A DNA stretch of 64,000 bases from Nitrospirales bacterium LBB_01 (GCA_004376055.2 CP049016.1:2294001-2358000); one strand, 5' to 3'. Shown: positions 1 to 64,000, numbered from the stretch's first letter. Translations and numbers: made by a program. The notes: a model not told the origin generated them from the sequence alone.

Positions 1-376
1 TAATTTGCGCGGCAGCGTTGTACCAGTTATTGATATGAAACAGAAATTTGGGATGTCCTATACTGAAAAAGCTGTGGATACATGTGTAGTAATTGTAGAG
101 GTTGGAATGGAGGGTGAGAAGGTAATCCTTGGAGCCATGGTTGACAGTGTTAAGGAGGTCATGGAGCTTGAACAGTCGGCAATAGAGCCGCCACCTAAGA
201 TTGGCACTCAGTTAAGCAACGAGTATATCGAGGGTATGGGTAAACAGGATGACGAATTTGTCATAATTTTGGATATTGATAAAGTGTTTTCCACACTTGA
301 TTTGACTATGGTTACTGAAATGAAAGGACAAGTACCTTCGGAGGCTGAACTTGAAAAGAGTGTAAATCACGCATGA
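1..376 (+). CDS. cheW: CheW-like chemotaxis coupling protein (5' partial)
   Basis: Adaptor that links chemoreceptors to the histidine kinase CheA in the cytoplasmic chemosensory array. The reading frame is open from the window edge (in frame from base 2), so the N-terminus lies outside and only about 124 residues remain. The visible part carries the CheW-type beta-barrel segment around G-S-V-V-P-V-I-D-M, followed by the conserved V-D-S-V-x-E-V strand and the G-x-x-x-x-D-x-x-V-I-I-L-D-I-D end. The C-terminus is complete, ending KSVNHA. It is followed after 51 nt by an MCP-like gene and then a CheY gene, which supports a chemosensory module. It could also be the CheW domain of a longer CheV-type protein; the missing N-terminus prevents a decision. 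Confidence 0.85.
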   Translation, partial: NLRGSVVPVIDMKQKFGMSYTEKAVDTCVVIVEVGMEGEKVILGAMVDSVKEVMELEQSAIEPPPKIGTQLSNEYIEGMGKQDDEFVIILDIDKVFSTLDLTMVTEMKGQVPSEAELEKSVNHA

Positions 377-427
377 TTCCATCAGAAAATTTAAACAGGT
401 GCAATATAACACAATAATGGCTGTGAA

Positions 428-2212
428 ATGGATTTAGTGTTAGATGGTGCATGGCGACATCACCTTGACGCAGTGGCTAACGCATTGTCTGTCGTCTCAA
501 AGGAGACAGAAACAGAGTTTCTTGATTTAGGAGCGAATTTGCAGAATTTTTCTTTCTCGTGTATAGAAATAGCATCACAAGGTGCTTCTTTAGTGCAGAC
601 AATAGAGAGCGGTGATGGGTTTAATGTAACACTGATAAAGGAGTTGTTTGAGAAGGTCTATGGCGAAATAGAAAAGACAGCGGAGATAATGATTAAAGGC
701 TCCTCAGGCATAACTGATGTGATAGGGCGCCTAAGTGAAGTCTCAGAAATGGAAACATTTCTAAAAAAGCTGGCTCGTACTATATCTATAATAGACACAC
801 TGATTCGTATAGAGACGGCAAGGGTTGGCAATTCAGAGTTTAATGTAACAACGGATATTGCCGATTCCCTTGCTCGGCAGATACTCAAAGGCACGGTAGA
901 TATAGTGACAAGTGTTAAGGAGGCAAATGCTGCGGTTACAGGAATTAAGGAGCTTAGAGAGCCTTTTCTTAATTTGTTTGAGCATGAGCTTGGCAGTGCT
1001 AAAACCCGTGTCAGGCACATACTTGAGGAAATTGACAAAATAGCAAATCAGGCGAAATGGCTCTGTGAAAGAATAAACAGTAGAGCGTACAAGATATCGC
1101 CGGAGTTAGGCGAGGTGGTTGCCGCAATACAATTTCATGATATAACAAGGCAGCAGATAGAGCACGTGTCAGAGGTAATGCATGAGATAAACGAAAAAAT
1201 GTCTGATTTTGATACTTGTGACGAAAAAGGAAAATATACCCTCCTGCGATGGATGCATGATGCTCTGAAAATTCAGATATCACAGCTGCATTTTGTGCTT
1301 TCAGAGACAGAGAAAGCGGCGGAGAAAATAGCGGGTTCATTGTCTCAGGTATCAGAGCTTCAGGAGGCTCAAGCCGAGGATGCTGCAATCATTTTAGATG
1401 AGGAACAATCCGGTAAAGACCGGTTAAAGATGATGGGCTATATTCTTGAGGCCCTATTAGACATACTTACGGCAGTAAATTATACGACAACTGAAATGAT
1501 AAACGGCATAAAGGAAACCACCTCAAAGCTGGGTGGGATGTCTCAACAGGCTATTAACATACGGACTATAAGCGAGGATATGAATCTATTGGCTCTCAAT
1601 GCCATAATAAAGGTAGCCCGCACAGGGGCAGCTGGTCGCAGCCTGGGAGTGCTGGCTGAGGAAATCAGTAATCAGTCTAAAAACGCAAGCGAAAAGATAT
1701 CGGCAGGCGCAAAACTAATTAACGACGTACTGTTAACTTCTGCAAACTATACAGATACCTTTACACTTAGACTTACGGAGCAGGTAGAATCCTCTAACGT
1801 AATATCCAAGGAAACTAAGGAAGCCATTGAAAAACTCATGGAGGGTGATAGAAAACTTATAGAGGTAATGAGTGGTATTTCTAATACTGCAAAAAGATTA
1901 GAAAGCGAAATAAAAAATGTGGTTTCAAATATTACCTTCGATAAAATCATAAAAAACAAACTAATGACTGCTGCCAGTGATATTGAGAAAGTGCTTACTG
2001 AGGTTAGATATAAAATCCCTGATGATATTTACGATCATATAGATTACACCCCAGACTTAGATGATATGCTTCATCGCTACACGATGGATTCGGAGCGGTT
2101 AATTCATTATGGTGCAACGGTGCAAAGTGAAACAGAGGCGATGTTGTGGGTTGATGAGAACACAGCATTAGGTAAAGATGATGCACTTGGTGATAATGTT
2201 GAACTGTTTTAG
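428..2212 (+). CDS. soluble methyl-accepting chemotaxis-like protein
   Basis: A 594-residue, strongly helical protein with no hydrophobic segment long enough for a membrane span, so probably cytoplasmic. Residues about 390-430 contain N-L-L-A-L-N-A-I-I-K-V-A-R-T-G-A-A-G-R, which corresponds to the signalling hairpin tip of chemoreceptors (family pattern N-L-L-A-L-N-A-A-I-E-A-A-R-A-G-E-x-G-R) but has lost the acidic residue E and the usual F after GR. A segment at about residue 235 (I-Q-F-H-D-I-T-R-Q-Q-I-E-H-V) resembles motifs of soluble MCP and CheZ-like proteins. It lies between cheW and a CheY gene, so it probably works in the same array. The ATG has no strong Shine-Dalgarno sequence; the start is chosen from frame and spacing. 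Ligand and sensory input cannot be read from the sequence. Confidence 0.75.
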   Translation: MDLVLDGAWRHHLDAVANALSVVSKETETEFLDLGANLQNFSFSCIEIASQGASLVQTIESGDGFNVTLIKELFEKVYGEIEKTAEIMIKGSSGITDVIGRLSEVSEMETFLKKLARTISIIDTLIRIETARVGNSEFNVTTDIADSLARQILKGTVDIVTSVKEANAAVTGIKELREPFLNLFEHELGSAKTRVRHILEEIDKIANQAKWLCERINSRAYKISPELGEVVAAIQFHDITRQQIEHVSEVMHEINEKMSDFDTCDEKGKYTLLRWMHDALKIQISQLHFVLSETEKAAEKIAGSLSQVSELQEAQAEDAAIILDEEQSGKDRLKMMGYILEALLDILTAVNYTTTEMINGIKETTSKLGGMSQQAINIRTISEDMNLLALNAIIKVARTGAAGRSLGVLAEEISNQSKNASEKISAGAKLINDVLLTSANYTDTFTLRLTEQVESSNVISKETKEAIEKLMEGDRKLIEVMSGISNTAKRLESEIKNVVSNITFDKIIKNKLMTAASDIEKVLTEVRYKIPDDIYDHIDYTPDLDDMLHRYTMDSERLIHYGATVQSETEAMLWVDENTALGKDDALGDNVELF

Positions 2213-2267
2213 TTTAATACGACATAAGTGATTAGTATAGGAAATTGACTGGTTGGTTAGTTAACGA

Positions 2268-2516
2268 TACAAAATATTAAGAGGTGAATTTATGAGAATA
2301 CTAATGGCGGAGGATGATTTTGTAAGCCGCGTATTACTGCAGAATATTTTGTCTTCATACGGGGATGTGGATGTTACTATAAATGGATTAGAAGCGGTTG
2401 AGGCGTTCTCACTCGCCTTTGATGAAGGGCAGCCCTATGATCTTGTTTGTCTTGACATTATGATGCCTGAAATGGATGGTTTGGAGGCATTGAAAGAAAT
2501 CCGCAAAAAAGAAGAA
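2268..2516 (+). repeat. 249-bp direct duplication, copy 1 (RBS and 5' half of CheY gene)
   Basis: Bases 2268-2516 recur at 2709-2957 with a single C/T difference (2504 versus 2945). The copied block holds about 24 bases upstream of the start codon, including the AGAGGTG ribosome-binding site, and the first 75 codons of a CheY-like gene. The two copies are separated exactly by the 192-bp element 2517-2708. Confidence 0.95.
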
Positions 2517-2672
2517 ATTGCATATGCAGTTAGCTCCGCAAACAAAAAAATGGATTCCTGCCTTCGCAGGAATGACAAGAAAAAAAGGAATGACAAGAAA
2601 AAGAAATTACCCCCCTTTGTCATTCCCGCCTACGAGCGGGAATCCAGTCCTTTTAACTGTATCATTTGCTGA
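2292..2672 (+). pseudogene. truncated CheY-like receiver, tail encoded by a repeat element
   Basis: The first 75 codons are identical in protein sequence to the intact receiver at 2733-3128, including the acidic pair E-D-D near the N-terminus and the phospho-acceptor Asp in C-L-D-I-M-M-P-E-M-D-G. At base 2517 the frame runs into a palindromic mobile element and continues for about 51 codons of repeat-encoded sequence before a stop. The conserved Thr/Ser of strand 4, the Lys of strand 5 and the last third of the receiver fold are missing, so a working switch is unlikely. It keeps the same ribosome-binding site as the intact copy and may still be translated. Confidence 0.85.
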
Positions 2673-2708
2673 ATGAAAAAATTTACAGGAGTTAACTCAA
2701 TAAGCATT
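2517..2708 (+). mobile_element. MITE-like element, family A, 192 bp
   Basis: The segment is bounded on both sides by the 249-bp CheY duplication. Its ends form imperfect inverted repeats of about 21 bp (16 of 21 positions match), with the best-conserved part AGTTARCTCC at 2528-2537 and GGAGTTAACT at 2688-2697. Inside lies the double palindrome at 2551-2649 (ATTCCTGC/GCAGGAAT and ATTCCCGC/GCGGGAAT). The same element in opposite orientation is at 34111-34305, where it has an 8-bp target-site duplication. Here there is no short target duplication; the flanks are the 249-bp repeats. It encodes no transposase. Confidence 0.8.
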
Positions 2709-2957
2709 TACAAAATATTAAGAGGTGAATTTATGAGAATACTAATGGCGGAGGATGATTTTGTAAGCCGCGTATTACTGCAGAATATTTTGTCTTCATA
2801 CGGGGATGTGGATGTTACTATAAATGGATTAGAAGCGGTTGAGGCGTTCTCACTCGCCTTTGATGAAGGGCAGCCCTATGATCTTGTTTGTCTTGACATT
2901 ATGATGCCTGAAATGGATGGTTTGGAGGCATTGAAAGAAATCCGTAAAAAAGAAGAA
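2709..2957 (+). repeat. 249-bp direct duplication, copy 2
   Basis: Second copy of 2268-2516, one mismatch, here continuing into the intact receiver gene. Confidence 0.95.
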
Positions 2958-3128
2958 TTCATGGGGGTTGCAGTATCTGATGAGGTTAAAATTATTATGA
3001 CTACGGCTTTAGATTCTCCTGGAACTATTCTTGAAGCTTACTATCGTGGTGGATGCAATGATTATCTTACGAAACCTGTTGATACCAAAAGACTGAAAGA
3101 GCTGCTTGTATTATATGGGTTAGTATAA
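2733..3128 (+). CDS. CheY-like single-domain response regulator
   Basis: A 131-residue stand-alone receiver domain. It has the N-terminal acidic pair (A-E-D-D), phospho-acceptor Asp in C-L-D-I-M-M-P-E-M-D-G at about residue 54, the switch Thr in I-I-M-T-T-A, and the invariant Lys in L-T-K-P-V-D. Length fits the CheY family and no output domain follows. The start is the ATG at 2733, preceded by AGAGGTG; in-frame codons upstream belong to the repeat element. Together with cheW and the MCP-like gene upstream it probably forms a chemosensory output. Its first 75 codons are duplicated upstream as a broken copy. Confidence 0.9.
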   Translation: MRILMAEDDFVSRVLLQNILSSYGDVDVTINGLEAVEAFSLAFDEGQPYDLVCLDIMMPEMDGLEALKEIRKKEEFMGVAVSDEVKIIMTTALDSPGTILEAYYRGGCNDYLTKPVDTKRLKELLVLYGLV

Positions 3129-3361
3129 ACAATTATTAGTTTCAATATGTAGTATAGTATTCATTAAAATCAATGACTTATCTGATTTTATGTTACTCCG
3201 ACACCATATGGGAGATACGGTCAACGTTTCTATAAATTAAATATTCTCATATATACCTATTTTAATGTCCTGAATGTTCTGAAGCCTTGATTAAAAAAAC
3301 ATGAAAAAACCTATCATAATGTGTTATAATAAAAGTTGGAAAAATTTTGTGGAGGTATAAG

Positions 3362-3568
3362 TTGAAAGAAGGAATACATCCTAAGTACAATGTGGCAAAG
3401 GTGGCCTGTGCCTGTGGCAGTACCTTTGAGACACGCTCGACAAGGGCAAGCATAACGGTGGATATCTGTTCCGGGTGCCACCCATTTTACACAGGGAAGC
3501 AGAAAATTGTTGACGCCGAAGGACGCGTAGAGAAATTCAGGAGGAAGTACGCAACTACAAAAAAGTAG
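3362..3568 (+). CDS. rpmE: 50S ribosomal protein L31
   Basis: Component of the large ribosomal subunit near the central protuberance. The 68-residue product begins [10 protein letters not shown], the usual L31 start, and has the zinc-binding C-A-C-G and C-S-G-C-H pairs of the metal-containing form, followed by P-F-Y-T-G-K-Q-K. The start is a TTG at 3362, chosen because TGGAGGT lies 5 nt upstream and the family starts here; an in-frame TTG at 3347 lies upstream of that site and is rejected. A TATAAT box is visible at 3325-3330 without a clear -35 element. DUF1385 and prfA follow closely, a grouping seen in many bacteria. Confidence 0.95.
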
Positions 3569-3580
3569 CGGTACTCATAC

Positions 3581-4462
3581 ATGAATATAGGCGGTCAGGC
3601 GGTTATTGAAGGCGTCATGATGAAGTCTAAGTTGATATGGTCGGTGGCAGTGCGCGACCCTAAGGGGGAGATTCATGTAAAGAAGGAGGTTTTGCGGCCT
3701 TTACCGAAGCTCCTCAGACTTCACGTAATTCGCGGGGTTGTCGCTTTGTGGCAGTCGCTTGCTCTTGGCATTAAGGCGATTGAGTACTCGGCGTCAAAAG
3801 CGTATGAGGGTGACGATAAGCCAATCTCGCCGCTTTCTATGATGCTCACTATGGTCACGGCTTTCGTACTTGCAATAGGGATATTTCTCTACCTGCCGCT
3901 GTATTTGACTAAGGCTATGGGAGCTTTTTTACCTGCGGTTGATAACAGCTCCTTTGTGTTTAATGCGGTGGATGGCGTGGTAAGAGTGGTGTTTTTTGTG
4001 ACTTACGTATATGTCGTAAGCCTGTGGAAAGATATGCGCAGAATTTTTGAGTATCATGGAGCAGAGCACAAAGTTATCTTTGCGTATGAGGCAAAGACCG
4101 GTATGACACTGGATGAGATACGGCCATTTGGTACATATCACCCAAGATGCGGCACCAGTTTTCTCTTTATCGTGATGATTATGAGCATTCTGATATTTTC
4201 TTTGATACCAAAAGATTGGAGTTTTTATTGGAAATTTGGTTCAAGAGTGGTTCTGATACCGCTAATAGCTGGAATTTCGTATGAGACATTAAAATTATCG
4301 GCTAAAATGACTACAAATCCGGTAATACGATTTCTGATAGCGCCTGGGCTGCTCCTTCAGCGCATTACAACAAAGGAGCCGGATGATTCGCAAGTGGAGG
4401 TAGCTTTGCGCGCACTTCAAGAGGTACTGCCGGAAACAGGCGGGGCAGCGAATGCTGGATAA
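3581..4462 (+). CDS. DUF1385 family membrane protein
   Basis: A 293-residue protein beginning [14 protein letters not shown], the signature of the DUF1385 (YqhQ-like) family. There are at least three hydrophobic segments, near residues 85-115, 130-150 and 195-235. The conserved E-Y-H-G-A-E-H-K and H-P-R-C-G-T-S-F stretches around residues 158-195 are rich in possible metal ligands. The biochemical role is not established. It starts 12 nt after rpmE and overlaps the start of prfA by 11 nt, so translation is probably coupled. The rpmE-DUF1385-prfA order is a recurrent arrangement, suggesting a link with translation or envelope growth, but this is association only. Confidence 0.9.
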
Positions 4463-5537
4463 ACTTCAAAGCATAGAGGCACGGTATCAGGAGCTTCGAA
4501 ATAAGCTTGCCGAGCCGGAGGTTATGGCCTCCCACAAGGACAGCCTCAAGTATTCAAAGGAGTGCTCTGACCTTGAGCCGATAGTTGAGAAAATTACTGA
4601 GTACAAAAAAGTGCTTTTTGACATGGAGGAGGCTGAGGGTCTGCTTAAAAACGACTCGGATGATGATCTTAAGGGGCTGGCAAAAGATGAGTTAGAGGAG
4701 CTTAAGGTAAAACGCCCTGAGCTTGAAAATAATCTTAAGCTGATGCTATTGCCAAAAGATCCGCGTGATGAAAGAAGCGTGGTGCTTGAAATCAGAGCTG
4801 GAACCGGAGGCGAGGAGGCGGCTCTTTTTGTCACAGATTTATTCAGGATGTACAGCAGATATGCTGAGAGCAGAAATTGGAAAGTGGACATTATAGACTC
4901 TAACCCGACAGGCCTTGGCGGTAACCGAGAGATGGTTGCAGGCATATCGGGCAAGGGCGCTTACAGCCGTCTTAAGTACGAAAGCGGCGTTCACAGAGTG
5001 CAGAGAGTCCCTGTAACAGAGGCATCGGGCAGAATTCACACATCTGCGGCAACGGTAGCGGTGCTTCCTGAGGCTGAGGAGATAGATTTTAGGATTGACG
5101 AAAAAGATTTACGCATTGATACGTTTTGCTCATCGGGTCCGGGCGGTCAGGGAGTAAACACCACATATTCGGCAATCAGAATTGTCCACATTCCAACCGG
5201 CGTAACGGTGCAGTGTCAGGATGAGCGCTCTCAGCTTAAAAACAAAATTCGGGCTATGAAAGTTCTCCGTTCACGGCTTTACGATATGGAACTTGAAAAG
5301 ATAGAGAAGGAGCGCGCTGACAACAGAAAGTCACAGGTTGGCACAGGAGACAGAAGCGAACGCATAAGAACCTACAATTTCCCGCAAAACCGGGTGACAG
5401 ACCACAGAATTGGGCTCACTCTGCACAAATTAAACCTTGTTCTTGAAGGTGCAATTGATGAGATCGTTGATGCTCTAAACACTCAGGACGAAGCGATAAA
5501 ACTTAAAGAATTGACAACTGTTTCAGACTCGCACTAA
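4452..5537 (+). CDS. prfA: peptide chain release factor 1
   Basis: Terminates translation at UAA and UAG by triggering peptidyl-tRNA hydrolysis. The 361-residue length is standard. The catalytic G-G-Q loop appears as [11 protein letters not shown] at about residues 228-238, and the codon-recognition tripeptide typical of RF1 is present as P-V-T in [10 protein letters not shown] (RF2 would have S-P-F). The N-terminal helical domain 1 and the R-S-Q-L-K-N-K motif are in place. The start codon lies inside the end of the DUF1385 gene. No prmC follows; the next genes are on the other strand. Confidence 0.97.
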
Positions 5538-5561
5538 ATAATCTATACCCTTCCATTACCA

Positions 5562-5778
5562 CAGGGCAAACGCATTTCACAGGAAATAATAATATATTGC
5601 CAATGCAGTGTAGCTTCGCTAAAAAACTGGATTCCTGCCTGCGCAGGAATGACAAAAAAAAGACATATCCTTCCTTGTCATTCCCGCCTCCGAGCGGGAA
5701 TCCAGTCCTTTTCTCTAAAAATTCTGCCTTGCAACAGAGAAGTCTTTTGCTGCTTTTTTCTCTAATGCGTTTGCCCTG
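5562..5778. mobile_element. MITE-like element, family C, 217 bp with 10-bp target duplication
   Basis: Perfect 15-bp terminal inverted repeats, CAGGGCAAACGCATT at 5562-5576 and AATGCGTTTGCCCTG at 5764-5778, enclose a non-coding segment. The ten bases TCCATTACCA flank it directly on both sides (5552-5561 and 5779-5788) and read as a target-site duplication. Inside is a copy of the family A palindrome at 5628-5707 and a degenerate left end of family A at 5596, so one element seems nested in another. No transposase is encoded. It lies just after the prfA stop codon. Confidence 0.85.
5628..5707 (+). repeat. family A palindromic core
   Basis: Double stem-loop: TGGATTCCTGC with GCAGGAAT, then TGTCATTCCCGC with GCGGGAATCCAG. 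Same layout as the copies at 2551, 13884, 34193, 53103 and 61469. Confidence 0.9.
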
Positions 5779-5903
5779 TCCATTACCAGCTATTTACAAA
5801 AATTTCCAATTATGCTATATATAATAAGCATAACTGGAAAAAAAATGAAAACTATATGAAAATCAATGACTTATTAACGCCCTTTATCCGTGGCAACACG
5901 GTA

Positions 5904-8726
5904 TTACTTGCGTTCTCCGCACAAGTTAACATAATCACAGTTTGGACAGATATTTTTGCGGTCTGATGTTGGGGCAAAATCAATATTGACATTGTCTATC
6001 TCTTTAATTATATCCGTAATTATGTGGCTTAATTTGTCATAAACCTCTGCTATGTTGTCATCAGCGGTAAAAAGTGGCGCCTCGATTTTTTCATTAATGT
6101 AGTTTCTGCCAAGCATCAAACACATTGCGTTAAGATTTTCAATGCGCTCGTTGCGGGCGTATAGATACAGATAAAACGGCAGTTGAATGCTCCCAATGTG
6201 TTTTGCCCAGCTGGTTCTGTCTTCAATCATTAATTTATCTTTCCTAATGGTATAAGCTGCCTGATTAGCCGCGGTTTTGAAATCCATGATAACTATTTTT
6301 CCATTTATACTTAGGATTAGATCAAGTCTGCCGTAAAGGTTATATCCCTCAGATGCAGCGCTAAGTTGTTCTTCTACGCCTTTAACCAATACAATATTGT
6401 TTCTGACCAGAGTTGTAAAATACCCGGAAAGAAGATCATTAAGGTGTTTTTTTACCTGAGTTTTTAATAAATGCGCTGAACCAGAGGCATCTTTGCCATA
6501 GAATTTAATGAAAGTTGTGTCAATGAGTTTATTCATCTGATGTGTACTTAACATCGTCTCTGTGAGAATCGTTCCTTTCATGCCTGTAAAAAACCTACCA
6601 AGCACATCGTGGACAAACACTCCGACATCACGGCTTTCAAGACTCCCTGACACTGTTTCTCTGGGATAGAGCAATAGCACATAACGATAATAAAACATAA
6701 GCTCACACCGGAGATATGTGTCAATTGCTGTTGCGCTTAGCTTAGTGGTTTTTCTCAGGGTCTCCACCATCTCAGGGGTTTTTGCGGCTGGTGCAACCGG
6801 TTGATTTCTTAGCGCTATTTTATATTGAATCTGCTTGATGTGACCATGCAGAGCGCCTGCTGTCTTTTGTTTTTCCCATAGGATTTTTTCAACAAATCGG
6901 CTTTTTTCTTTTTTATCATTTTCAACAAAAAATATGTGCGCCTCTTTTGCCCCTCTAAGCAGAGAGTCAAAGTAGTACAGGGAAAGCCGCTCACGGTCCT
7001 CGTACGTTGGAAGGTTCAGCATGATGCGCAGCTTGTGAGGAAGCAGGGTATCCTCCTTTTTTGCCATAGGCACAACCTCCTCGTTAGCGTCCAAAAAAAT
7101 CACGCAGTCAAACTTTATGTTTCTTGTCTCCAGAAAACCCAACACCTGAAGCTCTCTAAGCGGTGTGCCCTCAAACGGACAGTGGCACGTGGCAAGATAC
7201 TTTCTAAAGAGATTAAAATACCCCGAAAGCTCAGTAAATTCCACATCCTTTAGCAGACTCTGAGTTATTGTGTGAAGCGCTTCGGCAAATGCCTCAGCAA
7301 ATGGATAAAAAAACGGATGCCGCTTTGCCGTTGTGTTGTCATAAATGTAGTTTAAAATTGTGAGACACCGGTTTGCAAAATCGCCGATATTTTTAAAACT
7401 CATAAAGCCGCTAATCAGCGCACTGTGGATACCCCCTAAATGCCCTCTGAGAGCTGCCTCATCTATTGCCTCAAAATATTTTTCAGACTTAAGTTTATTG
7501 AGGATTTTATCAAAAATTCCGCTAAGACTTTCTATTTCGCTTAGTTTAAGAAATGTCCTTGCCCTGTTAGCCGACAGCTCCTCCTCTATTGTATGAAAGA
7601 TTATCCTTGTTAGTTCTGCGCTGCCCTTAAAAAACACATTTTTAATGTAGGGGTGAAGCGTAAACTTAATGTAGTCAGGCACATATACTCTTTCGCCCTC
7701 CATTGAAAGCACTGTTTCCATAAGACTTTGAAAAAAACCATACACAGGAGTCCGCACAAGCGGATACCCCAGCGATACATTATATGCGCTCTCCTCAAAT
7801 GACGATATTCCGTGATACAGAAGCGGAAACAGGGTGTCGGGCTGCGGCAGCACTATAACCGTGTTTTTGACATCAGGGGTTTCACTAAGAATACGGTTAA
7901 CCCCAAACACCTGTCCGTGCGTATCGGTTGAGCTTGTAAGTTTAATCTCAGGATAACTGGGTTCACTATCAGGCAAGGGAATATCGTACTTGAGCGACTT
8001 AAGAAGCATATCAATTCCCGGGCCGTCTTGAAACAAAAAACGGCTGTTACCAGCTTGTGATAATTTATTAAAAATCTCAAGTTCACTTTTTGTCAGAGCA
8101 AAAAATCCAGCTACAATAATTTTCTCAAATTTCTGTAATGCCTCATTATCTAAGCACTCACTCACCCTCCGGTATCTTGTTGAGCGGGTTGAAAGATTAA
8201 GTGTATTTAGTTTTTCATAAAACTCTTTGTAAAAAAACGAAAGCGAGTTAAGCATTTTTTTGGAGCGCTCTGGCAGCGCATCCTCTGCCATCGTGTCAAT
8301 CTGTCTTATGGCCTCAAGACTGATATTTTCAATATAAAATTCCTCTATATCTTTATAAATATCAATTCCAACGGAGAAAAAATTATCAGCCCCAAGGTAA
8401 CTGCCACCACCTATTGGGTTTACTGAGTGTCTATGGAGTTTATATAAAATTGCAAGGGCATCCAGTGTGTCGGTCTTTCTTTGGTGAAGGTTAAGAATCT
8501 CTGTGTATATGTAGTCCACAAAGGCATCCATTGAAAAAATCAGAGGAGGAATAAATGCGGCTTTCTCCTTTTCTGCAATGGCTTTCTTAAGGAAATGTCC
8601 GGGACGTTTGCCCGGAAAAACCACTATATTGGATGAGTAATCGTTACCATTAGGTATTAATTGAGAGCATACCTCATCTATGAGGTCTTCGTCAGCGGAT
8701 AAAACTAAAAAGGAGTCTTTCGTCAT
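5904..8726 (-). CDS. AddB-like PD-(D/E)XK exonuclease
   Basis: A 940-residue protein built like the AddB/RecB-type recombination nucleases. The N-terminal two thirds resemble the helicase-derived scaffold of AddB but no clear Walker A is visible (the matching region reads V-V-F-P-G-K-R-P-G). The C-terminal quarter starts with K-L-S-A-T-A-I-D-T-Y-L-R-C and has the nuclease core G-R-L-D-L-I-L with I-M-D-F-K-T-A. The last residues hold C-P-N-C-D-Y-V-N-L-C, which with the Cys of L-R-C-E-L matches the four-cysteine 4Fe-4S staple of AddB nucleases. The expected role is processing of DNA double-strand ends. No addA partner is in the window. It is downstream of fba, separated by a hairpin. Confidence 0.8.
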   Translation of the reverse strand: MTKDSFLVLSADEDLIDEVCSQLIPNGNDYSSNIVVFPGKRPGHFLKKAIAEKEKAAFIPPLIFSMDAFVDYIYTEILNLHQRKTDTLDALAILYKLHRHSVNPIGGGSYLGADNFFSVGIDIYKDIEEFYIENISLEAIRQIDTMAEDALPERSKKMLNSLSFFYKEFYEKLNTLNLSTRSTRYRRVSECLDNEALQKFEKIIVAGFFALTKSELEIFNKLSQAGNSRFLFQDGPGIDMLLKSLKYDIPLPDSEPSYPEIKLTSSTDTHGQVFGVNRILSETPDVKNTVIVLPQPDTLFPLLYHGISSFEESAYNVSLGYPLVRTPVYGFFQSLMETVLSMEGERVYVPDYIKFTLHPYIKNVFFKGSAELTRIIFHTIEEELSANRARTFLKLSEIESLSGIFDKILNKLKSEKYFEAIDEAALRGHLGGIHSALISGFMSFKNIGDFANRCLTILNYIYDNTTAKRHPFFYPFAEAFAEALHTITQSLLKDVEFTELSGYFNLFRKYLATCHCPFEGTPLRELQVLGFLETRNIKFDCVIFLDANEEVVPMAKKEDTLLPHKLRIMLNLPTYEDRERLSLYYFDSLLRGAKEAHIFFVENDKKEKSRFVEKILWEKQKTAGALHGHIKQIQYKIALRNQPVAPAAKTPEMVETLRKTTKLSATAIDTYLRCELMFYYRYVLLLYPRETVSGSLESRDVGVFVHDVLGRFFTGMKGTILTETMLSTHQMNKLIDTTFIKFYGKDASGSAHLLKTQVKKHLNDLLSGYFTTLVRNNIVLVKGVEEQLSAASEGYNLYGRLDLILSINGKIVIMDFKTAANQAAYTIRKDKLMIEDRTSWAKHIGSIQLPFYLYLYARNERIENLNAMCLMLGRNYINEKIEAPLFTADDNIAEVYDKLSHIITDIIKEIDNVNIDFAPTSDRKNICPNCDYVNLCGERK

Positions 8727-8788
8727 TTTATTGTGCGATGGCTAACACTATCGAACTATACACGATGCCTTAATAGACGCTGAGCCTT

Positions 8789-8817
8789 GAGGGGGAAAGG
8801 TTTTACCTTTCTCCCTC
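8789..8817 (-). terminator. strong hairpin after fba
   Basis: A 13-bp stem (8789-8801 pairing with 8805-8817, one G-T pair) and a 3-nt loop, 30 nt beyond the fba stop. No T-run follows on the minus strand, so it may be an attenuator or RNA-stabilising hairpin rather than a full intrinsic terminator. Confidence 0.5.
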
Positions 8818-8847
8818 TGAGCCACAGTATCATTACATTATCTGAAA

Positions 8848-9825
8848 CTAAGCCTTACCGGCGCTTCCAAGTACTTTTTCGTTTTTGTACTTAATCATCT
8901 TTATTAGTTCGTCTCTGGCAGGGCCTAGGTACTTTCTTGGATCAAACTCTTTAGGATTTTCAGCAAACACTTTTCTTATTACCGCGGTAACTGCCAATCT
9001 GCCGTCGCTGTCTATGTTTATCTTACAAACGTTTGAGCTTGCAGCTCTTCTTAACTGCTCCTCTGAGACGCCGACTGCGTTGTCCATCTTTCCACCGTAC
9101 TTATTTATCATATCGACGTATTCAGGAATAACCGAGGATGCGCCATGAAGGACTATCGGAAAACCGGGAATCCTCTTTTGTACCTCCTCCAATATATCAA
9201 AACGAAGCGGAGGCGGCTCCTCACCGGGTTTCACTTTAAACTTGAACGCTCCGTGCGATGTCCCAATTGATATGGCAAGGCTGTCCACTCCGGTCTTCTT
9301 TACAAAATCCTCAACCTCCTCAGGCTTTGTATAGTGGCTGACCTCTGAGGATACATCATCTTCAATGCCTGCTAACACCCCAAGCTCTCCCTCTACCGTC
9401 ACATTGTTTGCATGAGCATACTCCACAACTTTTTTGGTAAGCGCTACGTTTTCATCATAAGGATGATGTGAGCCGTCTATCATCACTGAGGAAAAACCTG
9501 AATCCACACATGACTTACACAGTTCAAACGTGTCTCCGTGGTCAAGGTGAAGGGCTATAGGAATATTTCCGCCCATGTCTTTCATCATCTGCACTGCTCC
9601 CATTGCCAGATAGCGCAAAAGGGTCTGATTGGCATACTTCCTTGCCCCGCTTGATACCTGCACTATTACCGGTGATTTAGACTCCACACATCCAATCACT
9701 ATGGCCTGAAGCTGCTCAAGATTATTGAAATTATAAGCCGGAATCGCATAGTGCCCTTCCATGGCTTTTTTAAACATCTCTTTGGTATTAACAAGACCCA
9801 GCTCGGTGTACTTTACTGCTCCCAT
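8848..9825 (-). CDS. fba: class II fructose-bisphosphate aldolase
   Basis: Interconverts fructose 1,6-bisphosphate with dihydroxyacetone phosphate and glyceraldehyde 3-phosphate in glycolysis/gluconeogenesis; a zinc enzyme. The 325-residue product has the class II signature A-L-H-L-D-H-G-D-T (catalytic Asp and zinc His) at about residue 90, the V-M-I-D-G-S-H strand, the E-G-E-L-G zinc-ligand region, and the phosphate-binding V-L-H-G-A-S-S segment followed later by K-I-N-I-D-S-D. GGAGGG precedes the ATG. A possible promoter, TTGACA-18-TACCAT, lies upstream. The H-G-A-S-S form and overall length fit the ketose-bisphosphate aldolase branch used for FBP. Confidence 0.93.
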   Translation of the reverse strand: MGAVKYTELGLVNTKEMFKKAMEGHYAIPAYNFNNLEQLQAIVIGCVESKSPVIVQVSSGARKYANQTLLRYLAMGAVQMMKDMGGNIPIALHLDHGDTFELCKSCVDSGFSSVMIDGSHHPYDENVALTKKVVEYAHANNVTVEGELGVLAGIEDDVSSEVSHYTKPEEVEDFVKKTGVDSLAISIGTSHGAFKFKVKPGEEPPPLRFDILEEVQKRIPGFPIVLHGASSVIPEYVDMINKYGGKMDNAVGVSEEQLRRAASSNVCKINIDSDGRLAVTAVIRKVFAENPKEFDPRKYLGPARDELIKMIKYKNEKVLGSAGKA

Positions 9826-9885
9826 GTTTCCCTCCGTTATTGTGTTTTAGCAATCTCAAAAAAGATTGACTCAGTTTCCATGATA

Positions 9886-9915
9886 ATGGTAATTGAGGAG
9901 CAGTCTTTTTGTCAA
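9886..9915 (-). promoter_or_regulatory. possible sigma70 promoter of fba
   Basis: On the minus strand TTGACA (9910-9915) is followed after 18 nt by TACCAT (9886-9891), about 60 nt before the fba start. The -35 matches consensus fully; the -10 matches four of six positions. Confidence 0.4.
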
Positions 9916-10272
9916 GCTTCATTTGTACGCTGGGTTTTTCCAGCAGAATTCGCAGCAACAATCATTCCCCCCCCAAAAAAAATCACCAGACTTTTTTAAG
10001 TGTTACTTATGTCACATATTTAAAAAAAAGAAAAATGCTAAATTGGCTTAACTGCTTAACCACAACACGTGGTGTACATAATAATTACAAGAATTTGGTG
10101 TTGGGGTTAATCGGAGGAAGTGACCTGATAACAGATGTCTTTTGTGTTGCATCTGTTTATGATGTTCCGTTTTAGTGGTCGCGAAGGCTGGCCTTTGGTC
10201 GGTGGAATTTATAATAAGGAGGAGAGTGCCATAAACCAGGGGGTAGTATTCGGTGGTTTAGTGGTGCTCGTA
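9916..10272. other. intergenic region upstream of the cytochrome genes
   Basis: No convincing gene is seen. The region holds an eight-C/eight-A homopolymer junction (9967-9982), a CRP/FNR-like palindrome at 10001-10016, and a strong purine-rich ribosome-binding site AAGGAGGAG near 10216-10224 that is not followed by a usual in-frame start codon. Confidence 0.6.
10001..10016. promoter_or_regulatory. CRP/FNR-family-like operator
   Basis: TGTTA-N6-TCACA differs by one base from the CRP consensus TGTGA-N6-TCACA. It lies about 270 nt upstream of the diheme cytochrome start. Such sites often control anaerobic respiratory genes; which regulator binds here is unknown. Confidence 0.35.
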
Positions 10273-11022
10273 ATGAAAGGTATGACTTTAGAACACAGAG
10301 AAATGCTCTACAAGAAGTTTTTTTATGTCTTTGTTCTTGCTGTCCTTACCTTGGTTGCTGTACCGTCATCGTACGCTGCGGAATCAGATGGTAAAGACGT
10401 TTATAAAAGGTACTGTTCACCTTGCCACGGTGAAAAAGGAGAAGGTAACGGCCCTGTTGCAAAGGCGCTGTTTCCAAAACCCAGAGATTTCACTCAGGGG
10501 TCTTATAAAATTAAATCAACTTCAGGCACACTGCCCCTGGACAGCGATATCCTTCGCACAATTAAAAACGGTATGCCAGGTACCAGCATGACCCCGTGGG
10601 ATGTGCTCTCCGATGCCCAACGCAATTCGCTACTGCCTGTACTAAAAGGATTTTCAAAGTATTTTAGTCAAGAGACGCCCGATGCTCCTGCCAAAGTGAC
10701 TGGTCATTTCGGATCTTCAGCAAGTGCAATAGCTGATGGGAAAAAGCTCTACATGGATAAGGGTTGCTGGGAATGCCACGGCGCTACCGGTAAAGGTGAC
10801 GGCTTTAAGGCTGACAGACTGAAAGACGACTGGGGTAATCCGATTTCTGCCTACGACTTCACACAGGGTGATAAGTTCAAAGGCGGCAGTTCTGATGAGG
10901 ATGTATTTCTTAGATTTACCACAGGGATGTCAGGCACCCCAATGCCTTCTTATGAAGATTCACTCACGGCTGAACAGAGGTGGAACCTGGTCCACTATGT
11001 GAAGTCATTGATGAAAAAATGA
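10273..11022 (+). CDS. diheme c-type cytochrome
   Basis: A secreted electron-transfer protein with two heme c sites, C-S-P-C-H and C-W-E-C-H, each at the start of a cytochrome-c-like domain that ends with a methionine-containing loop (G-M-P-G-T-S-M and G-M-S-G-T-P-M). The N-terminus has a signal peptide: L-Y-K-K then a hydrophobic core ending P-S-S-Y-A-A-E. The start is uncertain: ATG codons at 10273, 10282 and 10303 all precede the signal peptide, and the best ribosome-binding site (near 10220) is too far upstream for any of them. The octaheme cytochrome gene follows after 91 nt on the same strand, so the two are probably co-transcribed and this protein may carry its electrons. Confidence 0.9.
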   Translation: MKGMTLEHREMLYKKFFYVFVLAVLTLVAVPSSYAAESDGKDVYKRYCSPCHGEKGEGNGPVAKALFPKPRDFTQGSYKIKSTSGTLPLDSDILRTIKNGMPGTSMTPWDVLSDAQRNSLLPVLKGFSKYFSQETPDAPAKVTGHFGSSASAIADGKKLYMDKGCWECHGATGKGDGFKADRLKDDWGNPISAYDFTQGDKFKGGSSDEDVFLRFTTGMSGTPMPSYEDSLTAEQRWNLVHYVKSLMKK

Positions 11023-11113
11023 ACAACAGGACACTACAGCGTGTATTGTCTTTCTGCTGCCGGCACATAGTCTGGAGGCAGAAACCAGAGACTAATATAA
11101 GGAGATGGGAAAC

Positions 11114-12760
11114 ATGAAATATATAGTCAACAGAAAGTTGGCCTTAGGCGTTATCTTTTTGATGTTCGCGATGTCAATATCTGTGCCGGTCTTTGCTAAG
11201 GATAGCGTAGAGGAAAAGAAAGTCTTTAAGAATTTCTATGAGGGAACCTCTGACGCTTACAGAGATCAGTACGAAAAACATGTAGGGCTTTCAAAGGGCT
11301 CTGGCCCCTTAAGCGATGCTTTTAAACCAATGAAGCTTTTTATGTATTGGAGCCCTGAAAGGCACTACGTACCCTCTGAAAAACTTGACCACTCTATCTT
11401 TATCGAACAAAACAGGAGTGATCTGTGCGTCAAGTGTCATGAGGGAATAAATTTGGGAACAGTAGAGGATTGGAGACAATCGGCTCACTTTGATCCCAGA
11501 AAAACACCCTATTTAGCAGCTAAAACCGACGAAATAGAGAAAACCATTAACAGAAAAATTACCAAAGTCGAGTGTATTGACTGTCACGCAGACAAGACCA
11601 AGAAACAGATTCGGATGCCTTCTGCAAATGTTTGCGGCGAGTGTCACGGAGATCAGGTGCTTGAGCTTATGAGCGAACGTGAGCAGGGCCGCCCTAACCA
11701 CGTACAAGGATGGGAGTCAAACGTTGTAGTGCCGTGGTATGTGGAGGCCGGAGTAAAGGGTCAGTTACCAGGCATGATTGGCTGCGACCTCTGTCATGCT
11801 TCAGCAGAGAAATGCGACGTCTGCCACACAAGACATAAGTTTTCAGCGGCAGAGGCGAGGCAGCCCGAGTCTTGTGAAAGCTGCCACATGGGTCCTGACC
11901 ATCCAGATTCAGAAACATACAGTGATTCAAAACATGGAAAGCTTTATGAGATGAGCAAAGAACATATGGATTTCAGCAAACCTCTTGCTCGTGTTGAAGT
12001 TGGCAAGGATTACCGCACCCCAACATGTCAGCTTTGCCACATGTATCAGGGCAGCGGCAGATATTCGCATAACTTTGTTTCTAAGGGCATCTGGAGAATG
12101 GGTACAGTACCGCCAACCCAGATTCAATACAAGTCTTCGCTGAAAGACTACCCGTATGGTATAAAGATAATTCCACCAAAGGTTGACATTCATTCGGCAG
12201 CTAACCTGGCAAAAAGAGACAAGTGGATTGAGCTATGTTCAAAGTGCCACGGTCCCAGATTCTCTGAATTATATCTTGAAGCGATGGATGACTTTATGAT
12301 TACTGCGTTTGAGAGGACTGATGAGGCTCAGCTGATACTGGATAATCTAGTTAAGGATAATATGCTCTATCCGTCAGCTGCAAAGAGAGGCATCTACCCT
12401 CTGGGCGACAAAATAGCCGGAGCATTAGGGCCTAAACTGCTTGGTGACGGTGTTTACAATGCCTTCAAATCACTAAACGGTAAGGTGCCTGTAATAGGCC
12501 CAATCCTTGGCGTTTATGGCCTATTTTTCTCAGGGGAAAATAATCCCTCCGTCATAGAGATAGCCTATGCCAAGATGTGGTTCTTCTATAAACTGCAAGG
12601 ATACAAAGGCGTAGCTCACACCCAGCAGGATTATATGTGGTGGTGGGGTATGGCTCCTATGCTTGAGCAGTTGAATGTTATAAAGTCTGAGGATGCAAGA
12701 CTGCGCAGAGAAGCAGCTATGGATCCAATGCGTCACAAAAGCACAAAAACAGGTAAATAA
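11114..12760 (+). CDS. HAO-like octaheme c-type cytochrome
   Basis: A 548-residue exported multiheme protein. Eight C-x-x-C-H heme sites are visible in order: C-V-K-C-H, C-I-D-C-H, C-G-E-C-H, C-D-L-C-H, C-D-V-C-H, C-E-S-C-H, C-Q-L-C-H and C-S-K-C-H. The C-D-V-C-H-T-R-H-K-F-S segment, the C-x-x-C-H-M-G-P-D-H-P motif and the long helical C-terminal domain without hemes are typical of the hydroxylamine oxidoreductase (HAO) family of octaheme cytochromes. The signal peptide ends V-F-A-K-D. ATG 11114 is chosen because AAGGAG is 10 nt upstream; the in-frame ATG at 11105 overlaps that site. Family members oxidise hydroxylamine or hydrazine, or reduce nitrite/hydroxylamine. Which direction applies depends on the catalytic cross-link tyrosine, which cannot be assigned by eye. 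Confidence 0.9.
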   Translation: MKYIVNRKLALGVIFLMFAMSISVPVFAKDSVEEKKVFKNFYEGTSDAYRDQYEKHVGLSKGSGPLSDAFKPMKLFMYWSPERHYVPSEKLDHSIFIEQNRSDLCVKCHEGINLGTVEDWRQSAHFDPRKTPYLAAKTDEIEKTINRKITKVECIDCHADKTKKQIRMPSANVCGECHGDQVLELMSEREQGRPNHVQGWESNVVVPWYVEAGVKGQLPGMIGCDLCHASAEKCDVCHTRHKFSAAEARQPESCESCHMGPDHPDSETYSDSKHGKLYEMSKEHMDFSKPLARVEVGKDYRTPTCQLCHMYQGSGRYSHNFVSKGIWRMGTVPPTQIQYKSSLKDYPYGIKIIPPKVDIHSAANLAKRDKWIELCSKCHGPRFSELYLEAMDDFMITAFERTDEAQLILDNLVKDNMLYPSAAKRGIYPLGDKIAGALGPKLLGDGVYNAFKSLNGKVPVIGPILGVYGLFFSGENNPSVIEIAYAKMWFFYKLQGYKGVAHTQQDYMWWWGMAPMLEQLNVIKSEDARLRREAAMDPMRHKSTKTGK

Positions 12761-12768
12761 ATAGAATA

Positions 12769-12798
12769 AGGGAAAGGGCTCTGTAGAGCCCTTTCCCT
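12769..12798. terminator. bidirectional terminator hairpin
   Basis: A perfect 13-bp stem AGGGAAAGGGCTC / GAGCCCTTTCCCT with a 4-nt loop, lying between two convergent genes 9 nt after the octaheme cytochrome stop. The right arm contains the first bases of the stop codon of the potassium-channel gene on the other strand. Confidence 0.8.
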
Positions 12799-13804
12799 AA
12801 TTTCCTGCAAGTTTTTCTACCTCGTTTAATTTGTTGACCTCTCCGAGGGCTATAAGAATGTCACCCGCTTTGATTATGGTCTTATGGGTTGGATTAAAAC
12901 GCATTTCGCCATCTGAGCGCTTTATGGCTACTATAATAATACCAAATTTACGTCCTATCTCTGTCTCTGCCACCGTTTGGTCAACAAACACAGAGGACTC
13001 CTTAACATATATCTCCTCCATTTGAAGCGCAATGTTACCGCTTAGCGTGGCAAACTCAAGGAAATCTACTACCGCCGGTTTTAGTATCGTTTGAGCTATC
13101 TTTATCCCGCCGATATTGTATGGGGCTACTACCCTGTCAGCTCCAGCCCTCATAAGTTTCAACTCCGTGCTCTCTTCAACTGCCCTTGCAACTATCTTAA
13201 GAGACGGATTCAGTACCCGAGCCGATAGCACCACAAAGAGATTATTGGCGTCAGTTGAAAGCACCGACACAATTCCCTTAGCCCGTTCAATACCTGCCAT
13301 CTTTAAAGTCTCATCATGTGTTGCATCGCCGGTTATAAACAAATAGTCCTCTTCTTCAAGTTTTACCATCTCTTGATCTATTACAACAAAGGGCACTCCA
13401 GATGATTTCAACTCCTTGCATATTATCCGGCCCATCCTGCCAAAACCGCAGATTATATAGTGTTCTTTTATCTCTTTTATTTTCTTTTCCAACTTCCTCC
13501 TCCCGAGAATTTTCTGAAACTCTCCTTCAAATAACGCCCTCAAGCCCACATTGACATTGTAGGCTAAAATTCCAACCCCAGAAAAAATCAAAAAAATTGT
13601 GAATGCCCTACCCTTGTCGCTTAGTGCATGTACCTCCTGAAAGCCTATCGTTGCGAGTGTTATGACTACCATGTAAAACGAATCAAACGCATTCCATCCC
13701 TCTACAGCCATGTAGCCAAATGTACCAGTAGCAAGTATCGCAACCAACAGTGCTGCCGATATTATAAGCTGTTTTCTTAACTCTCCTACGGGAGCGTGTA
13801 TCAC
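12797..13804 (-). CDS. TrkA-type potassium channel protein
   Basis: A 335-residue protein with two transmembrane helices (about residues 12-32 and 65-88) around a pore loop, then an RCK_N/TrkA-N domain beginning H-Y-I-I-C-G-F-G-R-M-G (Rossmann NAD-binding glycine motif) and an RCK_C domain at the end. This is the MthK-like architecture for gated K+ conduction in the inner membrane. The pore filter reads T-I-G-F-Q-E where most K+ channels have T-V-G-Y-G. The start is GTG at 13804 with GGAG 8 nt upstream; an out-of-frame ATG overlaps it. It is single-gene and convergent with the cytochrome pair. Confidence 0.85.
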   Translation of the reverse strand: MIHAPVGELRKQLIISAALLVAILATGTFGYMAVEGWNAFDSFYMVVITLATIGFQEVHALSDKGRAFTIFLIFSGVGILAYNVNVGLRALFEGEFQKILGRRKLEKKIKEIKEHYIICGFGRMGRIICKELKSSGVPFVVIDQEMVKLEEEDYLFITGDATHDETLKMAGIERAKGIVSVLSTDANNLFVVLSARVLNPSLKIVARAVEESTELKLMRAGADRVVAPYNIGGIKIAQTILKPAVVDFLEFATLSGNIALQMEEIYVKESSVFVDQTVAETEIGRKFGIIIVAIKRSDGEMRFNPTHKTIIKAGDILIALGEVNKLNEVEKLAGN

Positions 13805-13883
13805 ATTATGATCTCCATTTTATATTATGCTGCGTTCAGAAATAAACAAAAACACACTTGGGTTTAACTTTGATAATGAAAAC

Positions 13884-13963
13884 TGGATTCCTGCTTTCGC
13901 AGGAATGACAGAAAGGACGACACCATCCTTTGTCATTCCCGCCTACGAGCGGGAATCCAGTCT
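13884..13963 (+). repeat. family A palindromic core
   Basis: Double stem-loop with the same halves as the other copies (TGGATTCCTGC... and ...GCGGGAATCCAGTC). It lies between the K+ channel gene and the end of rpoC. The long terminal repeats of family A are not recognisable in its flanks. Confidence 0.9.
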
Positions 13964-14019
13964 TTTTTCATATCCATTAAATTCACTTTTTAAAAGCAAA
14001 TTTAATCACATCATGTCAA

Positions 14020-17000
14020 TCATGTTTCCAGCACAGGTTCTTCGTGCTCATGCACTTGCTGTTGCTCATGTTCTGCTTCTTGTTCTTTCTTTACATCTGA
14101 TTCGCGTTTTACATAAGTGTTTCTGTATCTATCCATACCGGTGCCGCACGGGATTATTTTACCCATGATAACGTTTTCCTTTAGCCCGCGCAACTCATCA
14201 ACGCCGCCGGCAAGTGCTGCATCTGTAAGCACTCGTGTGGTTTCCTGAAACGATGCCGCAGATACCCAGCTGTAGGTGGTCAGTGACGCCTTTGTTATGC
14301 CAAGAAGAAGTGGCTTACCTATTGCCGGTCTCTTACCCTCAGACATGAACACAGCATTCAATTCCTGAAACTCCATCCTGTCCACCTGATCGCCTATCAT
14401 AAGCTCAGTGTCACCGGGATCCTCTATACGCACCTTTCTCATCATCTGTCTGATTATTATCTCAATATGCTTGTCGTTAATTGAAACACCCTGCAGGCGG
14501 TAAACCTTCTGAACCTCATCCACAAGATAGCGCTGAAGCTCGGTTGGCCCAAGTATGTCCAAAATATCGTGTGGATTTACAGCCCCATCCATAAGAGCCT
14601 CTCCGGCTTTTACCCAGTCACCCTCATGAACTGTCACATGTTTACCCTTTGGGATTGTGTATTCTTTAACAACATCGCCGCCGCGCACCTTTACCATTCG
14701 TGAGCCTTTCTGAGTTGACACAAACTCAACTACACCGTCTATTTCTGAAACTAGTGTTGGCTCCTTCGGTTTACGTGCTTCAAATAACTCAGCTACTCGT
14801 GGGAGACCACCGGTTATGTCTTTTGTCTTAACAGTCTCTCTTGGAATTTTTGCTAAAACATCGCCGGGAGCAACAAGGTCGTTTTTCTCTACCAGAATGT
14901 TTGACCCCACAGGGAGCATATACCGAGCTGGTACTCCATTAGGAAGTTTAAGAGTTGCCTTCCCATGCTCGTCCTTTATGGAAATTCTTGGTCTTAGGTC
15001 TAAATGTGTAGGGAAATCCACTATGAGTCTATGAGAAAGACCAGTTATTTCGTCAACCTGTTCTTTAACTGTCACCCCCTCTTCAACATCTCCCCATGCA
15101 ACACGCCCGCCAACCTCTGTTAAAATCGAGGTGGAGTACGGATCCCATTCGGCAATCTTTTGCCCAATTTGCACCTTGTCGCCGTCTTTTACTAAAAGCT
15201 TGGCGGCATACACAATGTTGTGCTTTTCACGCTCACGACCACTCTCATCCACAACCGCTATGAACGCATTACGGTTCATAACCACATGCAGACCATCACG
15301 ATTTATGACTGAGTTAACGTCCATAAATTGGATAGTACCGGAGTGTTTTACACTAAGAACAGCCTGCTCAATTATCTTTGTAGCAGCGCCTCCAATGTGG
15401 AAGGTTCTCATGGTAAGCTGTGTTCCAGGCTCTCCGATTGACTGAGCCGCTATGATTCCCACAGCCTCAGCCATTTGAATCCGCTCGTTTCTTGCCAAAT
15501 CTCTGCCATAGCAGTTCATACATATTCCAAAGCGAGTTTGACAAGTAAGCACAGAGCGAATCTTTACCCTGTCTATACCAGCCTCAACAATACGAATGAC
15601 CATCTCCTCATCTATGTCGCCGTTTTTTGGCAGAATAATTTCCTTAGTTACAGGGTCGCGGATGTCCTCAGCCGAGATTCGCCCAAGGAGTCTTTCCTCA
15701 AGAGGTTGTATTATCTCGCCTCCTTCGATAAGAGCCGTTATCATTATCCCATCGTCAGTGCCACAGTCCTCCTCGGTGATTATAACGTCCTGTGCCACAT
15801 CGACCAGTCTTCTTGTAAGATAACCTGAGTTAGCGGTTTTAAGAGCCGTATCGGCTAGCCCCTTACGAGCACCGTGGGTTGAGATAAAGTACTGAAGCGG
15901 AGAGAGTCCTTCACGGAAATTAGCCGTAATCGGGGTTTCTATGATTTCCCCCGATGGCTTTGCCATAAGACCTCTCATACCAGCAAGCTGGCGTATCTGT
16001 GCCGCTGAGCCTCTTGCACCAGAGTCAGCCATCATAAAGACGCTGTTAAAGGCGCGGCTTTTTTCGATTTCCTCCGGTGTGAATGTTTTACCCTCCTCGG
16101 CTCCCAACTCAGCCATCATGACCTCGGCCACTTTCTCCGTCACATTTGCCCATATATCTATGACCTTGTTGTACCGCTCGCCCTGAGTTATAAGCCCGTC
16201 AGAGTACTGCTTATAAACCTCCATAACTTCCTTCTCAGCGCCCTTTAGTATCTCAGGCTTTTGCGACGGCACGTGCATGTCCGAGATACAGATGGAAATT
16301 CCCGATTTTGTAGCATACTCAAAGCCAAGTCTTTTCAGCTCATCCAAAAACAACACGGTTTTTCTCTTCCCTGCATACTTATGAGCATAGTCTATTACCT
16401 TTTGCACTTCTTTTTTCGTAAGCACCCGGTTAATCTCCTGAAACGGCACGCCCTCAGGAACTATCTCATAAAAAAGCACTCTACCCACTGTTGTTGATAC
16501 CTTCTCGCGGTCTATATAAACTGATATCTTTGCATGTTCTACTATAACTCCGTTGTCATAAGCAATACGTACCTCATCGGGAGAAGAAAATATCTTGCCC
16601 TCACCCTTTGCGCCGAGTTTTTCCTTAGTCAGGTAGTAGATGCCCAAAACCATGTCCTGAGTAGGAAGCACAATTGGCTTACCGCTAGCAGGTGAGAGCA
16701 GATTGTTTATAGACATCATAAGCACCCTTGCCTCCACCTGTGCCTCTATGGAAAGCGGCACGTGCACTGCCATCTGATCGCCGTCAAAGTCTGCATTATA
16801 TGACGTACAGACAAGAGGATGGAGTTTTATAGCCTTTCCCTCTATTAATACAGGGTCAAAGGCCTGTATGCCAAGCCTGTGAAGGGTCGGCGCCCTGTTT
16901 AACAGAACCGGATGCTCTTTGATTACCTCTTCAAGGGCATCCCAAACCTCCGGACGTTCCATCTCAACGAATTTCTTAGCCTGCTTTATGGTTGTAACGT

Positions 17001-18171
17001 ATCCCTTGTCCTCAAGTTTATTGAAAACGAAAGGCTTAAAAAGTTCAAGAGCCATAAGTTTTGGTATGCCGCATTGGTGGAGTTTTAAATCAGGACCAAC
17101 CACAATAACTGAACGCCCTGAGTAATCAACTCGTTTACCCAAAAGGTTTTGTCTGAAACGCCCCTGTTTACCCTTTATCATGTCGCTTAGGGATTTTAGC
17201 GAACGTTTGGTAGAGCCTTTGGGCACTTTGGCTCCCTTTGTGTTATCAAACAGAGAGTCAACCGATTCCTGAAGCATACGCTTTTCGTTTTTAACTATAA
17301 CGCTTGGCGCTTTCAGCTCCATTAACCGCTTTAGCCTGTTGTTTCTGTTAATAACCCTGCGGTAGAGATCATTTAAATCACTGGTGGCAAACCTGCCTCC
17401 CTGAAGCGGCACAAGAGGTCTTAAATCCGGTGGAAGCACAGGGATTACATCAAGAATCATCCATTCGGGTCTGTTACCAGATGTTAAAAAATCCTCCACT
17501 ATTTTCAAGCGCTTAGTGAGACGCTTTTTTATCCCGACGGAGGTAATCTCATGGATTTTTATCTTTAGCTCGGTATCAAGCGAGCCTAAATCCACCTTCT
17601 TAAGCAGCTCCCTAATGGCCTCAGCTCCCATTCCAGCCTTAAACTTGTTACCAAGCTCCTGGTTGTTTTTCTTGTACTCATCTTCTGTAAGAACTTGTTT
17701 TTCTTTAAGTGGGGTGTCCCCTGGGTCAATTACCACATAGCTCTCAAAGTAGAGGACTTTTTCCAGATTTTTCATAGTCATATCCAAAAGCAGCCCTATG
17801 CGGCTGGGAACTCCTTTTAGAAACCAGATATGAGCAACCGGCGTGCAAAGCTCTATGTGAGCAAGACGCTCCCGTCTTACCTTTGCGTGTATAACCTCAA
17901 CACCGCACTTATCACACACCACACCGCGATGCTTCATTCGCTTATACTTTCCGCAAATACACTCCCAGTCCTTTACCGGCCCAAATATCTTGGCACAAAA
18001 GAGCCCATCTTTTTCAGGCTTAAAAGTCCTGTAATTTATTGTCTCAGGTTTTTTAACCTCTCCAAACGACCACTCCCTGATTCTCTCCGGCGATGCCAGC
18101 TTTATCCTTACGGCATCAAACTCCTTCTGACTCTTCGGTTCGTGGTACATACCAAACATAGATTCTGACAA
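14020..18171 (-). CDS. rpoC: DNA-directed RNA polymerase subunit beta'
   Basis: Largest RNA polymerase core subunit, 1383 residues. The catalytic magnesium loop [12 protein letters not shown] is present in the first half. The N-terminal zinc ribbon (C-I-C-G-K-Y...C-D-K-C-G-V) is intact, as is the second zinc site (C-G-T-D-D-G ... C-x-x-C-Y-G-R-D-L). The C-terminus has an acidic/His tail rich in Glu and Gln. It follows rpoB after 3 nt and ends the operon. Size and domain order are normal for a bacterial beta' without large insertions. Confidence 0.98.
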
Positions 18172-18174
18172 ATC

Positions 18175-21100
18175 CTATCCCCCCTTGTTCTTTTTCTCAA
18201 GAAGTTCAACATCAAGACACAGGCTCTGAAGCTCTTTTATAAGTACGTGGAACGACTCCGGCACTCCCGGGTCAAGGGTGGCATCTCCCTTAACAATTGC
18301 CTCGTACATTTTAGCCCTGCCGCTTACATCATCGCTTTTTACTGTTAAATACTCCTGTAAGGTATATGAGGCTCCATACGCTTCAAGCGCCCACACCTCC
18401 ATTTCACCAAGCCTTTGACCGCCAAACTGTGCCTTGCCCCCTAACGGCTGCTGTGTCACCAACGAGTAGGGCCCTATGGAACGGGCATGAATCTTGTCCT
18501 CAACAAGATGATGGAGCTTTAACATGTACATATAACCCACAGTAACGGGGCGTTCAAAAGGCTCGCCGGTTCTGCCGTCACAGAGAATTGACTGACCAGT
18601 CTCAGATAGTCCTGTCTTTTTAAGCATCCCGCGTATGTCCTCTTCAGTTGCACCTTCAAAAACGGGAGTTGCTACTTTTATGCCAAGAGCGTTAGCAGCC
18701 ATACCAAGGTGTGTTTCAAGTATTTGCCCAACGTTCATTCTTGAAGGGACGCCAAGCGGGTTTAACACTACCTCTACCGGTGTACCATCGGGCAAGTAGG
18801 GCATATCGTCCTCTGGAAGCACCATTGCAACAACGCCCTTATTCCCGTGGCGCCCTGCCATCTTATCCCCGACCTGTATCTTGCGTTTCATTGCAATATA
18901 GACCTTTATGAGTTTATTGACTCCGGGGGGCAGTTCGTCGCCTTTTTTTAATCTCTCAATTCGCTCGTCATATCGTGTCTGGAGATTTTTCAGATAGTCT
19001 TTAACCTTCTTATTGAGCTCCTCTATCTCATTAGTGACACGCTCGTCATCAACAATGAGGCGCACAATTTTTTTATCTCCCAAAGCCTCCAGCATTTTAG
19101 TGTCCAGAATGTCGCCGCTTTTGCAGATAAAATCCTTGTTGGATTGATCCTTTACATCCTCAAGGACTATCTTGCCTTGCAGCAGTTTTCTTACTTTATT
19201 GTAGAGATCCTGGCTGACTATCCTGGTCTCTTCTTCAAAATCCCTCTGAAGTCCCCGTATCTCATCGTCTTCAAGAGCTTTGGCTCTGGCGTCCTTTTTT
19301 ATTCCACGCCGTGTGAAGACTTTAACGTCCACCACCGTGCCCTTAATACCTGGAGGAACATAGAGACAGCTTTCTTTAACCTCTTCAGCTTTTTCACCAA
19401 ATATCGCACGAAGGAGTTTCTCCTCAGGAGTCAGCTGGGTCTCTCCCTTTGGGGTTATCTTACCCACCAGAATGTCGCCGGGTTTTACCTCAGCCCCTAC
19501 ATAGATGACTCCACTTTCATCAAGATTGGCAAGTGAGTCCTCGCCGACGTTTGGAATATCTCTTGTGATTTCCTCAGGCCCCAGCTTTGTGTCTCTTGCC
19601 TCAACTTCAAACTCCTCCACATGCACCGATGTAAATACGTCGTCTTTTACAAGCCGCTCGCTTAAGAGTATTGCATCCTCAAAATTGTAGCCGCCCCATG
19701 GCATAAACGCAACAAGCACGTTTTTCCCAAGCGCAAGCTCTCCCATATCTGTTGAGGGCCCGTCTCCTATCACATCCCCGGCCGTGACCTTTTCGCCCAC
19801 ATCCACTATCGGACGCTGATTTATACAAGTGGCTTGATTGGAGCGTGTAAACTTGATTAAATTGTAGATGTCAACGCCTCCCTCATCCTCCACTCTTACA
19901 ACTATTCTGTTAGAATCAAGGCTTTCCACAGTTCCCGAGCGTCGTGCTGTAATGCAAGCACCTGAATCTCTTGCTGCAACAAACTCCATACCGGTTCCAA
20001 CAATCGGAGACTCCGTATAGGTCAGTGGTACTGCCTGTCTTTGCATGTTAGAGCCCATAAGAGCACGGTTAGCATCATCGTTTTCCAAAAATGGTATCAA
20101 CGATGCCGATACGCCCACTATCTGTTTTGGGGAGACGTCCATGTAACTAATCTCTGCAGGGGTGAATATCTTTAAATCACCGCCGATTCTTGCAGAAATT
20201 GCCTCTCCTATCAGTTTCCCGTCTTTTTCAAAAGGAGATGTCGCCTCGGCTATTACAAACTTCTCGCCCTCTATAGCGGAAAGAAACAGTATCTCACTGG
20301 TAACTCTGCCGTTAACCACTTTTCTGTAAGGGGCTTCAAGAAAACCGTACTCATTAATACGAGCATAGCTGGCCAGCGAGACAATTAACCCGATGTTTGG
20401 GCCCTCAGGGGTCTCAATGGGGCAGATTCTGCCGTAGTGGGTTGGATGCACGTCTCTTACTTCAAAGCCTACGCGCTCTCGTGTAAGGCCTCCAGGACCA
20501 AGGGCAGAGAGTCTTCTTTTATGTGTTATCTCAGATAGCGGATTGGTTTGGTCCATAAACTGGCTCAACTGACTTGAACCAAAGAACTCCTTGACCGCTG
20601 CCATAACAGGTTTAGCGTTTATGATGTCATGAGGCATCACTTCTTTGATGTCTATGATCATCATTTTTTCCTTAATGGCGCGCTCCATCCGTATCAGCCC
20701 TATGCGGAACTGGTTTTCAAGCAGCTCCCCTACACTTCTTACCCGTCTGTTTCCAAGGTGGTCAATGTCGTCCACCTCACCCTGACCGGTTCTAAGTGCA
20801 AGCAGGTACTTTATTATTTCAATAATATCGTTATCGGTCAAAACCGTTTTATCCATGGGAGTGTCAAGTCCAAGCCGTTTGTTTACTTTAAGCCGTCCCA
20901 CAGGGGAAAGGTCATAGCGTTTTTCGTCAAAAAACAAACCGGCAAACAGCCCTTTTGATGCTTCAAGGGTTGGCGGTTCACCGGGCCTCATCTTCTTGTA
21001 CACCTCTATGAGGGCGTCCTCTTTGGTGTTTATCTTATCCATCAAAAGGGTATCCCTCAGCGAGGACAGGTAGCGAACGTTATCAATAAAAAGTAAATCA

Positions 21101-22128
21101 AGAGACTCTATCGGCAAAGAAAGAATCTTGTTCAGATTTTCCTCCGTGATAACCTCATTACCCTCTACTATGATTTCACCGGTCTCGGGGTCAACGACAT
21201 CGTTTAGACTGTATCGCCCAATGACCTCATCCTTTAGAATTGGAATCTCTTCAATCCCTGCGTTTTGAAGCCGTTTGATGGCTGCCTTTGTGATTTTAGC
21301 GCCCTCTTTCACAAGCAGTGTGCCTTTGCTCTTAGGGTCAAAAATCGTAGTGCTTGCCTTGTTTCCCGCAAGTATCCCAGACACTTTACGGCTAAACTCA
21401 TTTCTGCCAAGTATTTTTATCTTTTCTATCGGATAGAATATCTTTAACAGATCCTCATTTTTATAGCCAAGCGCCTTTAGCACAATGGTTGACGGCAGCT
21501 TCTTTCTTCTGTCAATACGAACGTAGAGAATGTCTTTAGTGTCAAACTCAAAGTCAAGCCATGAGCCTCTTGAAGGAATTACTCTTGCTGTGTAGAGCAA
21601 TCTGCCGCTTGTGTGGGTTTTTGTTTTGTCAGTGTTAAAAAACACTCCGGGTGAGCGGTGAAGCTGACTTACAATGACACGTTCTATGCCGTTTATGACA
21701 AATGAGCCGGTCTCTGTCATAAGGGGAATCTCCCCTATATAGACCTCCTCCTCACGCGACTCCTTAAGCAGCTTCTTGTCGGCCTCTATCTTTTTACCGT
21801 CCTCTGATGCCTCCCACAGATTCAGCCTGACCCGGATTTTTATCGGCGCTGAATAGGTGAGACCCTTGTGGACACACTCCCTGACACGGTACTTTGGTTC
21901 AAGAAGATAGTAGCCCAGATACTCCACAGATGCAGTCTCATTGTAGTCTGTAATCGGAAAAACGCTTCTAAAGGCAGACTCAAGCCCTATGTTTTTTCTA
22001 TGTTCATGCGTCAGTTCTTTCTGTAAAAACACCTCATACGATCTTCTCTGTATTTCTATTAAATATGGTACATCAAGTACCCTTGCAACCTTACCCAGGT
22101 TAACCCGTTCTGTTCGTGCCCTTGTCAT
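18175..22128 (-). CDS. rpoB: DNA-directed RNA polymerase subunit beta
   Basis: Second largest RNA polymerase core subunit, 1317 residues. The rifampicin-pocket region reads [14 protein letters not shown] followed by [13 protein letters not shown], the usual sensitive-type sequence. The C-terminal [10 protein letters not shown] and [15 protein letters not shown] motifs are present. It sits between rplL and rpoC in the classical order and was presumably transcribed from the promoter ahead of the tRNA/tuf genes plus any internal promoters. Confidence 0.98.
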
Positions 22129-22224
22129 GTTACTCCTTAAGTTTTTTTATCGCGGCATTTAAACCCTGTTACAGGTAGAAAGCCTGTATTTATGTTAGGA
22201 TATAACAGCCAATGGGAATAATCG

Positions 22225-22605
22225 CTACTTGATTTCTACTTTAGCTCCCTGTTCCTCTACTTTGGCTTTGATGTTTTCAGCCTCTTCTTTGGATACCCCG
22301 GTTTTTATCTCCTTTGGAGCCGTATCAACAAGTTCTTTTGCCTCTTTAAGCCCAAGACCGGTAAGCTCTCTTACTACCTTTATTACCTGAATCTTCTTAT
22401 CGCCTACACTGGAGAGTATTGCGTCAAAACTGGTCTTCTCCTCAACCGGCGCCGCCTCTGCCGCTACCGGTGCCGCTGCCACTGCTACCGCAGCCTGTGC
22501 CGTTACTCCGTATCTTTCCTCAAACTCCTTGATAAACTCCGACATCTGTAGAATTGTCATATTGTCAAAAAACTCAAACACCTGCTCTTTCGTTACTGAA
22601 GCCAT
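22225..22605 (-). CDS. rplL: 50S ribosomal protein L7/L12
   Basis: Stalk protein that recruits translation GTPases to the ribosome. The 126-residue product has the N-terminal dimerisation helix, an Ala/Val/Glu-rich hinge at about residues 37-55, and the C-terminal domain with [20 protein letters not shown]. It lies 52 nt after rplJ, as usual. Confidence 0.97.
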
Positions 22606-22657
22606 CTTACTATTGCCTCCTCATTGGTATTTTTTTTCCAGAGATAATCACTCCGTT

Positions 22658-23176
22658 TTAATTTGTCTTTTTGTCTTTGAGCGCATTGAGCGCATTAACC
22701 ATTCTGCTCACTGTGGCATCAAGAAGCGATGCCATTTTAGTTGCCGGCGCACTGAAACAGCCTGCCACCATGGAAAGTAAAACCTCACGGGGCGGCAATT
22801 CCGATATCTTCTTTAAATCCTTTGCGTCAAAAACCCGCCCCTCTACAAAACCATTTAAGACCTTAAACTTATCGTTCCCTTTAGCATGTTCAAACACCCG
22901 TTTTGAGACCGATATCGGATCGTCATAACCGATAGCCAGCCCAATAGGCCCCGTAAAAATGCTCTTAGCGCTCTCAATAACCGTGCCCTCGCAGGCCAGT
23001 TTAGCAAGAGTGTTTTTCACCACCTTGTACTCGATATTACTCTTTCGTAAGTTAACCCGTAAGTCCGAAATATCAGCTACCGTCATCCCTGTGTAATTTG
23101 TAAACACAACGGACTTTGAGCGGCTGAATTTGTCCCTTAACTCGGCTACTACCACTTCTTTTTCCTGTTTGTTCAT
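22658..23176 (-). CDS. rplJ: 50S ribosomal protein L10
   Basis: Anchors the L7/L12 stalk to 23S rRNA. The 172-residue product starts with N-K-Q-E-K-E-x-V-V-A-E-L and contains the S-V-V-F-T-N-Y-T-G-M segment and the P-P-R-E-V-L-L-S-M-V-A-G sequence typical of L10. A structured leader precedes it, which is the usual site of L10 autoregulation. Confidence 0.96.
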   Translation of the reverse strand: MNKQEKEVVVAELRDKFSRSKSVVFTNYTGMTVADISDLRVNLRKSNIEYKVVKNTLAKLACEGTVIESAKSIFTGPIGLAIGYDDPISVSKRVFEHAKGNDKFKVLNGFVEGRVFDAKDLKKISELPPREVLLSMVAGCFSAPATKMASLLDATVSRMVNALNALKDKKTN

Positions 23177-23199
23177 ATCAGTTCCTTCTTTTTAAAAGA

Positions 23200-23335
23200 A
23201 TTTACAGCGGGAGACTTTGGCTGGAACACACACAAACACCTTATTCAAGCGTCTGTAGCTTTATTGCCATCCAGTCTAAACAGGCAGGATTATCATCCTA
23301 TTAAACAGCACAGTGCCTGTCGTCTCCGACCGTTT
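23200..23335 (-). promoter_or_regulatory. probable L10 (rplJ) mRNA leader
   Basis: The 164-nt gap between rplA and rplJ is non-coding and, read on the minus strand, contains C-G-G-A-G-A-C-G-A-C-A-G-G-C near its start and a later C-C-T-G-C-C stretch. These conserved blocks are characteristic of the ribosomal L10 leader, to which the L10-L12 complex binds to repress translation. The assignment is from motif and position only; no fold was computed. Confidence 0.6.
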
Positions 23336-23340
23336 TAAAT

Positions 23341-24033
23341 TTAAATCCTCGTTAACGTTACTGAGTTGAAATCCACCTTTAGACCTGGGCCCATCGTTGA
23401 GGTGACCACAAGCCGTTTTAAATATTTCCCTTTGCTTGTCTGCGGCTTTGCCTTAATCACAGAGTCAACCGCCATTTTAATATTTTCAACAAGGGATGTT
23501 GTGCTAAAGGAGAGTTTTCCTACCGGCATATGAATGATGCCTGCTTTTTCCACTCTGTAGTCAACCTTACCGGCCTTTATCTCTTTAACGGCCTTGGCTA
23601 CGTCAAATGTCACGCTGCCAGATTTTGGGTTAGGCATAAGCCCGCGCGGGCCAAGCAGCTTACCAAGCTTACCGACAGCTCCCATAACATCCGGAGTTGC
23701 GACAGCCTTATCAAAATCAAGCCATCCCTTCTGAATTTTTTCAATCATATCCTCAGCACCCACAAAATCAGCACCGGCATCGGTCGCCTCCTTTTGCTTT
23801 TCACCCTTTGCAAACACAAGCACCTTTACCGTTTTCCCCGTTCCATGCGGAAGCACAACAAAGCCTCTGACCATCTGGTCGCTTTTTCTTGGGTCAACTC
23901 CAAGGTTAAGGGCTATGTCAACAGTCTCGTCAAACTTCACATACTTAAGCGACTTAAGAGCCTCTATGGCATCCTCAATAGTGAGATCTTTGACCTCCAC
24001 CTTACTCTTTACTAACTCATACTTCTTACCCAT
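23341..24033 (-). CDS. rplA: 50S ribosomal protein L1
   Basis: Ribosomal L1 stalk protein and translational regulator. The 230 residues carry the family stretch [14 protein letters not shown] and [17 protein letters not shown]. It is 21 nt downstream of rplK. Confidence 0.97.
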
Positions 24034-24054
24034 TTAGTCCTCCTAAAGAACCCT

Positions 24055-24480
24055 TTATCCTACAATATCAACACCCATGCTGCGTGCAGTGCCGCTTATA
24101 ATCTTAACACCCTCTTCAACTCCATAGGCGTTTAAGTCAGGCATCTTTGTCCGTGCAATTTCTCTGACCTGCTCCAAAGTAATTTTGCCTACCTTTTCTT
24201 TGTTGGGAACGCTTGAGCCTTTGATGATACCGGCAGCTTTTTTCACAAGCTCAGATGCAGGGGGCGTTTTAGTTATAAACGTAAAGGTTCTGTCTTTGTA
24301 TATAGTCAGAACTACCGGGACAATAGTCTCTCCCATAGTCTGAGTCTTAGCGTTAAACTGCTTACAGAAATCCATGATGTTAACGCCGTGCGGGCCTAAT
24401 GCCGGGCCTATAGGCGGCGCCGGATTTGCCTTACCGGCATTTATCTGGATTTTTACCATTGCCTTTACTTCTTTAGCCAT
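24055..24480 (-). CDS. rplK: 50S ribosomal protein L11
   Basis: Binds the GTPase-associated region of 23S rRNA. The 141-residue product has the N-terminal [17 protein letters not shown] segment and the C-terminal rRNA-binding G-T-A-R-S-M-G end. It lies between nusG and rplA. Confidence 0.97.
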
Positions 24481-24522
24481 ATATCGTCATTCCTCCTAAA
24501 TTGATATCTTTCTTACGTATAA

Positions 24523-25047
24523 TCATGCTTTTTCAACTTGATAGAAATTTAATTCAACAGGCGTTTGGCGTCCAAATATGCTGACCATGACCTTAAGTCT
24601 GCCGTGGTCCATATCAATCTCGTCAACATATCCGTTAAAGTTAGAAAATGGGCCGTCAACAATTCTCACGTTTTCGCCCTTTTCATACTGCATCTTAACC
24701 TCTGTGCCGACTCCCTTTTCCTGCTGCTGAAGGATAACCTCAACCTCCTCAGGGGGAAGCGACACGGGGTGTTGACCACCTACAAAACCAGTCACTCTGG
24801 GTATTGTCTTAACCATGTGCCATGTCTCATCGTTAAGCTGCATCTCGACAAGGATATAGCCCGGATAGAACTTCTTATCGCTTTCGGTCTTTTTGCCTCT
24901 TCTGATTTCTACCACACGCTCAGTGGGAATCAGCACACGGCCTATCTGCTCCTGCAACCCGGAGCGTTCCACTTTGTCCTCTATTGAGAACTTCACCTTT
25001 TCCTCGTACCCTGAATACGTGTGCACTACATACCACTGTTTAGCCAT
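24523..25047 (-). CDS. nusG: transcription termination/antitermination factor NusG
   Basis: Binds RNA polymerase and links transcription with Rho and the ribosome. The 174 residues start W-Y-V-V-H-T-Y-S-G-Y-E-E-K-V (NGN domain) and end with a KOW domain containing G-E-N-V-R-I-V-D-G-P-F-S-N-F-N-G. It starts 4 nt after the secE stop. Confidence 0.97.
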   Translation of the reverse strand: MAKQWYVVHTYSGYEEKVKFSIEDKVERSGLQEQIGRVLIPTERVVEIRRGKKTESDKKFYPGYILVEMQLNDETWHMVKTIPRVTGFVGGQHPVSLPPEEVEVILQQQEKGVGTEVKMQYEKGENVRIVDGPFSNFNGYVDEIDMDHGRLKVMVSIFGRQTPVELNFYQVEKA

Positions 25048-25051
25048 CTGC

Positions 25052-25237
25052 CTACCTTATCAAATTCTGCATCATTTTTGTTAAACCCAAATCGACAATG
25101 CCTAAGAAAAACGACACTATTATAACAAATATCACCACCACCCATGTAGAGCCTATCAGCTCATCACGGCCTGGAAACACAACCTTTTTTGTTTCTATCT
25201 TTACCTCTTTCAAAAATGCTTTAATTCTTTCAACCAT
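25052..25237 (-). CDS. secE: protein translocase subunit SecE
   Basis: Small essential subunit of the SecYEG channel in the inner membrane. The 61-residue product has the short single-span form: an amphipathic helix with F-L-K-E-V-K-I-E-T-K-K-V-V-F-P-G-R-D-E-L and one transmembrane helix. It is immediately upstream of nusG. Confidence 0.95.
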   Translation of the reverse strand: MVERIKAFLKEVKIETKKVVFPGRDELIGSTWVVVIFVIIVSFFLGIVDLGLTKMMQNLIR

Positions 25238-25316
25238 TTCCCTGTTCCTTACCTTTTATTCACAACGCACATACACTGCTTTTTTTAAAGAGGGTTGTGT
25301 CCCCCATAAATAACAC

Positions 25317-25392
25317 TGGCAGGCCAGGAGGGACTCGAACCCCCAACACTCGGTTTTGGAGACCGACGCTCTACCATTGGAGCTACTGGCCT
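25317..25392 (-). tRNA. tRNA-Trp (CCA anticodon)
   Basis: Minus-strand cloverleaf with acceptor AGGCCAG/CTGGCCT, anticodon arm TCGGT-CTCCAAA-ACCGA, T-arm GGGGG-TTCGAGT-CCCTC, and an encoded 3' CCA. It lies between rpmG and secE, a common location. Confidence 0.95.
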
Positions 25393-25404
25393 GTGCAAAC
25401 CGTT

Positions 25405-25557
25405 TTACGATTTCGTCTCCTTGTGGTCGGTGTGGCGACGGTCAAATTTGCAATACTTCTTTAACACGATTTTATCGGTCGTGTTCTTCTTGTTTTTCCT
25501 TGTTGCATAATTTTTACTCTTACACTCTGTGCACTGAAGCAGTATTATATCTCTCAT
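25405..25557 (-). CDS. rpmG: 50S ribosomal protein L33
   Basis: A 50-residue basic protein starting [12 protein letters not shown] and ending [18 protein letters not shown], typical of bacterial L33. The internal ATG at 25557 is chosen because it matches the family start; the longer in-frame extension overlaps the end of tuf and does not look like L33. Three cysteines remain of the four in the zinc-binding form, the last place being Asp. Confidence 0.95.
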
Positions 25558-25564
25558 ATCGCAA

Positions 25565-26764
25565 TCACTCCAAAACCTCTGTAACAACGCCGGCACCAAC
25601 CGTTCTGCCACCCTCTCGGATTGCAAATCGTAGTTCCTTCTCCATTGCTATCGGCGCTATCAACTCTACTCTTATGCTTATGTTATCACCAGGCATTACC
25701 ATCTCCACTCCCTCAGGCAACTCACACACTCCAGTCACATCTGTCGTTCTGAAGTAAAACTGCGGCCTGTACCCTTTAAAAAACGGCGTATGCCTGCCGC
25801 CCTCTTCCTTTGTTAACACATACGCTTCTGCCTTAAACTTTGTGTGCGGTGTTATGCTGCCAGGTTTTGCCAACACCTGACCTCTTTCCACCTCATCCTT
25901 ACCAACTCCTCTTAAAAGCGCCCCTATGTTATCTCCGGCTCGTCCCTCATCAAGAAGTTTTCTAAACATCTCAACTCCGGTTACCACAGACTTTCTCGTT
26001 GCCGATATTCCCACTATCTCTACATCTTCGCCCACTTTGACTATCCCGCGCTCCACTCTGCCCGTTACCACTGTCCCTCTGCCGCTTATTGAAAACACAT
26101 CCTCTATCGGCATTAAAAACGGTTTGTCAAGCGGTCTCTGTGGCTGCGGTACGTACGAATCCACTGCATCCATCAGCTCTGCTATACACTTATACTCAGG
26201 CGCTGTCGGATCCGTTGCCGTGCTCTCTATTGCCTTTAACGCACTGCCCTTCACTATCGGTATCTCATCCCCAGGGAATCCATACTTGCTCAAAAGCTCT
26301 CGGATCTCAAGCTCCACCAACTCTATCAGCTCAGGATCATCCACCATATCAGTCTTATTCATAAACACCACAATGCAGGGCACTCCTACCTGACGTGCCA
26401 ACAGTATGTGTTCTCTCGTCTGAGGCATAGGGCCGTCTGCGGCACTAACCACTAGGATTGCACCATCCATCTGTGCCGCTCCTGTTATCATATTCTTTAC
26501 GTAATCGGCGTGCCCCGGACAGTCCACATGCGCATAGTGCCGGTTATCGGTCTCGTACTCCACATGTGCCGTTGCTATCGTGATTCCTCTTGCCTTTTCC
26601 TCCGGCGCATTATCTATCTGATCGTAGGCCGTAAACTTCGCCTGCCCCTTCATTGCCAACACCTTGGTTATCGTTGCTGTCAGTGTTGTCTTACCGTGGT
26701 CAACGTGCCCTATCGTGCCAACATTGACGTGCGGCTTTGTCCTTTCAAACTTGGCCTTTGCCAT
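25565..26764 (-). CDS. tuf: elongation factor Tu
   Basis: GTPase that delivers aminoacyl-tRNA to the ribosome. The 399 residues contain the P-loop G-H-V-D-H-G-K-T, the switch-2 D-C-P-G-H-A-D-Y and the N-K-x-D motif. Translation domains 2 and 3 follow and the C-terminus is complete. It lies just after three tRNA genes, as in many bacteria. Confidence 0.98.
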
Positions 26765-26826
26765 CTCTCTCTACCTCCTTAGTAAAATTATATCTAAGTA
26801 AACCAGCCATATCATAATAAACTATA

Positions 26827-26899
26827 AGCCCATGACCGGAATCGAACCGGTGACCTCATCCTTACCAAGGATGTGCTCTGCCGACTGAGCTACATGGGC
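26827..26899 (-). tRNA. tRNA-Thr (GGT anticodon)
   Basis: Minus-strand cloverleaf: acceptor GCCCATG/CATGGGC, anticodon arm CATCC-TTGGTAA-GGATG, T-arm ACCGG-TTCGATT-CCGGT. CCA is not encoded. Confidence 0.95.
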
Positions 26900-26937
26900 A
26901 CACTGCCCTGCCACACTGGCAACCGGCCCTTTATCAG

Positions 26938-27009
26938 AGCGGGAAACGGGATTCGAACCCGCGGCCCTCAGCTTGGAAGGCTGACGCTCTACCACTGAGC
27001 TACTCCCGC
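26938..27009 (-). tRNA. tRNA-Gly (TCC anticodon)
   Basis: Minus-strand cloverleaf: acceptor GCGGGAG/TTCCCGC, anticodon arm TCAGC-CTTCCAA-GCTGA, T-arm GCGGG-TTCGAAT-CCCGT. CCA is not encoded. Confidence 0.95.
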
Positions 27010-27018
27010 AAACATAAA

Positions 27019-27100
27019 TGGAGAGGGGAGGATTCGAACCTCCGAAGACTGAGTCAACGGGTTTACAGCCCGTCCCCTTTGGCCGCTCGGGAACCTCTCC
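27019..27100 (-). tRNA. tRNA-Tyr (GTA anticodon)
   Basis: Minus-strand class II tRNA with a long variable arm: acceptor GGAGAGG/CCTCTCC, anticodon loop CTGTAAA, T-arm GGAGG-TTCGAAT-CCTCC. It is the first gene of the tRNA/tuf/rpo block. Confidence 0.95.
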
Positions 27101-27160
27101 AAAACGTTATCTCCCTGTTCCAGCTTGCATTTTTAGTGTCTGCTTTGCATAGAATTGATA

Positions 27161-27189
27161 ATTATATAGTTTTTTATATTAGTTGTCAA
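27161..27189 (-). promoter_or_regulatory. consensus sigma70 promoter of the tRNA-tuf-rpo block
   Basis: On the minus strand TTGACA (27184-27189), a 17-nt spacer, then TATAAT (27161-27166). Both hexamers and the spacing are perfect matches to consensus, 60 nt before tRNA-Tyr. Confidence 0.85.
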
Positions 27190-27351
27190 TATGATTTTTT
27201 CTTTTTTAAGAATTCTTTTTAAGTCACAATAGTAATACTAACATAAACTGCATTATTTTAAAAAAGATTTTTTTTTAATTTTAGTACAGAACAAGGATTT
27301 TATCCGCAGAATGCGCAGATGTGTATATTTTTTATCAGCAATATCTGCGGA

Positions 27352-28935
27352 CTAATTTTTTAAAAATTCTTGCTCTTTGCTATTGTCCGTTTTCCATTTA
27401 ATATTTTTAGAGTCCAGGAAATCCTGGGCGGGTTTAAGTCCAAGCTTGGCGGCCTCAATATAATCTGTGACTGCCTCCTTTTGAAACCCAAGCATACCAA
27501 ATGCCACACCACGGTTAAGGTAGGCCTTGGCGTTTTGAGGCTCATATTTCAAAACCTTTGTGAAATCCTCTATTGCCTTGTCATAGCTGCCAGCTTTAAC
27601 AAACTCCATTGCCCTTTGATAATAAGATGCAGGATTAACAGGGTCTGCCTCTATTGACTTCGTTAGTTTTTCAACCCTACCCTTAGATAAAAATTGTTCT
27701 GCAACGGTTAAGATATCATCAAATGTAAAATTTTTAACAGGCCCTGTCTTAGTGTTGTCGTAAAGAAACAGTACAAAGGAAAACACCAAAAAGAAAAGTG
27801 CTGTAGTCTTAAACTTCGGGAGTTTAAACGGTTTAGCGGTCTGGATGGTTTGCAATTGTGGGGGTTTTTCATTTATAAGCGAATATCCGCAGGTGTTACA
27901 GAACATTCCCATTGCGTTTTGTGCGCTTGTGCACTTTGGACAAAGCACCATATCGGCTGGAGTTTTTGGAGTATTGCCGGTACTTACAGAACTTACTGTT
28001 TCCGGCTGTAGGTGTATCTCCTCTGGCAGAAGGTCGGCGCTGACAGAGCCGTCAGCATCCAGAAGCGCTAAAAAATCCGGAGATTTATCAAGCGGCATCA
28101 GACAGGTCTTAGCAAGCAGAGCGGCCTGTGTTTTAAGCACATCAGTGGAAAAGAGCTCCCGAAACAGAGGCGATTGGTTAGTATTAGAAAAATCCTTCTC
28201 AGAAAAAATCAGATTATCACCGTTATAGTATTTCTCCCACAGAGCTGGTTTAGAAATTAACGCCGTCAGTGCGTTGTGGATAACCATGACGCTGAAGTTA
28301 TCCATAGTCTCTCCGTAGTTAAAGCGGGTTCTTTTAGGGTGTTGGTAGTTAGGGTGCCCCACCTCGTTACTTTGCGTAAGTGTAACTGAAGCAACATACA
28401 TGCCGTCGTAATCTATAAGTTTAAGCCCATTTGGGGTCACTATGATGTTAGCGTGTTGGAGGTCTCCGTGAGCAATCTTATCTGTTTGCAACTGCTTGCA
28501 CATAGAAACAAAAGAATCCCTAAGAGCGGTAATTTTTTCAGTGTCACCAGCCTTTACGCACTCATCTATATATTTGTCAAACGATATGCCGGTAATCCAG
28601 TCCATCAAAAGAAGAGGGTAGTTTTTCCCGTTAACTCTGATTCCGTTTTCCTGATACTTGAAATCTATAAAATACGGAGAGTTCCGAGTGTGTAAACATT
28701 CCGATATGCGTTCGTAGCGGAATTTTATATCCGGATAGTAGTTGAAAAAACACTTTACGGCTTGCTCCTTATCCGGCAGTATGACTTTATATACGGAGGA
28801 GAAATTGCCGCATCTGACAAAGGGAAGTCCAAGTTTATTTAATTCTATAACGCCTGTCTTTAGCTCAGGGTCTGAGAAACACAGTTCAGGGTTTTGAACC
28901 GCCTTGTTGTATTGGTCAGGGAGCGGGTATTTCAT
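27352..28935 (-). CDS. protein kinase-like protein with zinc ribbon, TM helix and TPRs
   Basis: The N-terminal ~300 residues are a kinase-like domain: a glycine/serine loop (C-G-N-F-S-S-V-Y-K-V), catalytic Lys in Q-A-V-K-C-F, H-G-D-L-Q-H-A-N-I-I-V as catalytic loop and I-D-Y-D-G-M in place of DFG. A zinc ribbon C-P-K-C...C-N-T-C follows, then one transmembrane helix (T-T-A-L-F-F-L-V-F-S-F-V-L-F-L) and a C-terminal domain with two to three TPR-like repeats. It is the last gene after VWA and PP2C genes on the same strand, which suggests it is the kinase arm of a phosphorylation switch. ATG 28935 is taken as the native start; the open frame continues 12 codons upstream (ATG 28971), but those codons come from a repeat element. 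No Shine-Dalgarno is visible for either start. Confidence 0.8.
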   Translation of the reverse strand: MKYPLPDQYNKAVQNPELCFSDPELKTGVIELNKLGLPFVRCGNFSSVYKVILPDKEQAVKCFFNYYPDIKFRYERISECLHTRNSPYFIDFKYQENGIRVNGKNYPLLLMDWITGISFDKYIDECVKAGDTEKITALRDSFVSMCKQLQTDKIAHGDLQHANIIVTPNGLKLIDYDGMYVASVTLTQSNEVGHPNYQHPKRTRFNYGETMDNFSVMVIHNALTALISKPALWEKYYNGDNLIFSEKDFSNTNQSPLFRELFSTDVLKTQAALLAKTCLMPLDKSPDFLALLDADGSVSADLLPEEIHLQPETVSSVSTGNTPKTPADMVLCPKCTSAQNAMGMFCNTCGYSLINEKPPQLQTIQTAKPFKLPKFKTTALFFLVFSFVLFLYDNTKTGPVKNFTFDDILTVAEQFLSKGRVEKLTKSIEADPVNPASYYQRAMEFVKAGSYDKAIEDFTKVLKYEPQNAKAYLNRGVAFGMLGFQKEAVTDYIEAAKLGLKPAQDFLDSKNIKWKTDNSKEQEFLKN

Positions 28936-29057
28936 ACCAAGTAGCATTCTATCGCCTAACTTCGTTGGCATGCGTCAAAAGCTCCTCAACGTACTAAAAG
29001 TACGCCTGCGTCGCTTTCTCCTTGCCGCCTTGTTATACTTCTGACTGCTACTTGGTA
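28935..29057. mobile_element. MITE-like element, family B, about 122 bp
   Basis: Terminal inverted repeats TACCAAGTAGCA (28935-28946) and TGCTACTTGGTA (29046-29057) enclose a non-coding segment with an internal palindrome CGTACT-AAA-AGTACG. The same ends recur at 48889-49113 and, diverged, at 53066-53246. It fills the gap between the PP2C and kinase genes and touches the kinase start codon. No clear target duplication is seen. Confidence 0.7.
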
Positions 29058-29066
29058 CCATACCGG

Positions 29067-29879
29067 CTAAAATCTCATCGTTATGCCGGTTACATCATCA
29101 TTTTTTATTTCTTTACCGGCTCTTAGTGTATCAATAAGGGAGACAAAGGTCTCCATGCTGTCAATACTTTGAAGTGTGTCCCATGGTTTATCACCATTCA
29201 AAGAGGATTTTAAAAACCACAGCGCCATAGCATCTGTCATAAGGTACAGTTTGTCGCCTTTTTGAATGATGCCTGAGTCATATGCAATGCGCTCCTCATC
29301 TAACGGCTCAATGCTTGAGATAAGCTGCGGCGTGTTGTTAAAGTCGTCCACATTTTCAATGGGAAAGGCTTTAAATAGCTCATTATCTCGTACAATAAAA
29401 AAACACGAGTCTCCAACTCCGACAGTCTCCCATTTGATTTTGACAACTCGTTTGAGTTTATCTTTCAGAGATTTGGCAGGGAGCAGGGTTATGCGCAGTC
29501 CTGTAAAGGTGGCATGAGAGCCTGCGGATATTTTTTGCTCGGCGTACCACGGGAGTTCCCTGTCTTTTATAATATCTAACCATCGGGATTGAGCTTGTGT
29601 GACGGTATTAAGCAGCGCCTGTTTTAAATTATCATCAGGTATCGGCTGATTTACAAAATTATCGACAAGCAGCGCTGCCAGCTCTTTTGAAAATGGGGAT
29701 TCCGTAGCGCCGTCAGACAAACAAAAACACAGTGACTCTTTACTATAACCGCCGGCATCCTCGTAGTCCTCAAGAGAGTTGCCGTCTTTTGGAGTAGAAT
29801 AGACGTGAAAATCCTCAATGAACTTATCGAAGAAAACAACATTCCTCTTTTTGATTGAGGGCAAAGACAAGAACTTCAT
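29067..29879 (-). CDS. PP2C-type protein phosphatase-like protein
   Basis: A 270-residue protein with features of the PP2C fold: E-D-Y-E-D-A-G-G-Y near the N-terminus, S-L-C-F-C-L-S-D-G-A-T-E-S (metal-binding D-G), A-G-S-H-A-T-F-T-G, V-G-D-S-C-F-F (metal-binding G-D-S), L-M-T-D-A-M-A and N-D-D-V-T-G at the end. The usual early D-x-x-G is not obvious, so some ligands differ from the classic set. Expected activity is metal-dependent Ser/Thr phosphatase. It starts 10 nt after the VWA gene and precedes the kinase gene, forming the middle of a three-gene run. Confidence 0.8.
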   Translation of the reverse strand: MKFLSLPSIKKRNVVFFDKFIEDFHVYSTPKDGNSLEDYEDAGGYSKESLCFCLSDGATESPFSKELAALLVDNFVNQPIPDDNLKQALLNTVTQAQSRWLDIIKDRELPWYAEQKISAGSHATFTGLRITLLPAKSLKDKLKRVVKIKWETVGVGDSCFFIVRDNELFKAFPIENVDDFNNTPQLISSIEPLDEERIAYDSGIIQKGDKLYLMTDAMALWFLKSSLNGDKPWDTLQSIDSMETFVSLIDTLRAGKEIKNDDVTGITMRF

Positions 29880-29889
29880 AAGAGTCGTC

Positions 29890-30726
29890 CTATCGTAACA
29901 TTCCGACTCTAGTTCCTATATCAATAAAGCTAATCAGGGAGATAAGATCGGCATTGAACCCAAACCCTCTGCTCTGCTGATTTACGACATAGCCATCGTT
30001 AAGAGCAGCAGTTATGAATGTATCCGGCAGGAGACTTGATATTTCAAACAAAAGAGCTGCGTACTCATCAGAAATTGTGGGGGCTTTATCGGGATAGATA
30101 ATCGGCACGGAGTGCTGAGTTGAGATGTGAATATTAAAAAGCAGCACATTGCCGTCATTAGTATTAAGGCGCATAAGGTCACGGGCATAGGGAATCGGGT
30201 TACCGTCTGTGGCGTCGCCGTCAGTGATATTTATAATAATCGGAGGATAGCTGTTAAGGTTCAGGGCAATCCATTTTTCTACAATTGAGCGTGCCGTCTC
30301 AAAAGCCTTGCACATGGGGGTGCCGTTACGAGCAAGGGGTTCAATCCAGACTGGAAATTTTACGCTCTTTTGAACAGTCTCGCCATCGGCTGAGGATATT
30401 TGTTGAAGACGCTCTTCAATTCTAAGAGGATTATTGCCGATTTCCTCAATCTTTACAAGCTCACGCCCGGCAAGCGTCCCCATAAAAGCAGAGGAGACAT
30501 CAGGGTTGCCATAGCCAATGACGCCAACCTCAAAATAATTTCTGATGCCATCGTCCTTAGAGCATTTTATCACAAGATTGGAAAGAAGCCTGTTAACGGC
30601 ATCAGCAACTCCGTGACTTTTTAACAGCGATGGATTCCCGCCGAATGGATCACCCATTGAACCCGACTGATCTATCAAAAACAGGAAACACCCCGGATTA
30701 CTGCGGCTTATTTCAACATTATACAT
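29890..30726 (-). CDS. VWA-domain protein (TerY-like)
   Basis: A 278-residue protein that is mostly one von Willebrand A domain. The MIDAS metal site is intact: D-Q-S-G-S-M-G near the N-terminus, the Thr in R-N-G-T-P-M and the Asp in N-I-T-D-G-D-A. There is no signal peptide or membrane segment, so it should be cytoplasmic like TerY. ATG 30726 is chosen because GAGGGG lies about 9 nt upstream; an in-frame ATG at 30789 has no ribosome-binding site. VWA, PP2C and kinase genes in a row match the TerY-P triad described for tellurium/stress and defence-linked loci. No other ter gene is nearby, so the stimulus is unknown. Confidence 0.85.
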   Translation of the reverse strand: MYNVEISRSNPGCFLFLIDQSGSMGDPFGGNPSLLKSHGVADAVNRLLSNLVIKCSKDDGIRNYFEVGVIGYGNPDVSSAFMGTLAGRELVKIEEIGNNPLRIEERLQQISSADGETVQKSVKFPVWIEPLARNGTPMCKAFETARSIVEKWIALNLNSYPPIIINITDGDATDGNPIPYARDLMRLNTNDGNVLLFNIHISTQHSVPIIYPDKAPTISDEYAALLFEISSLLPDTFITAALNDGYVVNQQSRGFGFNADLISLISFIDIGTRVGMLR

Positions 30727-30874
30727 AACGTTATCCCCTCTCTCACACTCATCATTTGGGCTGACCAACGCCCTCTCTGATAATATCATATTGAGTGATA
30801 CAAATCAATAAGGGGTTTAAGGGAGGGAAATTACGCTTGCATTGAGACGTCTTATTAGATTATCATATTGAGAT

Positions 30875-31489
30875 ATGATAGCTATAGTGGATTACGGAAT
30901 GGGGAATCTCAGAAGTGTGCAAAAGGGATTTCTGAAAGTTGGAATTGATGCTCTTGTCACAAGCAAAGCAAGCGATATAGATAACGCAGCAGGGGTGGTA
31001 ATTCCTGGCGTTGGCGCTTTCAAAGATTGTATGGGAAATCTACAAAGCCTCAATCTTATTGAAACGATAAAACGTTCAATTGAAAAAGGGAAACCGCTTC
31101 TTGGTATATGTCTTGGGCTTCAACTGCTATTTACAGAGTCCGAGGAATTTGGCAACTCGGCTGGGCTGGGAGTTTTTAAGGGTAAAGTCGTCAAGTTTAC
31201 TGATAAAAACCTTAAAATCCCTCACATGGGCTGGAATGTGGTGTCCTATAAGAGAAAACCGCCGCTTTTTGACGGCATTGAAGATGGTAACTATTTCTAC
31301 TTTGTCCACTCATATTATGTCTCACCTGAGGATCAGTCAATAATTTCCGGAGTGACTCCTTATGGAGTGGAGTTTACCTCTATGATTTGGAAAGACAATG
31401 TGTTTGCCATGCAGTTTCACCCTGAAAAGAGCCAATCGCACGGTCTTAAGATTCTTGAAAACTTCGGCAAAATTGTTAAAGCTGCCTGA
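30875..31489 (+). CDS. hisH: imidazole glycerol phosphate synthase, glutaminase subunit HisH
   Basis: Supplies ammonia from glutamine to HisF in histidine biosynthesis. The 204 residues show the class I amidotransferase triad: nucleophile Cys in L-L-G-I-C-L-G-L-Q, and His/Glu in Q-F-H-P-E-K-S. The start reads M-I-A-I-V-D-Y-G-M-G-N-L, typical of HisH. No other his gene is adjacent; the 3' end overlaps that of folK on the other strand by 14 nt. Confidence 0.95.
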   Translation: MIAIVDYGMGNLRSVQKGFLKVGIDALVTSKASDIDNAAGVVIPGVGAFKDCMGNLQSLNLIETIKRSIEKGKPLLGICLGLQLLFTESEEFGNSAGLGVFKGKVVKFTDKNLKIPHMGWNVVSYKRKPPLFDGIEDGNYFYFVHSYYVSPEDQSIISGVTPYGVEFTSMIWKDNVFAMQFHPEKSQSHGLKILENFGKIVKAA

Positions 31490-31925
31490 GTAATTCCTCC
31501 ACTGTTTTATTTAATATGGGGTGCAGCATCCGTGGCGCAAGCTCAGAAAGCGGCTTCAGTACGAACTCTCTTTCGTGCATGTGAGGATGCGGGATTTGTA
31601 GGCTCTCGGTTTTTATTATCTCTTGCCCATAAAACACAATATCAAGGTCTATGATACGAGGGCCCCATCTGGCAGAGTCCTTGCGTCCCATGGTTTTTTC
31701 TATCTCTTTGAGGGTGGTTAGAAGCTCTGCGGGTTGCTGTGTGGTTTCAATCTCTACGCATATGTTTATAAAATCCGGCTGCGATGCTATTCCCCATGGT
31801 TTGGTTTCATACATTGAAGACACTGCTTTGACTGCTACATCGCCGGAGTTTAACAACTCAAGAGCCTTTGAGCAATTAGCAGCCCTGTCTCCCATGTTTG
31901 AGCCTATACTTATAAAAGACTGCAT
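31476..31925 (-). CDS. folK: HPPK (folate biosynthesis pyrophosphokinase)
   Basis: 2-amino-4-hydroxy-6-hydroxymethyldihydropteridine pyrophosphokinase. The 149-residue product begins F-I-S-I-G-S-N-M-G-D-R, has Y-E-T-K-P-W-G, F-I-N-I-C-V-E-I and the signature R-W-G-P-R-I-I-D-L-D-I-V-F-Y-G, plus I-P-H-P-x-M-H-E-R-E-F-V-L. All known substrate and magnesium residues (D-L-D) appear present. Confidence 0.95.
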   Translation of the reverse strand: MQSFISIGSNMGDRAANCSKALELLNSGDVAVKAVSSMYETKPWGIASQPDFINICVEIETTQQPAELLTTLKEIEKTMGRKDSARWGPRIIDLDIVFYGQEIIKTESLQIPHPHMHEREFVLKPLSELAPRMLHPILNKTVEELLRQL

Positions 31926-31958
31926 CTGTCAAACATGTCTCTCAAAAAATTCTAACCT

Positions 31959-33896
31959 CTACGAATTTTCGTCATAAAACTTATATTTGTTCCTGCCAAA
32001 GTTCTTCACTTCGTACACAGCAATATCGGCATGTTTTAGCATGACCTCTACCTTTTTCTTATCCTCTGTGGCATGTTTAAACGGATATGTTTCAATTCCG
32101 ATACTTGCTCCAATGTGGCAGGTGCTTCCTTTAATAAGAAACGGTTCATTAAGCAAACTTATAATTTTATCAGCTACCATTATAATAGATTCAATATCTT
32201 TAACTTTTGATAATATTACCGTAAACTCATCGCCGCCCAGACGCGATACGGTATCAGTTTTACGGACACTTTTCAAAAGCCGCTTTGCCACCTCTTTAAG
32301 CAGCAGATCGCCGCCGTCATGACCAAGTGTATCGTTTACATTTTTAAACCTGTCAAGGTCTATAAATAACAGGGCACTTTGGTGTTTCTCTCGCTTAGCC
32401 ATCTCAAGAGTGCCGCTAAGACGGTCAACAAAAAGTGTCCTGTTTGGCAAACAGGTCAAGTTGTCGTAATGAGCCATTTGCTCTAATTGTTTTTCAAATC
32501 GCTTTCTTTCCGAAATATCTCTAAGCATATATACACACTGGATTGTCTTACCGCTTTCGTCTTTTATCGGTGAGGAGCTGCACCCTACATAAATCTTCCT
32601 GCCATTTTTATTGTAATGAATATGCTCAGCACGGGCAAAATCACCTGTTTTGACAGTAGTGGCTATAGGGCACAGATGTTCCTTTTCACTGCACGGCAAA
32701 CTCTCCCTGTGTATAACATTATAGCATGTATTTCCAATCACCTCTTCTTTTTCTAAGGCGTATTCTTTATAAAACATCTCGTTTGCTTCCAGGATTTTAA
32801 AGTCATTCACATCTATTACTACCAGGGAATCATTCATGCTGTTAAGTACTGTATGAATAAACATGTTTGATTGGTTTATAGCGTCAAGTGCCATGCCGTG
32901 TTCTATAATACCTGTCAATGAGTTAGCCACAGCCGTTAAAAATTCCTCCTCAAGAGGGCTTCTCCTGTGTCCGTGCTCTATGTATAGATTCAAAACTCCA
33001 TAAATTTTGCTGCCGGACTTTATGGCTATGCAGTAATGCCCGTGTTGTGCCATCCCATCAAATCTCACATCGTGTGAATCGGTTATACAGTCGGCAAAGA
33101 CAACTCCACCGGAGGTGGCAGCACGTCCACACAGACATTTTCCAAAAGGCACTACAGAACACTGCCGTAAAAGCTCAGGGTGAAGATTACGCTCAGCAGC
33201 CATTATCAGGCTTTGCGATTTATTATCGGTTAAAAATATACAGCCTTTTTTTTGCAGACTAATCCAGCTGACCGAGAAAAGTAAATCCAGAACGTTTTGA
33301 AGTTTTTCTTTAAGAGGAGTGGGCTCTATGGCTATCTTTAGTATGGTGTTTAGTACCTGCTGTATCTGGGAATTATCGTCAAGCTCTCTCGTTCGCTCTT
33401 TTACGCTTCTTTCAAGCTCATCCGTGTAGTTTGCTATTTTTAGAGTCATCTCATTAAACAACCGGATAAAGTTAGAAAACTCATTATTGCCTCTCATAGG
33501 TATAGGGTCCGGTTTTTCCCCGCTATATACAGCCATAGCCGCATTCTGAAGCTTTATTAACGGGGCGGAAAGCCTTTTGGACATTATAACGCTCAACGCA
33601 ATGGAAACAGCTATAACAGCAAGCAGAATTAACAGTCCTGTTTGCAGCAGCCTGTTGTCAAAGACACGCCATTGCTGATTTAGCATTTCGTCCTGCTTCT
33701 GTAAAAAATCTGACAGCTGTATGTCCTTATATTGTTCGTAGTTAATTAAGGATTGATTTTGCAAGTTGACTTTAAAAGACAATGAGTATTTGTGTGCAGC
33801 AAAATAAAACGCTGAAAGCATAATAAAAACCAGGCTTATGGAAAGTACCCAGATGATTAAAGCGTATTTATTATGGACACTTAACTTGTTAGACAT
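31959..33896 (-). CDS. membrane GGDEF diguanylate cyclase with HAMP, GAF and PAS domains
   Basis: A 645-residue sensor. Order: one TM helix (about residues 10-33), a short periplasmic part, a second TM helix (about 85-105), HAMP, a GAF-like domain (about 180-330), a PAS domain with PAC (about 345-465) and a C-terminal GGDEF domain. The active site is canonical R-L-G-G-D-E-F, and an R-x-x-D inhibitory site lies five residues ahead (R-K-T-D). It should synthesise c-di-GMP under product inhibition. ATG 33896 is chosen because it leads directly into the TM helix and AGGT lies just upstream; the longer frame to 34016 adds 40 residues of unlikely sequence. No EAL domain follows. Confidence 0.88.
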   Translation of the reverse strand: MSNKLSVHNKYALIIWVLSISLVFIMLSAFYFAAHKYSLSFKVNLQNQSLINYEQYKDIQLSDFLQKQDEMLNQQWRVFDNRLLQTGLLILLAVIAVSIALSVIMSKRLSAPLIKLQNAAMAVYSGEKPDPIPMRGNNEFSNFIRLFNEMTLKIANYTDELERSVKERTRELDDNSQIQQVLNTILKIAIEPTPLKEKLQNVLDLLFSVSWISLQKKGCIFLTDNKSQSLIMAAERNLHPELLRQCSVVPFGKCLCGRAATSGGVVFADCITDSHDVRFDGMAQHGHYCIAIKSGSKIYGVLNLYIEHGHRRSPLEEEFLTAVANSLTGIIEHGMALDAINQSNMFIHTVLNSMNDSLVVIDVNDFKILEANEMFYKEYALEKEEVIGNTCYNVIHRESLPCSEKEHLCPIATTVKTGDFARAEHIHYNKNGRKIYVGCSSSPIKDESGKTIQCVYMLRDISERKRFEKQLEQMAHYDNLTCLPNRTLFVDRLSGTLEMAKREKHQSALLFIDLDRFKNVNDTLGHDGGDLLLKEVAKRLLKSVRKTDTVSRLGGDEFTVILSKVKDIESIIMVADKIISLLNEPFLIKGSTCHIGASIGIETYPFKHATEDKKKVEVMLKHADIAVYEVKNFGRNKYKFYDENS

Positions 33897-34110
33897 GTAC
33901 CTGTAACCTTCTGCAAAACATAACCACCCACCCCTACGCATTTTACGTAAACTTACACTAAACACTCTGTTTAAACGAAACTTGCATATACTAAATTTAT
34001 TTATAATTATTGTCAAGAAAAAATGTCACACTGCGTATAACCAGAATGAAAAATCAGGATATGTTATAATCATATCGTACTTTTGTAATGCACTATGAAT
34101 AAAAACACAA

Positions 34111-34305
34111 AATGCTTATTGAGTTAACTCCAGTAGAGTGTTTTCATGGTTCTAAGGAGGTAGGTTTCTATGTTTTTTAAAGTGGAAAAAAGGACTGGAT
34201 TCCCGCTCGTAGGCGGGAATGACAAGAGGTGGCTTTCTATTTTTGTCATTCCTGCGAAGGCAGGAATCCAGTTTTTTTGTTAACGGAGTTAACTGCATAG
34301 TCAAT
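34111..34305 (-). mobile_element. MITE-like element, family A, 195 bp
   Basis: Same element as at 2517-2708, opposite orientation. Ends share the AGTTAACTCC/GGAGTTAACT inverted repeat (34122-34131 and 34285-34294) within about 21-bp imperfect terminal repeats, and the palindromic core lies at 34193-34270. It is inserted 21 nt upstream of the glycosyltransferase start codon and so separates that gene from its former upstream region. An in-frame extension of the glycosyltransferase reads through it but is not genuine protein. Confidence 0.85.
34193..34270 (-). repeat. family A palindromic core
   Basis: GACTGGATTCCCGC...GCGGGAATGACA followed by TGTCATTCCTGC...GCAGGAATCCA, the reverse of the copies at 2551 and 13884. 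Confidence 0.9.
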
Positions 34306-34326
34306 AAACACAATATCGGTTTAACG

Positions 34327-35442
34327 ATGAAAATAGCCTTCATAAGAAAACGCTTTGATCCGTTTGGCGGCGCTGAGAACTACCTGCAAACCCTGTGCAG
34401 CCGCTTAATATCAGAGGGATATGATATCTCCGTGCTCACTAAAGACTGGCAGCAAACAGAAGGCGTCTCTTTTTACAAAGTTCCAACCAATCCGCTGTGC
34501 TCAACAATGTCGTTTAACCGCAATGTGAAAAAGCTAATTGAAACTCTGAAGTTTGATTGTACGGTCAGCTTTGAGCGTACCACTCATCAGGACATATACA
34601 GAGCAGGGGATGGCTGTCACAGCACATGGCTTAGATTGAGAGCGATTATAGAAAATCCGCTCAGGAGGTTTTCTTTTAAGATAAATCCTAATCACAGAGC
34701 TATCTTAAAAATAGAAAAGGAGTGTTTTGAAAAGACCCCTGTAATTGTTGCAAATTCCATGATAGTAAAACAAAATATCATAGCCGACTATGGCATTAGC
34801 GCTGAAAAAATCAGGGTTTTGTATAACGGCGTTGACCTTAAGAGATTTAACACTGACAACAGAATCACTTATAGAGCAGCATTAAGACAGGAGCTGGGAG
34901 TTCCTGAAGATATGCCTCTTTTGGTGTTTGCGGGTTCTGGGTATGAACGAAAAGGGCTTCCGACACTGCTCCGTGCCGTATCCATGATTAATGATGACCT
35001 CATGGTGTTAGCAGCAGGTAAGGGAGACATTGCAAAGTATAAACGACTGTCTAAGACACTTGGCGTGATGGAGCGAGTGTTGTTTTTGGGCCCAGTAAAA
35101 AATATAGAAAGGGTTTATGCCGCTGGGGATATTTTTGTTCTTCCAACACTTTATGATCCCTTTAGTAATGCCTCTCTTGAGGCTATGGCCGCGGCTCTTC
35201 CTGTTATCACTACAATGACAAACGGAGTGTCTGAGCTTATAGAGACAGGGGTAAACGGCGCAGTGTTAGATGACCCGCTAAATGCTGAAGCATTGGCTTA
35301 CTCAATTAAAGCAATCATACCAAAGGCTGATAGGATGGGTAAAAACGCATCAATTAAGGCTGGAGATTTCGGCATAGAACGTGCCGCCTCTGAGTTTATT
35401 TCACTCATTGATGAGTTTGTAAGAGGAAAAAGCAATGAATAG
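34327..35442 (+). CDS. family 4 glycosyltransferase, WaaG-like
   Basis: A 371-residue GT-B enzyme. The N-terminus M-K-I-A-F-I-R-K-R-F-D-P-F-G-G-A-E and the C-terminal donor-binding region (F-V-L-P-T-L-Y-D-P-F-S-N-A-S-L-E-A-M-A-A, containing the E-x7-E-like motif) fit the GT4 family and resemble LPS core glucosyltransferase WaaG. The likely role is adding a sugar to the LPS core at the cytoplasmic face. ATG 34327 is chosen because upstream in-frame codons belong to the mobile element; no clear Shine-Dalgarno precedes it. It overlaps the next glycosyltransferase gene by 8 nt, so the two are co-translated. Confidence 0.85.
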   Translation: MKIAFIRKRFDPFGGAENYLQTLCSRLISEGYDISVLTKDWQQTEGVSFYKVPTNPLCSTMSFNRNVKKLIETLKFDCTVSFERTTHQDIYRAGDGCHSTWLRLRAIIENPLRRFSFKINPNHRAILKIEKECFEKTPVIVANSMIVKQNIIADYGISAEKIRVLYNGVDLKRFNTDNRITYRAALRQELGVPEDMPLLVFAGSGYERKGLPTLLRAVSMINDDLMVLAAGKGDIAKYKRLSKTLGVMERVLFLGPVKNIERVYAAGDIFVLPTLYDPFSNASLEAMAAALPVITTMTNGVSELIETGVNGAVLDDPLNAEALAYSIKAIIPKADRMGKNASIKAGDFGIERAASEFISLIDEFVRGKSNE

Positions 35443-36562
35443 CGACATAAAATCAATTCTTGTAATTAAACTCAGACACATTGGCGATGTGCTCCTTACC
35501 AGCCCAGTATTTAGCACACTTAGGAGGGCATTTCCTGATGCCCGCATAACGGCGCTAATTAACTCAGGCACAGAGGACGCACTGTCAGGACATCCATCAA
35601 TAGATAACATTTTAGTATTTGACAGAAAAATCAAAGGGTTTTCGTTTATAAAAAAATATTCACGAGAATTTTCCTTTCTAAAGAGCATTCGCAGTAGAAT
35701 TTCCCCTGATGTTGCAATAGATTTAACGGCAGGGGACAGGGCAGCCATCATAACGCTTATGAGCGGAGCTAAAGTACGCGCTGGAAAACACTCAAGCAAG
35801 CTGAGCCTGTGGGGGAAAAACTTTATCTACACACATCGTTTTGTTCTTGACGGATCTAAGCACGTGGTTACGCAAAATCTTGACCTTATTCAGAGGCTGT
35901 TTTCTCTGTCTGACGAGACTATCGATTACTCTGTTCGGATACATATTCCTGATAGGGAACGGGATGACATTGCAAAATTATTTAAAATTAATGGCGTTTC
36001 TGATACCGACAAAGTGGTTCATGTGCATCCGACATCAAGGTGGTTTTTTAAGTGCTGGACTGATGAGTGTATGGCTGAGGTGATAGAAAATCTGATTAGC
36101 TTTGGGGTCAGGGTAGTGGTTACATCATCGCCGGATACAAAGGAAACCGAGAGGGCAAATCATATATTGTCTCTTGTTAAACAAAAGGGCGAGGTAATAT
36201 CGTTAGCAGGCAATACAACGCTTAAAGGTCTTGCTGCCATATCAGAGAGGAGCGCCTTGTTTTTTGGAGTTGACTCAGCGCCTATGCACATAGCGGCGGC
36301 GAATACGCCGGTTGTGGCACTGTTTGGGCCATCAGGAGCGTTTAACTGGGGGCCATGGGACAATAATCGCTCGGCAGAGGCTCCATACCTCAGAAGGAAC
36401 TCAATTCAACACTCCGGCATTCACACTGCGTTTCAACGAGACTGGGACTGCATCCCTTGCGGACAGGATGGCTGCAACGGTTCAAAAAAAAGCAAATGCC
36501 TTGACGATATTACCACAGATGAGGTTTGGTCTGTAATAAAGGGAAAACTACTCGGTTATTAA
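35435..36562 (+). CDS. family 9 glycosyltransferase (LPS heptosyltransferase type)
   Basis: A 375-residue protein beginning I-L-V-I-K-L-R-H-I-G-D-V-L-L-T-S-P-V, the hallmark of ADP-heptose:LPS heptosyltransferases (closest in style to WaaQ/heptosyltransferase III). The C-terminal half has F-F-G-V-D-S-A-P-M-H-I-A-A-A and V-A-L-F-G-P-S-G, the donor-binding region of GT9. Near the end C-I-P-C-G...C-N-G...C-L-D gives several Cys residues, also seen in family members. It overlaps the WaaG-like gene upstream and probably acts on the same LPS core. Confidence 0.87.
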   Translation: MNSDIKSILVIKLRHIGDVLLTSPVFSTLRRAFPDARITALINSGTEDALSGHPSIDNILVFDRKIKGFSFIKKYSREFSFLKSIRSRISPDVAIDLTAGDRAAIITLMSGAKVRAGKHSSKLSLWGKNFIYTHRFVLDGSKHVVTQNLDLIQRLFSLSDETIDYSVRIHIPDRERDDIAKLFKINGVSDTDKVVHVHPTSRWFFKCWTDECMAEVIENLISFGVRVVVTSSPDTKETERANHILSLVKQKGEVISLAGNTTLKGLAAISERSALFFGVDSAPMHIAAANTPVVALFGPSGAFNWGPWDNNRSAEAPYLRRNSIQHSGIHTAFQRDWDCIPCGQDGCNGSKKSKCLDDITTDEVWSVIKGKLLGY

Positions 36563-36567
36563 TCTTT

Positions 36568-39105
36568 CTAAGCGGATGGTGGCTGAGCGGCAGCTTTTGC
36601 CCGCTGCTTTGCTATGATAATTTTCTTACATTGATTGAGGTCTTCAATAAAGTCCTTACCAGTTTGATAGCGCCCCTCAGTTTTCTTTATGAGCATCTTA
36701 CTTATTATCTCTGCAATACAGGAGGGAATCCTTCGGTCTAATTCATTAACCGGAATAGGCTCAGAGGTTGTAATGTTGTACATCAGAGTGGCAATGCTAT
36801 CGCCCTTAAATGGTTTGTCACCGGACAAAAGCTCATAAAACACAACACCAAGGGAAAACAGGTCAGACCTACCGTCCACTTTCCGTCCGGCTATCTGCTC
36901 CGGTGACATATAACTCGGTGTTCCCATAATCATACCGGTTAGGGTCTTTGATTTTTCCATAACACGGGCTATCCCAAAATCAGTTACACGAATCTCCTTA
37001 TTATGAAGCAGCATTATGTTGGCTGGTTTTATATCCCTGTGCACTACACCGTTAGCGTGTGCGTAGTCAAGGGCATCGGCAACACCCGTCACTATTTTTA
37101 ATACCTCACCAAAGGGCAGTCTTGCCGATTGCTGACAATACCTTGTAAGGTCGCCTCCTGACAGAAGCTCCATCGCCATGAACGACTCATCGTTGTCATC
37201 TCCTACATCGTAGATTTTAACAATATTGGGATGAGACAGTTTGCCGGCAGCCTCAGCTTCTTTTAAAAATCGTTCTTTTACATCCGCTATCTGATCCCAA
37301 TCTATTTCGTCGTATCTGAGGGTCTTTATTGCCACCTCCCGGTTAATCACAGGGTCTTTGCCGTGATAGACGACACCCATAGCTCCGCGGCCAAGCTCTC
37401 TTATCAGTTGATACCGCCCAAGTGTAGGTTTTTTATCAGCACTTTCCATTATCACAGTGGCATCCATACGTGTTTTGTTTAGTATAACCGTATCATTAGG
37501 AGCCTTTAACCGCTTTATTCTTTCCTCTAAATCCCTATATGCTCCGGCGCTTAAAATATGCTCATACACTTCTACCGCTTTGTCAAACATACGTTTTTTC
37601 TCAAAATCAAGTCCAATATTATACAGCTGTTCCTTTACTGCAATATCCGCTGCAGGGCAGTCTTTGAGTTTCTCAAATGCCATATCCAACTGCCCCTGAC
37701 CATGAAATGAAAGCCCAAGCATCTTGTTGGTTTCAACACTTGCCTCTGTCTGTACGTCCTCTACGGGTTTAGTCAGTAGAAAATGCTTTGACGCCATAAC
37801 TGCATACCCAACGACAAGCAGCGCTGCCGGAGCTGATACCTTTAGCCAATACCCATAGTGTGACAACAAAAATATGCCTGCTCCGATTGTTGCTATAAGT
37901 GCAAGTGCCGTTATTGCACTGCTCATGGCGATTTTCATTTGAGGAATGACAAAGGAGACAAAAAGACCAAAAAGCACTATTAATAATATCTCAGGATATT
38001 TAAACCATCCGGGTCTTACCATGTAATTGTTGTTTAAAATGTTTTCAACCATATTTGCCGTCACTTCAACGGCAGGAATTTTAGTGTTAAGAGGGGTTAA
38101 AACCGGCGGGTTTATGCTGGTGGCAACAGTGCCTATTATTACGATTTTGTCTTTAAACTGTGCCGCTGATAATTTATTGCCGGTCATAAGATCGCTAAAT
38201 GAGTAATATGGAAAACTCTTATGTTTTCCGCTATAACTGATGAATACCTCGGCGTCAATGGGAATCTTAATCTCCCTGATTTGCAGATTTTTGCCGATTT
38301 TTGCATCCTTTATATCAAGCCCAAGATATTTTAACGCAAGCTGAAGAGCGAGGGATGGAAACAGACGTTCTTTGTAGTAAATGAGCATGGGTTCTTTTCT
38401 GACAACTCCGTCGATTGACGTTAAATGGTTAAGGTGTCCAATGGCGGATGCCCTGGAGGCGAACTCCTCGATAGGCGCTGTCACATCATAGGCAGTACGA
38501 TAACTTTCATTAAATTGTGCCTTTAAGGAGTTGTTTTCAAGATAGAGCGGAATTTTTCCTTTTTGTACGGCAGCAGCCTTATTGAGGGAAAACATAACCG
38601 GCAAAACCACATTTTTAGCATCCGTTATGGCTTTAGCAAGAGCGGCATCGCTGTCCAGTGACAGTTCCGCCTCAAGAAGGGAATTGAGGATGTCCATTAC
38701 CTTTTTATCCTCACGGGCAGCGGGGTCGGCCTCTACTTTTTGTATGAGTTTCCTGATGACAGCGAGGCCGCTGTTTGTGTCAGCTTCGGAAAATATCCTA
38801 TTAAGCCCGATTACTTTCACTCCGTAGCCGTTGAGTTTGTTTATGGCATCAGCAATTTGAGTGCCAGGCCACGGCCAATGCCCTAGTTTTTCAATGCTCT
38901 CTTTATCAATGCCAACAATTACCACCCTGGCAGGTGTGTTTAACTTCTTTGGTCTTAGCGCACTGCTAAGATTATAGAGTTTGAAATCTGCTGATTTTAA
39001 AGGGCCCCACCCAGCCAAATACAACGCAATAAAAACAATTGTCATCAAAACACCGGTTGCCCACCCCGGCACTTTTGACAGAAACACCTTGCACAGCCTG
39101 CTCAT
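36568..39105 (-). CDS. CHASE2-domain Ser/Thr protein kinase
   Basis: An 845-residue transmembrane kinase. A TM helix (about residues 15-33) leads to a periplasmic CHASE2 sensor domain (R-V-V-I-V-G-I-D-K-E-S-I-E-K-L-G-H-W-P-W-P), followed by three TM helices (about 365-440), a TPR-like linker, and a complete eukaryotic-type kinase domain from about residue 565. Catalytic features are intact: G-R-G-A-M-G-V-V-Y loop, Lys in V-A-I-K-T-L, H-R-D-I-K-P-A-N, D-F-G and S-P-E. It is the same overall design as cyanobacterial and deltaproteobacterial CHASE2 kinases. It stands alone; the stimulus is unknown. It converges with the glycosyltransferase operon with a 5-nt gap. Confidence 0.92.
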   Translation of the reverse strand: MSRLCKVFLSKVPGWATGVLMTIVFIALYLAGWGPLKSADFKLYNLSSALRPKKLNTPARVVIVGIDKESIEKLGHWPWPGTQIADAINKLNGYGVKVIGLNRIFSEADTNSGLAVIRKLIQKVEADPAAREDKKVMDILNSLLEAELSLDSDAALAKAITDAKNVVLPVMFSLNKAAAVQKGKIPLYLENNSLKAQFNESYRTAYDVTAPIEEFASRASAIGHLNHLTSIDGVVRKEPMLIYYKERLFPSLALQLALKYLGLDIKDAKIGKNLQIREIKIPIDAEVFISYSGKHKSFPYYSFSDLMTGNKLSAAQFKDKIVIIGTVATSINPPVLTPLNTKIPAVEVTANMVENILNNNYMVRPGWFKYPEILLIVLFGLFVSFVIPQMKIAMSSAITALALIATIGAGIFLLSHYGYWLKVSAPAALLVVGYAVMASKHFLLTKPVEDVQTEASVETNKMLGLSFHGQGQLDMAFEKLKDCPAADIAVKEQLYNIGLDFEKKRMFDKAVEVYEHILSAGAYRDLEERIKRLKAPNDTVILNKTRMDATVIMESADKKPTLGRYQLIRELGRGAMGVVYHGKDPVINREVAIKTLRYDEIDWDQIADVKERFLKEAEAAGKLSHPNIVKIYDVGDDNDESFMAMELLSGGDLTRYCQQSARLPFGEVLKIVTGVADALDYAHANGVVHRDIKPANIMLLHNKEIRVTDFGIARVMEKSKTLTGMIMGTPSYMSPEQIAGRKVDGRSDLFSLGVVFYELLSGDKPFKGDSIATLMYNITTSEPIPVNELDRRIPSCIAEIISKMLIKKTEGRYQTGKDFIEDLNQCKKIIIAKQRAKAAAQPPSA

Positions 39106-39169
39106 ACTAACAGTAATTATACACGGAATTCACCGGCAATATCAATGTAGTACGAGAAAGGTCAACATG

Positions 39170-39667
39170 TCATATCTGCCTTAGGTGATTGATATTTATT
39201 ACTTCAATTTTGTTGTTTTCATAATATATGTAAGATCTGAAATCATCAGTAAGAACCAAACATTTTAGGGCTTTTGCCGTCAGAATGACAGAAGTATCTG
39301 TAACTCCAATATAATGAAAGCTTTGTTCAGATATGATTCGATCCTTTTCGATGTAGTTTTCTGACATGTAGGCTATTTGTGGTATAGAGCTAATTAAAAA
39401 GCCACCAAAACGACCCACTTCAATCTTCTCTGCAAAATTCCAAATCTCGGCAAGAACTTGAGGTGTAATGATTATCTTATCAAAGCGTTCTATATAATCT
39501 TTAAGAAAATAAAAGTCCTCTATGCTGTATTTAAAGGTTCTTTTAAATTTTTTGATGTAATTAGGGTCGTAATATCCGACTAAATATAAAAGCAACAAGT
39601 TTGTATCAAGTAATACGCCCGTCCTCTTGTATTTTGTTAAACATTTTGATAAAAAAGAACCTTTCAC
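39170..39667 (-). CDS. PIN-like domain protein
   Basis: A 165-residue protein with the acidic pattern of PIN ribonucleases: V-L-L-D-T-N-L-L-L (first Asp), T-P-Q-V-L-A-E-I-W-N (Glu), G-V-T-D-T-S-V-I (third acidic position), and L-V-L-T-D-D at the last strand. It is 10 nt downstream of a 98-residue gene on the same strand, like the toxin gene of a two-gene module. The predicted activity is metal-dependent RNA cleavage. It is somewhat longer than VapC toxins (about 130 residues), and its partner does not resemble a known antitoxin DNA-binding protein. Confidence 0.7.
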   Translation of the reverse strand: MKGSFLSKCLTKYKRTGVLLDTNLLLLYLVGYYDPNYIKKFKRTFKYSIEDFYFLKDYIERFDKIIITPQVLAEIWNFAEKIEVGRFGGFLISSIPQIAYMSENYIEKDRIISEQSFHYIGVTDTSVILTAKALKCLVLTDDFRSYIYYENNKIEVININHLRQI

Positions 39668-39677
39668 AGTTTATATA

Positions 39678-39974
39678 CTAAATCTTTCTAACCTTCATTG
39701 ATTTAACATTTCCTGTGGCAGGGTCAATTTTAAACACTTTGTATTCCTTGTCTGAATATACGATGTTATTACCTTTACCTAAAGACGGTAACATACCAAC
39801 CTCTCGAGGTTTTGGTATTAATATTCCAAGTGTAATTAACCAGCAGTTTTCTCCATCATCAAACTCTATCTCTTCAATAGATATTTTTGATGGATTCCTT
39901 GAAATAGTATCAACGGTTTCTTTAAAATAGTTTGCTGCTATTTTAACTGCTTCTTTTGCCTCAGTCACCACCAT
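39678..39974 (-). CDS. small protein of unknown function paired with PIN gene
   Basis: A 98-residue protein without recognised DNA-binding motif, signal peptide or TM helix. It starts with an amphipathic helix (A-K-E-A-V-K-I-A-A-N-Y-F-K-E-T), then beta-rich sequence with I-E-E-I-E-F-D-D-G-E-N-C-W-L-I-T-L-G and ends K-V-F-K-I-D-P-A-T-G-N-V-K-S-M-K-V-R. The helix-plus-strands pattern resembles small PepSY-like folds, but this is only a resemblance. AGGAGG precedes the start closely. Being directly upstream of a PIN gene, it could be an antitoxin or partner. Confidence 0.6.
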   Translation of the reverse strand: MVVTEAKEAVKIAANYFKETVDTISRNPSKISIEEIEFDDGENCWLITLGILIPKPREVGMLPSLGKGNNIVYSDKEYKVFKIDPATGNVKSMKVRKI

Positions 39975-40104
39975 AGCGTACCTCCTAACAACCTTAAACT
40001 AGGCTATACCCTAAAAGTCTTATTATGGAATACCTATAACTATAGTGTAGCACTTAGAAAAAAATCTTTCAAACACAAATTCACTGCTTATTTAAACTAG
40101 CATA

Positions 40105-40533
40105 TTAGATTACTTCTACCACCGTTATATCAAAATTCAACTCTTTACCGGCAAGCGGGTGGTTTCCGTCAAGAGTGACTGAGGTATCAGCAATCTCAGC
40201 AACCGTCACGTTAACGCTTGAACCGTCATTGGAGCGAACCTGAAGCACCATTCCGGGATAGGGATTTATATTTGGCGGCACCTGAGATCTTTCCACCACA
40301 AGCACCATATCTTCTCTATAGGGGCCATATCCATCTTCGGGTGGAATTTTAACCGTTTTAGTATCACCCTCGTTCATCCCCAACACTCCGTTTTCAAAGC
40401 CTGCTATAAGCATCCCCTCCCCCAATGTAAACTCCATGGGTTCTCTCTCTAATGAGCTGTCAAACACGCTGCCGTCACTTAAGTACCCTTTATAGTGCAC
40501 ACGCACCTTATCACCCATTTTTACTTGCGCCAT
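40105..40533 (-). CDS. FKBP-type peptidyl-prolyl cis-trans isomerase
   Basis: A 142-residue SlyD-like isomerase: K-M-G-D-K-V-R-V-H-Y-K-G-Y-L-S-D-G-S-V-F-D-S-S at the N-terminus, then an inserted chaperone-like flap and the D-G-N-H-P-L-A-G-K-E-L-N-F-D-I motif near the end. No signal peptide, so cytoplasmic. ATG 40533 is chosen because AAGGAG is 7 nt upstream and the product starts like the family; the longer frame begins inside the rnf terminator region. Confidence 0.92.
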   Translation of the reverse strand: MAQVKMGDKVRVHYKGYLSDGSVFDSSLEREPMEFTLGEGMLIAGFENGVLGMNEGDTKTVKIPPEDGYGPYREDMVLVVERSQVPPNINPYPGMVLQVRSNDGSSVNVTVAEIADTSVTLDGNHPLAGKELNFDITVVEVI

Positions 40534-40553
40534 TTTTTTCTCCTTCTTAAAAT

Positions 40554-40577
40554 AAAAAAACAACCCCTTACGGGTTG
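40554..40577 (-). terminator. intrinsic terminator of the rnf operon
   Basis: Minus-strand hairpin CAACCC/GGGTTG (40561-40566 with 40572-40577) followed by seven T residues, about 60 nt beyond the rnfB stop and just before the FKBP gene. Confidence 0.8.
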
Positions 40578-40636
40578 GTCTAATGGTTTTCAAAGAAAGC
40601 CGCCAAAAAAAAATCGGACAAAAACGTTGACACGGA

Positions 40637-41839
40637 CTAAGTTGAGTTTACCTCTGCGCTTACCTTATGCTTCTTCTGTTGAGCTTTTTCATAGACTTCT
40701 TTAAAGTTAAAGGTGCCATTTATAGCCTGAACCGGACATTTCGCTGTACATATGCCGCAGCCAATGCACTTTGCCGCATCAATAGAGTGTTTTTGCTTTA
40801 ATACACCGTGTGCCGCATTTACCGGACACACCTTCATACACATATTGCATCCTATGCACTTGCTTTCCACTATAAATGCCTTTGGTCTTGAGGGCAAAAG
40901 ATCAACAATTGCCTTAGTCGGACATTTCCTTACGCATAGGCCGCACACCTTACACTTATCTATATTAATGCGGGAAAGATTGTCTTTAACCTCTGCCGCA
41001 TTAAATGGACACACTTTTTCACACATTCCGCAGGCAATGCAACCTATCTGACACGATTTCCTTGTATCAGTGCCGCGCTCTTTACTGTGACACGCTGTTT
41101 GTACTGCCTTGCTCCCAGGCAGAATCGCTATCACATTTTTAGGACACACAAGCGCACACTTACCACACCCCGTACACTTTGCCCTGTCAACAACAGGAAG
41201 AGCGTCTCCTCCCATATGTATAGCATCAAACGGACAGACCGTAGTACATGTGCCGTAACCCAAACAGCCGTAAGCGCACGACTTATCGCCGCCTCCAGCA
41301 AGCACAGCCGCACGGCAGTCCTTAACTCCCTCATACTTGAACTTCTTTACGGCTTTACTAAGCCCGCCCTGACACATTATCGTTGAATACTTTGGCTCTG
41401 ACATTTCCGCTTTTTTACCGGTAATCATTGAAACCAGTTCTGCCACATGAGCGCCACCCGGCGTACATAGAGACGGGGAAACCTCTGGGCGCTCCACAAC
41501 TGCCTCTGCATACTGCTGACAACCCGCAAACCCACAGCCGCCACACTGTGCCCCCGCTAACACATCTCTTACCTGCTCAACCTTTGGGTCCATCTTTACG
41601 GAAAACTTCTTAGCGGCAAACGCCAGCCCCAACCCAAATATTGCTCCAATTCCGGCTGCAAATATAACAGTAAACTTTATAGTAGCAATAACATCAACGC
41701 TCTCTTTTGCCTCAACACCGCCGCCCACTCCTACTGTTGGTATAGGGAGGTGATTTATAAAATTCCCTATACTTAAACTACTAATAATCTGAATCATATC
41801 AGATATTAATCCCGTCATATATGTCAGCGTATCTATCAT
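40637..41839 (-). CDS. rnfB: Rnf complex iron-sulfur subunit RnfB, ferredoxin-rich
   Basis: Electron-input subunit of the ferredoxin:NAD+ oxidoreductase (Rnf) complex. The 400-residue product has an N-terminal TM helix (about 52-75), the Fe-S domain C-G-G-C-G-F-A-G-C-Q-Q-Y with a distal Cys, and then six cysteine-rich ferredoxin-type motifs, for example C-T-G-C-G-K-C-A-L-V-C-P and C-I-G-C-N-M-C-M-K-V-C-P. Most RnfB proteins have one 2x4Fe-4S domain after the N-terminal one; this form is longer. It starts 1 nt after rnfA and is the last gene of the operon. Confidence 0.95.
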   Translation of the reverse strand: MIDTLTYMTGLISDMIQIISSLSIGNFINHLPIPTVGVGGGVEAKESVDVIATIKFTVIFAAGIGAIFGLGLAFAAKKFSVKMDPKVEQVRDVLAGAQCGGCGFAGCQQYAEAVVERPEVSPSLCTPGGAHVAELVSMITGKKAEMSEPKYSTIMCQGGLSKAVKKFKYEGVKDCRAAVLAGGGDKSCAYGCLGYGTCTTVCPFDAIHMGGDALPVVDRAKCTGCGKCALVCPKNVIAILPGSKAVQTACHSKERGTDTRKSCQIGCIACGMCEKVCPFNAAEVKDNLSRINIDKCKVCGLCVRKCPTKAIVDLLPSRPKAFIVESKCIGCNMCMKVCPVNAAHGVLKQKHSIDAAKCIGCGICTAKCPVQAINGTFNFKEVYEKAQQKKHKVSAEVNST

Positions 41840-41840
41840 C

Positions 41841-42434
41841 TTATTGAGTTATAATCCCGGAAAACCCTAAAAATGCCAACGCTATCAGCCCTGTTGTCAC
41901 AAACGCAATTGGCAGCCCTTGAAAAGGTCTTGGAACATCAGCAAGTTCCAGTTTCTCTCTTATGCTTGCCATAATTATAAGCGCCATAGCAAAGCCAAGC
42001 CCAGAACCCAGCCCAAGCGTTATTGACTCTATGAAACCGTACTTATCCCCTGCATTGATCAATGGCACGGCAAGCATGATACAGTTTGTTGAAATCAGGG
42101 CAAGATAGACGCCAAGTTTATAATAGAGTCCTGGGCTAACCTTTCTCATTATTGTATCAGAGGCCTGTACAAATGAAGCTATGATTCCAATAAATATGAC
42201 TATCTTTAGAAACGTCAAATCAAGCGGCACCATCACGTAGTTAAACACAAGCCAGCCCAACGCCGCCGAAACCATCATAACCGACGTAAACGTTATACTC
42301 ATTCCAACTGCCGTCTCAACCTTCTTTGTTACTCCAAAAAATATACACAGCCCCAGAAACCGTGTAAAAACGAAGTTATTTATCAAAGCCGCTGCTATAA
42401 ATATTTCAAATAATTTCAGAAATTCCTTATCCAC
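41841..42434 (-). CDS. rnfA: Rnf complex membrane subunit RnfA
   Basis: Integral membrane subunit, 197 residues, about six TM helices. Contains A-A-L-I-N-N-F-V-F-T-R-F-L-G-L-C and the later S-T-N-C-I-M-L-A-V-P-L segment; the two Cys residues in these repeats are those proposed to hold the intramembrane Fe-S cluster of RnfA/RnfE. GTG 42434 is chosen because GGAGG is 9 nt upstream; the longer GTG at 42452 overlaps this site. Confidence 0.93.
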   Translation of the reverse strand: MDKEFLKLFEIFIAAALINNFVFTRFLGLCIFFGVTKKVETAVGMSITFTSVMMVSAALGWLVFNYVMVPLDLTFLKIVIFIGIIASFVQASDTIMRKVSPGLYYKLGVYLALISTNCIMLAVPLINAGDKYGFIESITLGLGSGLGFAMALIIMASIREKLELADVPRPFQGLPIAFVTTGLIALAFLGFSGIITQ

Positions 42435-42481
42435 TACACTAATCCTCCACACTCTCTGAAATCGTCGGTATTTTCAATAGA

Positions 42482-43129
42482 TTAATGACCACCAGCCCCC
42501 CCTGCTCCCTTTCCGCCATAAAACCTGATGTCTATCCAGTTGAAAAATCCCATCAAAAGACCGGTTGTTATAAAACCTCCTGCAGGCAGCAGCATTATCA
42601 AAAGCGGCCTTGCATGGATTATATCAAATCCCCAGAGCGATCCTTTGCCAATAAGCTCTCTAAAGAAACTTATGCAAATCAAGGCAAACATAAACCCGGC
42701 GCCAGAGCCTATACCATCAAAAAATGACGGTACAACCTTACTCTTGCTGGCAAACACCTCAGCTCTGGTAAGAATAGATGCAAACGCTACTATTAGCTGT
42801 ATATAGAGTCCCATCTGCTTGTAAGCATCACGCGCAAAGGCAGCCATCAAAAGGTCTGCCACCGTGACCCAACCCGATATTATAAGCATGAAAATCGGTA
42901 TTCGTATCCTGGGACTAATAAACGCTCTTATTGCCGAAATCGTTACATTAACCATCACGGTAACAAACACAACCGCTATGCCCATAAGCGTACCGGTCTT
43001 TAACCCCGTTGTGACAGCTATAGCAGGGCACAAGCTTATTGCAAGTCTGAATATGGCATTTTCTTTGAAAAGGCCAATTAAAACCAGACTCCAGTAATTA
43101 GTGCTCTTTTGTTGGGCTTGTATCTCCAT
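42482..43129 (-). CDS. rnfE: Rnf complex membrane subunit RnfE
   Basis: Integral membrane subunit, 215 residues, homologous to RnfA. Contains N-A-I-F-R-L-A-I-S-L-C-P-A-I-A-V-T and the C-terminal W-G-F-D-I region with a glycine-rich tail. One half of the A/E pair around the intramembrane cluster. Its start overlaps the rnfG end by 32 nt, so the two genes are tightly coupled. Confidence 0.95.
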   Translation of the reverse strand: MEIQAQQKSTNYWSLVLIGLFKENAIFRLAISLCPAIAVTTGLKTGTLMGIAVVFVTVMVNVTISAIRAFISPRIRIPIFMLIISGWVTVADLLMAAFARDAYKQMGLYIQLIVAFASILTRAEVFASKSKVVPSFFDGIGSGAGFMFALICISFFRELIGKGSLWGFDIIHARPLLIMLLPAGGFITTGLLMGFFNWIDIRFYGGKGAGGAGGH

Positions 43130-43697
43130 GACCGCCGTCTCCTTTGAGAGCTCCCTGTAGAAATTCCAGACCTTTTTTCACGCCATCCTCTGTTACTGCC
43201 CGTGAAGATATGGTGGCTCCCGTTATTGCCTGTACGTACTCTTTAGTTTCCTCTTTAACTACCTTTAATGTATCTAATTTTTTACCGGGAAATTGCCCTT
43301 TAAACGACTTAGTATCAACCTCATCTCCAAGTCCCGGCGTTTCGGCCTGTTTCAATATGTCCATTTTCTTTACGACAAAATCCTCACCGACTGAAAACAG
43401 AATATTTATGTAGCTTGAGTATCCCTTACCAAATGCCTGAACAACATATCCAAGCACTTTCCCATCTTTTTTAGCCACGAAATACTCAGCGTGTTTTTCG
43501 TGCGGATGCCAATCGCCAACTTTCGTTATATTATCAGCCTCTGGTACCATCCGCTGAAGGGCTTCTTGTTTTTCCTTCTCGTTTGCCTTAAATATCAGAG
43601 GCGACGTCCACGCATACACGCCTGCCAGCAGGACGCCGCCCACTATGTAGATTACCAGCAGATTAATCGTTATTTTTATTATCTCTTTTGTATTCAT
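43098..43697 (-). CDS. rnfG: Rnf complex flavoprotein subunit RnfG
   Basis: Periplasmic-side subunit with covalent FMN, 199 residues. One N-terminal TM helix, then an FMN-binding domain with E-T-P-G-L-G and the flavin-attachment motif I-T-G-A-T-I-S-S in which a Thr carries FMN through a phosphoester. The His-rich C-terminus (G-G-H-G-D) overlaps rnfE. Confidence 0.95.
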   Translation of the reverse strand: MNTKEIIKITINLLVIYIVGGVLLAGVYAWTSPLIFKANEKEKQEALQRMVPEADNITKVGDWHPHEKHAEYFVAKKDGKVLGYVVQAFGKGYSSYINILFSVGEDFVVKKMDILKQAETPGLGDEVDTKSFKGQFPGKKLDTLKVVKEETKEYVQAITGATISSRAVTEDGVKKGLEFLQGALKGDGGHGDTSPTKEH

Positions 43698-43703
43698 ACG
43701 TTT

Positions 43704-44690
43704 TTAAGCCTTAGCTCCGAATACTTTTGTACGAAAACCCCTGTCTATTAGCGGAGTGAAACAGTTCATGATTAAAATAGCAAACATGACGCCCTCGGGA
43801 TACCCAGCCTTAAGCCTGATTAAAATCGTAAGAAGACCGCATCCTGCGCCAAAGAGCACTTGTCCTTTTTTCGTAGTCGGGCAAGTGACATAGTCCGTTG
43901 CCATATAGAAAGCGCCTAGCATAAGGCCTCCGCTAAGGATATGTACCAATGGGTCACCTGTAAAAATTCCCTGTTTTCCGCCAAAAGCCCAAGCCCCTGC
44001 AGCTACTGAGACTAAAAACGTTGCCGGTATTCTGAGTGTGATGTAACCTCGTAACAGTAAAATTGCCACACCAATTAATATCGCTATCACCGATGTCTCT
44101 CCAATAGAACCAGCCCTGTGCCCTAAAAATAGCTCCGAATAGAGGTGCATCTTGCTGCCAAAGACCTCAATGAGTTTATCCAGTCCCTGCTCTTTCAGTA
44201 TTCCCAGAGGAGTGGCAGTGGTCTTAGCGTCCATTCCGGTAAAATTAGCAATTGGTTCTGCCCATGTGGTCATTGACCGAGGCCATGTAATGAGGGCAAA
44301 GGCGCGCCCCATCAAGGCAGGATTAAACACATTGTAGCCAAGCCCTCCAAACAACTGCTTTGTTATCGCAACCGCTACAAAGGAACTCAGAAGCGGTATA
44401 TAAAACGGCACACTTGAGGGCATGTTCATACCCAAAAGAAGACCTGTCAGCACAGCGCTGCCGTCTTTTAACGATATTTCCTTACCGGCAAGTTTCTGTA
44501 CAAAATACTCGCTCAGCATTGACCCAATTATACAAAGAAGCGTTACAAAGAGCGCTTGAGGCCCAAAATAATACAGTCCCATCACAAATGCCGGCAAGAG
44601 GGTTGCCGTCACCGTCCACATGATTTTAGAGACGCTCTCCTCACTCTTAACATGAGGACTTACCGAGATTATGAATTTATTATTGTCCAT
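43704..44690 (-). CDS. rnfD: Rnf complex membrane subunit RnfD
   Basis: Integral membrane flavoprotein, 328 residues with about nine TM helices. The expected covalent FMN site lies in the T-T-A-T-P-L-G segment at about residue 160. Other family features are G-G-L-G-Y-N-V-F-N-P-A-L-M-G-R-A and D-P-L-V-H-I-L-S-G-G. It is 6 nt from rnfC and rnfG on either side. Confidence 0.95.
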   Translation of the reverse strand: MDNNKFIISVSPHVKSEESVSKIMWTVTATLLPAFVMGLYYFGPQALFVTLLCIIGSMLSEYFVQKLAGKEISLKDGSAVLTGLLLGMNMPSSVPFYIPLLSSFVAVAITKQLFGGLGYNVFNPALMGRAFALITWPRSMTTWAEPIANFTGMDAKTTATPLGILKEQGLDKLIEVFGSKMHLYSELFLGHRAGSIGETSVIAILIGVAILLLRGYITLRIPATFLVSVAAGAWAFGGKQGIFTGDPLVHILSGGLMLGAFYMATDYVTCPTTKKGQVLFGAGCGLLTILIRLKAGYPEGVMFAILIMNCFTPLIDRGFRTKVFGAKA

Positions 44691-44696
44691 ATTTTT

Positions 44697-46013
44697 TTAG
44701 GGTTTAACCTGTGTTTTGGCGAGTTTAATCTGCTGCACTATCGGTCTTTTCGCTGGACACACGTACGTACAGCAGCCGCACTCAAAACAGTCAAACAGGC
44801 GATAATCTTTAGCATCTGCATAGTGTGCCTTTTCCGAATACAAACTCAACATCAGAGGCATCAGTCCCATTGGGCAGGCATCAACACATCTGCCACAACG
44901 GATACAGTTATAGAACTTACCGCTCCCTGTTGCGTCTTTGTCCTCAAGCACGGTAATACCGGAGGTTCCTTTGATTACCGGTGTGTTAAGGTCGTAGAAG
45001 GCAAAACCCATCATGGGGCCTCCAGAAATAATCTTTCCTGCAGTTGACTTAAGCCCACCGCATGTTTCTATCAACTGTGAAACAGGAGTACCAAGTTTAA
45101 CTCTCAGATTCTTTGGTTTATTAATCCCGCCGCCTGTAACACTAACAACTCTCTCAATCAGAGGCTTTCCGAACCTGCACGCCTCATAGACGGCATAAGC
45201 GGTTCCGACATTTTGGACAACAACGCTGACATCCATAGGCAGTCCGCCAGCAGGTACCTCTCTATTAAGTATGGATTTAATGAGCATTTTTTCAGCGCCC
45301 TGCGGGTACTTTATCTGAAGTGTACGCACTTCAATGTTAGAGCCCTTTGCCGCTTCAATCATTTTAGCTATGGCATCGGGTTTATTTGCTTCTATTCCCA
45401 CGTAACCTTTTGTTACGCCAAGAATTGTCATAAGAATCTTAAGACCCTCGATGACAGGCTCTGGTGTCTCCAGCATAACCCTGTGATCAGCGCTAAGATA
45501 CGGCTCACACTCTGCCCCGTTAATTATAACGGCATCAATAGGTTTTTCCTTAGGTGGACTGATTTTTACGTGAGTTGGAAATGTAGCGCCGCCCATCCCA
45601 ACGATACCGGCTGCTTTTATTCTTCCTTTAAGCTCATCAGGTGAGCGCTCAAGGTAGCTTTTATCGTCCTCTTCGGGCTGCCACGCATCATCAGGGCGAT
45701 TTGAGGGTTTTTCTATGACAACAGCGGGAACCATTCGCCCAATAGGCATTAACACGGACTCAAATGCGGCGACTTTGCCGGAGATTGTGGCATGAACGAC
45801 AGCCGAGACAAACCCCTCAGGGTTTCCTATCACCTGCCCAACCTTAACCTCCTGACCAACCTCAACAGAGGCCTTGCACGGCGCCCCTATGTGCTGACTT
45901 AGCGGTATCACAACCCTTTGAGGATTTGGCATTGCCTCAATAGATACCGCTGCCGCTAACTCCTTACGCTCCGGCGGATGTATGCCTCCAAGCGGAAATG
46001 TAGTAAAACTCAA
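44697..46013 (-). CDS. rnfC: Rnf complex NADH-side subunit RnfC
   Basis: Peripheral subunit that interacts with NAD(H) through FMN. The 438 residues show an N-terminal barrel-sandwich, the nucleotide/flavin region (G-I-V-G-M-G-G-A-T-F-P-T-H-V-K), an SLBB domain and two 4Fe-4S motifs, C-I-R-C-G-R-C-V-D-A-C-P and C-F-E-C-G-C-C-T-Y-V-C-P. It heads the operon CDGEAB and is preceded by a consensus promoter. The electron-bifurcating C-terminal extension found in some lineages is absent. Confidence 0.95.
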   Translation of the reverse strand: MSFTTFPLGGIHPPERKELAAAVSIEAMPNPQRVVIPLSQHIGAPCKASVEVGQEVKVGQVIGNPEGFVSAVVHATISGKVAAFESVLMPIGRMVPAVVIEKPSNRPDDAWQPEEDDKSYLERSPDELKGRIKAAGIVGMGGATFPTHVKISPPKEKPIDAVIINGAECEPYLSADHRVMLETPEPVIEGLKILMTILGVTKGYVGIEANKPDAIAKMIEAAKGSNIEVRTLQIKYPQGAEKMLIKSILNREVPAGGLPMDVSVVVQNVGTAYAVYEACRFGKPLIERVVSVTGGGINKPKNLRVKLGTPVSQLIETCGGLKSTAGKIISGGPMMGFAFYDLNTPVIKGTSGITVLEDKDATGSGKFYNCIRCGRCVDACPMGLMPLMLSLYSEKAHYADAKDYRLFDCFECGCCTYVCPAKRPIVQQIKLAKTQVKP

Positions 46014-46064
46014 TCAGCCTCCAAACTCATGCTCTATCACCTATTCTATAACGATAACCTGTAA

Positions 46065-46093
46065 ATTATAAATCGTTGTTATTTTTATGTCAA
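46065..46093 (-). promoter_or_regulatory. consensus sigma70 promoter of the rnf operon
   Basis: Minus-strand TTGACA (46088-46093), 17-nt spacer, TATAAT (46065-46070), about 50 nt before rnfC. Both hexamers are perfect, so high constitutive expression is expected. Confidence 0.85.
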
Positions 46094-46215
46094 GAAATAT
46101 ATTTTTTAAATATTTGTCATCATATTTGAAAAGGCAAAATATGACTTTTTGGCTCTTGTGATACTTTCATTTTATTGAATATTTAAGTTATCTTACTAAG
46201 AGGTGAGAAAAGCAA

Positions 46216-48711
46216 TTGCTACAGTATATTTCAAAAATTTTTAGTAAAGCGGGGGGGAAACATCTCAGTCTGAGCGGCCCCGGGCAGAGTGAGAGTGTTT
46301 TCTCTCAAAAATACAAAAGTTTTAAATCTCTCCTTGAATGCAATAACCGAGCGCTGGAACTTATGGCCGACATGTCAGAAAAGCTCTCAGGCGAGTTTCT
46401 CTTTGACAGAAGATATATAGAAAACAGCGTAAATAACATTACTGAGACTCTCCACGATCTTATTAAACACCTAAATGACATTTCCAAAAACAAATATTTT
46501 GTACTTAACGGAATACTTGACGCAATCAGCACAGACATAAACAATGCAATTACCGGTCAAAGACATATTATAAAGAGCAGCTACATATTGCCAGCAAAAG
46601 AAATTACAAAGGAGATGGCCGATATAACCGGCTCAAAAGTCGCCAATCTCGGCGAGGTAAGAAACCTGGTGCCGTTGCCCACTCCCGATGGGTTTTCCAT
46701 TACTGCGTATGCTTTTAATGTGTTTATGGAGCATAATGATTTCCTGAAGCTTATAGGCGAAAAACTCACCTTTGTACCCGTTAACGATATAGAAGCGCTT
46801 AATGCCATGAGCATGGAGATAAAGGATATTATCTTAAACGGCGACATACCGGCAGACATTCAAAACGAAATAAAAAAGGCTTGTGAAGACCTGAAAAGAC
46901 AGGCAGACCAGGAGGTTAAAGTCTCCGTACGGAGCAGCGCAATAGGTGAGGATGGCGAATTCAGCTTTGCCGGTCAGTACTCAACTTTCTTAAATGTATC
47001 TTTTGAAGACATCCTTGAAAAATATAAACACGTAGTGGCAAGCCAGTTTAATCCGCGAGCGCTGTTTTACTTTAAGACAAAGGGTTTCCGGCAGCACGAT
47101 ATGGTCATGCCTGTTGGAGTGTTTGTGATGGTCAACGCTAAGGCAGGAGGCGTAATGTACTCCAGGGACCCGATGGGTCAGGACTCCGATGAGCCACGGA
47201 TTATAATCAACGCCGTAAAAGGTCTTGGAGATGTTGTGGCAGATGGCACAGTGTCTCCTGAGACATACGTGCTCTCATCTAACGGTAAAATAACCATCGA
47301 GGGAACGAAAGGTGATACTCCATGCCTTAGCGATGCTCATGTGAAAATGCTTTCCCGATATGCCGCTGTCTTGGAGGAGCATTTTAAATCGCCTCAGGAC
47401 ATAGAGTGGGCAGTTGATAAGAACGACCAGATTTTTATTTTACAGTCAAGACCTCTGGCTATTGTTTCCAAAAAACCCTCAAAAACAGTCCCCACAAATA
47501 TAAAAGGATATACACTTATCATACATAAGGGAGTGCCCGCTTACAAAGGAATAGGTTTCGGTAAGGCTTTTATCGTAAGGAAAAACGAAGACCTTGTTAA
47601 GGTGCCTGATGGCGCAATTGTGGTTGCAAGGCACACATCGCCAGGATATGTGGTGATAATGAACCGGATAGCAGCCATAGTGACAGATGTGGGCTCTGCC
47701 ACAGGACACATGGCAACACTTGCAAGGGAGTACAAGGTGCCGGCCATTTTAGATGCACGTACTGCTACGGCTGATATAGCGGATGGAGCGGAGATAACGG
47801 TAGATGCTATAAACTGTAATATTTATGAGGGGCATGTCACAGAGCTTGAGGAATTTGCTCAAAAACGAGTAGAGCCACTAACTGAAATGCGTATTTTTAA
47901 GATACTGGAGAGCGTTTTGAAATTTATTTCGCCTCTACATCTTGTAAACCCCTATGACGCTAAATTCACAGCACAAAACTGTATAACCCTGCATGACATA
48001 ACGCGGTTTTGTCACGAAATGGCAATGAGAGAGCTTTTTGATATAACCGCAATGTCCGCCTCAGAGGTGCAGTCGCACAGACTTTCTGCCGGTATTCCCA
48101 TGCAGATTTACATTATGGATTTGGGAGGAGCGATAGAGCATAACAACTCAAAGCGAATTCATCTGAATCAGGTGAAGTCAGTGCCCTTTAATGCCTATCT
48201 TCATGGCTTGAAATCAATAAAGTGGCCAGAGCCTCGGGCATTTGATATGCATGGGTTTCTGGGCGCTATTGCTCATACGGCGGCAATTGCGGAGCATGAT
48301 ATTAAAAACACCGCAGAGGAGAGTTTTGCCATAATTTCAGGTGAGTACATGAACTTTGCCCTGCGTCTTGGCTATCACCTCTCTACAGTGGAGGCATACT
48401 GCGGAGATAACGTAAACGATAACTATATTTCATTTATATTCAAAGGCGGCGGCTCTACCGCAGACAGAAGATACAGAAGAGTCAGGTTTCTTGATACGGT
48501 ACTAAAGAGACTTGATTTCAACGTGCGTATAAACGGCGATATAATAAACGCCTTTGTCTCTAAGTATCACAAACAAGACATAGAAAAGAAACTTGAAAAT
48601 CTCGGCAAACTCACCGTTTACTCAAAGCAGCTCGATATGGTGCTCTATGACGACACAATTACCAACAATCATATCGAGGAGTTTCTCAAAACGGTGGGAG
48701 AACAGAGTTAA
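46216..48711 (+). CDS. PEP-synthase-like protein with unusual ends
   Basis: An 831-residue protein. Residues about 145-415 are a pyruvate phosphate dikinase-type ATP-grasp domain (K-V-S-V-R-S-S-A-I-G-E-D and D-I-E-W-A-V-D...Q-S-R-P-L), and about 430-545 the swivelling phosphohistidine domain with V-G-S-A-T-G-H-M-A-T-L-A-R-E-Y, in which His is the phospho-carrier. The N-terminal ~140 residues and the C-terminal ~270 residues are not recognised; the PEP-binding TIM barrel that completes PPS/PPDK is not apparent. So the phosphoryl acceptor may not be pyruvate. TTG 46216 with AGAGGTG about 9 nt upstream is the start. It is divergent from rnf and stands alone. Confidence 0.8.
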   Translation: MLQYISKIFSKAGGKHLSLSGPGQSESVFSQKYKSFKSLLECNNRALELMADMSEKLSGEFLFDRRYIENSVNNITETLHDLIKHLNDISKNKYFVLNGILDAISTDINNAITGQRHIIKSSYILPAKEITKEMADITGSKVANLGEVRNLVPLPTPDGFSITAYAFNVFMEHNDFLKLIGEKLTFVPVNDIEALNAMSMEIKDIILNGDIPADIQNEIKKACEDLKRQADQEVKVSVRSSAIGEDGEFSFAGQYSTFLNVSFEDILEKYKHVVASQFNPRALFYFKTKGFRQHDMVMPVGVFVMVNAKAGGVMYSRDPMGQDSDEPRIIINAVKGLGDVVADGTVSPETYVLSSNGKITIEGTKGDTPCLSDAHVKMLSRYAAVLEEHFKSPQDIEWAVDKNDQIFILQSRPLAIVSKKPSKTVPTNIKGYTLIIHKGVPAYKGIGFGKAFIVRKNEDLVKVPDGAIVVARHTSPGYVVIMNRIAAIVTDVGSATGHMATLAREYKVPAILDARTATADIADGAEITVDAINCNIYEGHVTELEEFAQKRVEPLTEMRIFKILESVLKFISPLHLVNPYDAKFTAQNCITLHDITRFCHEMAMRELFDITAMSASEVQSHRLSAGIPMQIYIMDLGGAIEHNNSKRIHLNQVKSVPFNAYLHGLKSIKWPEPRAFDMHGFLGAIAHTAAIAEHDIKNTAEESFAIISGEYMNFALRLGYHLSTVEAYCGDNVNDNYISFIFKGGGSTADRRYRRVRFLDTVLKRLDFNVRINGDIINAFVSKYHKQDIEKKLENLGKLTVYSKQLDMVLYDDTITNNHIEEFLKTVGEQS

Positions 48712-48888
48712 GAATACCGGACAGTATTGTCACTTTTTAAGTCAGTGGCCGTTCAGCAAATATGTCATATTTCACAAAGACTCAATTAATCCCTTCCAAT
48801 TTTCTGTATATTCCCTGTTTGTTTTAGATACTATTCCATTGATGTTTTTAGCTATTTCTGTATTGGCTGCAATAGCTAAATTTTCTAA

Positions 48889-49113
48889 TACCAAGTAGCT
48901 GTCAAAAAAGTAAGTAACTATTGATGAAAAAGAAACTACGATTTAACGTTTTGTTGGTTTGATGAGATTGCTTCGCTACGCTCGCAATGACAAATTTGGG
49001 CTTTTTTTATCTGTCATTGCGAGGAGCGATAGCGACGTGGCAATCTCGCCCTAAGTAACCAGCAAATTAATCTGTATAACAGAGAACTTTACCACTATGA
49101 ACGCTACTCGGTA
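48889..49113. mobile_element. MITE-like element, family B, 225 bp
   Basis: Terminal inverted repeats TACCAAGTAGC (48889-48899) and GCTACTCGGTA (49103-49113) with one mismatch. The interior has an 84-bp inverted structure, 48964-49047, formed by GAGATTGC...GCAATGACA and TGTCATTGC...GCAATCTC. No coding capacity. A TA dinucleotide at the left border could be part of a duplication, but the right border reads ATAA, so this is not resolved. Confidence 0.7.
48964..49047. repeat. GAGATTGC / TGTCATTGC palindromic repeat
   Basis: Inverted half-repeats that recur in shorter form at 53265-53294. This type of dispersed sequence is common in intergenic DNA of many bacteria. Confidence 0.7.
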
Positions 49114-49300
49114 TAATATGTTATCTATGCTTTGAGCAATATTTTTTTGCATTCTGATTAACGGTGAAAATAAGTTTGATATTTCTTGCTCTTTATTTGT
49201 TAATAACATATACCTGCTTCTACCAGTAAAGATATTGTATTTAATTTTGCCAGATTAGTAAAACGCCAAACTTAACCAGACGATGACGCTCCAAAACGGT

Positions 49301-49714
49301 TTAAGACTGCACCTGTGCCCTCAGCATCTTGTTTTCTTTTTCCATCTCAGCCCACTTCAGAGCGCGCTCAATTGAAAACAACACCTGTTCCTTTCTAAAT
49401 GGCTTGATTATGAAATCAAAGGCAACGTTTATAAGCGCCTCATCCGCTGCTCCAGATGCGGCATATGCGGTTATCATAATCACTGGAATACTCTGGTCTA
49501 TGGCACGCACGGCTTTCAGTAAATCAAGCCCATCAAGACCCGGCATTTTCAAATCCGTGATTAAAAGGTCAAACTTGTTGCATTTAAATATATCAAGAGC
49601 CTCCATAGGGTTATTTGTGGAGGTTACCTCGTGAGACGTTTTTTCCTTTATTATCATCGTAAGAAGCCTAAGCATATCCGGCTCGTCGTCAACAATCAAT
49701 AGTTTACTTGGCAT
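49301..49714 (-). CDS. single-domain response regulator
   Basis: A 137-residue receiver: L-I-V-D-D-E-P-D, phospho-acceptor in L-I-T-D-L-K-M-P-G-L-D-G, switch Thr in I-M-I-T-A-Y and Lys in I-K-P-F. A short helical tail follows, without an output domain. It overlaps the hybrid kinase gene by 11 nt and is the last gene of the operon begun by the TSUP permease. Confidence 0.92.
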   Translation of the reverse strand: MPSKLLIVDDEPDMLRLLTMIIKEKTSHEVTSTNNPMEALDIFKCNKFDLLITDLKMPGLDGLDLLKAVRAIDQSIPVIMITAYAASGAADEALINVAFDFIIKPFRKEQVLFSIERALKWAEMEKENKMLRAQVQS

Positions 49715-50834
49715 ATTTATCCTCCTCGTTTATCTGCGCTATGGACGGCAAGGTTATTATAAATTCAGTTCCTGTAACCAGCGATTCGTCTTTTGTCTTT
49801 GTGTCAAAGGTTATGTCGCCTCCGTGCTTAGCTACTAAACCGTATGATACGGAAAGCCCAAGCCCTGTGCCTTCACCAACGGTTTTCGTTGTAAAGAAAG
49901 GATCAAAAATCCGTTCCTGATTCTTTCTTTTTATGCCCGGTCCAGTATCGGCAATCCACACCTCCACCTTTTGCCCATCCTCTATGCTCTTAGTGCCGAT
50001 AGTAAGATTACCGCCGCCTTTCATCTCATAAATGGCATTGGTTATGATATTTAGAAATACCTGCTGCAGCTCCCCAGGGATTCCTCTGACTATCGGCAGA
50101 GACTTATTCATTTCACACACTATGTCAATATTGTTAAACGCAAGCGTCTTTCGGACTATAGTCAGCACCTCATCTAAGCTTTGATTGATGTTTATATCCT
50201 CCTCAGTGTACTCAGTGTACCTTGCAAACCTGAGAAGATTTTCAACAATCCTTTTTGCGTTTGTCCCCTGCCTTTCTATCGCCTTGAGGTTCTCATAGTG
50301 TTTTGAATCTGGAGTCATTTCTTCAAGCATGAGGTCGGTCATTCCCAAAATGATAGTCAAAGGGTTATTTAATTCATGAGCGACACCTGCGGCCAATGTG
50401 CCGATAGAAGCAAGTTTTTCCGTGTGGGACATGTGTACCTCCTGCCTTCTTTTTTCACTTGCCTCGTGTGCTTTTAAAATTTTGTTAATCAGCACTTCAG
50501 CATCTACCGGTTTTTCAAGGAAATCTATGGCGCCCTCTTTCATCGCCTCAACACTTCGCTCTACGGTAGCATAGCCTGTCATCATTATGACTTGAGAGTC
50601 TTTATCCTCCTCTTTTATCTTTCTAAGAGTCTGGATGCCGTCAATGCCCGGCATTGCAATATCAAGCACAATTACGTCAAAATGCTTTTCCTTTACCATA
50701 CTGACCGCATCCTCGCCGCATAAGGCTGTGCCGGGCTTAAAACCTTTCAGTGCAAGCCGCTTTGACATGACTTTAAGAAACACTCTCTCGTCATCCACTA
50801 AAAGCACGCTGATGTCGCTTTTCTTTTTTAACAT
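49704..50834 (-). CDS. REC-histidine kinase hybrid, soluble
   Basis: A 376-residue protein with a receiver domain first (L-L-V-D-D-E-R; D-V-I-V-L-D-I-A-M-P-G-I-D-G; L-E-K-P-V-D), then HisKA with the phospho-acceptor H-E-L-N-N-P-L and an HATPase domain (N-box N-A-I-Y-E-M, D-T-G-P-G-I, and G-T-G-L-G-L-S-V). There is no TM helix, so it is probably driven by phosphoryl transfer to its own REC domain from another kinase. It lies between the 235-residue membrane gene and the final receiver gene, 38 nt after the former. Confidence 0.93.
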   Translation of the reverse strand: MLKKKSDISVLLVDDERVFLKVMSKRLALKGFKPGTALCGEDAVSMVKEKHFDVIVLDIAMPGIDGIQTLRKIKEEDKDSQVIMMTGYATVERSVEAMKEGAIDFLEKPVDAEVLINKILKAHEASEKRRQEVHMSHTEKLASIGTLAAGVAHELNNPLTIILGMTDLMLEEMTPDSKHYENLKAIERQGTNAKRIVENLLRFARYTEYTEEDININQSLDEVLTIVRKTLAFNNIDIVCEMNKSLPIVRGIPGELQQVFLNIITNAIYEMKGGGNLTIGTKSIEDGQKVEVWIADTGPGIKRKNQERIFDPFFTTKTVGEGTGLGLSVSYGLVAKHGGDITFDTKTKDESLVTGTEFIITLPSIAQINEEDKYAK

Positions 50835-50872
50835 GACCTTAATATACCCCGATTTGATGTGTTTTGACCACT

Positions 50873-51580
50873 TTAAACTTCTTGTTTAACCTTTGATTTT
50901 TTCATCGAAAGCCCTATCCCTTCAAAAAGGAAGTATATGGCAAAGCCCCACCACAGCGTATAGGTCACATAAAAGACAAGAAGACCGGTCATTATACCTG
51001 CCTTGTCAAGCACTTTTTGACTCTCTATACCGTAAAAATTATAGGCGACTTCAACTCCCTTTTTCATAGTTTTAGAAACAAGCTCAGCCTCCTCAATTTT
51101 ACCGTCTTTTTTCATCCTGTCATCCATACGTTTTAGGATATTCCACCATGTCTTAAGCACACTTTGCTCGTTAACCCCATACTTTGCCGATACTTTGCCC
51201 CCGTCGTTTTTAAACATTGCATCGGCATCCAGTAGTATTGCCTGAATAAGAGCGCCAAGGTCCCCGGTGATGTTTAACTTGTTGCCGGACAACTCAGTTT
51301 TAGCTCCATTTTTATTAAGAACAAAAACCGCTGCCTCAGCATCTTTTTCCATTGTTACAACAACCGAAAATTCTTTACCCATGAATTTTTCGCTCGCTTT
51401 GCTTATAACAGGAATAAAGTACGACGAACCTTTGGAGAGTTTGTTAAAAAGGTCGTCTGCAAATTGAAGAGCGTTTTTCCCGTTGCCCATAATCGGTAAA
51501 AACACTACAAACAAAACGATTACAAACGATATGGCAAGAGTCATTCCTTTAATAAGAGATGTTTTCCGTTCACTTGTCAT
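50873..51580 (-). CDS. two-TM membrane protein of unknown function, TSUP partner
   Basis: A 235-residue protein with one TM helix near the N-terminus (about residues 11-32) and one near the C-terminus (about 197-222), enclosing a mostly hydrophilic extracytoplasmic domain of about 160 residues. I do not recognise a named domain. ATG 51580 is chosen because GGGAGG is 9 nt upstream; the in-frame ATG at 51589 overlaps that site. It starts 1 nt after the permease stop, so co-translation with it is probable, and a role as accessory or sensing subunit of the permease is an inference from this. Confidence 0.75.
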   Translation of the reverse strand: MTSERKTSLIKGMTLAISFVIVLFVVFLPIMGNGKNALQFADDLFNKLSKGSSYFIPVISKASEKFMGKEFSVVVTMEKDAEAAVFVLNKNGAKTELSGNKLNITGDLGALIQAILLDADAMFKNDGGKVSAKYGVNEQSVLKTWWNILKRMDDRMKKDGKIEEAELVSKTMKKGVEVAYNFYGIESQKVLDKAGIMTGLLVFYVTYTLWWGFAIYFLFEGIGLSMKKSKVKQEV

Positions 51581-51581
51581 G

Positions 51582-52838
51582 TTATGCATCCTCCCTCAAT
51601 TTGCCCATATTTCCAAAGAATTTGCTAAAAATCCATACCCCAAAAATCCCTATAACAATCCAAAATATAATATTACCAACATTTTCAATGCCTGTCACTA
51701 TGGGTTTACCAAGCTGAATGTATTCCAGTTCTACGAGTTTCTTAGGCAGCGTGGTTGCTCTGTTAATAAAACCTGCAAGTATGGATATTGCGTAGAAACC
51801 TCTTATCTGTATTCCTTTAACCACTTTTGTAGTGAGCGCCCCAATTTGAATTCCAATCAGTGAGCCTACAAGCATCCCCATTGCAAGCGAGTAAAACACG
51901 TAGCCGTTTATAGCGTACTGCCCGATAGAGGAAAATCCGGCTGTGAAAATAATCTGTAGAATGTCGGTGCCTACCGTAGTTGCCGTAGATACGCCAAAGA
52001 TATAGACAAACATGGGGAATGTGATAAAACCGCCTCCTACACCCATAATAGCGGCAAGAATTCCAACAACGCCACCGCCAAGAGCGATAAATAGCCATGA
52101 GATTTCCTTTCCGCCGTAGTCCTCGTCAAATGCTATCATTGGAGGAATTCTTATAGCTTGTATATTCATAGGCAGACTGGGCGTGCCTGAAGCCATTGAA
52201 CCATGTGCGTCGTGCGCTCCACCTTCTGATGACGGGCCTTTTCTTGAACGCAGATAATCAGCCATCGCATAAAACCCCAGAAACCCCAGAAGCAGCGTAT
52301 AGATTGTGCTTATAAAAGCGTCACTGAGAATTGGGCTTTTATTATATAGAGCTTTATTGATACTCCCGCCTATGACTGTACCGCCGGCTGAGCCAACCAA
52401 AAAAGCTATCGCCAATTTAACCGATACGTTTCCAAGTTTTTTGTGTATTGTCGTTCCCATTATGGCTTTGGCAAAAATATGAAACATATCGGTTCCGACA
52501 GCCAAAATTCCCTTAACTCCTGCTGCCATAAGAGCCGGAGTAATGATAAAACCGCCCCCTGCGCCAATGCAGCCGGTTATCAACCCTGCGGCAAGCCCAA
52601 CGGCAATGGATACAAAGAATATGGTGTTAGAGTAAAACACCGGCGCATAGGCGTGATGTCCGCCAATTACGTCAGCCGCATTAATAGCACTTACTGCCAC
52701 AATTGGAAGCAACAGCAACAGCAGTATAAACATCTTCTTACGGTTTTTGATAATGTTTAGCGAAATGTCATATTCCCATTTCGCATGAGCTTTTGATGCA
52801 GCCTCCAAAAACATGAAGACACGTCTGAAATTGCTCAT
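51582..52838 (-). CDS. TSUP (TauE/SafE) family anion permease
   Basis: A 418-residue membrane protein with about eight to nine TM helices in two internally similar halves, each with the family glycine-rich motif: I-G-A-G-G-G-F-I-I-T-P in the first and M-G-V-G-G-G-F-I-T-F-P in the second. Family members move sulfite, sulfonates or organosulfur anions. A cytoplasmic N-terminal helix of about 35 residues precedes the first TM helix, and a His/Gly/Asp-rich loop joins the halves. ATG 52838 is chosen for AAAGGAGG 9 nt upstream. A sigma54-like promoter and two upstream activator-type palindromes lie ahead. The substrate cannot be read from the sequence. Confidence 0.9.
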   Translation of the reverse strand: MSNFRRVFMFLEAASKAHAKWEYDISLNIIKNRKKMFILLLLLLPIVAVSAINAADVIGGHHAYAPVFYSNTIFFVSIAVGLAAGLITGCIGAGGGFIITPALMAAGVKGILAVGTDMFHIFAKAIMGTTIHKKLGNVSVKLAIAFLVGSAGGTVIGGSINKALYNKSPILSDAFISTIYTLLLGFLGFYAMADYLRSRKGPSSEGGAHDAHGSMASGTPSLPMNIQAIRIPPMIAFDEDYGGKEISWLFIALGGGVVGILAAIMGVGGGFITFPMFVYIFGVSTATTVGTDILQIIFTAGFSSIGQYAINGYVFYSLAMGMLVGSLIGIQIGALTTKVVKGIQIRGFYAISILAGFINRATTLPKKLVELEYIQLGKPIVTGIENVGNIIFWIVIGIFGVWIFSKFFGNMGKLREDA

Positions 52839-52891
52839 TTGTGTTTCCTCCTTTAAAGATACGTTATTAAGTTTCATGCTGCATATTATAT

Positions 52892-52907
52892 ATCAAGTTT
52901 CGTGCCA
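52892..52907 (-). promoter_or_regulatory. sigma54-type promoter ahead of the TSUP operon
   Basis: Minus-strand TGGCACG-N4-TTGAT matches the sigma54 consensus TGGCACG-N4-TTGCW in the -24 GG block and spacing, with A for C in the -12 GC. The permease start codon is 54 nt downstream. Confidence 0.7.
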
Positions 52908-52960
52908 TCGTATTTTTTGCTTATTAATCAAGCACTTATGGTAATTTTATTTTTATTTAG

Positions 52961-52979
52961 GTGCAATTGTGCGTTGCAC
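52961..52979. promoter_or_regulatory. putative activator-binding palindrome 1
   Basis: GTGCAA-N7-TTGCAC, perfect 6-bp arms. It lies about 63 bp upstream of the -24 element, in the distance range of enhancers bound by NtrC-family activators. Confidence 0.65.
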
Positions 52980-53030
52980 TAAAATTAAAAAATAGGAGAC
53001 ATAATCAGTAAATACGGCAGTTAACGGAAA

Positions 53031-53049
53031 GTGCAACTATTTATTGCAT
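53031..53049. promoter_or_regulatory. putative activator-binding palindrome 2
   Basis: GTGCAA-N7-TTGCAT, same spacer and one mismatch to site 1. Its centre is 70 bp from the centre of site 1. Confidence 0.6.
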
Positions 53050-53065
53050 GCAATATTGTTGACTC

Positions 53066-53246
53066 TAATACCGAGTGGCGTTGAAAGATATAGATAAAAA
53101 ACTGGATTCCTGCCTCCGCAGGAATGACAAGGAAAAAGAAATGATAAGGAAAAAGAAATCCCTCCTTTGTCATTCCCGCCTACGAGCGGGAATCCAGTCC
53201 TCTTTCCCTACTATTATATTACCTTTTTGGCGACTACTTGGTATTA
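53066..53246. mobile_element. diverged family B element carrying a family A core
   Basis: Left end TAATACCGAGTGGCG (53066-53080) and right end ending CTACTTGGTATTA (53234-53246) form an imperfect inverted repeat like those of family B. Between them is the family A double palindrome. It lies between the activator gene and its presumed binding sites. Confidence 0.55.
53103..53199 (+). repeat. family A palindromic core
   Basis: TGGATTCCTGC...GCAGGAATGACA and TGTCATTCCCGC...GCGGGAATCCAGTC with a slightly longer middle (a near-duplicated AAAAAGAAAT block). Confidence 0.9.
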
Positions 53247-53357
53247 CACATATAAACGATAGTGTGTCATTGCGAGCGAAGCGTGGCAATCTCGCCAAAC
53301 AAACAATGCGTTATACATCAAGAGTTCCTAACCATTTTGGCGACTACTTGGTATAAT
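53222..53357. repeat. direct repeat of family B right end
   Basis: TTTTGGCGACTACTTGGTAT occurs at about 53225-53244 and again at about 53335-53354. Between them is a short TGTCATTGCGAG...GGCAATCTC palindrome (53265-53294). The second copy forms the 3' end of the NtrC-family gene. Confidence 0.7.
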
Positions 53358-54704
53358 ATCTATAGAGTGTTCTTTAATTTTTACTTGCAACCGTTGTCTG
53401 TGTATATTTAATAGTTTTGCGGCTTGGGAGATATTGCCGCCAGTTGCGGTGAGGGCATTAACAAGGAGGCTGCGTTCGTAGTCCTCCATAGCGTCTTTTA
53501 GCGGTTTAAGCGTCTCTGTGCGGCTTTGGGTTATGTGCATCTTGCGGAATGTCTGGGGCAGATGGTTTACGGTAATCTTATCGCCTTTAGCAACAGCTAC
53601 GGCATATTCCATGAAGTTTTCAAGCTCTCGTATATTACCCGGAAAATCATAATTTAACAAAGCGTTCATTGCCTCTGAGGTTATCTCAAGTTCAGGTTTA
53701 TGTTCATATTTTGCGGAGGCTTTTTTCAGAAAGTGGATGGCAAGAAGCGGAATATCGTCCCGCCTTTCTCTAAGCGGAGGAATGTGGATTCCGATTACGT
53801 TTAGCCTGTAGTACAGGTCTTCTCTGAAAGAGCCGTCAGAGACCGCTTTTTGTATGTCACAGTTTGTAGCCGCTATCACTCTTACGTTTGAGTTAAGCGG
53901 GGTATTGCCGCCGACTCTATAAAACTCACCGTCCTGAAGCGTTCTTAATAGCTTAACCTGAAAATCCGGCGTAGTTTCCCCTATCTCATCAAGAAATAGG
54001 GTTCCCATAGAGGCTGACTCAAAAAACCCGGACTTTTCCCTTATCGCTCCGGTAAAAGCGCCTTTTACATGCCCAAATAATTCCGATTCTATCAAGTTCT
54101 TTGATATAGCTCCACAGTTGACGGCAACGAAACGATTGCCGCTCCTTTTTGAATTATAGTGTATCGCCCGTGCTGCAAGCTCTTTGCCTGTGCCACTTTC
54201 TCCAGTAATCAGCACGTTGCTGTCACTTTCTTCAGTCTGTTTGATTATCTTAAAAATCTGCACAATGTTTTGGCTTTTACCGATAATGTTTTCAAATGAG
54301 CTGTGAAGCTCTCTGCGCAGCGACTGTATCTCCTCAGTTAGCCGAATTGTCTCAACGGCGTGTTTACAGGTAAGTCTGACCTTATCCAGAGACAGCGGCT
54401 TCGTTAAAAAATCGTAAGCACCGCTTTTTATAGCCTCAACTGCGGTCTCTATCGTGCCATATCCCGTAATGACTATAATCTGAGCATTGGGGAGCTTTTC
54501 CTTAGCATACTTGACGATTTCTATGCCACTTGTATCCGGCAATTTTAGATCCGTTACTATAAGATTGAAATCCGTCTGAGTGATGAGTCCGGCTGCTGAT
54601 GCGCCGCTTACTGCGGTGGTAACCTCATAACCTTCTTTCGTTAAAACCAATTCTAAAAAACGGCATATGTCTTTTTCATCGTCTATTACGAGGGTTTTTA
54701 TCAT
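53328..54704 (-). CDS. sigma54-dependent response regulator (NtrC family)
   Basis: A 458-residue activator: receiver domain (V-I-D-D-E-K-D; L-I-V-T-D-L-K-L-P-D; F-L-T-K-P), AAA+ domain with Walker A G-E-S-G-T-G-K-E, the sigma54-contacting G-A-F-T-G-A loop and Walker B G-T-L-F-L-D-E-I-G-E, and a C-terminal Fis-type helix-turn-helix (G-G-N-I-S-Q-A-A-K-L-L-N-I-H-R-Q-R). The final residues after the HTH (I-I-P-S-S-R-Q-N-G) are encoded by the end of a family B repeat, which also provides the stop codon. It overlaps the upstream receiver gene by 4 nt. The palindromes and sigma54 promoter beyond its 3' end are its likely targets. Confidence 0.95.
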   Translation of the reverse strand: MIKTLVIDDEKDICRFLELVLTKEGYEVTTAVSGASAAGLITQTDFNLIVTDLKLPDTSGIEIVKYAKEKLPNAQIIVITGYGTIETAVEAIKSGAYDFLTKPLSLDKVRLTCKHAVETIRLTEEIQSLRRELHSSFENIIGKSQNIVQIFKIIKQTEESDSNVLITGESGTGKELAARAIHYNSKRSGNRFVAVNCGAISKNLIESELFGHVKGAFTGAIREKSGFFESASMGTLFLDEIGETTPDFQVKLLRTLQDGEFYRVGGNTPLNSNVRVIAATNCDIQKAVSDGSFREDLYYRLNVIGIHIPPLRERRDDIPLLAIHFLKKASAKYEHKPELEITSEAMNALLNYDFPGNIRELENFMEYAVAVAKGDKITVNHLPQTFRKMHITQSRTETLKPLKDAMEDYERSLLVNALTATGGNISQAAKLLNIHRQRLQVKIKEHSIDIIPSSRQNG

Positions 54705-55078
54705 TGCGCCGGTTTGCAGGCGTTTTTTAAGGTCTTAATCAGGACGTCTATTTCGGGCGGCTTTCTAAGAAAGTCAAAAACTCCAAGCTTTCTGGCCTCC
54801 TTTTCCTCCTTTTCCGAACTGTAGCCGGTCAGTATGATTACAGGTATTGCAGGATGGTGCTGCTTTATCCACTTAAACACGTCTAAACCATCCATGCCGG
54901 GCATTTTCATGTCAAGAACTATAACATGAGGGGTATAACTTTTAAGCCGCTCTATGGCCTCTGCTCCGTTATACGCAACCTCCACAACGTATTTTCTCAT
55001 AGCAAGCCGCTGGGCAAGAATCTCCACAAAGGCTTTCTCATCGTCCACCAAAAACACCTTTATGCTGTCCATCTTCAT
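54701..55078 (-). CDS. single-domain response regulator
   Basis: A 125-residue receiver with V-F-L-V-D-D-E-K-A-F, V-I-V-L-D-M-K-M-P-G-M-D-G and L-R-K-P-P. ATG 55078 overlaps the stop of the phosphotransferase-like gene (ATGA), the usual sign of coupled translation; longer frames reach into that gene without reason. Likely a shuttle step in the relay. Confidence 0.9.
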   Translation of the reverse strand: MKMDSIKVFLVDDEKAFVEILAQRLAMRKYVVEVAYNGAEAIERLKSYTPHVIVLDMKMPGMDGLDVFKWIKQHHPAIPVIILTGYSSEKEEKEARKLGVFDFLRKPPEIDVLIKTLKNACKPAQ

Positions 55079-55734
55079 GCCTCTGGCGGTTGTGCAGGAA
55101 TCATGATTTCCACCGTCTGTCCTGTCCACTGAAGTTTATAGCCTGTTTTTAAGACAATGTAATCTACTATGTCACTATCAATACTAATACCCTCAGGCAG
55201 TGTAATTGTTACAACCACATCGTTGACAAGACATCTTGTTTTGATGTTAATTGTTTCATCAGGTTTAGCAGCGATTATGGTTTTGTAAAGAAGAAGAAAT
55301 ATCAAAAATTGAAACAATGATGGGTTATTAAATACATGTTTAACGGCCGGCTCAAATTCCGTTACGATAGCGACACTGTGTTGTGCCGCCGCTTTAGAGA
55401 GCAAAACAATAAGCTCCTCAAGCGCCTCGTTAACTCCAAATGAACTAACGTCCGTGTCCATTCTGTGAGCAAAGTGGTTTAAAAAACTTGTAAACTGGGA
55501 GGATGCTTTAATCTGAGTCCTCGTTTTTTGTGCCAGCTCAAGAATCTGCTCAAAATCTATCTGAGAGCTGTCATCGGAAAACTCTACTATGTCGCCGATA
55601 AGACCCACCGATTCATTTATGATAGCCATGTGGTTTTTGATTTCATGAGTGTAGAGGGAGAGTATTTTGGCAATGAAGCGTAATCGCTCATTGGTTATTT
55701 CATGTTCTAAGTCTTTATCCATTGTGTTGGTCAC
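55075..55734 (-). CDS. DHp-type phosphotransferase-like protein (degenerate histidine kinase)
   Basis: A 219-residue protein. Residues about 15-110 form a long helical hairpin with L-Y-T-H-E-I-K-N-H-M-A-I, in which the His lies as in HisKA dimerisation/phospho-acceptor helices. The following ~100 residues have the size and strand pattern of an HATPase domain but lack N-box, D-x-G-x-G and G-x-G-x-G ATP-binding motifs. This is the architecture of Spo0B and ChpT, which pass phosphate between two receivers. It lies between two receiver genes and overlaps both. Function is inferred; direct kinase activity appears unlikely. Confidence 0.7.
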   Translation of the reverse strand: MTNTMDKDLEHEITNERLRFIAKILSLYTHEIKNHMAIINESVGLIGDIVEFSDDSSQIDFEQILELAQKTRTQIKASSQFTSFLNHFAHRMDTDVSSFGVNEALEELIVLLSKAAAQHSVAIVTEFEPAVKHVFNNPSLFQFLIFLLLYKTIIAAKPDETINIKTRCLVNDVVVTITLPEGISIDSDIVDYIVLKTGYKLQWTGQTVEIMIPAQPPEA

Positions 55735-56119
55735 GTTTCTTTAAGGATTTTTGACGCTTCTGCCAAGCATCATTTATTTTTTCCACGATTTCTTTTATCT
55801 CAACAGGTTTTAAGATATAATCAAAAGCGTTTTCTTTGAGAACTGCAATGTCATCCGCTGGCAGAAGCTGTCCTGAGATAATGATTATCTCAAAGTCAGG
55901 ATCAATTGTTTTTAGCTTTAAGAAAACCTCACTGCCGTCCATTCCAGGCATTGTTAAATCCTGAAGTATTACATCTGGTTGTATAGTTTGAGCAGCCTCC
56001 ATCGCATCCGTAACGCTAAACACAGCGCTGGCATCAAACCCACGCAGCACGAGCCGCTCAGAAAGAGTCGTTGCAAAATCCTTCTCGTCATCTATAATAA
56101 GCACTTTCACGGCAGACAT
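55715..56119 (-). CDS. single-domain response regulator
   Basis: A 134-residue receiver with V-L-I-I-D-D-E-K-D-F, V-I-L-Q-D-L-T-M-P-G-M-D-G, switch Ser in I-I-I-S-G-Q and Lys in I-L-K-P-V-E. A basic Lys/Gln-rich tail ends the protein. It is 13 nt after the sensor kinase gene and overlaps the phosphotransferase-like gene by 20 nt. Confidence 0.92.
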   Translation of the reverse strand: MSAVKVLIIDDEKDFATTLSERLVLRGFDASAVFSVTDAMEAAQTIQPDVILQDLTMPGMDGSEVFLKLKTIDPDFEIIIISGQLLPADDIAVLKENAFDYILKPVEIKEIVEKINDAWQKRQKSLKKRDQHNG

Positions 56120-56132
56120 CCGTCAATCCTCA

Positions 56133-57908
56133 TTATGTATAATCAACCGTTTTTACCGGCAGTTCTATAAAAAACTCCGTCCACTTTCCCTCTTCACTTT
56201 CTACGTGAATTTTCCCGCCTATCTTTTCCATTATACCATAAGATATGAAAAGACCGAGCCCAGTGCCCTTGCCGCGCTCTTTAGTTGTAAAGAAAGGCTC
56301 AAATATGTGTTGTTTCTGTCCTGAGGGTATCCCTGGGCCGTTGTCTTTAATGGAAACATACACGGTTTCTTTGTCCCTAAAGCCCGTGGATAACTCAATT
56401 GCGCCGCCGCGTGAGACGGCATCCACTGCGTTGTTGATTATGTTAAGCAGCACCTGCTGAAGCTGCCCCTTGTCGGTAAGTATGTGGGGCAGGGTTTCGT
56501 CAAAATTTCTGACAAGATGAATGTCTCTGAAAAGGATTTCCTTCTCAAGGAAACTTACCACCTCATCTACGGTATCGTTGAGATCGGCAGGCTCATTTGA
56601 TACGTCAAGATGGCGGGCAAACCCAAGCAGACGATGGGTTATAGTGCGGCATCGGTTTACGGCATCCATTATACCGTTTGTGAGGGTTATAAATTTCTCC
56701 TTCATTCTTATATTGCCGGAAAATGTTTGAAGTTGTTCCTTATCCACAGAGTCAAAGGACATTTCAAGCATGTCTTTCATAAGCCCGGCGTTTTGGCTTA
56801 TGATTGACATGGGGTTGTTTATCTCATGAGCAACCCCTGCAGAAAGTCTGCCTATGGAGGCAAGTTTGCTGGATTGCTCTATCTCTAAAAATGCAATATC
56901 TCTTTTTTGGTCGGCATCCTTAATCCAGTTGACCATTACATGAGCCATACGAAGGGTTACGGCAACAATAATCATCAGACACAGGACAAACACAATAAGC
57001 AGCTCGTTCAGAAAAGACTTTGAAATCCTGGTATCCTCTTTAGACTTTACATGAGCTATCAAAATCCATGGGGAGTTTTTAATATAGGTATAACCTAAGA
57101 TTCCGTTAGAGCTGGGGGGTTCTTCATCTGTCTGAAGAATCACCCCATGCTGGTTGAAGGGGATTTTACCGGTATAAAGCGTCAGTTCCTTTCCGTGAGA
57201 TCTGGAGGGGGTTTGAAGCACTCCCTTAGTGTTAATGATGAAAACATCGTCATTTTCCGTAAGGCTTACGTATGATAGAAGCTGCACGAGTTTTTCCATA
57301 TCTATTGTAGCCCTGAGCACCCAAAAGTTATTTCTGCCGGGAAAGGTTTTTTTTACGGCAAGGGCAAAGTGCGGGATTTTCCTGTACCCTTTGAATACAT
57401 CGCTTATGTAGAATTCTCTAACGTTTATATTATAAAACCAATCCTGCTCTGAGTAGTCGTAGTCTTTAAGTTTATATGGGCCTGCGTATGACCTCATTAT
57501 CCCAAAGGAGTCAATTACGCCGAGGTCAACCATAACATCGCCAAAGTTTTTCTTGAAATTCATAAAACAATTGTTAAGCGTATCCTCATTTAGGAGCTGT
57601 TTGTAGGAATATTCAGAGGCTATAAAATTAAGAGCGGAGAGCTTCACATTTAAAAAGTATTCCATAGAAAGCTTAGTGCTTTCAAGCTGCCAGGAGAGCT
57701 GACTTTTGGTTTCCTCCTTTAAAACGTTTTTAAGCCACATGCGGCCGGTCACGATGACGATAAGCAGAAAGAACGTGGAAATAACCGTCATAAGGAGCGT
57801 AATGGAGATTTTCATTCGTTTGTATCTGGCAGCGCCAGATGCACCCGAATGGGAAAAGTGCTCAAACACGGGGAGATTTTTGAGATAACCTCCGGGTTTT
57901 TTTAACAC
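56133..57908 (-). CDS. membrane sensor histidine kinase (dCache-like sensor)
   Basis: A 591-residue kinase: a TM helix (about residues 33-55), an extracytoplasmic double-Cache-like sensor of about 240 residues (contains Y-S-E-Q-D-W-F-Y-N and I-P-H-F-A-L-A-V), a second TM helix (about 300-322), HisKA with phospho-acceptor in G-V-A-H-E-I-N-N-P-M, and HATPase with N-N-A-V-D-A-V, D-N-G-P-G-I-P and G-T-G-L-G-L-F-I-S-Y. It has all residues for autophosphorylation and is probably the entry kinase of the cassette. It begins 15 nt after the Cmk-like/REC gene. Confidence 0.94.
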   Translation of the reverse strand: MLKKPGGYLKNLPVFEHFSHSGASGAARYKRMKISITLLMTVISTFFLLIVIVTGRMWLKNVLKEETKSQLSWQLESTKLSMEYFLNVKLSALNFIASEYSYKQLLNEDTLNNCFMNFKKNFGDVMVDLGVIDSFGIMRSYAGPYKLKDYDYSEQDWFYNINVREFYISDVFKGYRKIPHFALAVKKTFPGRNNFWVLRATIDMEKLVQLLSYVSLTENDDVFIINTKGVLQTPSRSHGKELTLYTGKIPFNQHGVILQTDEEPPSSNGILGYTYIKNSPWILIAHVKSKEDTRISKSFLNELLIVFVLCLMIIVAVTLRMAHVMVNWIKDADQKRDIAFLEIEQSSKLASIGRLSAGVAHEINNPMSIISQNAGLMKDMLEMSFDSVDKEQLQTFSGNIRMKEKFITLTNGIMDAVNRCRTITHRLLGFARHLDVSNEPADLNDTVDEVVSFLEKEILFRDIHLVRNFDETLPHILTDKGQLQQVLLNIINNAVDAVSRGGAIELSTGFRDKETVYVSIKDNGPGIPSGQKQHIFEPFFTTKERGKGTGLGLFISYGIMEKIGGKIHVESEEGKWTEFFIELPVKTVDYT

Positions 57909-57923
57909 AGCGGGCAGTCTTTC

Positions 57924-59129
57924 TCAGTACAGATGAGTATCTTTTTCACGGTAGATTTCCCTGTAGGCAGCCTGCATGGTTTCCACAAGCAGCTCTATCT
58001 CAACCGGCTTTTCCAGATAGGCAAAAGCGCCGTATCTCATTGCATTGTCTTTATCCTCTGGCGTACCCTGTCCGGTAAGCATGATGACTTTAACGTGAGG
58101 GTGTCTCTCAATTACTGTCTTTAGCACTTCTATCCCGTCAATACCTGGCATCTTTAGATCCAGCACAAACACGTCCGGCACCTCAGTGTGTAAGAAACTC
58201 AACGCATCCTCTCCGCTAAAGACCGCAGATGAGCCTATCTCATGCAGGGAAAGTCGTTTGGATAGGGTTAGAGCAAAATCCTTTTCATCGTCAACTACGA
58301 GCACTTTAGAAATCGTTTCAAAATCAAATCTGCTGTAATAGCCGCCGGTTTTAAAGTGTGGCCCAAATGTGAAATCAACATCGTTTACACCGCTGACTGT
58401 AACGGCAATTTCTTTCAGCTCTTTTTTAAGCTTCTCAAGTCTGACTACGTTTTTTTCAATGGTTATAATTATTTTGCCGTCTATACAAGCAGTCCTAACG
58501 TCGTGCCCTTTTTGTGCAATGGCAAGATTAACTTTTGAAGCCAACACAAAATCATCTACCGCTTTTTTAGATTTGTCGGTAGTCTGTAGTGTTTTTTTGC
58601 TGAGATTTTCCGAGATCAGTTTAAATATCTCGTCTGTTGAAATTTTATCTACTGGAATGAGCATATCGTAAAGAGAGGTATCCCATGGAATTTTTCTGAA
58701 AAGATACTGAGTCCACGTGTTAATCTCATTATCAAGCTTTGTTATGGTTTTAACAGCCGGCTGACCACCCTGCCCTGTCCTGTAGTCTATGTCTGCTATA
58801 AGGCATACCCTTAAGACGTGGGTTATATCCTGAGGAATAAGGAGAGCTGAAAATCCTGAATAAAGAATGTTGTCACGTTTTAAGGTCTCAGCCAATATGC
58901 TTTGAATGTATGCAATATGGCGCTGTTTTTCATGTGTGAACTCATTAAGTACCGCAGGGGCTTGGTATAAATCCCTGACAAGTTTTTTTATCGGCACGTT
59001 AAAGCTCTCAGAGGTCTGCTGCAGTATTTCGTTTTCAGTTATGTAAGTGAGATTTAAGTCTTTGACTAATTTTTGCGAAATAACATCTTCGTTACAGAAA
59101 GTGCCGCTAAATAAAGCCACAACGGACAT
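57924..59129 (-). CDS. Cmk-like / BON-like / receiver fusion protein
   Basis: A 401-residue protein. Residues 1 to about 185 resemble the cytidylate-kinase-like fold (S-V-V-A-L-F-S-G-T-F-C-N-E-D-V-I-S-Q-K-L), but the P-loop lacks the usual G-x-x-G-x-G-K-S/T, so NTP binding is doubtful. Residues about 200-270 have the alternating pattern of a BON-like domain (G-H-D-V-R-T-A-C-I-D-G-K-I-I-I-T then V-S-G-V-N-D-V). Residues about 285-395 are a receiver: L-V-V-D-D-E-K-D-F, V-F-V-L-D-L-K-M-P-G-I-D-G, L-E-K-P-V-E. It is the first gene of the signalling run, starting just downstream of a tRNA gene. Domain order is clear; the function of the first two domains is not. Confidence 0.75.
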   Translation of the reverse strand: MSVVALFSGTFCNEDVISQKLVKDLNLTYITENEILQQTSESFNVPIKKLVRDLYQAPAVLNEFTHEKQRHIAYIQSILAETLKRDNILYSGFSALLIPQDITHVLRVCLIADIDYRTGQGGQPAVKTITKLDNEINTWTQYLFRKIPWDTSLYDMLIPVDKISTDEIFKLISENLSKKTLQTTDKSKKAVDDFVLASKVNLAIAQKGHDVRTACIDGKIIITIEKNVVRLEKLKKELKEIAVTVSGVNDVDFTFGPHFKTGGYYSRFDFETISKVLVVDDEKDFALTLSKRLSLHEIGSSAVFSGEDALSFLHTEVPDVFVLDLKMPGIDGIEVLKTVIERHPHVKVIMLTGQGTPEDKDNAMRYGAFAYLEKPVEIELLVETMQAAYREIYREKDTHLY

Positions 59130-59211
59130 ATCATCTCTCCTCTATAATCAGTTTCAAATCCATCAAGTTCACGGCAAGCCAATACCGGCTTTGTGCCAAG
59201 CAAACTACAGA

Positions 59212-59285
59212 TGGCGGTGCAGGGATTTGAACCCCGGACACTGCGGATATGAGCCGCATGCTCTAACCTACTGAGCTACACCGCC
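59212..59285 (-). tRNA. tRNA with CAT anticodon (elongator Met, or Ile2)
   Basis: Minus-strand cloverleaf: acceptor GGCGGTG/CACCGCC, anticodon arm TGCGG-CTCATAT-CCGCA, T-arm CGGGG-TTCAAAT-CCCTG. A paired G1-C72 excludes initiator tRNA. Met and lysidine-modified Ile2 cannot be told apart from the anticodon alone. Confidence 0.93.
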
Positions 59286-59417
59286 TCACTTATTTCGCAC
59301 ATAGTATATACTTTTAATACTTAAAAACTCAACACATCTCAAAAAGAAATCACATCGGGTTGCTAACTATAAATGCTGGTAACTGACAGGGTTCTCTCTG
59401 TCGAAGGCTCTTTGCTG

Positions 59418-60323
59418 TCAGTCAAACAATGCTGCTACAAATTTCTCCGGTATAAAATCCTGAAAATCGCCTATTTTCTCTCCCACTCCAATCAGTCTTA
59501 TCGGAATATTCAGCTCTTTTTTGATAGCAAGCACAATTCCACCCTTAGATGTGCCGTCCATCTTAGTTAACGCAATGCCAGTTACCCCCACTGCTTCATT
59601 AAAGAGTTTTGCCTGATTAAGAGCATTTTGCCCTGTTGTTGCATCAAGCACGAGAAGGGTTTCATGCGGGGCGCCATGTACGGATTTTCCTATCACACGC
59701 TTTATCTTTTTTAACTCCTCCATAAGATGAGTTTTTGTGTGCAGTCTCCCCGCTGTATCCACTATTACAAGGTCAATGCCTCTGGCCTTTGCTGCCTCTA
59801 CAGCGTCATACGCAACAGCTGCAGGGTCAGAACCGTGCTGGTGTTTCACTATTGAAGCTCCCGCTCTTGTAGCCCAAACATCCAACTGCTCAATCGCTGC
59901 TGCACGGAACGTATCCGCTGCGGCAAGGATTACCGAATGCCCCTCCGATACTGCCTTCATAGCAAGTTTGCCTATTGTTGTGGTTTTCCCTACCCCGTTT
60001 ACCCCTAGACAAAACACCACAAACGGTCTTTCTCTGTAGAGCACAAACGGCTGCGGCATCCCCAGTATTGCTGTCATCGTGGTCTTTAAGAAAACCTTTA
60101 TATCGTCTGTATTTTTTATTTTTCCAGCTTTATGTTCCTCTTTTAACCCCTCTATTATCTCTGTTGTTGACTTTACTCCTATGTCGGAGGTAAAAAGGAT
60201 TTCCTCAAATGCTTCTATCGTCTCCTCAGTTACCGCTTTGCCAGAAAAAAGCGTCTCCACGTCCATAAAAAGCGCTTCTTTCGTCTTTCTTAAACCAGAC
60301 TTTAGCGAATCAACTAATCCCAT
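59418..60323 (-). CDS. ftsY: signal recognition particle receptor FtsY
   Basis: SRP receptor GTPase for co-translational membrane targeting. The 301-residue product has the N domain with D-I-G-V-K-S-T-T, the G domain P-loop G-V-N-G-V-G-K-T-T-T, D-T-F-R-A-A-A, D-T-A-G-R and T-K-M-D-G. It lacks the long acidic A domain of the E. coli protein, as in many bacteria. It lies 15 nt downstream of aroB. Confidence 0.96.
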   Translation of the reverse strand: MGLVDSLKSGLRKTKEALFMDVETLFSGKAVTEETIEAFEEILFTSDIGVKSTTEIIEGLKEEHKAGKIKNTDDIKVFLKTTMTAILGMPQPFVLYRERPFVVFCLGVNGVGKTTTIGKLAMKAVSEGHSVILAAADTFRAAAIEQLDVWATRAGASIVKHQHGSDPAAVAYDAVEAAKARGIDLVIVDTAGRLHTKTHLMEELKKIKRVIGKSVHGAPHETLLVLDATTGQNALNQAKLFNEAVGVTGIALTKMDGTSKGGIVLAIKKELNIPIRLIGVGEKIGDFQDFIPEKFVAALFD

Positions 60324-60338
60324 AACGTCCTCTCACTC

Positions 60339-61421
60339 TCATCCCTTTAACACAGAAGCAATATCTTCACGATTTATACCTTTCAACACCTTGACAGTGC
60401 CAATCTTTTCGGGCAGTACAAATTTCAGACTGCCGCTCTCTGCCTTCTTGTCATGGCTCATAGCATCAAGCAGCGAGTTGACACTAAGCTTCTCTGAAGT
60501 AATTGTTGCCGGTAAGCCGTAACTTTCTATTAAATCCATAATATCATACGATTGCTTTTCATCAAAAAGCCCTAACTTTACTGATAGCCTGCTCTCAAAA
60601 TTCATGCCGATTGCCACAGCCTCCCCATGCAAATACCTCATGTAGCCGGTAACAGATTCAATGGCATGTCCTATAGTGTGACCAAAGTTTAATATCTCCC
60701 TTAGCCCCGATTCTCTCTCATCAAAAGACACCACCTCGGCCTTTATCTGGCATGAGCGCTTTATTATGTGAGTGAGTGCTGTGTCTTCTTTGTTTAGAAT
60801 CTGCTCTCTGTGATTTTTTAAATAGTGGAAAAATTCCTTGTCTTTAATTACTCCGTACTTAATTACCTCCCCTATGCCGCTTATGGTCTCGCGCTTTGGA
60901 AGGGTCTGTAGAGTATCCGTATCTATAAACACAATACGAGGCTGATAAAAAGTGCCTATCATATTTTTGCCAAGCTGATGATTGACTCCAGTTTTTCCGC
61001 CTACAGAGCTATCGACCTGAGAAAGAAGTGTAGTAGGCACTGCAACATAATCAATGCCTCTCATATAAATTGAAGCTGCAAACCCTGTCATATCCCCAAT
61101 TACACCGCCGCCAAGCGCTACAAGGGCTGATTTTCTGTCAAGACCGCCTTTAAGTAGCTCTGTTAAAATATAGGAAAGCCAGCTAAGACTCTTATACTCC
61201 TCACCGTCAGGAATCAGCACAAACCCTGTGCTAAAACCAGCTTTTTTAAGCGAATTTATAACCCTGCCGCCATAAATGGAAAAAACTGTAGGATTACTTA
61301 TTACAAAAACTCTCTGCCCAAGTTTAAGCTGCGACAGTCTCTGCCCTATACTGTCCAGAGAGCCGCCAGCTATTACTATCTCATAGCTTCTTGCCCCAAG
61401 GTCTAAAACCAGACTTTCCAC
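60339..61421 (-). CDS. aroB: 3-dehydroquinate synthase
   Basis: Second step of the shikimate pathway: DAHP to 3-dehydroquinate with NAD+ and a divalent metal. The 360 residues show the NAD-binding G-G-G-V-I-G-D-M-T-G-F-A-A-S, P-T-T-L-L-S-Q-V-D-S-S-V-G-G-K-T-G-V-N and N-F-G-H-T-I-G-H-A-I-E motifs with metal-binding His/Glu. aroK is upstream across a repeat; ftsY downstream. Confidence 0.97.
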   Translation of the reverse strand: MESLVLDLGARSYEIVIAGGSLDSIGQRLSQLKLGQRVFVISNPTVFSIYGGRVINSLKKAGFSTGFVLIPDGEEYKSLSWLSYILTELLKGGLDRKSALVALGGGVIGDMTGFAASIYMRGIDYVAVPTTLLSQVDSSVGGKTGVNHQLGKNMIGTFYQPRIVFIDTDTLQTLPKRETISGIGEVIKYGVIKDKEFFHYLKNHREQILNKEDTALTHIIKRSCQIKAEVVSFDERESGLREILNFGHTIGHAIESVTGYMRYLHGEAVAIGMNFESRLSVKLGLFDEKQSYDIMDLIESYGLPATITSEKLSVNSLLDAMSHDKKAESGSLKFVLPEKIGTVKVLKGINREDIASVLKG

Positions 61422-61445
61422 TTGACTTTAGCCTAATGCCTTTGT

Positions 61446-61564
61446 GTTAAACTCTGTTAGTAAAAAAATGGATTCCTGCCTTCGCAGGAATGACAGTCCC
61501 CTGAAGGGGATTCCCCTTGCAACACTACTCTTTGTCATTCCCGACCCCGATCGGGAATCCAGTC
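61446..61564 (+). repeat. family A element remnant with variant core
   Basis: A diverged left end of family A (GTTAAACTCTGTTAG at 61446-61460) is followed by the palindromic core at 61469-61564. Its right half differs: CATTCCCGACCCCGATCGGGAATCCAG. An extra small hairpin CCCCTGAAGGGG lies in the middle. It separates aroK from aroB. Confidence 0.8.
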
Positions 61565-61583
61565 TTTTTTCATTTAACAAATC

Positions 61584-62093
61584 TCAGTGCACCGATTTCC
61601 AGTGCTCTATGATTTCATCAGCTATCACCATAGGGCTTTTACCGTCTGTCTCTATGGTTATGTCGGCATTGCGATACTTTTCATCTCGCTGGTTTAGCAG
61701 CTCTTTGATTTTTTCAAATGGGTTTTCTACTTTAAGAAGGGGTCTGTCAGTGTTGTCTTTAGTCCTCTCTAATATGGTCTCAGGAGCTGCCATCAGGCAA
61801 ACTATCAAACCGTTTTGTCTTAAACAGGCTATGTTTTCCTCTCTTAGCACAATGCCGCCTCCGGTTGATATAACAAGCCCGGCTCCGTTTGAAATCTTTT
61901 TAGCCATCTGCGTCTCTTTATCTCTAAAGGAAAGCTCCCCATGTTCTTTGAATATATCGCAAATAGTCATGCCGGTTTCCGACTCTATTTCCTCATCGAC
62001 ATCCACCAGCTTTAACCCCAGCTCTTTTGCTAAAATTTTACCCACCGTGGTTTTGCCGGTTCCCATAAAACCAATTAACACTATGTTTCTCAA
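61584..62093 (-). CDS. aroK: shikimate kinase
   Basis: Phosphorylates shikimate at O3. The 169 residues start N-I-V-L-I-G-F-M-G-T-G-K-T-T-V-G-K (P-loop) and include the shikimate-binding D-E/D-V-D-E-E-I-E, F-R-D-K-E-T and S-T-G-G-G-I-V segments plus the lid R-T-K-D-N-T-D-R-P-L-L. Standard length. Confidence 0.96.
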   Translation of the reverse strand: MRNIVLIGFMGTGKTTVGKILAKELGLKLVDVDEEIESETGMTICDIFKEHGELSFRDKETQMAKKISNGAGLVISTGGGIVLREENIACLRQNGLIVCLMAAPETILERTKDNTDRPLLKVENPFEKIKELLNQRDEKYRNADITIETDGKSPMVIADEIIEHWKSVH

Positions 62094-62122
62094 TCTATAT
62101 CCTATTATTTAGACTCTCTTGA

Positions 62123-63259
62123 TTATGGTATCGTTATCAGCGTTCCTGCCTCGCCTACTGCCACAAACTTGCCGTTACCATAGGCTATCTGAGTAAGTGT
62201 GTTTGAAGTTGGGGAGGTTTTGACCGTCCATGTGCTTCCATCCGTTGAGGAAAGAAGAGTGCCGCGTGCCCCTACCGTATAGTAAGTACTGTTGCCATAA
62301 GCTACACCGTAGAGATTTTGTTGTATACCACTGCTCCGAGCTGTCCATGTGGTACCATCCGTTGAGGTCAATATCGTACCGCTTTCACCCACTATCACGA
62401 AAATTCCTCCACCATACACTATGTCATAAAGAGCACTGTTTGAACCTGTGCTTACCGTAGTCCATATTGTACCATTGGTAGAAGTTAAAAGCGTGCCGTT
62501 TTCACCTACTACATAAAATGTGCCGCCGATGTTGGATATGCCATATAGATTGTTGGTGGTAACTAATGCACCGACTGTCCAGGTTGAAGCATTGTTTGAT
62601 GTAAGGATGGTACCGCTTTGACCTACCGCTATAAATGTGCTGTTTAAATAGGCTGCCCCATATAGCATGATTGTATCATTAAGAGGTGGTACGTTAGTCC
62701 AGTTTAGCCTGTCTGGTGAGGTTAGAATTTGTTCATGAGCACCTACCACCAAAAAGGGGTTATACCCGTACGCAACTCCATACAGGTTATGTACATTACT
62801 GAAACCGGTTGAGTTATCATAACAAGGACCCACCTGAGACCACGAAACAGCATCTGTTGATGTGAGTATTGTATCCATTGGGTCTTGAGAATTATTACAA
62901 GCTAGTGTCTGATAATCGCCAACTACCAAGAAAGCACCGTATTTAAAAGTGTCATACTTTATGCCATGCAAGTTCTGAGTAACACCGGAGCTTCCCAATG
63001 TGCCTGTGGAGTTATCCGCTGGGACAGTAGTCGTTGTTGTGCTGCCGCTTGCGTTGCTGGTAGTGGTTGTTGTGCTGACAGCGCTTGTGGTTGTTGTGCT
63101 GCTGCCGGTTGAGTTGTCAGAAGAGCTGGTTGTGGTTGTTGTAGAGCCGCTTGCGGAGGATGAGCTGCCGCTGTCCGACACACCTCCGCCACAGCCGCTT
63201 AAATACACAATACATGCCAGTATTGCTAAATATAATACAAAAAAATTTCTGCGTGTCAT
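62123..63259 (-). CDS. lipoprotein with Thr-rich linker and seven-repeat propeller
   Basis: A 378-residue protein with a signal peptide and lipobox L-S-G-C (lipidated Cys at about residue 23). A low-complexity Ser/Thr/Asn linker (about 30-90) follows. The rest consists of seven repeats of about 40 residues of the type A-Y-G-N-G-x-F-V-A-V-G-x-x-G-T-I-L-T-S-T-D-G-x-T-W-T, as expected for a seven-bladed beta-propeller (Ycf48/BNR-like sequences). Probably anchored in the outer or inner membrane with the propeller exposed to the periplasm or surface. Ligand unknown. It lies between aroC and aroK, an unusual place for such a gene. Confidence 0.82.
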   Translation of the reverse strand: MTRRNFFVLYLAILACIVYLSGCGGGVSDSGSSSSASGSTTTTTSSSDNSTGSSTTTTSAVSTTTTTSNASGSTTTTTVPADNSTGTLGSSGVTQNLHGIKYDTFKYGAFLVVGDYQTLACNNSQDPMDTILTSTDAVSWSQVGPCYDNSTGFSNVHNLYGVAYGYNPFLVVGAHEQILTSPDRLNWTNVPPLNDTIMLYGAAYLNSTFIAVGQSGTILTSNNASTWTVGALVTTNNLYGISNIGGTFYVVGENGTLLTSTNGTIWTTVSTGSNSALYDIVYGGGIFVIVGESGTILTSTDGTTWTARSSGIQQNLYGVAYGNSTYYTVGARGTLLSSTDGSTWTVKTSPTSNTLTQIAYGNGKFVAVGEAGTLITIP

Positions 63260-63320
63260 AAAGTCACCTCTTTAACGAGTTTTTATCTTTCGGATTAATA
63301 TTCCGTATATTTTTCTACTA

Positions 63321-64000
63321 TTAAAAATTATTGACATATTCCATGTATTTATTAAAATTCCTGATAGTCTCATCCATAGTGTCTCCGCCAAACTTTGTCA
63401 ACATAAGATCGGCAATAGTTGTTGCAGTCACTGCCTCAGCTATCACTGCACATGCCGGAACTGCACAGACGTCAGAGCGTTCATACGCTGCCTCAATCGG
63501 TGCCTTTGTTTCTATGTCGACAGACCTTAGCGGCCTTCTCTGAGTTGGAATGGGCTTCATCGCTCCTCTAATCAAAATCGGCATTCCATTAGACATGCCT
63601 CCCTCCACTCCTCCACAATTATTCGTCTTTCTTATAAACCCTTTGCTGTTTTCATAAAATATCTCATCCATAACCTGAGAGCCTGGTCGCACTGCCATAT
63701 CAAACCCACGCCCTACCTCAACACCCTTTACGGCCTGAATTGCCATCACAGACTGTGCCAAAAGGCCGTCAAGCCGCCTATCCCATTGCGTATGACTACC
63801 AAGTCCTATGGGCACATTAAGAGCAAACACTTCAAATATCCCACCCAAAGTGTCGCCGTGCTCTGTTGCTTCATCTATAGCACTAACCATACGCTTACTG
63901 TCCTCAGGATACGGGCAGCGGACATCAGACATCTCTGCCATTTCGTATAACTGCTGAAGCGCTGACGGGTCAGCAGCGTCCACTTCACAATATCGTCTGC
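63321..64000 (-). CDS. aroC: chorismate synthase (N-terminus outside window)
   Basis: Last common step of aromatic amino-acid biosynthesis, flavin-dependent. About 226 C-terminal residues are visible and the frame is open to the window edge, so the N-terminus is missing. Seen are [24 protein letters not shown] and R-R-P-L-R-S-V-D, all typical of AroC. With aroK and aroB downstream on the same strand it forms an aro cluster, interrupted by the lipoprotein gene. Confidence 0.95.

Follow-up and report, generated by a model that had tools for sequence, protein, structure and literature searches.

Three adjoining genes on the minus strand of the window (the whole stretch of 64,000 nucleotides analysed, from Nitrospirales bacterium LBB_01) encode, in this order (30726 -> 27352), a TerY-type VWA protein, a PP2C-like phosphatase and a protein kinase, and were identified as a triad of the known TerY-P kind; what is new is the version of the kinase tail, which is predicted to be membrane-anchored with a repeat domain outside. 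We put at about even the chance that the triad works as a stand-alone phospho-switch of TerY-P type tethered to the inner membrane. Three same-strand genes resembling TerY-P had been described here in an earlier note; their positions were confirmed with a correction of the kinase start only, and, since all three genes matched the PADLOC TerY-P models, the relation is more than a resemblance. Coordinates are given in Table 1.

Table 1. Features of the triad locus (positions counted from the first nucleotide of the window)
Feature	Position	Strand	Basis and remarks
TerY-type VWA protein, 278 aa	29890..30726	-	PADLOC TerY, AlphaFold, dN/dS; without visible signal or TM; MIDAS intact
PP2C-like phosphatase, 270 aa	29067..29879	-	PADLOC PP2C, Pfam PP2C_2, conserved metal-binding Asp
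MITE-like repeat, 121 bp, 11-bp terminal inverted repeats	28936..29056	-	Between PP2C and kinase
Kinase, 527 aa: kinase domain, zinc ribbon, TM helix, TPR	27352..28935	-	PADLOC STK_OB, Pfam, AlphaFold model
Protein kinase domain (aa 1-290), motifs VK, HGDLQHxN, DYDG	28066..28935	-	Conservation, model, PDB matches
Zinc ribbon CPKC-x10-CNTC (aa 332-349)	27889..27942	-	All four Cys present in every complete Nitrospirota orthologue
Predicted TM helix (aa 375-393)	27757..27813	-	Hydropathy, model; Lys-rich stretch precedes
TPR region (aa 405-510), probably on the periplasmic side	27406..27723	-	Pfam TPR_1, consensus-TPR PDB matches, helices in model

The TerY protein (start at 30726) was matched by the PADLOC TerY model over the whole profile (E=3.8e-91) and weakly by Pfam VWA_2, was modelled by AlphaFold with a pLDDT of 88, and gave VWA folds as top PDB matches; its MIDAS residues, which the earlier note had read as intact, were near-invariant in 60 relatives (DxSxS as D19-Q-S-G-S23, T136 and D169). 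The second protein, likewise recognized before as PP2C-like, was matched by the PADLOC PP2C model (E=1e-31) and above cut-off by Pfam PP2C_2, with the motifs SDG, GDS, TDA and NDD, and so the metal-binding aspartates, kept in 47-50 of 50 relatives and YED present in the sequence. For the kinase, the PADLOC STK_OB model was matched with E=1.5e-83, at profile positions 1-295 of 562 only, and Pfam Pkinase at its cut-off. Residues H156, D158, N163, D175 and D177 were invariant in all 51 family kinases; the beta-3 lysine (position 61 of the kinase at locus L013) was replaced by arginine in 38 of the 51 and is retained in the Nitrospirota kinases. The AlphaFold model had a pLDDT >90 across the kinase domain, and its top PDB matches were overwhelmingly protein kinases, PknB among them. 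Assignment to a non-protein kinase family (APH, RIO, ABC1 or Bud32) was considered and rejected, as these matches were weaker than that to Pkinase; a grouping with such kinases had been named beforehand as a possible objection, and protein kinases proved to be the best resemblance. Against a congener, dN/dS was 0.022 for TerY, 0.117 for PP2C and 0.123 for the kinase, while ribosomal protein L1 gave 0.021 and the nearby hisH, folK and glycosyltransferase genes 0.07-0.16; TerY is thus as constrained as ribosomal protein L1, and the triad is under purifying selection, which together with orthologous triads in related genomes excludes chance.

The kinase reading frame of 539 aa begins within an inserted repeat; because relatives begin at MKYPLP, the start was set at 28935 (527 aa). 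Behind the catalytic domain, a zinc ribbon (Cys332/335/346/349), a lone helix (375-393 in the AlphaFold model) and helical repeats (405-510) follow one another, in keeping with the zinc ribbon, TM helix and TPRs of the earlier description. Hydropathy of the predicted TM helix is modest in this kinase (1.65) and 1.66-2.03 in orthologues; four lysines stand directly before it, and from this Lys-rich stretch we infer an N-in/C-out topology. The repeats were matched by Pfam TPR_1 (E=5e-9) and by consensus TPR structures in the PDB; sister-genus kinases have only a short, eroded version of this region. A relation to MamA (NCBIfam, 4e-7) was rejected, being a TPR similarity only and far below the NCBIfam cut-off. 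Among the family loci compared, no kinase outside this Nitrospirota clade combined a zinc ribbon, a TM helix and TPRs. Of the extra C-terminal domains named in the earlier note, the zinc ribbon is already a described feature of TerY-P (PMC11090510). Membrane anchoring alone is not exceptional either, since a TM helix was predicted in 32 of 50 family kinase tails (11.7 expected from shuffles) and Escherichia coli YegI is a membrane protein.

Homologous triads were collected from about 60 loci in many phyla. With the TerY profile, 54 loci were found in GTDB genomes, which represent many bacterial phyla and include one archaeon, and two plasmids in addition; full-length TerY matches on plasmids numbered two only, both cyanobacterial, and one plasmid-derived row was left out of the structure input. 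A phage or prophage origin was rejected, with no homologue in the phage collection or in viral contigs (IMG/VR). The order TerY-PP2C-kinase is kept nearly everywhere, with few exceptions such as the archaeal locus L069 and the inverted kinase of L021, and the kinase tail is exchanged: OB, 2TM with coiled-coil/HhH-like, TPR, WD40, WG, FGE-sulfatase, pentapeptide and short tails were found (WD40, WG, FGE-sulfatase, pentapeptide and TPR assigned by Pfam, OB by STK_OB, HhH-like and coiled-coil by eye), and the kinase tree requires at least 15 tail changes. Some of these swapped tails may already have been described in the founding Ter paper or by Gao et al. The OB kinases form one clade (support 98/94), and the Nitrospirota kinases form their own (100/99) outside it, a possible sister grouping of the two having a support of 61/78. 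Control OB-type kinases were matched by STK_OB at positions 1-559 (ends 551-559; 720-832 bits), whereas the match ended near position 300 in the present kinase and in others with non-OB tails; as only the kinase half of the model is matched, the triad is of TerY-P type but lacks the OB fold present in the systems tested against phage. A single origin of the TPR tail with Obscuribacterales was tried: the best tree separates the two, and one clade was not rejected (p-AU 0.064). PADLOC matches occurred near both OB and non-OB loci (neighbour scan, output aggregated). Unrelated contexts of homologues had been set beforehand as a possible refutation of the earlier proposal; contexts do vary from one genome to another, in accordance with a stand-alone unit.

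TerY-P has been described as a VWA protein, a PP2C and a kinase with a zinc ribbon, tied to restriction systems, with kinase-OB forms acting alone against phage (PMC11090510); that paper cites Gao et al. 2020 for tests of the stand-alone form as an anti-phage system. TerY-P shields Pseudomonas aeruginosa PAO1 from Autographiviridae, and most cells survive (PMC10889362); a Helicobacter pylori island carries the triad (PMC4978471), and E. coli YegI, a membrane kinase, is dephosphorylated by the PP2C PphC (PMC13232886). The present triad shares with the PADLOC system (TerY, PP2C, STK_OB) three homologous proteins, gene order and stand-alone occurrence, but its kinase carries a zinc ribbon, a TM helix and TPRs where that system has an OB fold, belongs to a separate clade and has no defence genes beside it. 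CoCoNuT-associated TerY-P, compared by its description (PMC11090510), likewise unites VWA, PP2C and a kinase fused to a C-terminal zinc ribbon, whereas here no McrBC/CoCoNuT or terD genes were seen and a TM helix and TPRs are added. The Obscuribacterales triad (L021) is alike in core, TM and TPR tail, but its kinase is without a zinc ribbon and is placed elsewhere in the best tree. E. coli YegL-PphC(YegK)-YegI also brings together a VWA protein, a PP2C and a membrane-bound kinase on which the phosphatase acts; YegI, however, ends in an HhH-like domain rather than TPRs, and in K-12 yegJ lies between kinase and phosphatase. Against the family profiles, YegL gave a weak VWA match (8.8e-7), YegI a marginal kinase match (0.0095) and PphC no PP2C match, so that this set is perhaps only analogous or very distant.

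The triad is flanked by housekeeping genes, the tRNA-tuf-nusG-rpl-rpoB cluster on one side, separated by 250 bp, and hisH and folK on the other. Within the 250-bp gap ahead of the tRNA-tuf cluster, a sigma-70 consensus promoter was noted at 27161-27189 (-) (12/12, TTGACA-17-TATAAT). Eight neighbours of the triad were scanned with PADLOC: no defence gene was matched among them except for a generic kinase match, which is a CHASE2-like kinase, and no match to McrBC/CoCoNuT genes was obtained. No match to terD (PF02342) was found in five related genomes, terD is absent from the whole of the own genome, and the single TerC copy of the own genome lies 0.77 Mb from the triad; a Ter (tellurite) stress system was ruled out, as no TerD-family gene is linked. 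The earlier observation that no terC, terD or phage-defence effector lies nearby thus holds. Rfam gave no match in the triad locus. Situated at 36568-39105 (-), 6 kb from the triad, the CHASE2-like kinase is a further enzyme of the Ser/Thr type that seems to carry TM helices and, at its N-terminus, a CHASE2-like sensor.

Within the phylum, TerY was detected in 5 of 295 genomes, all of one family. The triad occupies the same housekeeping position in G000 and G062 (in G062 at the same tRNA-tuf site), and in G096 it lies near lexA-like and dinB-like genes. In the sister genus (G132, G148 and MYbin6, with loci L010, L011 and L017), a gene 18-22 bp upstream of TerY encodes a protein with a signal-like N-terminus, a VWA domain, a TM helix and a long coiled coil, and in L010, L011 and apparently L018 the gene after the kinase encodes a multi-TM protein with TPRs. 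An operon headed by such an envelope VWA-TM-coiled-coil gene supports envelope-linked signalling. Homologues of this gene were found in all eight other family genomes searched, family members without detected TerY being among the carriers; the window's own genome has one too, 82 kb from the triad and inside a group of coiled-coil genes. Because of this distance and of the occurrence without TerY, the link to the triad is established in the sister genus only. The region L083 (G000:C1:2400001-2416000, especially 4343-15999) holds about 10 same-strand genes, mostly for long coiled-coil proteins, the VWA-TM-coiled-coil homologue included.

As a membrane-tethered switch, the triad would comprise a cytoplasmic kinase whose zinc ribbon and single TM helix connect it to a most likely periplasmic TPR domain, which most likely binds an envelope protein; binding would alter dimerisation or activity of the kinase, which would phosphorylate itself and a partner, and the PP2C protein would remove the phosphates and reset the switch. 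TerY may serve as a metal-dependent (MIDAS) VWA adaptor holding kinase, phosphatase and substrate together. Both the TM/TPR tail and the operon of the sister genus speak for an input from the envelope. The earlier proposal of a stand-alone phospho-switch sensing envelope or phage stress is accordingly kept as to its TerY-P-like, stand-alone character, and its envelope part gains from the sister-genus operon; phage stress found no support here.

A system acting against phage like the OB-fold TerY-P, with the membrane-tethered TPR tail replacing the OB fold, is suggested by homology of the three genes to the set that protects P. aeruginosa PAO1, by the patchy distribution (5 of 295 genomes) and by defence genes near some other family loci. 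We nevertheless regard it as somewhat unlikely, as the OB-fold half of STK_OB is absent and the kinase stands outside the OB clade (98/94), the scan of eight neighbours yielded no defence gene, no homologue occurred in the phages or viral contigs searched, and G000 and G062 share the same housekeeping position; a phage role is not indicated at this locus. The same patchiness, unlike what is expected of a core housekeeping system, speaks against a set that regulates an internal process, rather than an envelope or phage response, in the manner of YegL-PphC-YegI. That explanation draws on the three gene kinds lying side by side in E. coli (yegL-pphC-yegI), on the weak YegL and marginal YegI profile matches and on the dephosphorylation of membrane-bound YegI by PphC (PMC13232886), but PphC itself is without a match to the family PP2C profile, and we consider it unlikely. 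For the family at large, we raise as a tentative proposal, possible rather than probable, that TerY-P is in the first place a widespread plug-in phospho-switch rather than a phage defence, in which a fixed core (adaptor, phosphatase and kinase) takes its input from an exchanged kinase tail; the Nitrospirota form would then read the envelope with the VWA-TM-coiled-coil protein as receptor.

The PP2C-kinase junction carries the 121-bp repeat in the own genome only. Its terminal inverted repeats are ACCAAGTAGCA/TGCTACTTGGT, and GGTATG flanks it on either side; it folds as a strong hairpin (z=-6.4) and sits at the kinase start, where it supplies the false N-terminal extension of the kinase reading frame. 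At least 30 copies were counted in the own genome, and 40 and 45 among the matches listed in two congeners; no copy was found in the sister genus. PP2C and kinase are spaced by 4-9 bp in congeners and overlap by 4 bp in the sister genus, and the MITE may uncouple translation of the kinase or alter its expression in this strain. That the locus is decaying here, the insertion having separated kinase from phosphatase and unbalanced the switch, would fit a hairpin-forming repeat lying between the two genes in this genome only, and the overlap of these genes in the sister genus; with all three reading frames intact and dN/dS low, we hold such decay to be very improbable.

Stand-alone TerY-P has been catalogued as phage defence on the basis of the OB-fold type. 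Since here and at many other loci the kinase model is matched over its kinase half alone, automated annotation may be giving the TerY-P defence label to signalling switches whose tails are quite different. The swapped tails offer a direct route to tail function, as the same core with OB, TPR, WD40, WG or HhH-like tails should give different inputs, and a first test of mechanism could start from the candidate receptor encoded in the sister-genus operon. In four of four sister-genus relatives, the conserved PP2C N-terminus with its YEDA metal motif is in frame but without an ATG, GTG or TTG start (L010 10358-10466, L011 9586-9742, L017 5343-5511, L018 760-868). Two codons are common to all four loci, an ATA that overlaps the stop codon of TerY and an ATT farther downstream, and PP2C may be translated there from a non-standard start or by frameshift from TerY.
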